From contig JAJEKV010000008.1 of assembly GCA_021234155.1 (NCBI GenBank), positions 9,326,445 to 9,390,444 of the forward strand: a DNA stretch of 64,000 nt. The letters are read 5' to 3'. The notes below the pieces were generated by a model. The model searched no databases, was not told where the DNA came from, and worked only from the letters and a program-made list of their open reading frames with translations. The position numbers and the translations under genes were made by a program. Source of the DNA: Isoetes taiwanensis (Eukaryota; Streptophyta; Lycopodiopsida; Isoetales; Isoetaceae). Shown piece by piece: positions 1-64,000 of the stretch (positions are counted from its first letter, which is position 1; every line of letters starts with the position of its first letter).

Positions 1-1755
1 ATACACCGCAACAAAATAAAGTAGCAGAACGCAAAAATCGCACCATCATGGATGCAGCTAGATCCATGCTTAAGCATGCAGGTTTGCCGAACAATTTATG
101 GGGAGAAGCGATCGCAGCTGCCTGCTACATTTAGAATAGGTTACCAACAGTTGCTATGAAAGGTGGAGTGCCAGAAGAATATTGGACAGGTAGAAAGCAA
201 TATGTGAAACGGTTTAAAGTCTATGGATGCCTTGCCTATATGATGGTACCGGAAGAATTAAGGAGAAAACTGGATGATCGAAGCATATATACCTTTCTGG
301 TGGGTTACGATGAGCAGACAAATGGTTACATGTTATATGAACTAGTCACACGTATGTTGGTATGGATATTGTATTTAATGAAAATATTTTATATAAGGAC
401 AGAAAAAGTCTGAGCCAGCATGAAGCAAATGAGTGGGTACCAACAGAATATTTGGAGAGTGATCAAGCAGATAATGAGGAAGAGACAAAGATCACAATTT
501 TAAAGGGCGATGAAGTCGACGTGGAATCAGAGAGTGAAGAGGATACAGAGACCAGTGCTGCAATTGAGGAAGCAGATGTAGAACCGGATGAGGTGTATGA
601 GGACGTAGAGTTCGATAGTGCATCTCATGAGCCAGGTACCGAGCTGGAGGAGGTGCATCATGAACCGGAAATCGAGCCAGAGGAGGTGCATGAGGTTGTT
701 GACACCAACAGTGCACCAGAAACTGGACCTCAAATGGAAGAAGGTAGTAGGAGAACTCGACATGATGATGCAGAACATCTAAAAGCCGAAGTTCCATTTG
801 ATACAAGATTATACAGCAGGGAAGAAAGTACTAGACCAAGGAAAACTAAAGTCTTATCTTGTATAGTAGAACCAGAAACAATGGAATAAGACTTGGAGAG
901 AAAGGATGCAGATCGATGGAAAGAGGCCATGCTGAGTGAATTAGATTCATTTAAAAGGACAAGCACCTATGAACTCGTGTCACGACCAAAGGATAAGAAC
1001 GTTGTGGGAAGCAAATGATTTTTAAAATTAAAAGAAAAGCAGATGGATCGATAGAGTGGTATAAGGCAAGGTTGGTTGCAAAGGGATATACCCAAGAAGA
1101 AGGCGTGGATTATAAGGATACTTTCTCGCCTATAGTCAAAGTAACTAGTGTGAGGACACTCCTTGCAGTTACAATACAGAATGACATGGAGATAAACCAT
1201 ATGGATGTTGAAATTGCATTTTTGAATGGAGATTATGGAGCAGCTGCAGGGCTATGAACAAGGTCAGAACATGGTGTGCAAATTGAAAAAGGCAATTTAT
1301 GGGCTTAGGCAAGCAGCCAGACAATGGTATTTGTGCATCAACAAATTCTTGATTTATGCAGGATTTACAAAATTAAAAACTGAGGGGAATTTATACATGA
1401 AACGAAATGGGGACAAATGTCTGATTATGGCTCTCTATGTGGATGATAGCGTCATCGTGAGCAGTGACATAAGTTTACTAAAAAATTGCAAAGCATTGCT
1501 GAATGGTCGATTCCAGATGACGGACTTAGGAGATTTGGAGAAATTGCTGGAATAGAAGTTCGCAGGGATAAAGAGCGGGGATTACTCTACCTTACGCAGG
1601 AGCAAAATATTAAAGGGGTATTGGTTAGATTCAGGATGCTTGAATGCAACCCAACGAGAACACCTATGGCTTCAGGAGTGAAAATTTGCGAAGACATGTG
1701 TCTCAAGACACCAAAGGATTCAAAAATCAAGTTCTCGAGTTTGCACAGCAAATAA
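1..1755 (+). mobile_element. Ty1/copia LTR retrotransposon fossil, partial (integrase end and reverse transcriptase)
   Basis: The window opens inside a Ty1/copia polyprotein. The end of the integrase is recognised by the motif NKVAERKNRTIMDAA at the left edge, followed by the usual 'FGCLAY' type stretch near 225. An acidic Glu-rich linker runs about 400-890. The reverse transcriptase covers about 1015-1750, with [22 protein letters not shown] and the catalytic box LYVDD. The integrase-RT order is that of copia. The 5' part lies outside the window, and I found no RNase H domain or 3' LTR before the similarity stops near 1755. The copy is broken, with about five or more interruptions, and looks clearly older than the copia copy at 9.8-14.6 kb. 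Confidence 0.9.
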
Positions 1756-2613
1756 GGTAAAGCTTTAATAGGCAAACTCGTATGATGTGCGAAAGTTTAG
1801 AAAGATTAGAAATCACGGATATAAGTGTAGAAACTAAAAATAAAATAAAAAGATAAAAAGGGTCTGTCATTTGCGGGCAGGGCAAAAAAGGGAGTGAAAA
1901 GTTCAACGTGCACGATTTAGGGCAAAAAAATTTCAGAGATACAGAATGTGGGCGACAGACCCCCCACCTGGAGTTCATGCGAAGGTCTGACAGAATGCTT
2001 GGGCGCGGCATGCGTTGCCTCTGCTCTTATCCTGCGTGAATAAAATTTGTTTGAGAAGTTTTGGCTGCTAGTATCTTGACCTTGCCGAATCTCTTTCTAT
2101 TTTATAGATGCTTGCTCTTTGTTTGAAGAAATAGCCTCTGGAGGCAACTCACCCCGCGTCTAGAAGCTCTGCGAGCATTTTGGTTGAGGCTAGGGCGCAG
2201 CATGAGTCGCCCTGTGCCGAAGCTCTGCCTAGATTTGCCATTTCATGCTTCTTAAATACAGGTTCGATCTAAGCTTTTTATGTTTTGGCTTCTAATCTTA
2301 GCTTATAACTTTAACTTTTACCTATAACTGTGAAAGAATAAGAATTTTGGGTTTGTTTCCTAGCTATAATGGTTTGGCCTTATCTGCTTCCTAAATACAG
2401 TTTGGGAACAACTTCATGCATATTTCACTGATTACTTGGTTTTGTCTTGCTTACTATCTATGGCCTCCAACTTTTTGCAGCTCGGCCTGATTCAGCTTAT
2501 TTGCTATTTATGGACTTCAACATTTTACAGTTCGGCCTGCTTAAGCTTGTTAAGTAAAGCTTCTACGCTTTTCCAATTTATATTGCTGACAGGTCTTCAG
2601 TCTGATCTATTGC
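1756..2613. other. Intergenic stretch, no gene recognised
   Basis: No long or recognisable reading frame is visible. The sequence alternates AT-rich parts with a moderately GC-rich part about 1960-2260 that has two similar pieces around 'gggcgcggcatg' and 'gggcgcagcatg'. It could be decayed transposon DNA flanking the copia remnant, but nothing specific can be supported. Confidence 0.5.
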
Positions 2614-2795
2614 TGTAGATAATTGAGTAATACTGATCTCAGATTCCAAGAGCTCAGATGTTATGTACTACTATAGATATATTTAGTAATACAGATCTCA
2701 CATTATAAGAGCTCAGATGTTATGTACTACTATAGATATATTTAGTAATACAGATCTCACATTATAAGAGTTCACATGTTATATACTATAATACC
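2614..2795. repeat. Tandem repeat, 59-bp unit, about three copies
   Basis: A unit containing 'gctcagatgttatgtactac' recurs at 2652 and 2711, and in diverged form at about 2770, giving an exact 59-bp period. The middle two copies are nearly identical and the outer ones are more diverged. The array is AT-rich and has no coding potential. Confidence 0.85.
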
Positions 2796-3097
2796 GTTAC
2801 AAGATATTGTATATAGGGGTTAACTACATACTGTTACAGATATTGCATATCATTTATACGACTGTTTTGATCATTTCATACTACAACCGAATATTATATT
2901 TAGACCTCGAACCTTGAATCTAAAATTGAAATTATTATACATACACATGATTCCTTATATTCACATTATTAATCACAACATCGCTACACTTACTCCATAG
3001 TATACTGAAAATATATCCGTAAGTATACTAACATGTCTATTTACAATTAATATGTCTACTAACAATTAGAAACCAGATTTTGTGAATCTCTAGCTAG

Positions 3098-4111
3098 TCA
3101 GAAGTACCCCAATATCTTTTCTCTTCGTATTCTCTTTGCCAAGTTCATATCCTTCGGCATAACAGTGACTCGTTTTGCATGGATAGTGCAGAGATTTGAC
3201 TCCTCAAACAATTGACACAACTCTACCTCAGCTGCTTCTTGGCAAACCCTCAGCATCATAGGAGTAACCCTATACTGCATTGTGAATTCCTGCATAGTTT
3301 TTCGCACTAGCATCTCCAAGGGGCCTATTCGAATCAAGAGATTAATGAATTGTTGAAAATGCCTAATTTCTTTTAGGACCCTGGAATGCTTTGAGTTTGG
3401 CCCCTGCTTTGTCGGTTTCTTCGGCTCTTCAGATCGAGGTGGGGGCTTCCGAATATCTGTTGGGGGTCTGCCCCCTTTTACAAATCTGGGAATTTTCAGT
3501 GTGCGATACCAATGATTATAGGCTATCCATTGTTTTATGTATGCACGGTAAATCTTGTAACTTCCTCCGGTATTCCCGCTCGTTCTGGAGGCTTAATAGT
3601 CTCTCCCCTGCTCTATACTTCTTATCTGATTTCCCATGGATAGGCCATTATGGATAAGGTGGTGGTGGTGCTATAGCTTGCTCCTGAAGATTTTGTTATG
3701 TTCGCTCCTGATGTTCTTGACCACGAACTACTAGATTCGAATTACCACCTATCAAGGCGGCGTTTAGATCGTCTCTCCCGTGAAACTCTCATCTTATTCT
3801 TCCGATTCCTCTGTAGCCACGTGTGTTACTTTTCGCTTACCCCGTCGTACTTCCCTCATTTTTTGCGATTATGAGACCTCTCCTTGCCGCAAATCTTCCT
3901 GTTCTTGTGATTCTGACTGCTGCTCTTCTGACGATGACTCAGCATAATCCACTAATACCACGGTCTCGTCTCCTTGTGAACTCCGTTCCTCGGATGAATC
4001 TTCGTTCTCGTATCTTGGATGCTTCTCAGGGTAAATCTACTTGCCTATGCTTACATGTCGAACACCTTCACGAGTTTTGTATTTCCTGGTTGTGGCTTTA
4101 GTGCATGCCAT
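3098..4111 (-). pseudogene. Decayed histone H3 variant, CENH3-like
   Basis: Read on the minus strand, an ATG at 4111 opens MACTKATTRKYKTREGVRH, which resembles the start of H3 (MARTKQTARK). An acidic Ser/Glu/Gln-rich stretch follows (about 4036-3850), then a Lys/Pro-rich stretch (about 3480-3400). A clear H3 fold core (about 3390-3098) has [13 protein letters not shown], a QEAAE helix, [15 protein letters not shown] and [12 protein letters not shown], ending in the extension [14 protein letters not shown] and NLLI are typical of plant CENH3, whereas canonical H3 has REIRKYQ and ELLIR. Loop 1 has the canonical H3 length, without the extra residues usual in CENH3. Several stops (first TAG at 4037-4039) and at least two frame changes interrupt the tail. 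The only candidate intron near the start would be 18 bp, too short. It is therefore probably a decayed or processed copy, although real introns in the tail cannot be excluded. Confidence 0.8.
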
Positions 4112-7100
4112 ATTAAACTGTTATAGAGTTGGATGAAAATTCTTAGAGGTCTCCTTTTGGAGAAAAGGTAACTCAGAATGGGTTAAGGAGCAGATTAAGG
4201 CAACATTATTGTGGCCAAATTAGGGTATTTATGGGGATACTTATGGGTTATTTATTCCAACCACTTTTGGGTTATCGTGGATTTGCACCACATTCCATCG
4301 AGGAGTCTATTTTGGCCAATTTTTTTGACCTACTTCTAGTGGAATATTGGCTTCATGCACAATTTTTCACCAAGGTTCGTGGTGACACACGCTCGTACCC
4401 GACTGAACTCCCCAAAACAAGAGCCCGGCCGACACCTGCAGCTTTTGAGAGTCAGGGCGACACCATTGACCCAGGAAGTGTCGAAATCATACCCGGCCCA
4501 CACGAAGTGACTGACTATAAGCTTAGCCCACGATGGGTCCCCAGTAGCTGCGCTCAGCAGGGACCTCCCTCCACTTTGCCACTGACCACATTACGTGGTG
4601 CTCAGTCACTCCATAGCGTCCGTAGCCAGGTGGGCTCTATGCATAGGCCGCATAATAATGGGAACTAATGGGTCTAAACTAGAAGCATCATTTACTAGTG
4701 GCTACTAGGTCTCTACCCCCCTTCCCCATATACAAGAGGTGCAAACATGAGATCAACCAACATCATATCAACATAATCTTGATAATAAATGAAAATAATA
4801 ACTAATCCTAATCACATACATCTAACTTATAGTCTAGGGTTCATTGATTAGGGTTCATGTTCAGAACAATATGTTCTAGAATGACTCTATTGCAATACTG
4901 GAATCTATTCAAAATACCTGCCCCTGATGTGCTACCAGTAACTCCCTGATTTTCCATCTCTAGCAAGTGGTTGGAGAAGATGATCCTCCTATGTTGCTGC
5001 AACTCAGGCTGTCGAAGACGGTCTTCGAGTCGGAGCTCTGATCGCGAACGGGTGGGTCTAAGGTTGGTGGAGCCAAAAGTGGCTCGGGTTTAGGCTTTAG
5101 CCTTTTATATGTTAGGGTTTACATGAATGTCACTTGGCTCCCATAGGTGTGTCTATGTGGCGGTATGCCTATAAGGTGAAGCCATATGGAAATGGCTTCC
5201 TATCTTAGGTTTGCCAAGTTACAGATAACTTAGTCATTTCCCCCACATTGGTTGCATACAAGTCTATTTATGTAGAATTGTATGGTGACGTAGCCATAAA
5301 ATATACGTACTTATATCGTTTATTTTAGGGGAACGCCACAGAACCCATCGAATATGGCATCTAGAGTTGGTGTTTTCTTCTTCCTTTTACAATTAGCTTT
5401 TCTGAAAATGTGGGTCTAATGCATGGAATAGACTGCCTACATCAAAAGAATGAGGTAAGGAGATCGGATTTGCAAAAAGGCACACGATTAAGAGCGTGCT
5501 TTTACTCAAACATTTTGAAGAAAGGGTAAGCGGGTCTGTAACAGTTATTCGCATTGAACAAATAGGAATACATAGGACAAGGCTGAATAAGTTCCTTTCA
5601 AAATGCTATAAGTTCCAAAGCTCTCCTTGGTTGTCTATCTATCACTATTTTCAACATAAAAAATGCAACCAAATCACTCACTTGGTTACATCTTCATTTT
5701 TGTAGTGTTGTGGTACTTGAAACCATCTTGAACCTGAAATTTTTCGAAATCCATTATTCTATATTTTAAGAATAATTTGCAAGTGTCTGCATTCTATTTC
5801 CTCTTCGTGTTATCCGGGATGTATATACCAGGACAAAAAAGGGCATGTGTTTGCTGTGATATAATAATTGTCTGCAAGAAGTGGGCTAGATTGGGCACTG
5901 AACTGACAGACAATAGTTTTGCATTTTATAGCTGAGAAAAGCACAGACCATTTTGAATGTCGTAATGGATGGAGTATCAACATGCAATGACGGAGACATA
6001 AAACAAGGAGATTTCATGTACAACCTGCAAATAAGTAACTAACTTATCTTTGACAATGCATTGAGAGCATACTTACAAAAGATGTGCTCCCCAGACTTCT
6101 CATATTTACAGTACATGTGTTTGGACCAAAGAACTAGAGAGTTGAGACATCTTCTGCAGCAAAGGTGTATGCATGGTTGCTCAAGATCTGTTATTCCTTG
6201 GAGAACTCAACAAGCCTAGTACATATAGAGAGCATTTCCATGAGATGGAGGAAAGGTTGGACTGTTAAATACCATGCCATAGACATAATACATAGAACGA
6301 AGGCAATCTTCTCTAAGTAGATGCCACTTAAAAAAACAAAGACAAAGAAATGCTAGACTAGTAAATGTGATAGACATCATCATTTTGCTTACAATATTGT
6401 AAGAACATCACTCAAGCTCAAAAGGATCTTGTTGAATGGATGTAGTGGATCTTGTTGCGTTAGTAAATTTATCTTCGGCAATGGCATAAGAGCATTTTTA
6501 CAGAGGATGTTCTCCCCTAATGTTTTTGGACCATCACGTTCTCTTCTTTAGAGCCCAACCTAATTATAAGTTTAGAGACAAAAAGAAAGAAACGGATATC
6601 CCATGACGTTTCGATATCCTTCCTTCCGATGTTCTTCAGTATCACATGCAAAATAAACTAGCAGTTCATGTTCAAAAAGATAAAGCAAGATACAGATAAA
6701 ACTAACAGGGTTCTTGGTGGGTTAAAGATGGAGGTAGTCTTTTGATTTAAATTCTAACCCATTCCAGTTCGCGACACAACCTAGAACATAATGTTCGTTA
6801 GAATTGAAGCCAAGCACACTTCAACGCACCTGGAAAATTTTATGCCATGCTCTGTTAAAGAGAAGGCACTTATGTTCTAAGTCATCTTTTATGCAGCCTA
6901 TGTACCTTCCGTGCCTTGCAGGAGTAGGACGTGAGCATGACCCATCCACGTCCATTTTTCAAGTGCCTACATATCATCATTCGAAAGATTAATACAAAAC
7001 ACTATTGCTAGATACATGTTATAGACAATAAAGCAAACATATTATCAGGAGATGACAAATTTTGGTCAACATGGCGGGTTATTGCTCCAACGGATGCAAC

Positions 7101-7264
7101 TTCATATCATATCAACTATTTCCACTAAGTCACTTCCCCATATTGAGAATGTGTAAACAGTTGCAGAGAGGTTGTACAAACACAAAGTTCTTGTAGCTAC
7201 TATTTTGCCCTTATAATGTGGTATAAGTTGAAACCTTGAAATAATAAAGTTTACAAGAAATTTA
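4112..7264. other. Intergenic stretch, no gene recognised
   Basis: I found no frame with a recognisable family. The longest frame (4231-4668) translates to low-information sequence without a domain and probably occurs by chance. The block at about 4380-4640 is GC-richer than its surroundings and may be old mobile DNA. The rest is AT-rich. Confidence 0.5.
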
Positions 7265-7288
7265 TCGCGGCGGCCAAGGCCGCCGCGA
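7265..7288. repeat. Perfect GC-rich palindrome, 11-bp arms, 2-bp loop
   Basis: The left arm tcgcggcggcc (7265-7275) and right arm ggccgccgcga (7278-7288) are perfect reverse complements around 'aa'. The site stands out as a GC island inside AT-rich DNA. It could form a hairpin, or it may be a core of a decayed foldback element. No target duplication is seen. Confidence 0.8.
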
Positions 7289-7427
7289 ACATTTCTCTTT
7301 CCCAGCTCCCTTGCATTTGGGAAAGGCAGTTGGTACTGACATAGTGACTAAGTAAACATATTCCTGCAGTGACTCGCTTATACATATGTGTCAGCTTAAG
7401 AACTGGCCAGATTTGAACCTATGCTAT

Positions 7428-7471
7428 TGCCTTGTGTTCTGGTGTTCTATGCCTTGTGTTCTGGTGTTCTA
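7428..7471. repeat. 22-bp tandem duplication
   Basis: The 22-bp unit that begins tgccttgtgttctggt is present twice, back to back, without a mismatch. It is probably replication slippage. Confidence 0.85.
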
Positions 7472-9832
7472 TTAAATAGAGGGTCTTGGTCCATAGTGAT
7501 GGTGGTATTCCCACTATCCCACTATTGGCTATCCTCTAATGGTGGACAAAGAACGAGAAATACAACATCAAGGTCCTGTGTATTGCTCGTTGAAAGAGTA
7601 GTAGTAATGTTTAAACTAATAATATTTAAAAGAAGCTAATGTGTTGGTGTTTGCCAAATGCTAGAGTTTCTCTTGCCCATGCATTATCTTTTGTAATATG
7701 TCTGGTCTTTGCGGCAGCTCTAGCGGCCTATTCTTCGTCACTTTCCCCCCGGAGTTGCTTTACCAAGCTTTGTAGCTCATCAAATAGCTTGCTTCTGGCT
7801 TCTAGATACTATCTTTTTCTACCAAATCGTGTTTCTTGCTTGAATCTGAAATGTGATGTGAAATTTACTTGTTCTGGTCATTTGAGTCCTTGTTCTTCTG
7901 AACCTTGCTAATTTTTCTGCCCTGATCATTGGAGGTTTTCCCATTTTCGTGCTTATCCCTGCTGGACTTCTTGATTCCATCCTCTGGGCTAAGATTTTCC
8001 TCTTTTGCTGTTGGAATTAAGGTAATGCCATATTCGTAATTAAACATTTGGTACAAAGGAAAAATGGATAACTGGTAATGAGAGAAGTTTCATAAGAAAA
8101 CAAAATGTGAACAAAGCGTGAACCAAATAGCGGACGACGGATGGGGAGACTGCAGTAGAAGAGGAGATAGAAGCAAAGAAGAGATCGGTCTAAGGCCTGG
8201 GGAAAATCCGCCTACTGTGAATAGGTTTGGGTGCTTGATTGAATCTGACAGGGCTACAGAGATCGGAAGAGAAGATAAAAGCGGCAAGCGGCCGTTTGTT
8301 CATGGGAATCTAGATTGAACGATGGTCTGAAGATCGCAAGGCGTCACAAGCATCTGGAGTTCGCGGTGCAGATCCGATTGCTTGGAGCATCTCGCGGAAT
8401 TATCTGTGAAATGTCCGACAGCTTGCATAAGTTGTCGACCAGTTTGCACAACTCTGCCGACCAGTTTGCAGGATATCCGATTACTGGAGCTCGTCAGATT
8501 GGAGAAGTAGGCTGCTTCTATTTATCTAAGAGGAACAAAAGTAGAAGGTTGAGAATTGGCATTCTTGAGTTCAATTCCCAGGCTCTGAAACTATCATGTC
8601 CCCTATTTCACCTCTTTGGATCTAGCCTCTGATCTAGCCTCTGTTTTTTCTTCAATTCCTTCAGCAGTGGGTCGTTCAGAATAGCATTTCGATTATTCAG
8701 ACTTATTCACAGAAATATCACTCCAGCTTGGTGACTTGATCGGAGGCCTGCTTGTCAGAGTTATCTACACCGGAATTTTCCACACTCCACCCAGCAAACA
8801 CAGATAGAAGGTCAGAGAGAAGAAAAACTAAAAAGTTAGCTCCACAAAAATCCCGAAGCAACAAATAAACATGCAGGGCAATACCTGGCGACCCGATTCA
8901 ACATTTGTAGCTATATCCCGAAGCCAGATTCAGCATGTCGCCAGAAGAAAGGGGGCGAGATTTGGCTATGGCAGACAGAGAAGAGGCGTCGATAATCCGC
9001 AAAAGAAGAGGCTGGATTGGATAAATTAAGAGAAGAGGCCGGATTGAATGGATTAAAAGACGAACTGAAGAATTTGGCAGAATTAGACTGTCTGACGCGA
9101 TCGAATCAAAGAAAGCCCTGTATTTCTCCGAACATATAGCAGTGGATTTCAAAAGAAAATTAAACACAACTGATTGACGACGGGGAGAAAATATGAATTT
9201 TTTTTAGGCGGACGAAAAAAATGAAACTGATTTATATATGTTTAGATAGTGCTCAATCTCAATCCTTTACATATTATTTTTACAGCATATAAAGCGTACC
9301 ATTTTTACTTTCATTATAAATCAAGCCAACTATGTAGGCTTATGTACTCACCACAAATTTGCACATATAACTCTGCCATAATATCATGTAGAGCTACAAC
9401 TATGTTGTTATATAGAACTATTCCTTATAGAAAAAGGAATTCTCATATTTGTGCACCTCATTGTGCATAAAAGCATGTATCAGATCTTTGGGCCCTTTAT
9501 AGCTTACAGGTATAAAAGCATAAAAGCACATGTTCTGTGTAGAAAACCATGAATTAATTAGCCAAAAGCTCTACCTAGCATGCCTATAAGGTGTATCCAA
9601 GATCTTCCATCTTGACACAGAAATACAAGGTAGTAGCTGTCTAGATATATTCATTTAGATAGAAGATTTACCTGGAATATATGAACATAATAATCGATTT
9701 GTAACAGGGCAATAACCCAGCCTTATAGTATTTTCGGCCAAGGCATTATAGCCAAAGGGCTCAGCCACAGCCGGTATGCTCTGTCATCTCTACATTAGAG
9801 CTCCAACTATCTTAGTGCAATAAAAACTACCA
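7472..9832. other. Intergenic stretch before the young copia element
   Basis: I see no supported gene. The segment at about 8100-9170 is purine-rich on one strand and carries several overlapping short frames on both strands (such as 8118-8632 plus and 8898-9167 minus), none with a recognisable motif. The segment at 9180-9832 is AT-rich and featureless. Confidence 0.5.
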
Positions 9833-9837
9833 TGCTC

Positions 9838-10023
9838 TGTTAAAATGATGAATCAGTTCTGCTTTTAAAGAATAGGTTAGAAACTTAAATTAGCCAGTAG
9901 AATACGTCGGGCCTTTATGGCTTTCTGTTGTAACTATCTTGAGTTATAAATAGATAAGGGATGCATGCAAACGGCATCTGATTTTCCAAAATTCTATTCT
10001 TGTCTTGTGCGCTTTTTGTTTCA
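9838..10023 (+). repeat. 5' LTR of the copia element
   Basis: It is 186 bp long, starts tgttaaaatgatgaatca and ends in tttca, so it has the expected TG...CA ends. A 'tataaatagataag' box near its middle is a likely TATA element for element transcription. It matches 14440-14625 at 181 of 186 positions. Confidence 0.95.
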
Positions 10024-10035
10024 TGGTATCAGAGC
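10024..10035 (+). promoter_or_regulatory. Primer-binding site, initiator methionine tRNA type
   Basis: The sequence tggtatcagagc directly follows the 5' LTR. This is the common plant primer-binding site complementary to the 3' end of initiator-Met tRNA, used to prime minus-strand DNA synthesis. Confidence 0.95.
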
Positions 10036-10090
10036 CGTAAAGGCAAAAGAGAATTGAGAGGAGATCGGACGGAAGTTCTTCGTTGGGAAC

Positions 10091-10935
10091 GATGACGAAA
10101 CTTCAGATGGATTTAAAAAATCTTGAGAAGCTGGACAGAACCAATGCAACCGTGTGGTTCTGGAAAATGCAAGCCATTCTTGAAGAACGAAGGTTTGGGA
10201 TGTTGTAAGTGGGGACGATCCAAAACCTGAAGTGACTGAGATAAGGAGTGAGAACGATGGAGAGATAGCTCCATCAGCTGCTGAGATTGCCCTCCTGGTT
10301 GCATGGAGGAAGAAAGATAACGGGGCCAAAACTTCTTTGATGTTTGGCCTCAAAGATGGACAGATTCCCTTGGTGAGATTGAAGGACACTGCCAAGAGGG
10401 ATGGGAATGCCTAAAAAGGACATTCAAGACGCACAACACTTCACAAAAATTGTTTTTGTGGCAAAGTTTTTTTAGTGCAAGGATGAAAGATGGGGAAGAT
10501 CCCACAGATCATATCAGCAATATGGTTAGTCTGGGAGATCAGCTAGTAGCCTTAAATCACATTATCAGTGATGAAGATCTAGCAATGGCGATTTTGGCAA
10601 GCCTACCTGGATCTTATGATTCGATTAAGCAAGCCATAGGATGTCAAGATGGCAGGCTTAGAAGTGAAGCTGTGATTGGTGCGATATTGCAGGCTTCACA
10701 CTGCTAAAAAGGGAAGATTCAGAATCTGCTTTTGTTGCTGAAGTCAAAGCAACAAGAAAGGAGGTCGAGTGCTGGACATGTGGAAAAAAGGGACATCTAT
10801 CAAGGAATTGTAGAAGTTCAAAGAAAGATGAAGAGAAGAAAGAAGACAAGGAAAAGGATGGAAAATCTAAACCATTTGTTTCAAAGAAAAGGTGGAGCAA
10901 TGGCAGAGGAAGTGGGAAATCAAGTGCTTATATGG
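10091..10935 (+). mobile_element. copia gag region with CCHC zinc knuckle (fossil)
   Basis: This stretch encodes a UBN2/gag-type polypeptide. It begins near MTKLQMDLKNLEKLD, with AILASLPGSYDSI around 10590-10620, a hallmark of copia gag. Then comes a zinc knuckle of the CX2CX4HX4C type (CWTCGKKGHLSRNC, about 10770-10815) and a lysine-rich tail. The gag shell would package element RNA, and the knuckle binds nucleic acid. It belongs to the element described at 9838-14625 and is broken. Confidence 0.9.
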
Positions 10936-13900
10936 TAGAAGATACCAAGGAAAAGCCTTGTTCCAGTGATGAAGAAAGTGAATCAGAAGCAAATATGGCT
11001 ATTGTAGAGCTATACGGGGAAAAAGATTGGAGGCAAGACTGCAAGAGATGGGCAGAATCTTCTGAAAGTGAAGAAGATATCAATGATGGACGTGAATGCT
11101 TGGTAGCTGAGATGCGAGAAGAAGAAATGATGGCTATGACAGCATCATCAACTCAAGGAAGGACTTGGATTCTGGATTCGACAGCCACACATGTAATGAC
11201 CCACTGTAAGGAATGGCTAAAAGACTTTAAAGAAGAAAAAAATGGCAGAAGTGTGAGTGGAATTGCAGCAGGCTTGCAGATAGCAGGAATAGGGACCATG
11301 ACTTGCAAATTTGCAGACATGGCAAGGGATTTGCAACATGTACTATATGTCCCTGGGCTAGGGAGAAATTTGATGTCACTAGCTAGGCTCACAGATGTTG
11401 GGATCACAGCCTGCATCAAACAAGATGAAATGTTATTATTGAATCCAAGGGAGCAGGTAGTAGGAAAAGCAAGCAGATCAGGACATTTGTACAAACTATT
11501 TGAAGGGAAAAAAGAAGAAACACATGCCTTGGTAGCTGCTGGACCAGACAGAGATATACAACTATGGCATAGGAGATTTGGGCACATAAATGAGAACAGA
11601 CTGAAATTGTTGAAGACAAATAGCATGGTGACAGGAATGGAAATATCAGACAAAGGGCAAATTGGCTTGTGTGAAGGATGTATTTTTGCCAAACATCATC
11701 AGAAGAAAGGGAAAAAGCAAGGGACTCGGGCCAGCAAACCCTTACAAATAATTCATATGGATTTGAGCGGGAAGATGCCTGTCAAGACATTTGGTCAAGC
11801 TGCCTATTTCTTGGTAATCGTGGATGATTATACAAGGAAAACTTGGGTATTTCTGACTGAAAAGAAGAATCAAGTGCTGGGGATCTTTCAATCGTGGAGG
11901 AAGCAAGTAGAGAAGGAGGCAGAATGCAGTATCAAAGCCATTCGAAGTGACAATGGAACTGAGTTTGTATCTAAAGAATTCAATGAATGTCTGCAGCAAC
12001 AAGGTATACAAAGGCAACTTGCAAATCCGTATGAGCAATTTCAAAACGGCGTGGCCGAAAGAAAGATGAGAACTTTGAAAGAGTGTGCACTTAGTATGCT
12101 GAAATGGGAAAAGATCAGATCAGTTTTGGGGAGAGGCGATTCTCACAGCCTGCTACTTACAGAATAGAGCTCCCACAGCAGCCATAAAAGGGCAGACACC
12201 TGAGGAAATGTGGAGCGACATTAAACCGGATGTCAGCCACCTCAAGGTATTTGGATGCACAACAATGCATTTACCCCAAAGGAGCTTCGAAAGAACAAAT
12301 TGGATGACAGAGCCCGTAAATGTATTTTTTTGGGATACTGTTTAGAAGGGAAAGGGTACAGGTTGCTTGATGTAAGAACAAGAAAAGTGATTAGGACTAG
12401 TAATGCAAAATTTGATGAATATGGGGTTGCTCAAGGAGACGAAGTCCAAGGTATAGATAATTCAGACCTATATCAGGAATATACTAATCTATGGGTTGAG
12501 ATACAAGAGAGTCAAGAAGCCACAGGTGACTATAGTGCAGGTAATGGCGTTGCAGCAGAACAGTTGACTGACCAAGCACAAATACATGAAAGCAATGAGG
12601 TCTTGGAAGCACCTTTGGAAGAATCAGGCCAACCCATGAGAAGAGATGATCATAGGTCATCAGAAATGCATCTACGGAGAAGCTCGAGAGGTCATCATCC
12701 CACCACGAAATGGTTGGAATGGAAAAAGTCCACAGGCTCATTAGCATTGGCAGCAGTAAGGCAGTATGAACAGGAATTTGAGCAAGAACATGGGTCATGG
12801 TGGGACAGCGATCTGGAAGAAAAGTGCGCATGGGAGTGCTTCAAAGCTGAACTGTTAGAGCCTATGACTGTGCAAGAAGCAATGACAGGGTCAGATTCGG
12901 AGAAATGGTTAAATGCCATGCAGGAAGAGATGAAGGCTATGCAACTAACACATGCTTGGGATCTTGTAGTTCTGCCCCAAGGAAGAAAAACAGTGGGTTG
13001 TAAATGGGTGTTCAAAGTAAAACATGCAAGTGATGGATCTATTGATAGGTATCGAGCACAGTTGGTGGCCCAAGGTTTCTCCCAGCAGCAAGGGATTGAC
13101 TTTGACGAAACATTCTCGCCAGTAGCAAAAATGACCTCTATTCGCACTGTGTTAGCTTTGGCAGCTCAAGAAAATATGGAAATACATCAAATGGATGTTA
13201 AAACAGCTTTTTTAAATGGTTTTTTAGATCAAGAGATATACATGAAGTAGCCTGAGGGATTCGATCAAGAAAAAGGATTGGTATGCAGATTAAATCGGGC
13301 ACTATATGGATTGAGGCAAAGTCCAAGGGCATGGTACAACAGGATTGATCAGTTTCTTCAACAATTAGGTTTTGTGAGGTGTATTACAGAGTGGAATGTA
13401 TACTGCAGAAAAAAGAGGCAGCAAACAGTCATTGTAATAGTCTATGCGGATGATCTCATCATAGTTGGCAAGGGAATGGCTGGGATTAATTCGACAAAAA
13501 TTGCACTGAGGAAGGAATTTAGAATGACAGATTTAGGGGAGATTAAAACATGTCTAGGATTGCAGGTATCCAGGGATAGAACTCACAGAACTCTAGTCAT
13601 TCATCAGCAACAGGCTATCCAAAAGATGTGTAGCAGATTTGGTATGAAGGGATGTGTGAAGAAAGACACTCCAGCAGTGCTAACTCCGAGACTAAGCAAA
13701 GAAATGGAACCAAAAACCAGCAAAGAGCATCTGGAAATGGATAAGATACCTTATAGAAATGCAATGGGATGTTTGATGCATACCATGGTCAGCACAAGAC
13801 CAGACATAGCTCAAGCAGTTGGAGCGGTGAGCAGGTACATGTCTAATCCTGGATGGCAGCACTGGAAAGCGGTAAAAAGAATCATCAGATATCTTCAAGG

Positions 13901-14400
13901 GACGGATAGTATGGGTTTAAAGTTTCAGCCTGATTCGAACTATCCTGCAGTAAGGCTAGTGTCATTCGTTGATGCAGACTGGGCAGGGGACCAGGACAAT
14001 AGAAGATCAACTACAGGGTTTTCAATTATGCTCCATGGTGCTGCAATTGCATGGACAAGCTCTAAACAAACCACTGTCGCCCTATCATCCTGTGAAGCAG
14101 AATACGTTGCAACCTCGGCTGTGGTTAGAGAAACAATCTGGCTGAGGCAGTTTTTTGATGAGATTGGATATGCTCAGGATAAGCCAACTGTGATCTACAA
14201 CGTAACAAAAGCAGCATAGCTCTGACAGAAAATCCTATTCATCACAGAAGGTCGAAGCATATTTCTATACATCATCATTTTACTAGGGAAAAAGTGGTTG
14301 ACAAAACCATCATCATGGAATATATTCCAACTGAAGAAATGCTTGCTGATTTGCTGACCAAACCATTATGTATACAGAAATTTCAGTATCACAGGAATTC
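10936..14400 (+). mobile_element. copia pol region: protease, integrase, reverse transcriptase, RNase H (fossil)
   Basis: An acidic linker leads into the protease (about 11150-11480). The integrase follows, with its HHCC zinc domain (LWHRRFGHINENRL, then CEGC at about 11670) and catalytic core (RSDNGTEF, about 11945). A second linker leads to reverse transcriptase from about 12950 (AQLVAQGFSQQQGIDFDETF, then LYGLRQSPRAWY and VYADDLIIV). RNase H follows, with DADWAGD near 13975 and KQTTVALSSCEAEY near 14080. The order protease-integrase-RT-RNase H defines Ty1/copia. The region is broken in a few places, so no active polyprotein is expected. Confidence 0.95.
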
Positions 14401-14423
14401 CCTTGGTGTGGAGTCTTTTTTAT

Positions 14424-14439
14424 AAGCAGAAAGGGGGAC
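14424..14439 (+). promoter_or_regulatory. Polypurine tract of the copia element
   Basis: A purine run ending aagggggac lies directly before the 3' LTR. This is the expected primer site for plus-strand DNA synthesis. Confidence 0.85.
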
Positions 14440-14625
14440 TGTTAAAATGATGAATCAATTTTGCTTTTAAAGAATAGGTTAGAAACTTAAATTAGCCAGT
14501 AGAATACGTTGGGCCTTTATGGCTTTCTGTTGTAACTATCTTGAGTTATAAATAGATAAGGGATGCATGCAAACGACATCTGATTTTCCAAAATTCTATT
14601 CTTGTCTTGGGCGCTTTTTGTTTCA
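14440..14625 (+). repeat. 3' LTR of the copia element
   Basis: It is 186 bp long, collinear with the 5' LTR with five substitutions and no indel. It is followed at once by the tgctc target duplication. Confidence 0.95.
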
Positions 14626-14630
14626 TGCTC

Positions 14631-16261
14631 CTTGTCACGTCATCCTTTTTTGGCATTCTGTATCATATTTGCGATCGCTTTGACAGAAGGCCTTGTCTCA
14701 TCAGCCAGGCATATATCCGTGTGGCAGAAATCTGCAGCATCCAGTTCTGTACTAGTAACTTTCTAATTGTGCGAAAGAAATTTCGATACAAGACCACCGT
14801 CTCTGCATTTCCACATCTCTGCATCACCTAGTGGCTCTGCCGATCAGGCTAGAACGTTTGAGGAAGAAAAATATTTTTTCAAAGGCAATCATTCTGTACA
14901 AGCCCTAAACGATTTTAGCAGGGTAAAAATAAAAACCCTTTATTACGACGAAGGTTGCGTATCACTTCTTGCATTGCTTCTCCTGATCTCACTCTGCAAT
15001 CGCAAGAAAATCTAACAAGACAAAAAACAAAGAAAAAGGATCCAAATACTCCTTCAATACACGGCACAAGGAAGGAGAGCCTTTTCACTGCAAGATTGAT
15101 CTCCGGAACAATGCTTGATAGTGTTTCTGTGTGAATTTTAGGCTTTTCTATTTTTGGTGACCGTTGATGCATTAAAATTAATATCTAATGGCAAAGAATA
15201 TTGCCAACTCAGATTTTGCTGATGTGGAAGAGACACATGGGTAGGCGCTAGAATTCTAGGAAAGGCTGTAGGCTTGCTTGGGCTGGCGTGCTAAAAAACC
15301 AAATGGGCTTTCTCTTATTTAGATAGATAGTATTTTTACGTCATGCCAGATTGGCAGCATCCATGAAGGCAAGCCTTTCCATGTGTCAAAGTTAGGCCAT
15401 TCGATATGATCTACAGTAATAGACGGTCTTCATAATTCGATGGCCGTTCTGGACCGTCAGCCTAGGTTAGAGCAGAACATGCTCCACGAAGGTATGGATC
15501 GTCGACTTATGATGCTCCAGAAAGGTAAATCAGGGTTTTTCTTAGCTCCTATTATCGTAGCTGTATTTCAGACTTAATTAAGATCATATACAAGATCATA
15601 GTTCCCGGCAGCACAGGATTATTTGAGTTGCATGTGGCTTAAGCCAATTGATCATGATAGACGGTTTTCAAAATTTGATGACCGTGCTGGACCGTCACCT
15701 AGGTTAGAACAGAAGACGCTCCACAAAGGTATGGATCGCGCCCATGGTTAGATCAGAAGATGTTTCACAAAGGTAAATCAGGGTTTCCTTAGCTTCTATT
15801 TATTGTAGCTCTATCCCAGCCGTAATTAAGATCATATCTAAGATCATAGTTCCTGGCATCACAGAATAATGACGTCCTGGCATTTGAGACGTGATTCACC
15901 TTGCCATGCCATTTGCGTTTCGGATTCTCCCTTTAGTATGGACCAACATGTCTATTTGCCAGAGTTTTCTCTGCATGACATGATTAAAAATTTTATCTGA
16001 TGAACAGGGCCTGAGTGATAATTTCTCTAGTGCTAGCCTTTATATGGCAATTGTACAGTCTATGGCTTTTAATCCGTCAATACAAAGGCATGCCAGTCTA
16101 TATGTCTCTTAAGTTGCCACCTGTTTTCAATGCGTCAAATAAGAAGGAACGATTTGAACTAAATGCACCAGCATGAGAATTTGGGGTGACTATTTAGGAC
16201 AATAGTGGTAATTAATCCACACTTTGATTCACATAACTTGCTGCTGATCGTATGTAGTTTT
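14631..16261. other. Intergenic stretch with a diverged direct repeat
   Basis: No gene is recognised. Two collinear segments, about 15411-15626 and 15650-15870, share many blocks (such as 'ctaggttagagcagaa' against 'ctaggttagaacagaa', 'aaggtatggatcg', 'aaatcagggttt' and 'aagatcata'). They have an offset near 244 bp and perhaps 80 percent identity. This is an old tandem duplication of unknown origin. Confidence 0.7.
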
Positions 16262-16262
16262 T

Positions 16263-16343
16263 GCAGGCAGCTCAATTGGGTGGAAAGATTATCTCTTAAG
16301 GGTCGTTGTTCTGGTTTAAATGGAAACGTTCCTGGAATTCTGC
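16263..16343 (+). other. Possible leucine-rich-repeat exon remnant
   Basis: Between a 'tttttgcag' acceptor-like site and a 'gtaagtgc' donor-like site, one frame reads QLNWVERLSLKGRCSG and then LNGNVPGILP. This matches the plant extracellular LRR pattern LxxLxLxxxxLxGxIPxxL. It spans one repeat only, and no neighbouring LRR exon could be found within several kilobases. It may be a remnant of an LRR receptor gene or a chance resemblance. Confidence 0.3.
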
Positions 16344-16451
16344 CGTAAGTGCTTTCTTGTTTATTTATTTATACAAGTTAGAAATTTCATAAAAAGATCT
16401 ATATCACTTTGTATCAAAGGCATGACTGTATGAAGAATCATAATATTTTAA

Positions 16452-16790
16452 ACAACCTATGAAACAAGCAAACAATTCTTGGGACTGCTTAGAACATCCA
16501 CGTCCGCATGAATTTTTGGTGCTTATGACAAGCAGGTCTGCTAATGCACCATATTGTGCTCGAATTGTTTAAGCATGAATGCAAGGAAAGGTGGCACATA
16601 GAAGGAGGACCAGTTAATTTTTTATGCAACTTATGAAACAAGCAAACAATTGTTAGGACTGCTAAGAACATTCACATCCGCATGAAGTTTTGGTGCTTAT
16701 GATAAGGTTTGCTAGTGCACCATATTGTGCTCGAATTGTTTGAGCATGAATGCAAGGAAAGGAGGCACAGAGGAGGACCCTAAGTGAAGT
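16452..16790. repeat. Tandem duplication, 174-bp unit
   Basis: The block starting 'atgaaacaagcaaacaatt' occurs at 16459 and 16633, a 174-bp offset. The units share 'catattgtgctcgaattgtt' and 'gagcatgaatgcaaggaaag' and are roughly 88-90 percent identical with small indels. Confidence 0.85.
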
Positions 16791-19700
16791 TACTTATGCC
16801 TTTTAGGAAGTTAAGGATTATGGATGGCGCAGGGGAATACTATTCCATCAGGGGTCCAGGGGGGCCTTACAATTTATGTCTGGAGGCAATTCAACTTAAC
16901 TAACTAATTGGTTGTGTACAAACCTGTCAAGCAGAAGCTACTTAAAATATTTCCAGATTTCAGTTGCTGGTTCTCCCAGGCAACCTCTTGTATTGCCACC
17001 CCTTGTATTTTCGTCATTACATAGTTTAGCACATTTGTTGTTCTTACTTGGTATTTGAAACCAACAAATGATTTAAAATTAAATTCTAGTAAGAAATACA
17101 TCCACGTCTGTACCAGCTTCTACAAATAAGAGCTCTTACTTAACCATGACAGCCTGCAGCAAGTCTTTTTGTCGCGACATGAATCCTTTGCACCATGAAT
17201 TCTTTGTCGCGACATGGTTGATTGCTTTGTTGGTGGTTTTGTTGTAGAATCAAGAACAGTTTTTTTTTGTCTTCTTCCGCCTGTTCTGTAGTATTCACCT
17301 GCTGCATGCCGTAGTGTTCACCGGACGGGGGCATAAAGTAAAAGTCTCCCCAAAAATTGAGGGTCCGGTACAGCTGCATGAGTCACAGAAATGGTAAAAT
17401 GCTTGCACACACTATGTACTACGATCAATGGTACAGATTTGTGTGAATGAATTGAAATGCTGGTTTCTAGTGCACAGAGAGGATAATCTGCTACTCAATA
17501 GTACAGAAACCGTTAAGAAAAAGAGCCTCTCAGCCATACAGTGCAACATTACAATGAGAGCATCGATGCTTTGTGAGGGAGATGTCTAAAGATCATTTAC
17601 ATTTGACTTTTAGCTCGTCTCATTTGGAGTTATGATGGTGCATATTGCATTTTTGCAAAAACTTGAGTATGCAGCGACCTGCTATTGCTGAAAGCTTACA
17701 AAAACTTAAAGAAATTCATTGTTGTTGCGGTTTAATTGATAAAGGTTATCATTATGTTACAAAATTATTTCTTTAGACCACTAGCAGATCATTGCAGATG
17801 CATGCTTTCAATTTTAGGCAGAGCAGGGCAAATAGATCAAGTTGAGGATTTTTGTAATACAACAGCATGATTTGTTGAGTTGGGCTGGATTCTTGGGATG
17901 TTCTGAGTGCCACAAGAAAAATGCACCTTAGATCGTATGTTTGAGTTGCATTCTGGCAGATGGGGAACAATTCTCATGAATTAGTTGGAGTTCTACGATA
18001 ATCAAATGGAAACAGGTTCAGTCGATGAATGTTCATCATGAATGATCGTCAGGAAGGCAAGATACTTGCTGCTTATGGAAGTGAGGCTTGTTTCAATAAA
18101 TTAAGATCCAGAATGATATTAGGCTGTGCTTTGGTTTAGTGGCTGGGTTTCCAGCCCAAGGATTATCTAGATATAAGATTGCAAACTTTGCGTGTCTCTG
18201 ACTTGCCACCTGTGGCAAATAAGAACCTCGTATAAGGAATTTTTAGTCAAGTATTCTGTTTGATCTCTCATAACCTGGGTATTACAGTTTGATATGGTGT
18301 CAAATCATTTTATGAAATCAGCTTTGGGTCGAGTTGGATAAAAAGGAACTAGAAACTTGGCGAGAAGCTGCAGGACGCCCTGGAGACTTGGATTTTGTAC
18401 TTTGCTTTCTTCCTTCTAGCAGGAATCCTTGCGCCATAGATCTTCTTCTCCATAGAAGGAATTGCGACCTATATGCTGACATTTGAAAAGGAGACAGAGT
18501 GTAGGTCTTTCTTTGTTTTGCCGGGAAAACCGTCTTATGCAAGGCAACGCCCTCGTCATACATGACATGGCAAATAAGCAGTAGTGTTCTTGTAACCGTT
18601 ATTTTGCATAACACAAATCGCCTACACGAAATGCGTGAATATTCTTGTTTCAACTGGAACGTAGGTAAGTCTACATCTTCTCTGTTCACCTTTTCTTCGT
18701 TTTAAAGCGTTGTTCCAATTGAATTGCAGGGAAGTCTATATCTTCTCTGTTTGCTGCTTTTGCTTTAAATCGCTGTTGATTTCCTTATCAAACTTTCATC
18801 ATACTTTTCTTCGACTCCCTATCTGCAAGAATCTCGTTGGAAACTTTAATGTTGGCATAGGTCGATCTAGAACTTGAAAATTCTATTTTAAACAAGCTAA
18901 ACTCTCTCTTTCAGAAGGAAAATTTAACATTCTGAATGAGGAGAAGATATGTCTTTTGGGCCTAAGGTTCAATTCTCCAGTTGTGCCTTATTGAATTTAA
19001 CAGGTCAAGAACAATGTACATAATGAATCTTTCTAACGACTTCATAGTAAATTTAATGTTTATGGAGTCAGAGCTTTTCTAATATGCACTTTCAAATGCA
19101 GTACCAATTCCATCCTGTACTGCCATAAACTAAGAACCCAACAAGGGCAAACTCACAGCTTCGCCTGAGTGTATATTTCCCAATGACAGTATCCAAATGT
19201 TCTTGTCCATAACAGGAAAGAAGCTTTTGTATGAAAATAATCTAGGTAGAATAATCTTAGAAATTAAATGAAGCCAATCCTCTGCTGATGGTATATGCCC
19301 ATAGAAGTCTATAGATCCCTTCAGCAGACTCCAACTATAAAAATGATGAAAACTTTGGAATTACAGAGTTGGACGAGTCTATGACGACAGACCTAACCCA
19401 AGAAGAACACAATAGCGAAACAATTCAACACGAATTTAGATCCTGCATGCAAAGACTTAATTTTGTCAAATTTGCAAGATCCCCAGTCTAACCCTGTGTT
19501 TGCACAATTTACAAAATTTCCTAGTGCAAAAAATATGCACCAAAATCTTACTAAGATAGTACACATGCATCATTTTTTTTATCCACACCTGACAGCAATC
19601 TAGTTGGGCAAGCAACCTACCAGATTTTTCCTTTCTGTATCTAATCTGCCAAACTCCACAAGTTAATATTCCACACCTTACCGTCGAATATACAACATCT

Positions 19701-20457
19701 TAATATTGCTACTAAAAATGAATAATTATTTTTGTTTAAATAATGTAAAAAAAGAAAAAAAAATTGATGAAATTTAGTTTTTAAAAATGTTATTTCACAT
19801 AAAGACAGATTTCGTCATTTCATTGGTTATTTGGATACAAAAGCAAAGGTTTGCTTATGCCATGTAAATGCATGACCTCTTGTTGTAGACGGATTAAATA
19901 CCTTCATATATGCCACTAATAGCCATTGAACATTTGTGTAATGGTATACATAAATATATTTTTCCAGATCGTATACCTAGTTGTTTTGTTACGTTTATAT
20001 AAGACACAAAAAATGAATGGCAACATATGACATAAGGCATGCCACATTTCAAAAATTATATAATTTGTGTCACTTTCATTTGTTGCGTAAGTTGTATAAA
20101 CTATGTCTCATGCATTTGCATTTGGTGCTTATATTTGTTTTTGTTGGATGCAGTAGCTTCACGTTGTGCTCGAGGCTCAAAATCTATTGTTGCTCCTCTT
20201 TGCTAGTTATATAGGGCACCCAACATTTGATGATTTTGAGTATCTCGTAAGATATCGAAATTTAGCCATAAAGAGATCATCATTGCCTTTACCCGTTGGT
20301 TTATGCATTGTTTTTCGAAAGTGGCATCTAACTCATGAGCAAATACCATCGGTTATTTGTGCGTATATGAACTCAAAATTGACGATGGACGGGGCTTCAA
20401 ATCTAGCCCTAATGTTATGGCGATCAGGATGCATATTCATAGGTTGCGTCCTTTAAA
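16791..20457. other. Intergenic stretch upstream of the ankyrin gene
   Basis: No supported gene is visible. The longest frame (18318-18689, minus) has no recognisable motif and no splice context. Minor repeats are 'tttgtcgcgacatg' at about 17168 and 17203, and a roughly 66-bp direct repeat at 18666 and 18732 ('aagtctacatcttctctgtt' and a near copy). The last 700 bp are AT-rich and should hold the promoter of the ankyrin gene. Confidence 0.5.
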
Positions 20458-23137
20458 ATGGTAAGCCAGTACTCAAATCTTCTTTGATCAAACAGGTTTG
20501 AACCGCGTTCTTGTAAATTTATTAGGACGAGGAGCCTCAAATTGATTTAAACGAGCCCCCACCGCCCATTGAAGTGTATGAAGCAGTGGAGGCGGGCAAT
20601 TTGGATGAAGTAAAAGAAGCCATAGCGCAAGGTCGAGATATCAATTTTCCCAATCCATGTACTCTGGATACTCCAGTGTATGTCTGCATTTTTGTTTCAA
20701 ATAATTCTAGGTTGCAACTAGTCAGAATGTTTATCGTGATTTGACAGGATCGTTGCAGTGAAGACGAGGAACAAAAAAATGCTAGAATTGTTGTTATCCT
20801 ATCGTCAAACAGATCTTAATGCTCAAAATGAGGCGGGGGATACTGCTTTACATTGGGCTGTAAGATTAAGAGTCCATTCGCATTATTTAAATCTACTGTG
20901 GTTATTTAAACTAGTTTATACTCTGTATACTTATGCGATGTTTTCAGGCATTTTATGGAGATGTGGATGTTATTCAATTGCTATTAGCAAACGAAGCATT
21001 AAAAGATCCAATTGGAGAGTATGGGAATACACCTTTACATCTTGCTTGCAGTGCAAATCGGCTTGAAGCTGTCAGTGTTCTTCTTCAGGTAAGTATTGTT
21101 AGAAAAAACAAAAAAGGTCCCAGCTACTTCTCTGTTCTATCATGTAGATGTCCAATTTTTCTAGTTCTAAGATTTCTTTCATGATGCACGTTGAAGACCA
21201 GGAGGGTGCATCTGTTAAAATTCAAAATGATTTTGGGAACAATGCTCTTAAGATGTCACAAGATCCATACATATGTCACATGGTAATTACATCTGTCTTT
21301 CCTTAATCATACTTCCATTTTGTCATGGACTGTAATAAGATGGTTCAATAACATTTCAAAAGTTCACAAATTCATTACTATGAATATAATAGCACAAAAA
21401 GAAGATATGTAACAATCTTTAAGAACTCTGCACCATATGGCTCATATTTCTTCTTTCTGAAGTTCTCATTAGATTAAGAACTCTAGCTTGATTTAGGATG
21501 CAAGAGGGTACTGTAAATGCCTCTGACCAGATGTCTAGGCGCAAACAGGTGTATTTGTGTATGCCATCTGCTCAATATAAAATAGTTGCAATTCTTATAT
21601 TTAATGATGCAGCCCATACTAAGAAGGTTTAAGGTTTCTAATATAATTTCTAGTTTGCAGGTCAAAACTGTGATGCGTGGCGATGACGGAATAGAAATTT
21701 TAAGAGAAGAAGAGTTGAAAAGGAAGGCCACGCAAAAAGAGGCTGAACTAAAGCAGCAAGCACATCAACAAGTTTGTTATCTCATGCCTACAAGGATCTT
21801 TGAGGAAAAGGGTAATAATAGAAGGGGGCATAAATTGATTTTGAGTAGTGCCTCTTGTGGTTATGATCCTCTATTCTTATTTATGTCAATCTTGCAGGCC
21901 CTTGAGCTTGAACGGAAAGAGCAGGAAGCAAGAGATAAAGCACGAAAAGATGCCATCTTAGCTGAAGAGGTACGCCGACCCTAATATCTCCCCTTCCCTC
22001 AAACCCAACCCTAATCTTTCCCCAATGACCTTGCCAATATAGCAGATAATTCTTCGAAGGATAATGAACGTGATTATCTAAGAAAATGGAGCAATTAGAC
22101 TTTGTGGCTATACTACTATCAATTTTAAGAAAATGCACTAATCTATGATGCAACAGCACAATCAGTTTCACCTCTATAAAGGTGTTGCTCATCATCCTCA
22201 TAAAACATGGTAGACATTTTTATAAGAACTGTAGATCAAGACAGTTTGTAATGTTTTAAGAAACATATCACTTTTGGGCGCACTATCTTATATATATGGA
22301 GAATTAAATTAATTGAGCGCATAGGAGGGCAAGAAGTAGTGACAGAAAGAAAGCTGGAGGATAAAACATTTAGAAAGAAAGATGACAAGTTTATAAACTT
22401 TGAATGATGAAAACCAAAGTGCGAAATGCTCAGCAAATTCATTTTCATGATCGTAATTGGGAAATTCATATTCATTATACGTCCTTAAGGACTATACATG
22501 TTGTCATAAAGCACTATATTTACCTTTTTCACGTCAAGGAAAATATTTCTAGGGTTTTATTTCTATCAGTACTTTTAATTTAAGAAACACGGTCCACTCT
22601 AGTCAATATATGCAGCTAAAAGCCAATTTGATGTTCGTGGAAAACATAGATGCCATTTCGTCAAATATTTATATAGCTTGCTGCCTTTGCAATGTGATGC
22701 AGAGAAGGATTGAGGAGGAAGATGCCGCTAGAGAGGCTGCTGAACTTGAAGAATTTAAACAACAGGTATTGCTTTACAATCATCATTCCTTTACTCAGTG
22801 GGTATTATGTATAAAATCTGAAAATAAATATGGAATAAAATAGGAGGAAGCTAGGCGTGAGGCGGAAAGATTAGAGGCAGAGAGACTGAAACAGGAGAAG
22901 AAACAAAAGAAATACGAGAAATGGTTGGCAAAAAAGAGAAAGAAGGATCCAAATTTCGTGGATCCTAAAGTGAGGAAGGCAGAAGAAAAAGCAAGGAAGG
23001 CAGTAGAAAAAGCGAAGAAGCAAGAAGCAGCAGCTAAAGCCAAAGCTAAAAAGGAAGAAGAAAAAGCAAAAAAGGCAGCCGCAAAAGCAAAAGATGAAGA
23101 AGCAAAGGCGGCAGCTAAAGCTAAAGCAAAGAAGTGA
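20458..23137 (+). CDS. Ankyrin-repeat protein with long Lys/Ala/Glu-rich coiled-coil tail
   Basis: I read nine exons: ATG at 20458-20460, then 20526-20677, 20748-20859, 20948-21088, 21202-21282, 21661-21771, 21898-21969, 22703-22765 and 22844-23137. All have GT-AG borders and the frame stays open for 342 residues. Residues about 15-150 form ankyrin repeats (VYEAVEAGNLDEVKEAI, then GDTALHWA, then GNTPLHLAC and GNNALKM). Residues about 165-342 are strongly charged, predicted coiled coil, ending in runs of Lys and Ala (AKAKAKK). The first coding exon would hold only the ATG, because exon 2 has no in-frame Met and an ATG sits directly before a 'gtaagcc' donor. Ankyrin repeats bind proteins, but no catalytic motif is present and I do not recognise a named family. 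It appears intact. The function is unknown, with a cytoskeletal or scaffold role only a guess. Confidence 0.88.
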
Positions 23138-24693
23138 GGGAAGCTTTGTTGTAGGTTCCTTGTTATTAGGTCCAATACTTAAAGTTGTTATGAGTGACTT
23201 TGCAGCACTAAGTTTGGAAATCTCTTGTAAGTAAAAAAACCTTCTTTTTTTAACAATAATGTCGGAAACAAGTAGCAATCCTAATGAAAATTATCGAGTT
23301 AAAGTTTACAATTCCATTTTTCCAATGGTCGGAATAAGATGTATTAAGATAGATACTATTATAAAATAAAATAGAATAGAAAATATATGATTGCCTTCTA
23401 AGCATCAAGATGAAAAACAAGGCATGCACCATCGTGAACATTATGGACAATTAACGGATGGATGTGCGCATTTTTAGTCCAACTCTAGCCAGGAGTGCAT
23501 AGAATTTGATACATCATTAGTGATTCGGATTTATTTTACTAGATTGGACGTTCTGTGGAGATTGAATGGAGAACATACGTCAAACTGATATTTTGAATCG
23601 GGATACTCGATTCTTTCGATCTTAGCCCACAGAGCATATCTTAAAAACTCAAATAGCATTTGAACAGAATTTCAGAACTGTTAGTTGTGAGTTCTTGGCA
23701 TACACCCTGCAGTAGCAGTCTACGATTGCTGGATGCTACAAAACTGCCATGCTCATGATCACAAAATAAGAACAAGAAAAACAAAATATGTACAAAGAGT
23801 GAAAGGAACGTGGCCAAATGAGGCTCTTAAAATTTGAGATAAAATCTGAGTACATCTGAAGAGGCTCTGGTCTAATATAGTGTAGACTGCAAATCTGAGC
23901 CCTACATCTAGCTAAATCTAAGCCATACACTTAAGTTAACCTAAACATGCCAAGTGTCGTCTGACGCCTAGCATGTGCACAATGTTAACCACTACATGGT
24001 TAACAAGAACCGTCTACTTACCAATGCCCAATGTGGAAAACAAAGATATCATGACAAAACTATGCCACGTTTCTGCAGTCACTAGCAGGAACATCTACAT
24101 CAACTCAAAATGCTTTTTGCAATTTCCTGTTCTGTAGATGGCTTTTTATCTGCACCCTTTCTATCTCTTTTATATGATCATGGCCACTTCGTATTTTGTC
24201 GAAATTGACCATCTTTTTTTGCCCACCATGCAACGTCAATTGAATCTGGTGGATCTGGAAGAACTTTTTGAATTGGACATGATTTGCTTGAATCTGCCTT
24301 CGTCTTATTCAACGAGCATGGTCACCCTGCTAAAGTAGAAGTTAAGGATACTTTAGATTCTAACAGAATAAGTTTCAGTTACCAGCCTATTCTTGGGCTA
24401 CCAAAAAAGCCACCATATATAATATGGATATGCCATCTGCACTAATAGGGTAGACAAAAACCCTTAGTATACGTGCTAAGAACCCCTGAAAAAGTACCCA
24501 TTTCGATAGTGTACGGGCTTAAAATGGACTTAGCATGGTCCAAAACCTACCCCTTTTTTTATATATTCGTATGAAAAGCTCCCAAAAAACCCATATAATA
24601 TAGGTCTGATGGTTTGTATGGGATTTTAAGGTGAACCCCCCTTGCCCATTTGAAATATGCATTACAAAAGACATCAAATTAAGAAGAAGCATT
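23138..24693. other. 3' flank of the ankyrin gene and intergenic DNA
   Basis: The first few hundred bases probably include the 3' UTR of the ankyrin gene (a likely signal lies among AT-rich runs near 23360). Beyond that I see no gene, and the frames present are short and without motifs. Confidence 0.5.
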
Positions 24694-25275
24694 GGTACAT
24701 ACAAATTTTATTCTAACGAGTACAAGCTCAAAGATGAGCGTTAAAAGAATGCATCTTGCATACATCATTATTTTCCATCAATAAATTTTTCTTCTTTACA
24801 TATTCTAAACGAGGTGCACCTTGGACTACCACAGTCGTCGGATCCGTCAATCCTACGGCTCAGATCGTATGTTGGAGCCTCTTGGCACCTCTCGTTTTGT
24901 TTATGGTCATTTATGATTGGGGCGACTATGATTTTGAAATATGAAATACGTGTTCGCCTAAGGTTTTGATGGAATATCGAGTCTGGTACTTACGAATTTT
25001 ATTCTAACGAGTATAAGCTCAAAGTTGAGCATTGAAAGAATGCATCCTGCATACATCATTCTTTTCCATCAATAATTTTTTCTTCTTTACACATTCTAAA
25101 TGAGGTGCACCCTGGACTACCACAGTCGTCGGATCCGTCGATCTTACGGCTCAGATCGTATGTTGGAGCCTTTTGGCACCTCTCGTTTTGTTATGGTCAT
25201 TTATGATTGGGGGCGACTATGATTTTGAAATATGAAATACGTGTTCGCTAAGGTTTTGAAGGAATATCAAGTCTT
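24694..25275. repeat. Tandem duplication, 291-bp unit, two copies
   Basis: Units 24694-24984 and 24985-25275 are collinear and over 90 percent identical. Both contain 'ctaccacagtcgtcggatcc' and 'ctcagatcgtatgttggagc', and both end with 'ggaatatc' plus a short variable piece. The fairly GC-rich middle and high identity point to a recent duplication. No frame is conserved between units. Confidence 0.9.
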
Positions 25276-25282
25276 GTTATAA

Positions 25283-25392
25283 TTGTCGCGTGGCACGCGT
25301 GACCAGCCCCTCGCTTTTTCGAGGTGTAAATGTTGTTTTTTGTCGCGGTAGCACGCGTGATCAGCCCCTCGCTTTCGAGGTTTTTTCGCTAT
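25283..25392. repeat. Tandem pair of 57-bp hairpin-containing units
   Basis: The block 'ttgtcgcg...gcacgcgtga' followed by 'cagcccctcgct' and 'cgagg' occurs at 25283 and 25340. Each unit contains a small hairpin, cctcg followed by a T-rich loop and cgagg. It lies directly before the larger stem-loop at 25507-25587. Confidence 0.75.
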
Positions 25393-25506
25393 TGGTTTTT
25401 CTGTTGGTGATGTGCAGGCCCAGGGGTGATGCGCGACTTCGGTATTCTCTGTGGAGCGTGGGTTTTTTGTGGGAACGTTTAGCAGCCTTGCGTTGTCCAA
25501 GCCCCT

Positions 25507-25587
25507 TGCCGAGATTTTATCGCTAGGATTTTTCCTCGAAAACCCGAAAGGGCGGGGTTTTTTAATCCCGGCGATAAGCTCTCGGCA
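25507..25587 (+). repeat. Stem-loop related to the LINE 3'-end hairpin
   Basis: Arms 25507-25523 (tgccgagattttatcgc) and 25571-25587 (gcgataagctctcggca) pair at 15 of 17 positions. They enclose 'cctcgaaaacccgaaaggg' and 'cggggttttttaatccc'. The enclosed core is nearly the same as the core at the 3' ends of the LINE copies at 27.0, 33.7, 46.5 and 57.2 kb, but the arm sequence differs while still pairing. No pentamer tail follows this copy. Confidence 0.8.
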
Positions 25588-26679
25588 GGTACACTAGCCA
25601 ACATCTGTAGCACACAATTTTATTTGGGGTCCAGGTGTTATAATTGGATATTCCCTATGTTTTTCATTTTTTGGGTGGCCTGCGATATGCAGCTATCCAC
25701 CCTATACCATTGTAGAAAAAACTGCTGAGATGAATGAAAAGCCTGGCTTTTCATTCAAGTACTGCAATCCAAGTAACTAGTCCAGCAAGCATGACCAATG
25801 CAACTTAATTCCAACAAAGAAGACCACATATATAATAACCAAGCAATCATAGCATCAACATTGCAACCAATATTCCTCTGGGTCTGAGCAAGGTCAACTC
25901 GGCTGATCAGGCCAGTGACATAGAGGCGGGGTAACCACGTGTGTACACATCCATCCACGATGCGTCCAGCATTGGAGGACCACTTAACTGTGCATGACAT
26001 TGTACCATACGGTACCAACGCCCGATGTTCAAATAATACCATTTACATAGCACTGTGCAATAACCGCGAGTCTAGACCATTGCACCTAGACTCCGGCCCC
26101 AGAGGTCTATATCAAAGAATTATACTACCCATAGATCACAATACTATGAATTCCACCCAATATCAACTAGGCACATTTCCATATCAAATTTACCTTAGAA
26201 ATTCCATAATTTACACCTCATGCAACAAAGGAAATCCAGTTATACGCTCGTATAAACATTATTATATCTACCATGCAACATGCAATGCCCGGTGCTTAAG
26301 CAAAATACAACCTTCACTATCTTATTACTTTTAACTAGATCAACTTCCTTCAAATTACTACTTATAACCTTAATGACGGTGCCTTCCATAACCCTGCTAA
26401 CTAGTTTATTAATTTCTGCACCCATTCCCAGCTAGTAATACCCCTAGCATATATTTTCTCTTTGCTAATTTAGTTATTTCCAAAGGGTTTAGATATACAA
26501 CTAGCTACTTTGTTAAACTACACATCCCATAATCATAAATACTTATCCAGTAGCATACCCCTCCTTAACTTAGCCTTTAATCCTAAATAAATCGCTAGCC
26601 CAATTCCTTTTTCCAAACTAACCCTTAATATTTTATTATAAACCTATAACCTTAGCTTATTTGCTTGCTTCATTGTCCA
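25588..26679. other. Intergenic stretch, no gene recognised
   Basis: Overlapping frames at 25755-26042 (minus) and 25939-26334 (plus) have no recognisable motif. The second half is AT-rich. Nothing further can be supported. Confidence 0.5.
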
Positions 26680-27166
26680 GGAACAAGCTTGTAGCTATTG
26701 CATCAATTCGAAGGGGTCCCACAGGCTACGGATTGAGACAGGTAGATGGGAGCGGCCGCAATTGCCGCGAGAAGCGAGACTATGTGCCTGTTGCCAGTTA
26801 CAGGTTATTGAAGATGAAAGCCATACTCTTCTGAGTTGCCCTGCTTTTGAGATAGTCCGAAATCATTTTTTGACCTTAGCATTCCATTCCACGCTTCCAC
26901 AACTTCTCAGAGCACCATCTGTGCATGACTTGGCATTATACATACTTGAGGTTCTAGATAAACGTCTGCAATTACTGAGCCCTCAGTAGTCATTATTCTG
27001 CTTGTCTAGTATCATCATTACTGCAAAGGTTTTTCCCTTGAAAACCTTTCGAGGCAGGGGTTTTTTAATCCTAGTAGTAATGATTGTACTAGCCCATTGT
27101 ATGGGTCCCATGACCTATTGGTCTCCGTGGACGTTAAAAAAACTATTCTATTCTATTCTATTCTAC
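26680..27166 (+). mobile_element. LINE 3' end: C-terminal zinc motif, stem-loop and (TTCTA)n tail
   Basis: The first part encodes the C-terminus of a LINE ORF2, seen in two frames. The motif CACCQLQVIEDESHTLLSCP (about 26783-26842) has the CX2C...H...C spacing shared with the LINE at 57.3 kb (CQCCQMGVIEDESHTLQSCP). Noncoding 3' sequence follows, with a long imperfect stem (arms 27006-27024 and 27074-27092, 16 of 19 paired) around 'cccttgaaaacctttcgagg'. Then come 'ggtctccgtggacg' and a tail of four ttcta repeats (27143-27166). The copy is severely 5'-truncated, as is usual for LINEs, and its coding part has at least one frameshift. Confidence 0.88.
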
Positions 27167-28299
27167 TAACTAAATATTAACATTTTTCTTTATTTCTTAA
27201 CCCTAGCGTGCATTATAGAGGGCGCGACCTCGGCCTGCAGCTGCCGGATCTGGCCTCCAGGCCATCAGATCAACGCTAAAACATTGTGGCTTCTCCCGAT
27301 TTTGCTGGCAAGGAGGATTCCAAGCCATTTCGGCCAGTTTGTGGCCCTAATCTGGCGGTTTTGGGTCAGTTCTTGGCCACCAAAACCCAGTTCTTGCTGC
27401 CAGATCCTGCCTCGAATCCCTCAATTCCTGCTTGCTTATGCCAATTCGACCTCACTATAGTACAAATCGGCCAGTTTCAGAGCAATTTCCATGCTTTCCA
27501 AGCATCCAAATCGGCAAGATTATGTCATTCTGCCAGCAACATGCAAAGGAAAATACTGCCGTCTTGGCTAGTATACCTCTTGATTCTGCCTTCTTTGCAT
27601 ATTTTGGCCCTTTAGATGCCCAAATCGATCCATTTCAGGTGGCTTTTCATGATTTCTCATCACTATACTTCATCAAGATCATGTCGTTCAAATGGCAACA
27701 TGCAATAAGAGATATTGCTGCTTTGCTGGTTTTTGCTTAACAATTTAATCTTAATCTATTCTTTAAGGATTCTAGCTAATCTAAGCTATCTCAGCTTCTT
27801 CTATCTCAGATTGAAATTATTAACATGATAGAGAATATTAAATCGGTTAATATGCTCGCTATCCATTAACCATGCATGCCTATTCATGACCATGTTCATA
27901 TGATTTAACTCCAAGTTTATTATTAAATCAACACAGCTATACAAACACTAGAAAACCCCAGGTGTAAGGCTTGATGGAAATCCCGCTTGCTTCTTCTGCA
28001 CTCCCAGCAACGCTCCCAGATCTCTGCACGCAACTCGCTCCTTCAGCAATCCATCTGCAATCTATCTCCTTCCGAATGCTTCATCATCACATAAAAGACT
28101 TCTTTCCCATAGAAAACTCCTTTCCAAGAAATCAAGAATAATATTGTTGCGCTTATATACAATGCCCTTGCATGCTTGCATGCACACACTGCATGCATGG
28201 ACACATTGCATGCATGTATTCCTAGCACATAATCATTAATTTTACCATTGAAACTGCACTCTTATATAATGGCAACGTTACTTACATCTTAATGTTGGT
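27167..28299. other. Intergenic stretch with a TGCATGCA cluster
   Basis: No gene is recognised. The frames at 27286-27740 hold no known domain. At about 28164-28216 the motif tgcatgca recurs ('cttgcatgcacacactgcat' and 'attgcatgcatg'). This is a short palindrome cluster that resembles plant RY elements but has no gene nearby to serve. Confidence 0.5.
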
Positions 28300-31200
28300 G
28301 CTAGGTTCCTAGATCCATTACACAAACTAGAATTGCTAGACCTGGGGGAGAATATGATGAAGTGGAAGGAACATGGGTCAATGATTCTAATAGGGGACCT
28401 AAACGCCAGGACAGGTCAGGAACAAGCACAAAACACGAGCATGGACGAAGTGAACGGACGGTGGACACATACTGCAAAATCACAGGATTGGAAAAGAAGC
28501 ACAGAAGACAAGGCAGAGGTCAACGCCAAAGGTGAACTACTGCTTGAAGTGTGCACGGCAACATGGGTCATCATAGCTAATGGGGTACATAAATGGGAAG
28601 GATCAGGGAAATTCATGAGCCAGAATGCACAGGGGAGAAGCATAGTAGATTATGTGATAATGAATGACCAAGCAGTGGAGAACACCTCAAGCTTCGTGCT
28701 GCTAGATTGGCCGACGGGAAAAAGGGAAAGTTATAGACCCATGCAGTTAACATTCAGACGGGGCGAACAAGCTCAAGTTGATAACACAGAAGAAAAAGAG
28801 AAGGCAAAAGTGAAAATACATTTTCAGGGAAAATATGCAGATACATTCATACGATCTATCAGAGCGGAAATGGGAAAATGGGAATGGGGAGAACATAGAG
28901 CAGACGAGAATGGAAATGTGCTTAATGACATGATGGTGAGGGTAGCAACAGAGGTCTTTGGAAAGCGGAAGAGACCCAGGAGGGGCAATGCTTTTAAGGC
29001 CTCTGTCTGGTATGATGAGGAATGTAGGAAACAAAAAAGAAAAGTCAGAGCGCATATAGGTAGAGAAACATATCAAACAGAAAGAGCGACATACCTAAGG
29101 ATGCTGAAGTCAAAGCGAAATAAAAATTTGGTACAGCATCAATGGGGGCTGGCTAAAATGCTACAAACCAGGAATTTTTGGAAGGGATTTAGAGGAAAGG
29201 GAGAGGGAAATAGGAAAACCGAGAATATGCAGAACAGCATCAGAGCAACCGGATGGGAGAAATACCTTGAGAAACTATATAAGACGGGGGCACCCCCAGT
29301 GCCAATACCCGCATTACAAGAGATGGATAAACCGTGCTTCAGGATGCAAGAGGTAATGGCAGCACTAAACAGGATGGCCAATAACAAAGCCCCAAACCTC
29401 TATGGACTGACCGTGGAATTACTAAAATGTGCGGATACAGCAATTGGGAAACAGGTCACCGACATATTTAATGGCATAATCTGTATGGGGCTACCAAATA
29501 AATGGGCATACAACAGGGTAATACCTCTACACAAAGGAGGGAGCAGAGAGGAACCTGGGAACTATAGGACAATAATGGTGAGCTCCATCTTCGCAAAATG
29601 GTTTGGGAAAGTGCTGGACAGTAAACTAAACCAGTGGGCAGAAACAGGAAACCCGAGGGCACAAGGACAGCAGGCTTCAGGCCAGAACACTCAACCCCAG
29701 ACCATCTAGTAACCCTTCGGATACTAATAGAACAGAACAGAGCCCAGGGACGGAAAGTAGTATGCTATTTTGTAGACTTTAGAAAAGCATTCGACACAGT
29801 CCCGAGGGAAAAGCTCCTACAGAGACTAATAGATATGCAGGTACCAGGGGAAATGGTGGGGGCAATTGCAAGACTATACCACAAGGTATATGCAAAAATG
29901 GAACAGGAAGGGCAGGCAATAAACTGCGATACAAGAGTTAAACAGGGGTGTTCCCTATCCCCGATGTTGTTCGGAATATATATAGATGCATTACAGGGTT
30001 TCATAGCGGAACAACAAGGGGACAAGGACGCTTCGACATTAGGAGACACCAAGGTATCTATAATGTTATATGCTGATGACCTAAGCATGATGGCCACAAA
30101 GAATAAAGGGATGCACAGATTACTAAAGCTTCTATCTGCGACAGAATGGGACAAGAACAGGCACAGACCTTTCAGGTACATGGGGACAAAATTAGAGGAA
30201 TCAAAAGAATACAGATATCTGGAATACGACGCACACAGCACGGGAAAATGGGCTAAAGGTGCGGATGCAAGGTTCCAATCAGCCATTGGGAGCTATTTCA
30301 TTATGAAAAAAATCTGTAATAAAAGTAGAATAATCGACTGGGAGATCAAGTGTTATTTGTTCAGTGCAGTGGTTGCAACGACACAATTATATGGGGCTGA
30401 AGCATGGGGACCAGGGCTAACAGAAAAGGAATGGGATAAATAGGAAGGGATCCTCAGACAGTGGCATAAACAGGAATTTAAGGTGCGGGCAAACACACCG
30501 CTAACAGTCATGATATATGAGACAGGCCAGAAACCAATGGAGATGAGAGCATGGGAAAGGACTATCAGATATCTAATCAAAGACAATGCAGGGAGTCACC
30601 CAGGAAAGCTGTCAAGTATTGCAATCAACGAGTCAGCTAAATCGCACATCGTCAGAAGCAGCAGATGGTTTAAAGAGGTAGCGATGTGGACCAGAGAAAT
30701 GGGAATGAACTTGAGTGATCTAGTGAACGAGGCAAAATGGAATGAAGACTGGACAGATAAGGCTACATGAGCATGGCTGCGAAAACACACCGGACCCAAG
30801 ACAATCTGGCTAATGACAGCCTTCAATCCAGAACAACAGATAGGGCAACAGATGTACAGAGACAATCTGCTAGGGAAGGCCAGGAGAGATGTCTTGGCGA
30901 GATTTAGGATGGGGAGCCACGATCTAAGAATTGAAAAGGGCAGATGGAGGAAAATAGAAAAGGATGATCGAATATGTAGAATCTGTGACACTGGAAAAGT
31001 AGAGGATGAGAATCATCTGCTCAATGAGTGCCCGATGTACGGTGACATCAGAAAGAAATACAGAAACATAAGATGGGCCAGTGCACACCCTGATGATGAG
31101 AGTAGAAATAATGAGAGACCTAGCAGATGCAATCCAATGACAACCAGGCATCGAGAGACACACAAAGAAAGAGGGCTTATAATATGAACCGCCCAAGAGG

Positions 31201-31454
31201 CGAGGCATAGATGCCCACAAATTGCTCAGTTAAAAGCTGATTGATAACGACGCATCACTGCACGGCCATGATGCCGATTTAAAAGCGGGGTGCCAGTACC
31301 AATAGAAACTAAGGAAGCCTTCAGAAAAAGCTACATTAAACCAGCGTGATGTGCTAGTAGCGCCCGTTAGGGAGCACGCCCATGCTACATAAGTTCAAGG
31401 GCCTTAGGGCACAAGGGACAATAATTCTATTCTATTCAATTCTATTCTATTCTA
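28300..31454 (+). mobile_element. Long 5'-truncated LINE with endonuclease end, reverse transcriptase and (TTCTA)n tail
   Basis: ORF2 starts inside the AP-endonuclease domain (MILIGDLNARTG, about 28382-28417, then IVDYVIMN). Reverse transcriptase follows: NYRTIMVSSIFAKWF (about 29550), CYFVDFRKAFDTVPREKLL, QGCSLSPMLFGIYIDALQ and catalytic LYADDLSMMA (about 30066-30095). A C-terminal zinc motif CRICDTGKVEDENHLLNECP sits near 30980-31035. Breaks in ORF2: a frameshift near 29660, a TAG at 30441-30443, and a TGA near 30770. The end carries the repeat (ttcta)n at 31423-31454 with one ttcaa variant. The endonuclease-RT-CCHC order marks a LINE. The 3' noncoding end differs from the stem-loop family at 27.0 kb although the tail unit is the same. 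No ORF1 is present. Confidence 0.93.
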
Positions 31455-32689
31455 ATATGAATCCACTTGCGGCAAGTTAGTTTTCTTCTATTACAAGGCA
31501 TTATACCAGTGAGACATGTTGATTATATTACTCATCAAGTTTTTTTTTTAACACAAATGTTGTTTGCTACTATATAAAATTGCACGTGTAGTACACATCA
31601 GTAATATGTATCAAAGGACAATGTTTAGGTCACAACCTATTAAAAGAGTCATTGCACCTATAAATCCTTGTATGGCTATAATGGGGGATAGACAATGGAA
31701 AGTTTCAAAATAAGTATGTGGCTACATTATTGTCATGCCCCAGCTAGACCGCCATAAAGTAAATATGATTGTGAAAACTTTAGTGAACATTTCTTACAAA
31801 AGGCATGCTTAGATAGCATGTACCAGTGCTCTAAGATTATCGGCACAACTGCCCAAATGCATTTGAACTCCTGCTCACATTAGGGGCATTTTGGTAGTTT
31901 TCCCAATTCTAAAAAGCATTAAATTTTGATCATATGTTACATTATAGATCGTGGTAGTTTGCTACACATGTGTGGCACAAATGGACATGATTCTAATACT
32001 CCATAAATAGTGTTTGGAACTATCACATACAATTTTATTTGTGCTAAGCACAAATTGTAAAGCTTGAAAGCTAGATCTGGTACCGATACATTACACATCA
32101 TGGTAGCGACATATCACATATCAGGATAGCAACAATGAGTTGGGTCAGCTCTTTCCTTATAGCATTATCTCTCTCTAGGTGCTCCTAATACCGGTCTCAT
32201 GTTTTTTATCACAACTGGAGATCCCGAACTCCGTTTCAGCTGAAATTTGGTGCGTTGCAAAGCTCTCTCAGATAGCTTTCTAAAGGTATGCAATTTGCAT
32301 ATGCTAGAATAGGGTTTGTATAGCAAAACAGCAGTTTTCCGGCCTCCATCTCCAAAGGCGCTCAAACCCTAAGGCGGTGGTGCTAGTCACACGTTTTCAC
32401 TCATAACAGGAGATCCAGAAGTCCGTTTCAGCTGAAATTTATTGCGTTGGAAAGCTCTCTTAGCAACCTTTCCAATGGTGTATGATATGACCCAGCTTGG
32501 CTAAGTTATGTCTGTGATAACAGCAATTTTCCGGCCGGTTTGCTCTTTTGGATTCTGGATTAGGGCTTCACATATTCCCTTGACTTGCCCTAATTTGTTG
32601 GTCCGTTTGATTCAAGATCTGTCTAGGTACCCATGGACACCCTCGGGACATCCCCAACCCAACTTCGAGAACCGGACCCGGACCCGGAC
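31455..32689. other. Intergenic stretch with a diverged 190-bp direct repeat
   Basis: No gene is recognised. The block 'ggagatcccgaactccgttt' followed by 'cagctgaaattt' at about 32217 recurs as 'ggagatccagaagtccgttt' at about 32408, an offset near 191 bp, with similar flanks ('ttgcgttggaaagctctct'). Comparable motifs occur in plant retroelement long repeats, so this may be an old retroelement remnant, but it has no coding part to classify it. Confidence 0.6.
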
Positions 32690-33784
32690 TTCGAACCACG
32701 GTGCCGACATGCCCACTTGGGAGGAGCATACAGCGCCCATCACAAGAAGACCCTAGACCTAGCAGTCAGGCCAAGGGAGAAGCCTCTTCCATGAAGAAGG
32801 AGGCTCGTGCAAAGGCTCCCAGTGGTGTCCCTTGCTACTTGGAGCGACTTAGAACAGGTGCAGAAGGCCTTCTTAGCACGGGCACTCGGAGTGAAATCCA
32901 TGGTCCCATATCAAATTTTGTTGCAGAGACAGGTTCACGCCACCAAAGAAGCGGCCCTTGATAGACACATCGCCTATTTCCGAGGAAGGTGGTAAATATG
33001 GATGATGATCGCCTCACCGCGACTTGGCTTATGCAAAGGGGCAATGGGACCACAACGACTCAAGAATTGTTGGAAGGATAAAAGAGTGCGAAGGGCTAAC
33101 TAGATGGAATGTCCATGAGCACATGTGCATCCGTGTAGAAACAGGCGGTCGTGGCGGCTGAGATGTTACCTTGATGCTTGTTTCTCCAAAGAAGCTTTGG
33201 GATTCCGTGGACTCGAGCAAGTCAAAACAAAGACATTACAAGTAGCACATAAATCCCACATTAGAACGAGGCCCACATCGCTACCTACGCTCACATCTCG
33301 CCCATGAAAAGCGCAGGGCATATCGCCTCCATTCGCGACAGTGCCCACCATCTCCGGATTGAGACAGTCGATGGATTGGGGAGCCACGTCGGATAGGGTT
33401 TGTCGGTCTTTGCCGGATGGGAGCCGTTGAGGATGAGTGTCACACTTTCCGTGAGCCGCCCAAAGATATGATCGATTCGGACACGCTATGCTCGGATTGA
33501 TTAGACACGATGAGCCGCTACACATGATACTCGGGCACGACTTTCGCGCTCACTTGGATCATACATTCGTGAAGTATCGGACTTGAGGGCTCGGATATGC
33601 CCCCCGGCAACCATTTAATTGATGTCGGCCAGCCTTATTGTCGCCCGCGGTTTTTCCCTCGAAAACACTTCGAGGGGGGGTTTTTTAATCCGGGCAGTAA
33701 TGTGACTGCTGCGCTTTTTGTATTGGGTCCCATAGGCCGATTGGTCTCCGTGGACGATAAAAACAATTCTATTCTATTCTATTA
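32690..33784 (+). mobile_element. LINE 3' fragment of the stem-loop family, (TTCTA)n tail
   Basis: From about 32800 the sequence matches the 3' half of the LINE at 57.07-58.0 kb (minus). Shared features are TWSDLEQVQKAF, then ALGVKSMVPYQILLQ and the piece around 'tggaatgt', 'cccacattagaacgaggccc' and 'cccatgaaaa'. The coding part is heavily broken by many small indels and covers only the C-terminal region of ORF2. The 3' end holds 'ccctcgaaaacacttcgagg' inside an imperfect stem (about 33640-33710), then 'ggtctccgtggacg' and (attct)n at 33765-33784. The left border is uncertain. Confidence 0.85.
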
Positions 33785-33967
33785 TCCCAATTCACTGGCC
33801 CGTTTATCTATTGGCTAGTTTTTGTTTTACAATCTTCATAAAAAAAAGGAGTTTTCGAGAACATTTGCCGACATTTCTTCCAATGTTTCTAATATTTTTC
33901 GGCATTTTTGTAGATTTTTTTGTGCTTCTTTGCGTAATCTGTTTTTTACCGGTGGTTTGCCATTTTT

Positions 33968-33996
33968 TTTTTTTTTTTTTTTTTTGGGGGGGGTGT
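33968..33996. repeat. Poly(T) then poly(G) run
   Basis: A run of over 20 T is followed directly by about eight G. The length is prone to slippage and sequencing error. It is not evidence of a gene. Confidence 0.8.
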
Positions 33997-34084
33997 AAAA
34001 CAAAGCTGTGTAGGTTGCTTGTAAATATCACAAGAGCGACAGTCCAGAAACTAGAATGCTATTATTACAAATAGCTCTTTTACA

Positions 34085-34225
34085 TAATATCAATAAACCC
34101 CTGTTCCAAAGGACAATATTGACAAGGTTTTCCAATACATTAAATATGTTCAGATTATATCAATAAATTCCTGTTCCAAAGGACAGAGCTGACAAGGTTT
34201 TCCAATACATTACATATGTTCAGAT
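34085..34225. repeat. 70-bp tandem duplication
   Basis: Two units with a 70-bp offset (34087 and 34157 both begin 'atatcaataaa') share 'ctgttccaaaggaca' and 'gacaaggttttccaatacat'. They are about 90 percent identical. Confidence 0.85.
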
Positions 34226-34379
34226 TTAATGGTTATATCTAGCAGAAGCAATTGCAAATATAGACTGAAAGAAAGCATGGAGTATATAAAAAGAGTCCAT
34301 GGGTTGCTAATTAAAGCAAATGTTCTGAAACCTAGAACATATTGCAACTACTTTGTCACAAAATGGAATCAGACCTCTG

Positions 34380-34740
34380 GGATCAGCACGGTCCACGTCA
34401 TGGATCCCGGAGGAGGGGATCCACCTCCCAAGGGCCGGGGATCCCGGAGGACGAGATTCCACGATGGATAACGTCCCCCGTTAATATCCCAGGCGCCATT
34501 AACAGCCCTAGCAGGGTTGCTCCTGGAGGTGCAGATCCACGTCACGGGTCCGGTGTGATCCCGGAGGCCAGGATCTCTCAATCGTGGACGACTGCGGTCC
34601 GACGGGGTTCGACGGCGAAGATGACCCGTGCTGACCTGGCGTGCGCCCGTACTTTCAAATGAGGTCTCTCGAATGGATCTCATTGGAAGTGGCCCGGCAT
34701 CGCGGAGGACGGGATCTTTACCTCCGGGATCCCCCGAATC
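34380..34740 (+). promoter_or_regulatory. GC-rich repeat-bearing upstream region of the MYB gene
   Basis: This block lies 150-500 bp before the MYB start and is much GC-richer than the DNA on either side. The 12-mer ggatcccggagg occurs at 34402 and 34439, in near-complete form at 34558, and in inverted form at 34721-34732. Two ACGT-core sites (ccacgtca) lie near 34393 and 34536. A telo-box-like aaaccctag lies at 34864-34872, just before the ATG. The position fits a core promoter, but function is inferred from place and composition only. Confidence 0.5.
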
Positions 34741-34886
34741 CAGGGTAAATGTAATGTGAGTCGTCCATGAAAATTCTTTATATTTCGGAAACCGACTTTG
34801 AAGGCAAAATCCGGTACGAAAAGCGTGGAAATCAAACACCTTCAGAACTGAAAGGAAGACGTTAAACCCTAGGCTCTTCGGGGGAT

Positions 34887-37643
34887 ATGGCGAAGAAACG
34901 AGTGCATATTTCCGAAGGGGACGTTGCACTTCTGCTTAAAAGGTCAGTCGCTTTTCCCCTTATTGTTTCCGAACCAGGGGCTGCCGCATTTTGTCCTAGT
35001 TGAAATGCTTATCCATTTTGATTATGCCGTGTACCCAAACTAAGCAGCTTTTCGATAACCTCTACTGGAGCCCAATCATGTTTAACACTCGCAAATCGCA
35101 TGTATGTCTGAAGATGCAGGAACTTAAACGACCCACAAGAAAAGATGCAGCTTATACAAGGACTCGCCAAAGGCTAAGCACATGTTGCAGCAAAGATACC
35201 TTAGATAATTTGGTTTAAGCAGTCTTTTCCCCGAGCCTTCACTGCTAACGAAAAGGAACTTAATTCCCTTTCAAGATGATTCAGGTGGTCTCAAGGATAC
35301 CCCTAGGTGCCTGGCTGTGAAGTCTGCCAAAGCGGCGGTATAAAAAAGTTGACATGCACAGTTGATTGACGGATTACAACCACCTAGATACAATCATACA
35401 TGGGAGGCTTGAATTGAAAGCCATTTATGATAAAGAATAGCTGTGTGATCAAGCCTTTCTTCTTTCATAGACACCCTTCTTTAGGACAATATTTTGTAAA
35501 GGCAAATTGCGCATTGTTCCAACCGTCAAAGGAATGGCAGAAGCATCAACTATAGATTGAAAAATCCTTATTGTGAACATGTATTCTGTGAACATCGTTC
35601 TAGAATTTATTCTGAACATGTACTGACATGCAACGCCAATGCACTTGCAGGTATAATTTAAATACTCTCTTAACAGTTCTGGAGGAAATATCAAGACATC
35701 AATCTCAAAGATTTAATTGGGATGTTCTTGCTCGGACTTCTAAGAGCGGTATTAAGAGCCCAAGGGAATTTCAAGCTTTATGGCGGCACCTTGCTTATCG
35801 TCATGAACTGTGTGAGAATGTTGGAGAAGATGCACGACCTTTGGTTGACTTTTTATTCCTTCTTGCTTCCCTTTTACGAGGCTAGCGTTCTGCATGCTAA
35901 TAATGTGATGAATATTTCAGGATGACGAGAGTGATTTGGAGGTCGAACTTGAGCCCTTCCCTGCCATAAGTGCAGAATATTCAGCAGAGGTGGCAGATTA
36001 TGTGAAGGTAGCATAGAAAAATACATGTCACTTTTGTTAATGCTGGACTTGATTCCTTGATTGCAATCTTTAATTCTGACTTGCAGGAATTGAGTTCATC
36101 AAAAACAGCATTGTTAAGGAAACATGTCAATGATGCTAACTGGGATAGCAATGGCCAGAATGTAGGGAGCACACACATTACATCAGGCTCCGGCACAAAA
36201 GCACTACCCCAGGATCTGGCTTTTGATTCCCTACATAAAGGCAGTGCAGTAAGTCAGTCAGAAAGGAAAAAAAGAAAGCTTTGGACACCAGAAGAGGACC
36301 AGGAGCTTATCACTGCCATTGAAAAGTTTGGAGAGGGAAATTGGGCAAACATTGTGAGAATAGCCTTCAAGCATGATCGAACTGCATCACAGTTATCACA
36401 GGTGCATTTCAATTCCAGGATATTCTGAACCTTCAAGATAGTGTTCTTTTTTTACCTCAGCTTTGCATTTTATTTTATGGTTGTAGAGGTGGTCATTAAT
36501 TAGAAAACGGAGGGAAGGCACTGGAGGAGGAAGTCTGACTCCTTCATCCAAGCCTCCTGGACCGGGTGTTTCAAATGGTTCTGTTATTGATACCCAGCAA
36601 TCAAAAGGTAATGAGAATGAGAAGTTTTGGGAATTTTCATAGGATATGTCTAATCATCAAGGGTGTTGCCTAAACTTATAGGCATTTTGGCTTCAAAAGT
36701 GGGAATTCAGAAAAGGGTGCAGCCAGGTCCCCGAATCTCCCCTCTTCCATCACAGGTCAAACAGGTGGGAACCAAAACAGCAACAACATCAGGCAGTTGG
36801 CTTGGTTCTCCAAATGCAGGTGTAACTACTGCAAGTGATACACAAGCCCCATGCCCAACAACTTCGGTGCCAGCTAAACATAGTACCTCGTTGCCACGTA
36901 ATACTTCAGTCCCTGCAGGTGGAAGAGGATGTACAAAACATAATTTAGGACCGGACCCCATGGTTCAAGCTGCAGCTGTAGCAGCTGGTGCTCGAATTGC
37001 TCCTGCTTCTGCAGCTGCATCTTTACTAAAAGCTACTCAATCAGGAAATGTGGTGCATATTGGACCTGATGGCGTACCGTTACCAAAAACAACAGCAGTA
37101 TCCACAATTGGTACTCCCAGCTCTGCAAGGCATAGTTCAAGCACAGCAGGTTCAAGAGCATCTCCTGCAGTTGTACATTACATACGAACTGGGTCAGTTG
37201 TTGCTCCTGCCATGATTTCCGCAGGTGGACAAAGGCCAGGTCAGCCAAAGACTTCGTCTGGAAAGGCATCCACTAAGGCAAATGTTATAACGAAGAATAC
37301 AGCTCTCCCTTGCTTGGCTGTGAAGGCTGGATCAAGAGCCCATGGCACTGCAAAAGTTTCCAACCCAGTATCTGAATCATCAACTCCTACTGATGTTATT
37401 GATCCACTGTTTTCATCAGAAAGGTCATCAGAAACCAAACTTAACGTCCTGCCATGTAGTTTAGCCCGTGAATGTGATGGCATGGAAGACCTGTTTAAAT
37501 CAGGGGCAGGGGATACATTAGGCCAATCTTCTTTGCCGCCAGCATATACTGGCACCGTTACATTGTCATGCTCCTTTTCTGAAGCAGTATGTCAAGAAAA
37601 TTTCAGATCTACATCACCTCCAGAATTTAGTTCAGAAGGATAG
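34887..37643 (+). CDS. DRMY1-like: DRMY1-like single-MYB/SANT protein
   Basis: Six exons keep one frame with GT-AG borders: 34887-34942, 35651-35843, 35921-36007, 36087-36401, 36487-36607 and 36682-37643, giving 577 residues. The N-terminus starts MAKKRVHISEGDVALLLKR. It continues with FNWDVLARTSKSGI, LWRHLAYRHEL and the acidic DDESDLEVELEPFPA, all diagnostic of the Arabidopsis DRMY1/DP1 pair (At1g58220, At1g09710, named from memory). A single MYB/SANT repeat occupies about residues 177-226, with its spaced tryptophans (RKLWTPEEDQELITAIEKF, GNWANIV, RWSLIRKRR), and is split by intron 4. The long last exon is Ser/Thr/Ala/Gly-rich and holds DPMVQAAAVAAGARIAPASA. In Arabidopsis DRMY1 supports normal protein synthesis and robust timing of organ initiation. 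The same role here is an inference. No defects are seen. It is convergent with the FHA gene. Confidence 0.92.
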
Positions 37644-38325
37644 GCAGACATCATTTTTCCATCCGTTATGGTTCATCATGCAAGCATACGAAATAATGAT
37701 GGCCTACTTCCACTGGCCACGAAGTAGTTAATCTTGATTCTTGTGAAGGGCTACTGGCTCAAAATGAGTTTTTGAATCTAATAAGTGTCCATGAATTCAA
37801 TACGCCAAGGAAAAATCTGAATATAAGCAGACTCTAAGTAGGGTCGATTATGAACAGCAGTTGCAATCCGGCTCCCAGCAGCGATGTTATATATCCGGTT
37901 GGCTTTGCTCGTTTATGTCCCATTGCATCTTAATGCCAGCACACAGTTTTATGCGCATGAGCACATTCTAAATCCAATCGAGCATTTTAAACAAATGTTT
38001 TAAAGCTATTAGTTCAGCATTTATATCCGTACTCTACCATCGTACAATTTTATACGCACGAGCGCATTCCAATTCCAGTCTACAAGCATTTTAAGCATTT
38101 ATGTATTCCTTGATCAATAATTTGCACATTGTTATCCTATTACTTTTCATTATCAAACTATAGCACTATTATTATCACATAATTACCAACGTTCCCTCTA
38201 ACTGAACTTGGATATTTAACGTATAGGTGTATTATATTACCTTTTAACTTTGAGATTGAAAAGTGCATCAATCTACAAATATTCTACAACTGTACATATT
38301 GAATGCCAGGTCAAGGTGACCCAGG
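37644..38325. other. Convergent intergenic space between MYB and FHA genes
   Basis: These 682 bp separate two stop codons that face each other. The stretch must contain both 3' UTRs and is AT-rich with several aataa-like signals on each strand. No further frame or repeat is seen. Confidence 0.6.
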
Positions 38326-41300
38326 CTAAGAACTCATCTCATCACGATTATCTACGTTATCATTTCTGTTGCACTCCTCTTCCGTGAAATCATCAGAGTC
38401 GGATGCATCCTCGGTGCCTGTTGGTTGGGGGGCAACAATATTAAGCATTTCATGCAACACCTGCCTTTCACTACTAAAGGGCCGAAGTCCAGGAGAGTTC
38501 TGACTCTCTAAAGTATTTGGCAAGTCTCCTGCATCTTCTCTAGTAGGGCTTTGACTTGCTCGTACTCTTTGACTATCACTAGTTGCGACTACACTTGCGA
38601 TAATTTCAACTTGATTCACCTCTAGCTTGTCAACAACCCTTGCATTGTTGCCCTCATCACTATGTGATGAATCACTATTACCATGCTCAGATGCTGGCGT
38701 GCTTATTGCCCAACTTCCAGCAACTTCTGAAGCTAATAGGTCAGCTGTACACATGCTTCTTACTTGTCGTCTGCTACTTGAGTCAGCACCACGAATCCGA
38801 GATGTTCTCCTTGAATTGCTTCTCTGGCTATCCTTTTCAGAATGGTGGGATACGCCATCGTGGGATCTAGTCCCTGGGAGGTCATTTTGGCTCTGAAAGG
38901 CAGGCGTACCAGGAGACCGGGCTTCAGCATACTGATAGTCTTGCCCTACCGGTACTGTAAAAGGTACCACTGGGGTCTGCCATTCTTCATCTTCATCCAG
39001 CATCATAGTCTCCCCACCCAGGGGAGCATTTTGAAATCTGTCTCTAGGCATCTCTTGCTCCGTATCTTCAACCACCGTATCTACATTATGATATTCTGCT
39101 GTATTGCGGTCAGATCCTACCGAACTGGAAGCATTTCTAGCTGAGGTGCTTTCCTTTGGTCTTTCAGCATCTAGTATCTGTGTAGCACCCACATCATTCA
39201 CAACCACTGAAAGAACCTGTTTGCCCCCAAGGCTAAGCTCGTCAACTCTAAGAATACTTGTACAATCACCAGCAGTAGCATCAACTGTATCAGCGGTAGG
39301 TATTACTGTCTTTTCATCCTCTGTCTCACAATCCATTTCATCCTGCGTATCACCCTCTATCTTAGATCTTGCGGAGGTTCCTTTATCACTATTAGTGACA
39401 TTGTCTCCTTGTCCACCTCTTTTTATCTCCTTTCCCTTACCGTGATGTTGACTGCATTCCCCAAGAAGCTTCTCACTTCCTTTATCAGAAGTTATGCTCT
39501 TTGATTCATCATCGCTTTGATAGTTAGTAGCATTTGGATGATCATCACTATCACCATCTTCTAATGTTTTAAGCATTGCTTTCAACTGCTCCTCTTGCTG
39601 CTTCTGCAAAAGTGCAATTTGTTCAGCAGTGGAGTGGAATGCACGCAGTTGTGTTTCCCTGATACAAGACATAAACAATTAGAACAACAATAGGGAGAGG
39701 ACCTTAACAATTCATGGACATTACCTCAGCACAAGCCGTTCTCGAGCACCTGCCAGCCTTTGCTTTTCCAACTTGAGATTGTTAATGGCCGTTTCCATTT
39801 CCACCTGCAAATCCAATACTTTGTTTCCAGCGACTTCTCTTGCTGCCTGGATAAATAGACAATTGACATCATCCAGCATATTATACTAATTCAAAAAACA
39901 CTAGTTAATTGGAAATACACAAGTGACTTGGAACTGACTCCATTACCTTCTCGCCATCCAGTTCTCTAAATGCTTGGTGTAGCTGCTCTTCTGCATTGAG
40001 TATCCTCTGCTCATGAAGACAAAATGTGTTTCAGAAAATTTGTTGGACACAACAACGTTTTCACATTGTTGTCCTCTCATGAACCCTCCAATCTAAAGAC
40101 AACATAAAGTGAACTCTACGGCTAATAGCTAGTTCATTTGCGTGAAAAGTGGACCAAAATATTCAGCTTACAAAAAAAGCTAAACCAACCTCTTTCAATG
40201 CTCCTGATGTGTTCTTTTCTTCGCTTAACTGGATTTCTAATCCTCTAACAATATTCTCCACCTTCATTCGAACCTCCCTCTCCTCTTCCTACAAAGAAAT
40301 GCATTTAATCAAAAGAAATTAGCTTCAATAATAAATCCTCAAAAGGGATCTGCAGCAGTTACCAATTTTGCACGTAAACTGTCGACGAGCATGCTTTTCT
40401 CCTTGTCAGCGTCCTGGAAATAGAGAACTTAATAAGTCCTGGAAAGACATTGTTTGTCACTTCAGAAGGACGGGAGACTCGCCTGGAGCGCGTTGACCAC
40501 ATCAAGATGCTGTTTCTGTTGGCGGGCAGCAGCTTCAGATAGACGCTTGAGTTCTTCAGCTGCTTCTGCACGCAGCCTTTCTATAGCTGTTTTATGTACA
40601 CTCTCTGCCTCTTCCTGTTCTCGCCTCCATTGAATGCGTTTTTCTTCTAGCTGCTTTTCAAGGTCACTAATAGTGCCTTTATGACTGCATGACAAGCATA
40701 CTCTTACCATCATTCTCCATTATAATATATCAGATTTCTTCGCCAAAAAACATGAGACGCAGCTTACAAAGCAGTCTGTTGCCTAAAAATTAAGTACAAC
40801 TACACAGGCATAATGGTAGCATCACAACATGTTGACAGACTTCTCATAAGTAGATGCTGAAAAATACCAGCATCAGGTAGGCTGTGAACGTTAAAGGCAG
40901 AAAGATGCTGATACACATGGGATATTCAAGGTTACCTTTGTATAGTCTCCTCTGCTTCTACACGTGATTGTGCGGCAGCAGATAGCCGTTGATTAAGGTC
41001 TTCAATCAGATTCTGCTGCTGAGCAGACTTTGCCAAGCACTCATCTAGCTCCATTCCTTTCTTAGAGATTCCTAAACGAAGGTCGTCAATTTGGCTTGTA
41101 AACGCCGCAGTTAATGATGATCTAGCTTCTTTCATGTCCTAAATAGCAACGAAATACATTAACAGACTTCATACAACCAAAGTCAAGCTAACTATAGCAG
41201 AAAGAGTACTACAAACTCACGTACCTGTTCATGCCGAACCTCAACAGCACGAAATTCTCCACGCATTTTTTCTATAGTCAGCAAATGCTCCTCTAACTGC

Positions 41301-42845
41301 TGGCGAAGCTCCTGTTATGTTAAAACTTCGGTCAATTTCGAAAAGAATTGCCAACCTTAGAAGCAGTTTTGCACATTCAAACTAATCATTGGAAAACTAG
41401 AAGCATACATTCTCCACACAAGTGGGAAAAACAGCATCCGTCATCACCTCATTTGCTTTCTGCAACCGCCTGACATCGCCCAGAGAAACAGGCCCATCGG
41501 GTCCACCAGTTCCTAGTCCCCTCATTCGTTTATTCTCTCCAACAATCAAGTCCTCATTAACATCATCTTCTGAATCCATTTTTTTAACACGAAAAGATCA
41601 CTGTGCCAATTTTAGTTCCAAAACTACCTCCTCTAAGGCCCAAAAAGGCATAATGTAGATTCTTAAATATCTTCATAAGTGAAGGCATAGAGTATCATAC
41701 CTACAGGTGATCCTTTCCTCTTATGCTGCAGCATTTCATGTGGTTGGGATCCATTTGAGCTTTTACTTGCAGGCACTTCTCTATATACAAAAGCAAAGGC
41801 ATTCTCTGGAGGTAACAAAAGATCTCTTAAAAGTTAACAATAACTTTTTGTGCATACAACTACCAGTCTATATGCATACTACTACCTATACAAACTAATC
41901 ATACACAAACATGCACATAAGATGCCATTGACACACAAAAGAAAAGGATTCAAAACCTGAACAAACAACTACCTTGAACCTATTCGGTATTGCTCAAACG
42001 CTACAACGTCATATAATATTACTAAATTGTGTTTCATGCCAAGAACCCGACCTTGTTCAAGCGCAGCAACTAATGAGATGATATCTCCATGCTGTATTTG
42101 CAATGCAGGGCTGTCTTTACGGAGTCTTTGATGATTGACATACGTCCCATTTGAGCTATACGAGTTAACCAGGAAACAATTAAGTAATAGAATCTACGAA
42201 TTTGTAAAGCTCTGATGACTGTACCTTGAATCCTTGACAGTAATTATAAATCGTTCCCCTGGCCCAAGTAGACTGCTTGCTGCAGTTTTGGTTGTTCCAT
42301 CTGCTGCTATAATCCGGCGAGAAATCTTGCAATGACGGCCACTCACACTGGGAGAATCAAAGAGGCAGCTTGCCTCCTTAACTGTGCGACCCAGTATATG
42401 GTCCACATGGTGAAGCATTATATGAGATCCCTGTCAAATATTTCATTTTTAAGAGGCCACAGAGAAAGCTTCTATTTAACAATAGTCCATACATTCTAAA
42501 CCACATTATTGTCACAACTGTAAATCAAATGCTGGCAATCTTAGAGTGAATTGAAATTCAAAAAAGAACATTTACCTGGGGCCGTTTACGAGCCTTGTCT
42601 GAGATAGCAGTAAGCACGCCCCAGACATCCGTTCTAGATACTTGAACAGGTTGAGCGGCCATTTTTGCAGCTAAAGCTCGTAGGTCTGATCCAGGAGAAA
42701 GGGAAGGGGGCAGCGAAGGTGTGTGAGGAGGAGGGTGAGGAGGTGCCATAGCCCCGCTTTTCTGGGTTCCTCCGGTAGGGCTGGGTTGGACCTCCATCTC
42801 TATCCTCCTGCCTAGGTTTTTCCTTTTTTTTCTCGTCCCCCACAT
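38326..42845 (-). CDS. FHA-domain protein with coiled coil and acidic Ser-rich tail
   Basis: Thirteen exons on the minus strand keep one frame: 42845-42576, 42430-42225, 42155-41973, 41780-41701, 41569-41448, 41311-41225, 41138-40936, 40684-40483, 40413-40363, 40288-40190, 40006-39947, 39846-39725 and 39658-38326. The first Met at 42845 gives 1005 residues. An internal Met at 42797 (MEVQPSPTGGTQ) gives 989 and looks equally good. A Pro-rich N-terminus is followed by an FHA domain (about residues 75-165 from the second Met) with HILGRT, SGRHCKI and SNGTYVN, the residues that hold phosphothreonine. Residues about 270-560 are coiled coil. The last exon encodes 444 residues rich in Ser, Asp and Glu. 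Intron 8 uses a GC donor. Exon 5 must start at 41569, because an earlier acceptor would admit a TGA. The role is unknown, and phosphopeptide-dependent scaffolding is inferred. Confidence 0.9.
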
Positions 42846-42926
42846 CGTCTAAAGTGAATTCGTCTAAAGTGAATGACAAGTTCCCCGCCTTTGCAGCCTA
42901 GCTGTTGAAATAAAAATTTGCCGATA

Positions 42927-43670
42927 TAAAAAAAAGGGAAAAACTACGAAATACCCCTAACTTTATGAGAAATTCACAGTTTACCCCTAACTTTTCAAAA
43001 ATTCACGAAATGCCCTTATGCACCGTATTTGTCCAAAAGGGTATACGCCTCTTGTATTTCGTCCAATCTGTAACAGCACGTCAATTGGCGGGACTAAATT
43101 GGCGGTGGAGCTCCGCCGGAATGGAGTCCGATTGCTCTGGAGTGGAGTCCGATTGCTCTGGAGTGGAGTTCTGATTGTGCATGCCCTAAACCGGTATGTT
43201 CTTTGTGAATTTGGAGTCCGGTAGAAATTCGTTAGGCATAGAAATTTAGAGATAGGCATAAATTCGTTATAAATTCTTGCCTCAATCAGTAAGCGGTATG
43301 TTCTTGCTTGTCTGCCACATTTTTATCTGCTTCTTCAGCTTTTGATGTACAGATTGTGAGCAAATTCTGCAGCTCTATCAGATTTTTGTCATTTTCCTTC
43401 AGTGCACATTCTAGTTCTGCAACTCTCCATCAATTTCTTCTTTTGTTCAGAATTGTCATACGTTGAGCAAGGGCTTTTAGTCAAATATTACAAAAGTTAG
43501 GGGTATTTTATGAAATAAAACAAAAGTTAAGGGCATTTTATGAAAACATAAGAAATACAAATACATGTATAGGCTTTTTAGGGGCATTTCGTGAATTTTT
43601 GAAAAGTTAGGGGTAAACTGTGAATTTCGCATAAAGTTAGGGGTATTTTGTAGTTTTTCCCTAAAAAAAA
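42927..43670. mobile_element. Mutator-type MITE with about 81-bp terminal inverted repeats
   Basis: The termini 42936-43017 and 43580-43661 are inverted copies starting gggaaaaacta, about 81 bp long with three differences. Both carry 'tacccctaacttt' and 'cagtttacccctaacttttc'. The 9-bp sequence taaaaaaaa flanks both sides (42927-42935 and 43662-43670), the target-duplication length of Mutator elements, although an A-run makes it weak evidence. The 726-bp element encodes no transposase and so is non-autonomous. Inside are a 21-bp tandem repeat (unit around 'tccgattgctctggag', from 43126) and further copies of the 'aaaagttaggggtattt' motif. It sits about 90 bp upstream of the first Met of the FHA gene. 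Confidence 0.88.
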
Positions 43671-44929
43671 ACTAGCGGAAATGCAGGGTTGGGGTAAAGA
43701 TTAGGGGGGGGTTAGAATAGCTAGATTCAATAAGCGTATTTTGACATGATTATCACCTCAATCTGATATTGATAAAGCCATTAAGACATAAGCTAAAAGT
43801 TGCTTAGATATAGAGGCGCAATAGGGAAAGAGTGTCAATTTTAGTGCTATGTGATAGGGCCATATGATGGCATTTAGAAGGAATTATGAATTATAATGCT
43901 ATGTGATAGGGCAATATGATGGCATTATTGATCTATGTTACTAAAGATTATCATAATTGACGAGTACACTGAATTGCAAGGTTATCGCGGTTTGTACGTG
44001 TTGTTGGAATGAGGATTGGGGTTGTTTTTTTGGTATGATTAACTAGTGAAGTTTGATGGTGTGCTTCTGCTGTTGTTGGTGCTGTGTGACGAAATGTTAG
44101 GTACGTGGGCTTTATGCAAGTGTTATTTGAAGGTGAGAGAGAGCATATTGACTGTATGTTTAAACGTAGGGAGCTTACGGTTAGCTTAGTTGGTATTTGT
44201 AGAGGTTATGGCAGTTTTGCTAATGAGTTTGTTTGTATATGCATTTTTACTAGTTGTTGGGTGATTTTCGTTTTATTTTATGTGCTTGTGGAATTACAAT
44301 GATTTAGAAGAGGCTTCTATGACGTGTGAAGCATAACGAATGAATCTCGTTTCTCTTTGTCACCTTAATGTGACATTAATACGAGCGTTAAGACACGAAC
44401 TGAAAGGTGCTTAGCACTTAGAAAGTGTGCAAACTACACATATAGATATGTGATAGGGAATGAGTGTGCAATTCCGATTACTTGATATTACTATAGATTG
44501 CTATATTAGCAGTGTTTTGTTTGGCCGGAAGTCTGCTGGCGTGATTGGCGATAAAATCGACAATTGTTTCCTATCCTTTATTCATAACAACATTACGTCC
44601 ACCATTATTGTGCTTCCTTCTATCGTGGAGCTTTAGCTCTTCTGCCCTGTCATGGCATACGCCAATGCAAGTGGGAATGGTCTCGTGAAAATGGTCTTGG
44701 GCCTTTGGATGTCTGTATTCAACCAGTGTTCATTTGACGTACATGTGTTGGAAAGAGTTGTCAATGTGGACCATGATGCCTTTTGTGTCTCCTGTTTGGT
44801 CGTCGGTGAATACCACCTTGTATTTCAGACTAACGAAACAAAAATATTTGAAAGTGTAGTTTTTGGTGTATTCTACCAGACTTTTTTGTTTTTAAATCCG
44901 AAAAATTGCCAAAAATATTTTTAGATGGT
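43671..44929. other. Intergenic stretch, no gene recognised
   Basis: A phrase containing 'gctatgtgatagggc' occurs twice (about 43847 and 43901) with 'atatgatggcatt' after it, a small direct repeat of about 54 bp. The open frames at 44105-44302 and 44652-44924 carry no recognised motif. Confidence 0.5.
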
Positions 44930-45600
44930 CAGATTTTTTTAAGAATGGGCGGATTTTTTGGGGAGGGATCCCCGTATTTTCGATCCATGCCGGTATGTCC
45001 ACATTGCTAATGATTATGGCTCTGTATCCTATGATGACGTAAGGTATTTGGTCGAATGTTGGGTCATCAATCCAGTCGTTCATTTTGTCTTCTGCTGGTG
45101 CATTGGTGTGGACTTGTATCTTGTGCACATGGTTGTTGGGGATATTTTGACCATAGCCATTGTGTTGTATTGTTGAATATCCTCGTGGTGGGTGCATAAT
45201 GTGATGTTACTGTCGATTTTGTGGAGCGCTTCTTCTTTGTTGATGATGTGAGATCCTAGTATTTGTCTGAGCTTGCTTTGGGTCGGTGGCCTTTCTCCAA
45301 TAGTGTTGAGGAAGGTTATGTACTCAGGGTTGGAGGAGTGTCTGATTGATTGTGTCGGGTGGTACTTCTTTGCTTGCATAAAATAGGGGCTGTTTGTGAG
45401 GGTGCACAGCTTGCACGCGACGTTGGCGTCTCGCTTTTGTGCTTTGCATATGGGCGGGAGCTGGGCGTGGTCACCGACGAGGATTATTGCTCATGTTTGC
45501 AAGAGTTCACTTGCTAGTTGCTTCATCACTGCTTCTATTTTTCTGAGTATCATGTTGGATTGGTGAATGTGAACATTGACATCTCTCGATGATGAGAACT
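44930..45600 (-). pseudogene. Pif1-like helicase remnant, probably from a Helitron
   Basis: On the minus strand, SNMILRKIEAVMKQLASELL leads to the Walker B-type motif ILVGDHAQLPPICK. Then come a region with FLNTIGERPPTQSKLRQIL and LHKIDSNITLCTHHEDIQQY, and in another frame KMNDWIDDPTFDQIPYV followed by IIGYRAIIISNVDIP. The order and motifs (GDxxQLPP and LCTHxED) match superfamily 1B Pif1 helicases, which in plants occur as a cellular repair helicase and, in far greater number, inside Helitron rolling-circle transposons. The Walker A part is not visible. At least one stop and one frame change make it non-functional. No Helitron ends (TC...CTRR with hairpin) were confirmed, so the Helitron origin is an inference. 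Confidence 0.75.
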
Positions 45601-46266
45601 TGGAATGCCTGGATCTATTGCTGCCTTATGTCTGTGTGCCGATTTTGTTTGGCATTGTTTTTTACCAGCGTGAGGCAGTAAAGCAAATAACAAAAATTAT
45701 GTGCACTCACCAAACACCTTTGTTGAATTGTGGATAAATTTTATTCTCTATGCATACCATTTGACAAATGTACAACTGTGGTCACTAGATTGGATGAAGC
45801 TTAATTTGTTTTCTTATGCATGTTTTGGCCATCTTCAACTAATATGGTAATAAGATCTAAGACGATATAAATCTTAGCAAACAAAAATCTTGTAACAAAT
45901 AGCATAGTAGTGTCTAGATGCATGGAGAGGTTTGGTTGTTATAGTGCAATGCAAAGTCAAAATATATTTTGAAGGTGCCTACAGATTGAGCTGCAAAATG
46001 CATCTGCCTTCCAAAAGACTTAATCTAAAAAGTAGAACATGTGTCATTGTGGCCATTAAGAGCTTCACATTAAAGAGATCCAAGTGCCACAATATTTACT
46101 ACAATTGAATAAGATAAGCAACAACATATCACATTCAATTGTTTGATATGAACTCTTATGAAATTGGTATTTATATTCGAACAGTAGAATCACAACGTGA
46201 TCTACTCATGAGACTTTAACAGTTGTAATTAGGCTCTATGGCCTTTAAGGTCCTAAAGAGCTAGAT
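45601..46266. other. Intergenic stretch, no gene recognised
   Basis: AT-rich sequence without a supported frame. The end, 'aggctctatggcctttaagg' plus 'tcctaaagagctagatt', leads into a pentamer repeat and may be the 3' end of a short retroelement in plus orientation. Confidence 0.4.
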
Positions 46267-46295
46267 TAATTCAATTCAATTCAATTCAATTCAAC
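46267..46295 (+). repeat. (AATTC)n pentamer tract, about five units
   Basis: Five to six aattc units in a row. The unit length equals that of the LINE tails at 27.1, 31.4 and 33.8 kb, so this may be the tail of a decayed retrocopy. No coding part is attached. Confidence 0.75.
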
Positions 46296-46464
46296 ATTGC
46301 CATATCACATTGGCAACAATAAACTCCCCAAGACCAATAGTAGATATTGAATCTTACCCCAATGCCAACATTGCTTATTGAGCAGTATCAACTTTGTATC
46401 ATAAACGATATGATGAGGGAGGAATAATAAATTGTAAGAGAATGTGAAAAAAGCAATTGTAAGA

Positions 46465-49400
46465 ATGAGAATGAGAATGATTTTTTTATCGTCCACTGAG
46501 GTCAATCGGCCTATGCGACCCATAAGGAGCGCAGTAAACTTATTACTGTCCGGGTTAAAAAAACCCCGCCCCGAAGGGTTTTCGAGGGAAAAAAACGTGG
46601 CAGTAATAAGAATGCTGTCAAACTGTACAAGTATACATCAATGTATATATACATGTCAAGTGTGTGCCCGAGGACATAGCTGATCTCGCATGTCCATAAC
46701 CTCCTGAAGGTATGATCCCAGCATCTGTACGGATGCTGTGCTCAATGTCACATGTAACGGCTGGCCAAGCCTAACCAACTCATAAGATAGCGTTCAATTT
46801 GATCATATCTTTGGGCAACTTTGAAGGGTATGAGATTCATCCTCAATGACTCCCATTTGGCGGCGTTGACGAGCTCCGCCCCGGCGTGGCTCACCAATCC
46901 ATCCGCCTCTCAATTCGAGATGATGTGCCCCGTCGCGCGAATGGAGGCAATGAGTCTGCGCCTTTTCATGGGCAAGTGGGTACGCGGTAGCATTGCGGGC
47001 CTCGTTCCAATGTGGGATTTATGTGGCGGTGGTAGTGTCTTTGTCTTGACATGTTCAAGGGCATTGGCATCCCAAAGCTTGATGAGGAAGCAAGCGTCCA
47101 AGATATTGCCTCAAGCTATGGCGATCGCCTCTGTTTACGGTATGCACCCATGTATACGCACATTCCATCTAGCAAACCATTGAGCTCTCTTTTCCCTCCA
47201 AAGCCCGGGCCTTGGAGGCTGCTGCGGCTCCATTGCCATGATAAGCTAGTTTTGGGAGGCGAGCATCGTCCCATATTGACCACCTTCGAAAAAATAGGCA
47301 ATGTTGCGATCAAGGGCCGCCTCACGAAGAGGCAAGAATCTTGTCTCTACGGTAGAATTTGATATGGGACTGTGGACTTCACCCCTAGTGCTCGTACTAA
47401 GAAGGCTTTACGGACTGCTCCAAGTCATTCCAAGTAGCAAGTGATACTCTTTGGGCCCCATACTTCCACCCCAGATAAAAGGGCAGGGCTCCACTAAGAC
47501 CTTGAGCAGGTGTGACCGATGGGCCCAATCATATAACTCGCTCTATGACTATTGTTTTGCATTGCATATAGTGCCTTCCACCTGCCGTCACTTTCGTAGC
47601 CGTATGGATGTGTCCCATTGCATAGTAGAAGGAAACTCCACTCCCAAATATTTGTATGTGGATGCAACTTCCACATTCCGCCTCGAATGGCGGGGAGGGG
47701 ACCCTCGGTGAAGATGATATGAAAACCACCTTAGTCTTGGCGGTTGACGCCATATATCGATTAAACTGGCGAGTGTGTCCGGGCATCAAGATGTCGTTGC
47801 ATGTCTCTTGGTGTATAAGCTAGGAGGTCCACATCATCGAAGATATATTAACCGTCCGATGATCCGATAGAGAAGGTGAGATCCATCGCCCCATTATCGC
47901 CAAAGCCCGACTCTCCAATTGATCAATGTAAAGCCCAAACAATGTTGGGGAGAGAGGGCATCCCCGGCGAACCCCGATACTACTATTAAATGGTTGGCTT
48001 GTCTGCAACCGGCAGAGCATCTTTCATTATAGCACGTACATTGCATTACGCAAATCTACAGAACCCCATTGCTGCGCCTCTTGCCCATAGTTTTTCCCCG
48101 AGGCACGTTGTCAAACGCCTTCGCGCAAAATCCACAAAGCAACAATATAGATCCCGACGCGGTTCCTGGCGTCTTCAATCGAGTTCGCGAGCGTGAAGAT
48201 GTGGTCAATGGTTGAGTGTCGAGTCCGAATCCCGCCTGGGTGAGGGCACGCACCTCTGGCGCCTCTGCCGCCAAATTGTCAACCTGCCGCTTCGAGAATC
48301 CCAAAGAAGCGGTTTTGCAAACACCGAACCCGACCATGATTGTTCGGTAATTGGTGGGCAAAGGCGGGGGGTCCCGCCTTATAGATGGGAACAACTCTGC
48401 TATTGGTCCATTCGCACGGAAACCTACCTGTAATGCCTTCTTGAACAAGGCGGTCAGCACTGGTAGTATGGACGGCCCTGCCCACTTAAGCAATTCTGCC
48501 TGCATACCATCCAAGTCTAGGGCTTTCCCATTGGCAAGACGCTGTAAGCCTTGTTCCACGTCCGAATCTGTGATTTCCAAAGACGGGCCTTCTTGCAAGG
48601 GTAATGTTTGTATGTGCACCACGAGGGTCGTATAGTCATTGCAAGTATTGCCTCCAATTTCCGGGGAGTGATATTCCCTATGGGCTGTACTGGCTTTCTA
48701 AGAACCCTTCACCAGAAGGTCCTGGGGTGACGTTCCAAGAGGTAAAACATTTCCCTTTGATGCGCTGCAATGTACCTGGCTTTCTTAGCTTTAAGGAAGA
48801 TGCGGTACTGTCTGACTGCATGTGGGCGTAAAGCAGGGTCTATGACTTGGCGGAGCCAGCGTTTGTGTTCCTTGCACTCTGCATCAAACCTTGATTACGT
48901 GGGAAGGTTGTGTTCCTGGAGGTCCGTCGCGGGCGGCTTATCCCAAAGCACCTCTCTGCCGCAGTCCTAAGCACATCAGTCAGGCGGCCTGTCTGTTGCT
49001 CTAGTGTAGGATATTGCAAAATTTCTGCCAGGTCATCTATAAGCATCTGGGCATAAACCCCTGCATGTTCATAATCCAATCGCAGCTGAGGCATGTGAGG
49101 AGTTGTTGCACCGGGGGTTCGCACAACCTGCCAAGCCAACTTCAAGTAAAGTGGTAAGTGGTCTGAGTCGATCTTTTCATCCCTATTAGCTGTTCCCACC
49201 TGAAAGTGCCTGACGACATGCATATCCTGCTCATGTACCAGCACATAGTCCACCACACTAGATCCACCCCCCTGGTTTTCCTGCCTACAAGTGCTCTTGC
49301 GGGTGGAAGGCCACTGTGCCAGTCCATTGCAGATTACCAGGTCAAAGATACTGCAGAGCAAAAGCAACTGTCGACCATAGCGCGTGACCTGATTGTCATC

Positions 49401-49529
49401 TGATGTCCGTGGCCAAGCTCCTTCCGCAGGATGCAACTGCAATATATCATCAGTCAAGGGATCAAATCTCATGGGTTGTTCTACCCCAGTGCGCGCATTG
49501 AAGTCTCCAAGGAGAGTGAAAAAGAAAAA
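46465..49529 (-). mobile_element. 5'-truncated LINE of the stem-loop family, (CATTCT)n tail
   Basis: On the minus strand the element opens inside the endonuclease (LLGDFNARTG near 49510), then SSVVDYVLVHEQD and SDHLPLYLKLAW. A reverse transcriptase follows: LANGKALDLDGMQAELLKWA near 48520, NYRTIMVGFGV and GCPLSPTLFGLYIDQLE near 47950. A C-terminal part matches the copy at 57.2 kb. The 3' end holds the shared core 'ccctcgaaaacccttcgggg' in an imperfect stem (about 46530-46610) and a hexamer tail (cattct)n at 46465-46480. ORF2 is broken by many frameshifts and stops. Near-identical sequences of about 44 bp flank it (46421-46464 and 49530-49574). They are best read as a long target duplication, which fixes both ends. 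Confidence 0.9.
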
Positions 49530-49574
49530 GGAAATAATAAATTGCCACAGAATGTGAAAAAAGCAATTGTAAGA

Positions 49575-50603
49575 GAAAGTGAAAAAAATAGGGGCGGCTG
49601 GGCATCTCCTATTTTTGAGGGCAATCACCTTGGGGAGGTGAGGAATTGGTACACCTAAGTATTTGGATATTGTAGGATAAAACCAGGTGGACCCATAAAG
49701 GATCCACCCTTTCGGTGTGTGTACGCTTGTTAGTACGACACATGGTTACTACCATATATTGAAAGCTATGGATAACGCCATATGAGATACCACGATTAAT
49801 GATACCCTTAAAGGGATTAGCAATTCCCAAAGACCAAAAATACCAATATGGTATTTCTGTGTCATCCTTTACTAATAAGCACTTTTACATTCAACAAGCT
49901 CCAAGTTTTGTGAAAACGCACAATCCTACTAATGGATTTGCCATTGAAAAACACATTCTCTTTGCAGATTGAAAGCAAATAGCAATTGTAACCAGAACAA
50001 CACATAAGAATTAGGGCACATGACACCAAAAAAGAAGGGCAAATCCAGAAGTGTTTGTCAGCAGAAAGTGCATGTCTTCAAGCGGGCCGCCAGAAAAAAG
50101 CATGCATAATTCCAAAACATACATACTTCGAATTTCACTATAATTTCATCTCGGAAAGTATACATATACATAATTCCAAAATCGCCCCTAATAATTATAT
50201 ATATATAGGGTATTATAGGATAAGGTATTATGTTTAAGCAAAAAATGTGGTATTGTCTCAGGAAGAAAGAAAAAAGGGTGGCATCATCTCATGAAAACCT
50301 GGTTGTATAATCATACTTTATTCAAGTCTACCGAGGCTTTCTTGTGACTGCACACAGATGCACAATCCTACTAATGGATTTGCCATTGAACAACACATTC
50401 TCTTTGCAGATTGAAGGCAAATAGCAATTGTAATATATATGATCACTTCAGAACATCGTGCTATTTCCAAACAAAGATAGATTCTTCGAAGTTGAAAATT
50501 AGCGATAAAAGAAGGATTACATCACCTTCCAAGTGGGATAGTATTCGTTAGTTACTCCGTCAGCAACAAGAGATGCCTTTAATATATTTTCTATTGTTAT
50601 CTG
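49575..50603. other. Intergenic stretch with a 77-bp direct repeat
   Basis: The segments 49918-49994 and 50359-50434 are direct copies with about three differences (both start gcacaatcctactaatgg and contain 'cattctctttgcagattgaa'), 441 bp apart. No gene is recognised. Confidence 0.75.
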
Positions 50604-51713
50604 CCTTCAAGATCACTAATGGCTGCGCCATGAGAACAGTTGACATCATCTGCAACAATCTGCAAATTTGGTTTCACATTTACAGTTGTTTTAGGTGCAA
50701 GTAGCAAGCTGCGACTCAGCTGGCCTGCATCTGTTTGTTGTGCACATCTGTCAATATAAATTGCACGTGTAAAGTTCTAGTTAAACAGTTTCAAACCAGA
50801 CATACATGACAATCATTGCAAATTGCGGAACAATGGCAAATGGCAAGAGAAATGAAAAATGTACCTGTTCACTTTTACGTTACCATAAAAAATAGCATGC
50901 CTTGATGGGCTCATGACAATGCATTTATGAAGTTGTCTTGAATACCCTCTTGGGTGGCTTAAGATAATTTTGCTATGCAAATCTTAGAGGTGATTAGGAC
51001 CAGCCAAATGAAATGTTGATATTTCTGTAGATGTGTCAGGACCTAGCTGGTCAACCTGCAATTTGTGTCTTGCAAGCCTGCCTCCAAGCCCAATATCGAC
51101 CATTGTATAGAAGCTTGATTCGTTCTGGATACACATCGGTGTCAGATCCTTGGCAATTAATGGCAAATATAAACGTTAAATCTCAAATGGAATACACCAT
51201 GAGCATGTAACACGATAAACTAAACTTACCCAAACAAGGTATGTGATTCACATCATATAAGCAAAAAATTATAAGACTAATTTAATTAAAGCAACATTGC
51301 AAGGACTTGCCACCTAGTAAGCAAATCTAGATATGGTGCCTTTAAGACATGGCTCTGTGGGGAAAAAGGTTTTGGATTTGTTATTTTCAAGTGGCCAGAC
51401 CTTTTTATCATTTTAGTCCTGAATATTATGCTTAACACTTTACAGACTTAGATGTGCAGACTCATAAGCCACATTATTTATCTTCTAGAGTTCATGTATA
51501 TGTTGATCAATAAATACGAAAAGAAAAGTCAAATACCTGGTAAACATAAATCTTTGTCATATTGTCCGCAAAATTGCTTTCAGCCTATACGTAACTATGC
51601 GAAACTTTAGCCCCTTCTGATATTGATATTTCACAAACTGAATTTGCAAAATAAGTTGCACCTATTGCACCAACATGCTCTTCAACAAGCTCCACTTTTG
51701 CATTCTTTTTTTT
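50604..51713 (-). pseudogene. SUFD: Plastid SUFD (ABCI7) Fe-S cluster assembly gene, decayed and partial
   Basis: Three minus-strand exons are recognisable. About 51713-51537 reads VELVEEHVGAIGATYFANSV and then EGAKVSHSYV. Exon 51124-50865 reads GGRLARHKLQVDQLGPDTST, then EISTFHLAG and SHPRGYSRQLHKCIV. Exon 50747-50604 reads QQTDAGQLSRSLLLAPKTTV, then NVKPNLQIVADDVNCSHGAA and ISDLE. This is the C-terminal half of SufD, the scaffold partner of SufB and SufC in plastid iron-sulfur cluster assembly. Two premature stops lie in otherwise well-kept sequence: TAG after SHSYV (in the first exon) and TAA after GPNHL (in the second). Both fall where relatives appear to have Gln. The N-terminal half and the final exon are not found nearby. 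Retained introns argue for a duplicated gene segment rather than a processed copy. Confidence 0.88.
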
Positions 51714-51825
51714 TTGCTACAAGCAGTAACCTGGGACTCGATAAATTAACTATCTCTTTGTACAACCTCCAAGAAGCTAGTACAACCTCCAAGAAGTAAA
51801 TGCACCAATTTGTTCATAACATTAC
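51714..51825. repeat. Short tandem duplication beside the SUFD pseudogene
   Basis: The phrase 'agtacaacctccaagaag' occurs twice within 40 bp (about 51757-51797). It is minor slippage. Confidence 0.6.
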
Positions 51826-52070
51826 AGCTTGGCGTTGAAGCCATTGTCTGCCCTTAGCATGGCCTTGATCATCCAATCCTCGGAATACCAATCTTGTACT
51901 AGCATCTCAGCATTCTTCATAACCATGTATAGCTAGCTAAAAGCTTGCACCTGTCCTGCTCCAAGCTATCAAGATCCTTGACCTCATCTAGCAGCCATTT
52001 TATGCTTCCTTCTAATTTTTGAATGTCCAAGAACTTACATTGGGCTAGGTTGATTCTGATATGCTTGGTC
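51826..52070 (-). other. Unidentified coding-like stretch
   Basis: On the minus strand one frame reads FLDIQKLEGSIKWLLDEVKD followed by LDSLEQDRCKLLASYTWL. A neighbouring frame continues with MKNAEMLVQDWYSEDWMIKA and MLRADNGFNAKL before a stop. The composition looks like protein rather than chance (amphipathic, few rare residues), but I cannot name a family. It may be a broken gene or element fragment. Confidence 0.3.
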
Positions 52071-54812
52071 TTCGCTGCTCTGCTTAACTTTCATGCAATG
52101 TTATAAGCATGAACTAGAAAATCCAAGGTGCTGTATTGTGAAGGGGCATGTCTAATGCTCAATGACAATGTCGGAGTCCTAAGCTTGGCACCCAAGCCAC
52201 AAGCAGCCATTTAGGGCATAAACGCCTTTCTATACTAGCAGGGAAGTAGAAAAGCTTTAAGGGGCTTAAAGATAACAAGCTCAGCAGCTTTAGGCCATAA
52301 AAAGCTCCCTACTGATCTTCAAAAGATCACCATGACCATGCAAGCTTTAAAAGAGAAAGCTTATTACGGATCTTTCAAACATGAATGAGATGGATCTTTC
52401 AAAAAATAAATGGGCATCTCACTTTTAAAGAGCATTTGTAAGAAAGAGCTCTTCACAAAGCAATAAAACAAACATTCTGCAACAGAGCATTTGCAAGAGG
52501 GAGCTTCGAAAATCCATCAGAAGAGCCGAAGAGAAAAAAGAAAAAATACTGAGTGTAAAGAGCTCGATGTCAGACTTTTGGAGACGGATTAGCAGGCATT
52601 TGTTGTTGATCTTGGGCACCCAAGTTCGGAGAAGACGATATGTGTTCAAAATAAATCTGGCAAAGAGCGAGGGAATAATGATGAGAAGTGAAAATGCAGT
52701 TGAAGTCCTTGTGTTGAGGCTAATAATGGTGAGATGAACTTGCCATTCCGGCGGGTCAAAGGAAATTAGTTGGCCAGATTCGAAGGATTCGAAGGCAACA
52801 TGCCTGGGTCAGAATGGTTAGGGCCGCGACCGACCTAAGGAATTACCTGGGTTTTTTATTTTTCTTAGTCGTCCATTCATAAATTAGTAGATCTAACGGT
52901 TGAGATGAAATTAAGCTGACGTGGCATGACACGTGGCATAGCTAGAATTGCAGAAAAGGGTGCACCTGGGGTTAGGCAACCCTGCTAAAAAACTACAAGT
53001 TCTGCAGGGTTGGGAAGAAGGCTAGGCAGATGGATGTGCGTTGGTATTTTATTCGTAGTAATTTGAATTTTGGCGGCATGCTAAGATCTTCCCTGTGATC
53101 TTGATTCCTAGACATACGAACCGTCTACTTTTAGATATGCTCAAGCACCGAGCTTTTAAAAACCTTGCCCTTCTGCAATATGGTGTATTGGTGCTTGCAA
53201 AGTCGAGGATAAAAAGACCATCTTTAATCTGTTTCATGATTTAATTGAATTTGCAACCAGTAGATCCAAATCATCTTTTGTCTAGTACCTATATATTGGC
53301 ATGTAATATCTTAAGCTAACAGCAGTAGATACAAATAATTCCGTTTGGTTTCTTAGATATTTTCTTGTAATATTCTACGTGTCCAAATGCATGCATTGAG
53401 ACATTATGATCCACCAAAAAAGCTGAACAAGAGTAATTATTATATGGTCCTTCAGAAGCTTTAAGATCTTCCAGTAAATATTTCTCCGAACAAATGAACA
53501 CGTTATACCTCTTTTATAAAAAGAGCTTTCAACTCGGGCTCTCTTGATGGCAACTTGAATAAATACCTTTTTAGTGTTCCTGTTATCAGAATGATTCATG
53601 GAAAGTCTGCTATGTATAAAGATCCAAGCACGTGAGTTGATTTTGTTGGCAAATATAGAAACCAAGATAAACCACAAAGAAGTCTCTTACCATAATATGA
53701 TATGAGTTATCGTATACTGGTTGGTTGAAATTTTGAACTAGTGGTATCCAGTTTACAGAAGTGCACCTTTAAAGGCTGATGAGGGGGATACCACCTAGTA
53801 AACCATTTCTGGTTAATGGAAATTAGAGGTAGGGTCAAGTCTAGTCATTAACTGGTGAAAACTGTAATATCATTCTTTTCCACAAGGTCCAATCATCGCT
53901 CACTTCTCTTTATTGTTCATTCTCAGCCATTGATATGGGGAACATTCCATATCATATTTTCAAATGGAGACACTACAGCCGTCAGTTGACCCCTTGATGG
54001 AGCCAAACTGACATTTCCATGTCAACATATGATTTCGTTCCAATGGTTCACAAGTCAGCTATGCAGTCAAACGGATTAAAGAAAAATACAAGGGCACTGA
54101 GGGATTTGAGCCCTCCTGCCATTGGCACACCCACAAAGCATGTCATAATCAAAATAAGCATAGAACAAAGCAACAACAAGAACATAGTATTAAGAAAACA
54201 AAGTATTATTCTACTACCAGCAGCCGTTGCAAACAAAATACCAGACAACCCTTGAAGAAACTGTCAGCTTCGAAACATCAAAAAAAAAAGGCACAGCAAC
54301 AAAGTTGTACAGCGGCTGGATATTGGCTAAAACCTGCATATTGCCTGCAAGTACAAAAACTAAACCATTTTTGCTGCAAAGTTACAACCTGCCAACAAAA
54401 TATGAACGCATGCACCACAGACAGGAAAAAACACCATGCGCCCACAGAAAGAGCTGCATATCGCCTCCGAAACCTGCTAAAGAGAACCCTGCTCTGCCCA
54501 AAATATCATTCGAAATCCCATCTCCGTAATCCTGCCCTTCTGCAAAACATCTCTCCATCTCACTCCAGCAAAAAAAATTTGTGGCTTACTCCATCTCCGG
54601 AATCCCTGCCTCCTGCAAAATCTCCCTGCATCTAATAGCAGACCGCCTCTGCCATGTGCACACGGCACTGTGCCCTTGTTCCTCGCTCCACACTTGACGT
54701 AAACCAGAATACCTAAAATATAATACACCACGTCGCTAATATGAAAGCCTCTAAATAGCAACATGCCACGTCATCTTTTTTTAGCATCTCCATGTGATGT
54801 TTTCTACGAGCT
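52071..54812. other. Intergenic stretch, no gene recognised
   Basis: Several short frames exist (such as 53049-53237 and 53375-53677 minus, and 54252-54635 plus) with no recognised motif. The part at 52240-52620 repeats words such as 'agcattt', 'aagctt' and 'gagct' in a loose pattern. Nothing can be supported further. Confidence 0.45.
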
Positions 54813-55017
54813 AAAATAGCAACTTCAATAAAGGCATCTCCTTGGGTCAAACCAGCCCATTGAGCAAAAATAGCAACTTCAATAAAGGCATCTCCTTGGG
54901 TCAAACCAGCCCATCCACCATCAGCATCATATGAAAATGTCTACTTATACACCGCCATAACCATTCACAACTTAATATCTACTTATACACCGCCATAACC
55001 ATTCACAATCTTATGTA
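54813..55017. repeat. Two adjacent tandem repeats, 54-bp and 38-bp units
   Basis: The first pair has a 54-bp period ('tagcaacttcaataaaggca' at 54817 and 54871, both followed by 'tctccttgggtcaaaccagc'). The second pair has a 38-bp period ('ctacttatacaccgccataa' at 54941 and 54979). Both are nearly perfect and hence recent. Confidence 0.85.
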
Positions 55018-55754
55018 ACACCATACGCTTTTCACATTTTGGGAGCTTTATTCAAGATTATCTATATAATGACTATGAGAGGTTGCAAATGGGAAAACAT
55101 TTTGTTGCAAAGGGTGAAACATTCAAGACCCAAGTAAAAGTCTTGGAATGCGCAAGGTGTACAAAGGTTGGAGTGTGTTGAGGATTATGCATACGTAGGT
55201 AAAAGGGCTATTCACATGACTAGAACGGTAGAGAATGTGGATTTTGAACGCCCTCGACATCATGAATTATTCAAGGTTGCTTAGCTCTTGCTAGGGTTAA
55301 CCCAGATGTGGGACTCAATTACATTGGCCATCTCTGTTAACAGAAGATGCGCCAAGGCACCTATTACCATTGGCACGTAATTGTCCATATATGTTAAACG
55401 TAGGCAAACGTATGGGGATAAGATCCCAACATCCTCCACTTGGGGATGGGGATAGGATCATAATAACCTAGATGCAGAAACGGGGTCAAAAAGGACAAAG
55501 AACTTACGGAAAAAAAGTTAATTGTTGCTAAAAGGTTGAACTAAGACAAGCAGATGGAATGATGAAATGGAACTTACGATCAATAAACCTTGATGTGCAG
55601 TGTTAACCACAGACCCTTGCAAGTTATATTGCTCCAACTGTCCACCACTGTTGGATCTCATTGTGGGTATATCACATAATCTTCCGAATATGCTTTTTCA
55701 AAGAATATTCTGTGGATTAGTGCAATAATCTTTCGAATATACATTTTTTTAAAT
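55018..55754. other. Intergenic stretch, no gene recognised
   Basis: No frame or repeat of note is visible apart from ordinary AT-rich sequence. Confidence 0.5.
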
Positions 55755-55984
55755 ATTCTTCTGTGATTTAAACCAAAATAATATGTTCCGGTTCTGCTCC
55801 GCCATAGCCATGGAAGTACTCTGCTCTGCCATACGTTTGCAAGCAGGGATGCATTAAATGCTATAGAATCATGACATCTACTACTAACTTTATACACTTG
55901 CTCCAGCAATTCTTCCAATACCTTAACTTTATGATAGTTTATAAGAATAGTGCCATTTTTGCACGTAGCTGTTATGCTCAAATC
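55755..55984 (-). other. Unidentified exon-like stretch
   Basis: After an acceptor-like 'caacaaaaagtcag' the minus strand reads MDLSITATCKNGTILINYHK, then VKVLEELLEQVYKVSSRCHD, SIAFNASLLANVWQSRVLPW and LWRSRTGTYYFGLN. The frame is open and protein-like, but I do not recognise the family. No companion exons were found, so it may be one exon of a decayed gene or a moved gene piece. Confidence 0.4.
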
Positions 55985-56779
55985 CATCTGACTTTTTGTT
56001 GAGTTAAAGAAACTATCAGATCCTCATGTCTAGAGAACTCTAGAAAAATCATGCTAAAAAGATTTTTTTCAAATTCATAAGACCCATTGTTGTCTCTACC
56101 TGGATGCTCTATTCATTGTTACTTCACCAACAGCTGCAAAAGCTAGAAGAAGCATGCCATATGTCTTAGAAGCAGGAGCGATCTTCAGTAGGGGCATTTT
56201 TTCAAGAATCTTAAATGTAGCTTATAAGAGCATAGACCAGTACCCTGTCTCCTTCATCTGCATGGAAATTGCCAATTTACTGCCAGACATTTCTTATGGT
56301 GAAGAGACTGGTAATGCGCAACATTCTGACCTAAAGAATGCAAAATTAGCACAGAATTCACATTACTAAGAACAAAGATATAACGGAACTGAGAAGGGAG
56401 TACAGTGCAAACATTGAACTCATAATTTCCGCTTGGAATATAACCTTGTAAGCTTGCAGGAAATGCCTCATTATTAAACATCAAAAGCTATTCCAGTAAT
56501 CACTAGTACAACTTGAGGATTCAACTAAGAACAACAAACAAGAAGTTATTACTATGGACAAGAATATAAGATTAAGAAAGGAAATTTTAAGGCTACCTTT
56601 GAGAACCTGCACTGGCTGAACATTCTTGACATATTTTTAAAGCTTCCACATCTTCATGGGACTTGTTAAAAAATGTCCAACTTCTGGCAATCTCATGGCA
56701 TCCCAACTCCTGCCCTCGTACAACCTTAGGCAATAAATTTACGGCTAACCTTTATAAGATGCACAAATCACAAGCAACC
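55985..56779. other. Intergenic stretch before the nested LTR element
   Basis: No gene is recognised. The short frame at 56154-56369 has no motif. Confidence 0.5.
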
Positions 56780-57074
56780 TGATATGGTGGCGCTTGGGGG
56801 AGTGGTTGTCGGGAGCAAGAGTAGGAGAAAGAAAGCTGTAAATGTTTATGTTAACCCTTGGACCCAAGTATCTTAGTGAATATACAATAAGTTTAGCAAT
56901 TATCTTTAGCTAGACCATTGGTAGATATTTTTATCTAATATAAGATAGGACAAGTTATAAACCATAAGCTAATCTAAGAACCTTAGAAAAGATAGTAAAC
57001 TATTATTATAGCTAAGAAAGATACGCATCTACCTATTATATCAATGGGCACAAAGGTGTACTTTTAATGTTAAA
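56780..57074 (+). repeat. Left LTR, first segment
   Basis: It begins tgatatggtggcgct and matches the right LTR start at 63852 over all comparable bases with few differences. It is interrupted at 57075 by the hexamer tail of a minus-strand LINE. The remaining LTR pieces are about 58736-58944, which holds TATA-like 'ataaatataagg' and 'tatataaggagg', and about 62566-62717. Confidence 0.8.
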
Positions 57075-58735
57075 ATGAGAATGAGAATGATTTTTTATCG
57101 TCCACTGAGGCCAATCGACCTATGGGACCCACAAGGAGCGCAGCAAACTTATTACTGTCCGGGTTAAAAAAACCCCTGCCCCGAAGGGTTTTCGAGGGAA
57201 AAACCGTGGCAGTAATAAGAATGCTGTCAAACTGTACAAGTATACATCAATGTATATATACATGTCAAGTGTGTGCCCGAGGACATAGCTGATCTCGCAT
57301 ATCCATAACCTCCTGAAGGTATGATCCCAGCATCCGTACGGATGCTGTGCTCAATGTCACATGTAACGGCTGGCCAGGCCTGACCAACTCAGCATAGCGT
57401 GTCCGAATTTGATCATATGTTGGGCAACTTTGAAGGGTATGAGATTCATCCTCAATGACTCCCATTTGGCAGCATTGACAGAGCCTGTCCTGGCGTGGCT
57501 CACCAATCCATCTGCCCGTCTCAATTCGAAGATGATGTGCCCCTGTGCGAATGGAGGCAATGAGTCTGCGCCTTTTCATGGGCAAGTGGGTATGCAGGTA
57601 GCATTGCGGGCCTCGTTCCAATGTGGGATTTATGTGGCGCTGGTAGTGTGCTGTCTTGACATGTTCAAGGGCATTGGCATCCCAAAGCTTGCTGAGGAAG
57701 CAAGCGTCAAGATATTGCCTCAAGCTATGGCGATCTGCCTCTGTTTGCACATGTATGCACCTGTGCTCCTGCACATTCCATCTAGCCAACCATTGAGCTC
57801 TCTTTTCCCTCCAGCAGGCCTTGAGGCGCTGCGGCCCCATTGCCATAATATGAGCTAGTTTAGGGAGACGAGCATCGTCCATATTGACCACCTTCTGAAA
57901 ATAGACAATGTGGCATCAAGGGCCGCCCTCTGAAGAGGCAAGAATCCTGTCTCCTGCAGTAGAATTTGATATGGGACTGTGGACTTCACCCCTAGTGCTC
58001 GTACTAAGAAGGCTTTACGACCTGCTCCAAGTCATTCCAAGTAGCAAGTGATACTCTCGGGCCCCATACTTCCACCCCGTATAAAAGGACAGTTCTACTA
58101 AGACCTTGAACAGGTGTGGATGATGGGCCCAATCATACAACTCAAACTCTATGACTATTATTTTGCATTGCATATAGTGCCTTCCACCGCTGCGGTCCAC
58201 TTTCGTGGCCGTATGGATGTGTCCCAAAGGATAGTAGAAGGAAACTCCACTCCCAAATACTTGTATGTGGATGCAACTTCCACATTCGGCCTTGGTAATC
58301 GAAGGGGGACCCTCGGTGACGTGAAGATGATATGAAAACCACCTTAGTCTTGGCCAGGTTGACGCGCATATCAGTCGCTTGGCAGAATGTGTCCAGGGCA
58401 TCGAGATGTCGTTGCATGTCTGCTGGTGTGTAAGCTAGGAGGTCCACATCATCCGCATATATTAACTGTCTGATGACCTGATAGAGAAGGTGAACTCCAT
58501 CGCCCCCATTATCAGCAAGCCAGCTCTCCAATTGATCAATGTAAAGCCCAAACAATGTTGGGGAGAGAGGGCAACCCTGACGAACTCCGATACTACTATC
58601 AAATGGTTGGCTTGTCTGCTGCAACCGACCCGAGCATCTTTCATATAGTTGTACACTGCATTCTGCAAATCTACAGGAACCCCTAGCTGTTGCAGTCTTG
58701 CCCATAGTTATTCCCGAGGCACAGTGTCAAAAGGG
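57075..58735 (-). mobile_element. LINE 3' half of the stem-loop family, nested in the LTR
   Basis: The minus-strand reverse transcriptase end reads SIGVRQGCPLSPTLFGLYID near 58590 and then catalytic IYADDVDLLAYTPADM near 58440. The C-terminal domain has HLPMKRRRLIASIRTGAHHL and CQCCQMGVIEDESHTLQSCP (about 57440-57500), with an intact 208-residue frame at 57265-57891. Other parts are frameshifted (about 57892-58141). The 3' end has a long stem (arms 57141-57160 and 57208-57226) around 'aacccttcggggc', then (cattct)n at 57078-57094. It is clearly closer to the 46.5 kb copy than to the others and is the best-preserved member here. The 5' end is truncated inside the reverse transcriptase. Confidence 0.92.
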
Positions 58736-58944
58736 AGTTGGGATAAATATAAGGACGTCATTCAAGTAAGGCTTATTAAGGGATACCTTTACCTTTTTAT
58801 AAAGGAAATGAATGTTATATAAGGAGGCAACTATGTAAGCATATGGAAGAGAGGGGAAGCTTGTTTCTATCCCAATTGAAGATCTAAGCCAAATCCCAAG
58901 CCTAGCCTATTCCTTAAATTTATGTTTTTGCTACAAAGGATTTG

Positions 58945-61900
58945 TTTTTTTTTTTTTTTGAAGGACTTGAGCCTTTATTATCCAGAGAAAGTTACAGAGT
59001 ACAATGGGGACTAATAACTCAGTGGAGAGAATGTCCACCAGAGCAAGACCACCCCACTCAAATACAACATCTAAACAATATGAAGAGCAAGCAAAAACTC
59101 ATAAGTAAGCATGAATCTGAAGATAGTGCTCCCAAATACGGCTCTTCACCTCATTAGCAATTGATGAGCACCTGAATGCTTTGACAATTCGTTGCTGGGC
59201 ATCAAGAAGGATCTGTGCATCTGAACAAGCAAGACCTTTGAAGATGAGAAGATTCCTTCTTTTCCAAATGGACCAAATGATCCATGCAGAAGCCAAATGA
59301 AACGCCCTTTTTGCCAAATTATCCCAACTCCTTGGATAGACTGCTAATAAACCTGCTGGCTATTCAAATTGCAATGAAAGAGGCCTTGAAGCCACAACCA
59401 AGCATGTCTGATATGTCTACATAGGAAGAAGCAATGTTCAATTGTCTCGTCCCTCTGTGCACATAAGGGACAAAGTGCAGATATCTCTGGACGAAATCTG
59501 TGCACCAGAATATTAACGCGCAGACAACGATGAGTGACTTGCCACCATAAAACAGATACTTTGGGATGGAGTAGTTTATCCCATACCCATTTCCATACTG
59601 CTTTCTGTCGATCCCTAGGAATGACCAAAGGCCACTTGGACGAAAAGGCAAGACGTCAGCATCAAGCAAGACCTTGTATATGGAATTCACCAACTTATCT
59701 GCTATGACACGCTCATGAACTACCCAAGGCTGGGGGTCACCCACTTGTGCTACTGGAGGAAGAATTGAAGACACCTTCTGCCAAATAGCTCGATCCCACC
59801 TTAAAAGGAGGAACTTAGCTCTAAACTCTTCCCATGTCAGCAACTGCCTTTGATTATTATACCAATCAGATATCATATGCACACCTGCTGCTCTCCATCG
59901 ACGCTGCGTCAATGGGTGGATTGAAGCTACCAGAGGACCACCGTCCAATGGAATCCACCAACAACTTGTAGTAGTGCTAGTGTGCGCAAGATGGTGAAAA
60001 TGAAACAGAGATTGTACAGTCTCCCATGAAACTAGCAATCCTCTAAGAAATGGGGACGCATTAGGGTATGCGGTCAGTGGATAAAACAGAGCCCAGGGAA
60101 AAAGTGGCCTAAGAGACCGAGACCCAAAAGAAATGCACATTTGCAAAGACTGAGAAACAAGGCGGGAACCCGGGGACTCATCCACATTATTCAAAATTCT
60201 CCAAATAAACTTAGAAATCATCACCTTGCTCTGCAAAAGAAAATTGATCATGCCAAGGCCGCCAAAATGCTTTGGCAACATGCACTTTTCCCAACTGACT
60301 TTGACAGCAGCACCCTCCTCTGTTTCCCCCCAGATGAAGTTCCTGACAACCCTGACGAGAAGTTGTATCTTTGACTGTGGAGCCAACATGAACGAAGCCA
60401 TATACACATGGGTGCTGCTTAAAACTGACTTAGCCACAACGATTCGTCCTGCCATGGAAAGCTTCGCTGTGGACCACCAGAAAAGGTGCTTTTCCAAGCC
60501 CTTAATCACTGCCTCCCACGCATCTTCTGATGAGATATGAACACCTACAGGGATACCAAGAAGTTTGATTGCTTTACCATGGGGAAGGATCTTCCATGGA
60601 TAGGCAGCTACACATGGTGGAACTGGAGAGTCCAATGCCCATAGTGCTGTACACTTCTACCAACCCACAAAAATACCAGATGCTAGGGAAAAAGAATCCA
60701 ATAAGGAAATGGCATTCTGCAAATTTTGCTCATCTGCCCTCAGAAAAAGGAAAGTGTCATCCGCATATTGATTACAGATCTCTTGCGACCCATTGTTCAT
60801 AGGAAGTCCATGCAAGATTCCCTCATGTGCGGCAAGAGAGAAGACCTGGGCAAGGATCTCTGCCACAACTGTAAATAATAATGGAGCTAAAGGGCAGCCC
60901 TGACGGATGCCACGACCGACCTGAAAGAATGCTGAGGGTTCCCCTTAGAAGAGAATAGAAGAGCGAGCAGAATAATGAAGCCTCATGACATCAGCTGTGA
61001 ATTGTGCACCAAAACCAAAGCGTAAGAGACATTTCTCTAAGAAGGCCCAGTCGACACTGTCATATGCTTTTGCAAAGTCCAGCTTTAAATATACAATTTC
61101 ATGGCCCTGAAGTCGAGCCCAGTAAATACCTTCATAGGCAGCAGCTACATTGTTTAATATGCATCGTCGTGGCAGAAATCCCAACTGTGTAGAGGATATG
61201 GAATCTGTAAGAATATCCCGAAGCTTTTGTGCATAAGCTTTGGCAAAAATCTTATACACAGAAGATAGTAAGGTGATAGGGCACCAGTCCGAAATTGTTG
61301 AAGGTTCCTTACACTTGGGAATAAGAGAAATGCAGCCCGAGTTAAGAATTTTGAGTAGACGCCTTTGCCTCTTGAAATCCTGAAATGCGTCGTACACATC
61401 ATCGTCAACCCAATCCCATAACTCCTGAAAGAACTCCACAGGAATACCATCAATTCCAGGACACTTTCCTTTCTTCAAAAGGAAGGTAGCATCTGCTAAA
61501 TCATTCACTGTAATCTCTGCTTCTAGAGTAGCTCTTTGTTCCTCATATGTAATAGGGTGTATCTTTGCTAGTAATGCCTCCTGAAAATATGATTGGAAGG
61601 GAAGACGACGAGAAGCAAAAAAGGAAGAAAAGTGGCCATGCAGAAAGAACTTAAGTTGCTGAGGATCAGAGATGAGAGGCCCATCTTGAACTTGGAGAGA
61701 CACCATCGCAGAAGCTTGTCTCCGAATTTTTGCAGCTCTAAAAAAGAAGCATGTGCAACGATCCCCCTCTTTGAACCATTGCAAGCCCGCTTTAACTCGA
61801 GCGTGATGAACTTGCTCAGCTTCCATCTGTCTAATGCTGGTCAAAATCTGCTTCTCCTGCTGGGCATCTGATGGTAGAACAGAGCTGCAAGCCATTAATT

Positions 61901-62565
61901 GTTGGTACAGAGCAATCAAAATCCCTCGATTAGCAGCAACTCGCTGACGACCCCAATTCTTAGCAAAAGACTTCACGGCAGCTAGAGCATCAACAATCCC
62001 AACCATTCCTTTCCTTCTCACAAATACAGAGGACCAGGTTTGCTTGCATCCATCTTTAAACTCCTCATCCTTCAAGTATGAAGTGTTTAACTTGAAATAA
62101 GTCTTGGTCCTGCTATGCGCCCCATCTTGAGAACAAGAGAAATACTGCGGATTGTGATCTGAAATAGAGCTGTCAAGCATGTTTTGGCGAGAGAAATGAT
62201 GCAAATATGTTGCTGCCAATGCATTATAGTAGCCCCTGTCATGACGTGCATATGCTCTACCAGCTCCAAGCCAGCCATTGCACCAAGTGAAGGTTCCATC
62301 GCCATCCACCTCTACTAGACCACAGTCATGCATCAAGCGCTGCCATTATTCACGTTCAAAGCCTTGGATGACTTCTGATCCTCTGCTGCACCGATCAACT
62401 TCCAACTCCACCATATTGAAGTCACCCACCAGCAACCATACAACATGAGCCCCCAGTCGAACTAGTTTGGATCTCAAAGCAGCCCAAAGTGCACCTCTCT
62501 GACGAGGTCTATTGTGCGCATACACATTCACTAGTCCCCACTCTTGTCCCTTATTGTAGTGGCTA
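58945..62565 (-). mobile_element. L1-clade LINE with poly(A) tail, nested in the LTR
   Basis: On the minus strand the order is an endonuclease piece (GLVNVYAHNRPRQRGALW, LLVGDFNMVELEVDRC, TFTWCN), reverse transcriptase (KGKCPGIDGIPVEFFQELWD, YLKLDFAKAYDSVDWAFLEK, GCPLAPLLF, QYADDTFLFL), AKLSMAGRIVVAKSVLSSTH and GGLGMINFLLQSKVMISKFI. A zf-RVT-like end follows (CPLCAQRDETIEHCFFLC, then IIWSIWKRRNLLIF). A 15-A tail (poly-T at 58945-58959) marks the 3' end. Three in-frame stops (TAA near 62343, TAA near 60945, TAG near 60657) and a frameshift near 59600 inactivate it. The 5' end is truncated within the endonuclease at about 62565, and no ORF1 is present. No target duplication was clear. The poly(A) tail and conserved RT type set it apart from the other LINEs in the window. 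Confidence 0.93.
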
Positions 62566-62720
62566 ACTTGCGTTATTTCCTTTCTTTGGAAGTCTCTTGC
62601 TCGAGGTCAACCCGGTTGGGTGGTGAGCTTACCTGGAAGGGTGGATTTATGCTTACTTGACTTGTTTCTTGACTATTGTTTTTGCAGTAGATCTTTGGAG
62701 ACTAGCTAATCGTATCAAAT

Positions 62721-62732
62721 TGGGATCAGAGC
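62721..62732 (+). promoter_or_regulatory. Primer-binding-site-like sequence of the nested LTR element
   Basis: tgggatcagagc differs by one base from the initiator-Met tRNA site tggtatcagagc at 10024-10035. It lies three bases after the LTR's CA end, the usual spacing. Confidence 0.7.
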
Positions 62733-63537
62733 ACAGTTCCGATTTCTCTTGGAGCCTGTGTGTTTTCATTTTGTTCATTTTGAGTGAACGAGTAAGAACT
62801 AGTCTAATTGCTCTATCAGATTTAAGGTATTGTCTGAATCTCGGCCAAAATCAAAGCTTGAAAGACGTGATAGGAAACAATGCTAGTTATGAGCCAGGCT
62901 TATGAAGAACTGATAAAATCATAGGTCACTTGGACCATGAAGTGGTTAATATGAAATAATTGCAGAGCATAACTTGGTATCGAAGTTTAATGAATATGGA
63001 AATGGGTCGTGCCATGGTCTCTCCCTAGGTTGTGATTCATTAGATCTTCATAAGTGTCCGCATTTCATTTGAAGCTATTGATAAACCATTTCAAGCCTTA
63101 GAACTTTCTATAATATTTCTGTGGGTATGTTGAAAGAAAAATCATTTGAGGATATGTTAGTAAAGCAACGTACCATTTAGTCATTGAATTCTCTAGGTTA
63201 TTAATGTGTAAGACATGAACCTATACTAGGTGATACATGCAATTATTGGTATAATCCAAAGAACCATACCATTTGGTTGGGTTTGCAGGTTCTAATGTCA
63301 TGATTGAGTTTTTTGCAGGACATAGAAATTGTCATGCAGGGAATTATTTTGGGAGATATTCTTACCTTCTTATTGGCACATGAGCAACCTAAGTTTTAGG
63401 CGTTTGTAGCTTTAACGTAAACGGATATTTGAGTTACATTTTCCTTAGGGAAATCCAAGGTGGAAGTATGAGGTGTTCTTTTCTTTGTATAATATATAGT
63501 AAGTCCTGAGACAACTAATATGTTTGCAGCATAATAG

Positions 63538-63757
63538 TTGGACTTGGAAAATTTTTAGTCTAAAGGGCTGGAGTTGGAAAATTTTTAGCCTAAAGGGTTG
63601 GACTTGAAAATTTTTACCCTAAAGGGCTGGACTTGGATAATTTTTAGCCTAAAGGGCTGGACTTGAAAATTTTTAGCCTAAAGGGCTGGACTTGAAAATT
63701 TTTAGCCTAAAGGGCTGGACTCAAAAATTTTTAGCCTAAAGGGCTGGACTTGACCAT
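63538..63757 (+). repeat. Minisatellite, 29-30-bp unit, about seven copies, inside the LTR element
   Basis: Units start (taaaggg) at 63561, 63591, 63620, 63650, 63679, 63708 and 63737, each reading 'ctaaagggctggacttg' followed by an A-rich and T-rich piece. Identity is high among the last four copies. The array lies in the coding-less internal region shortly before the purine tract. Confidence 0.9.
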
Positions 63758-63835
63758 TTCTGATTGTGCAGGTTGCAACCATGGACTTGGTTGTATTAAT
63801 TTGCCATATAATTCTTGATCGAGGACGATCAATCC

Positions 63836-63851
63836 CAAGAAGGGAAGAAAT
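63836..63851 (+). promoter_or_regulatory. Polypurine tract of the nested LTR element
   Basis: A purine run, aagaagggaagaaat, lies directly before the tgatatgg start of the right LTR. This is the expected plus-strand priming site. Confidence 0.75.
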
Positions 63852-64000
63852 TGATATGGTGGCGCTCGAGGGAGTGGTTGTCGGGAGCAAGAGTAGGAGA
63901 AAGAAAGCTGTAAATGTTTATGTTAACCATTGGACCCAAGTATCTTAGTGAATATACAATAAGTTAAGTTAGCAATTATCTTTAGCTAGACCATTGGTGG
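63852..64000 (+). repeat. Right LTR, start only
   Basis: It repeats 56780-56928 in direct orientation with few differences and continues past the window end, so its 3' border and any target duplication cannot be seen. Confidence 0.8.

Follow-up and report, generated by a model that had tools for sequence, protein, structure and literature searches.

A histone H3-family locus in Isoetes taiwanensis, probably a dead copy of a strongly diverged H3 variant gene

Results

A diverged H3-family locus with CENH3-like features

A real H3-family locus occupies positions 3098-4111, on the minus strand, of the 64,000-nucleotide stretch of Isoetes taiwanensis DNA analyzed here (the window), and this locus is probably a dead copy of a strongly diverged H3 variant gene. 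It runs from an ATG at 4111 to a TGA at 3100-3098, just as a sequence-only reading of the same DNA had described it, with an H3-like N-terminus and a histone core that share strand and overall frame. A dead copy is supported by the N-terminus and an acidic block, both far outside the window background and both on the core's strand and in its frame, by ten histone-frame stops ahead of the core, and by splice sites that are no better than chance. The remnant also displays several CENH3-like features, namely Q68E, F84V, T107S, the motif KEIRHFQ and a C-terminal extension, and a link to CENH3 is possible on these sequence grounds. It is not filed as a CENH3, however, because it does not have the extended loop 1 by which CENH3 is usually recognized.

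The last open block of the locus (3592-3101, minus strand, 164 codons) carries the histone core and contains no stop codon. This block matches the Pfam Histone family PF00125 (E 8.5e-22; 78.1 bits against a cut-off of 26.4) and H3 chains of the PDB (E 4.5e-24), and a PDB search with the core returned 174 sequences at E <=0.01, the best 60 of which were all labelled as H3 or an H3 variant. Together, these matches place an H3-type histone fold, and with it membership of the H3 family, at the locus. The fold itself extends from LKEIRHFQ to RREKI (3113-3376, minus strand) and is preceded by a basic, proline-rich stretch (3377-3457, minus strand) that aligns to H3 RKSAPATGGVKKP..., while 45 of its 88 residues are common to plant H3.1. 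Core identity is 43-48% to five H3 references and 33-45% to eight CENH3 references, the latter comprising four plant sequences (all angiosperm) and four non-plant sequences. The structure predicted from the single sequence was uninformative (mean pLDDT 44).

Loop 1 is not extended, in line with the sequence-only reading, and spans 26 residues, counted from R(E/K) to QEAAE, in H3 and the query core alike. The C-terminal extension KILGYF was likewise recovered, with four residues, LGYF (3101-3112, minus strand), lying past the H3 end. The motifs QEAAE and IHAKRVT are present in the core but do not discriminate between the families, as QEAAE occurs in plant H3.1 and IHAKRVT in fission yeast Cnp1, which is a CENH3.

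PMC4359364 names as CENH3 diagnostics an extended loop 1 and the lack of Gln 69, Phe 85 and Thr 118 (printed numbering). The query loop has H3 length, and 8/8 CENH3 references have a longer one; Gln 68/69 and Phe 84/85 are both absent (Q68 to E, F84 to V), and the N-terminal tail is highly divergent, as in CENH3, and would be shorter in one-intron models but still unlike that of H3. T107, which we take to be the diagnostic threonine position (printed as 118 in that paper), is replaced by Ser, and T118 is kept, as it also is in human CENP-A. The motif KEIRHFQ matches Arabidopsis CENH3. The argument that a best hit to H3 speaks against CENH3 was rejected, since Arabidopsis CENH3 also finds H3 chains among its best PDB matches, with two H3/CENP-A chimeras ranking ahead of them.

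An H3-like start, an acidic block and a broken frame

The claim of an H3-like N-terminus was borne out, as MACTKATTRK (4082-4111, minus strand) agrees with MARTKQTARK at 7/10 positions and outscores every other one of the 127,940 decapeptides that a six-frame translation of the window yields; the runners-up are five decapeptides that score 5, with none scoring 6. Further along the histone frame lies an acidic Ser/Glu/Gln block (3872-4036, minus strand), which would be part of the tail if the locus is unspliced and part of the intron in one-intron models. Its best 45 codons are 69% S/E/Q/D, the highest share among 453 stop-free pieces of at least 45 codons (set-aside ORFs excluded), the second-ranked of which reaches 42%, so the Ser/Glu/Gln richness noted earlier is real. 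Two tail pieces searched against Pfam matched no family at E <=10. The long acidic tail that had been claimed fared less evenly, with the composition of the block upheld and the single open frame contradicted by ten histone-frame stops between 4111 and 3593; that this whole stretch was formerly tail is also less sure, because one-intron models would excise most of it.

The first of these stops is a TAG at 4037-4039 with 24 codons ahead of it, the next is a TAA at 3869-3871, and the histone frame is then lost across 3593-3796, where stops fall at 3796, 3766, 3754, 3751, 3733, 3730, 3673 and 3595 (all minus strand). A frame offset by two (3531-3788, minus strand) is somewhat coding-like, with TAA at 3698 and 3650, and would be a weak sign of either a frameshifted tail or a decayed intron. 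Its codon signal, from about 3781 to 3572, scores 7.3, a value that noncoding DNA attains in 5% of 4620 windows and in 67% of 110 strand-blocks; given that the same maximum arises in so many noncoding strand-blocks, a second coding frame from the codon-bias scan was rejected. G+C is 0.40-0.52 across 3101-4100, against 0.27-0.31 across 2601-3100. Of the marks of a processed pseudogene, the flanks of the locus hold neither a poly-A run nor a target-site duplication longer than chance allows (9 bases, matched in 151/200 shuffles), and so point to no particular copying route. No second copy was found within the window by blastn, and tblastn gave only a 15-residue match (E 0.068).

Intron models and anatomy of the locus

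Three anatomies of the locus can be considered. The tail may have spanned the whole stretch, 245 codons from the ATG to LKEI if unspliced and with the acidic block included, and then been broken by stops and two frameshifts; or an acidic tail may have been followed by an intron that has since decayed, possibly one starting at the donor-like site at 3840, a reading that leaves the stops at 4039 and 3871 in place. We favor these two, one of which probably applies. In the third, a single intron from 4040-4071 to a point within 3592-3377 would excise the acidic block along with all ten stops, leaving a living, short-tailed gene, which seems unlikely, if still worth weighing.

That no intron fits was itself rejected as an argument, as phase-matched models exist, including several with a phase-2 donor at 4040. 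In all, 32 phase-matched one-intron models avoid the ten stops, and the tail that they leave is shorter and non-acidic. Donor 4040 figures among the best of them with three exon starts (3380, 3584 and 3485); donor 4054 pairs there with 3403 and donor 4065 with 3474, and this last model gives a basic tail near H3 length. With rough splice-site matrices, the top one-intron model, which joins donor 4040 to exon start 3380, has a score of 1.2, and models that retain the acidic block as an exon score lower (best -3.2, four sites).

Relatives and genomic surroundings

Scans with the window core found no relative in the genome-contig or viral-contig collections, neither of which is a plant collection as such, and no relative with the same tail was found in them. 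A four-row alignment scan yielded no match in viral contigs and 10 H3 loci in bacterial bins among genome contigs, presumably stray eukaryotic DNA. Two of the 10, L009 and L010, resemble eukaryotic H3 genes and have a lengthened loop 1; their contigs, binned as bacterial, are presumably stray protist DNA, and in L009 MPKD co-occurs with the longer loop. In a literature search for CENH3 pseudogenes, the word CENH3 appeared in no title among the matches listed.

Directly downstream of the histone remnant, a 59-base unit is present in three tandem copies (2622-2798), and a G+C-rich segment (0.57) lies at 4401-4600, ~300 bases upstream of the ATG. No long flanking repeats were detected in 1-6000, only short pairs. 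Elsewhere in the window, a Copia-type retroelement on the plus strand (10668-14219) retains, within a single stop-interrupted frame, parts of a zinc knuckle, gag-pre-integrase, integrase and reverse transcriptase. Open pieces resembling non-LTR retroelements, some recognized by eye, were observed at 28270-30443 (plus strand) and at 48056-49745, 57265-58726 and 59364-62345 (minus strand), with a firm reverse-transcriptase match at 60948-62345 and weak endonuclease matches, below cut-off, at 28270-29706 and 48843-49745. The Copia and LINE-type pieces are compatible with a plant host, though they do not prove one. Two open frames of 329 and 450 codons (36654-37643, plus strand; 38326-39678, minus strand) have no Pfam match at E <=0.01, are not obviously retroelements and are possibly host gene exons.

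Trees and CENH3-state counts

In a 14-row tree the query was placed next to four plant CENH3s (support 59/72), with the H3 alternative not rejected (AU p 0.384), and in a 20-row tree it was placed next to an H3 group that includes kinetoplastid H3s, L009 and L010 (79/72). None of the placements tested on the 20 rows was rejected (AU p 0.341 for the plant CENH3 clade, 0.344 for all CENH3, 0.449 for non-parasite H3s), and removal of Drosophila CID from this set gave p 0.384 (plant CENH3) and 0.42 (H3). The query branch, at 1.5-1.7, is among the longest in the trees, and its place shifts with sampling. The proposed CENH3 link thus received a grouping with plant CENH3 from one tree and a grouping with H3s from the other, each with weak support.

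States found in CENH3 and not in H3 number 15/42 in the query against 8.0 expected (z 2.93), compared to 11/26 (z 2.80) in Trypanosoma, 8/18 (z 1.80) in Leishmania and 10/31 (z 1.49) in Giardia, which served as canonical H3 controls, and z 3.8-7.8 for the eight known CENH3s, each left out in turn. Measured against the four plant CENH3s alone, z was 2.52 for the query, 2.67 for the Giardia H3, 2.9-3.9 for the four non-plant CENH3s and 7.5-9.9 for the plant CENH3s themselves; against four PDB-checked CENH3s it was 3.26 for the query and 3.53 for the Trypanosoma H3. On these values the query is not an ordinary angiosperm-type CENH3. As the canonical H3 controls score alike, the state count is unable to separate a remote CENH3 from a divergent H3, and the sharing of CENH3 states, being non-diagnostic in view of the kinetoplastid and Giardia controls, was rejected as proof of CENH3. 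This ambiguity agrees with PMC2939574, in which tree position could not assign uncharacterised divergent H3s to an H3-like or a CenH3-like function.

Discussion

Two of the alternatives to a dead variant copy concern the state of the gene. A live gene, in which a ~450-650-base intron would contain the acidic block together with the stops and the frame loss and the tail would be of at most about H3 length, has the 32 stop-free models in its favor, as well as donor-like sites at 4054 (top 2.5%) and 3840 (top 1.1% of window GTs); it would account for the intact last 164 codons, and introns occur in angiosperm CENH3 genes, with 7 exons in carrot and rice (PMC4041860). The best splice pair was, however, equalled or beaten at 1405/4000 random window places, so the splice signals are neutral, and the acidic block counts against a living spliced gene because the most S/E/Q/D-rich of 453 pieces would then have fallen by chance in an intron and in the histone frame. 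The intact core counts for such a gene or for selection on the core, since five stops spread by susceptibility alone would all lie outside the core with a probability of 0.08, and a stop-free core beside a broken tail would fit introns or selection. Overall we hold a live gene to be unlikely; because stop-free spliced models exist, deadness and the long acidic tail are less certain than the sequence-only reading held, and a relic of an unusual H3-family gene is still the most likely origin. A canonical H3 gene copy that simply decayed is, in our judgment, very improbable. The top identity, 48%, is indeed to an H3, but the acidic block is absent from canonical H3, and when neutral decay of H3 to the same identity was simulated, 272/3000 runs were stop-free (274/4000 in an earlier, simpler simulation) and just 5/3000 were also as unevenly conserved, which led to this candidate being disfavored. 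The unevenness in question is a match to plant H3.1 at 24/57 fold positions up to alpha2 and at 21/31 afterwards, the L2-alpha3 end being better kept (Fisher p 0.027, with the cut at 57 picked after viewing the alignment). A measure that speaks against constraint is the conservativeness of the mismatches to H3, which does not clearly exceed that seen in neutral runs free of stops (358/4000 as high). Taken together, the sequence comparisons suggest that the core probably diverged under constraint and not by decay. For fern CenH3, PMC5024113 gives a low mean omega (0.067, 8 sequences), which suggests constraint in that group.

The remaining alternatives concern what the gene encoded. If the locus is a dead copy, its parent could have been a divergent non-centromeric H3 (e.g. 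germline or tissue-specific) in which the CENH3-like residues are convergent, a real possibility that falls short of probable. The H3-length loop 1, the kept MPKD and IHAKRVT, and nearest tree rows by path length that are H3s all point this way, as does a canonical Trypanosoma H3 that equals the excess of CENH3 states (z 2.80 vs 2.93); LKEIRHFQ, Q68E, F84V, T107S and the C-terminal extension, on the other hand, jointly recall CENH3, and the 14-row tree sets the query beside plant CENH3, with the weak support of 59/72. A further reading, in which this gene or the one it was copied from encodes a living centromeric H3 of the lineage that does without the loop-1 extension, is targeted via other features and may or may not have the acidic tail, is improbable.

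Returning to the dead copy, the parent protein would have begun like H3 and carried an acidic Ser/Glu/Gln block, translated as part of its tail, as well as a basic pre-fold segment and a short hydrophobic C-terminal extension. Having kept the H3 fold, it presumably paired with H4 and packaged DNA, and its divergence would have arisen while the protein was under selection; the copy, with 24 codons before its first stop, would now be inert. The chances that this parent was of the CENH3 type, replacing H3 in centromeric nucleosomes, appear roughly even, and in that case the aromatic C-terminus may have been a contact for CENP-C. If true, a centromeric H3 without an extended loop 1 would inform both the question of which regions of the protein define centromeres and the design of CENH3 searches, and a lone, probably broken copy with no known live relative serves here as a pointer rather than proof.

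Compared to known systems, the remnant shares with CENH3, CENP-A, Cse4 and Cnp1 the H3 fold, a divergent tail at the N-terminus, the missing Q68 and F84, Ser at 107 and a short C-terminal extension, and it has KEIRHFQ as in Arabidopsis CENH3. Unlike CENH3, it has no loop-1 extension (present in 8/8 references), no Trp at the loop-1/alpha2 edge (present in 6/8) and no RYRPGTVAL ahead of alpha1. With canonical H3.1 and H3.3 it shares loop-1 length, IHAKRVT, MPKD and the MA.TK.T.RK start, but it differs from them in the 45/88 fold residues common to plant H3.1, the acidic block upstream and the four extra C-terminal residues. The divergent canonical H3s of kinetoplastids and Giardia are not CENH3 and yet have CENH3-like states in similar excess; their folds are much less diverged (53-62 of 87-88 residues against 45/88 in the query), and loop 1 of the Giardia H3 is longer than that of the query.
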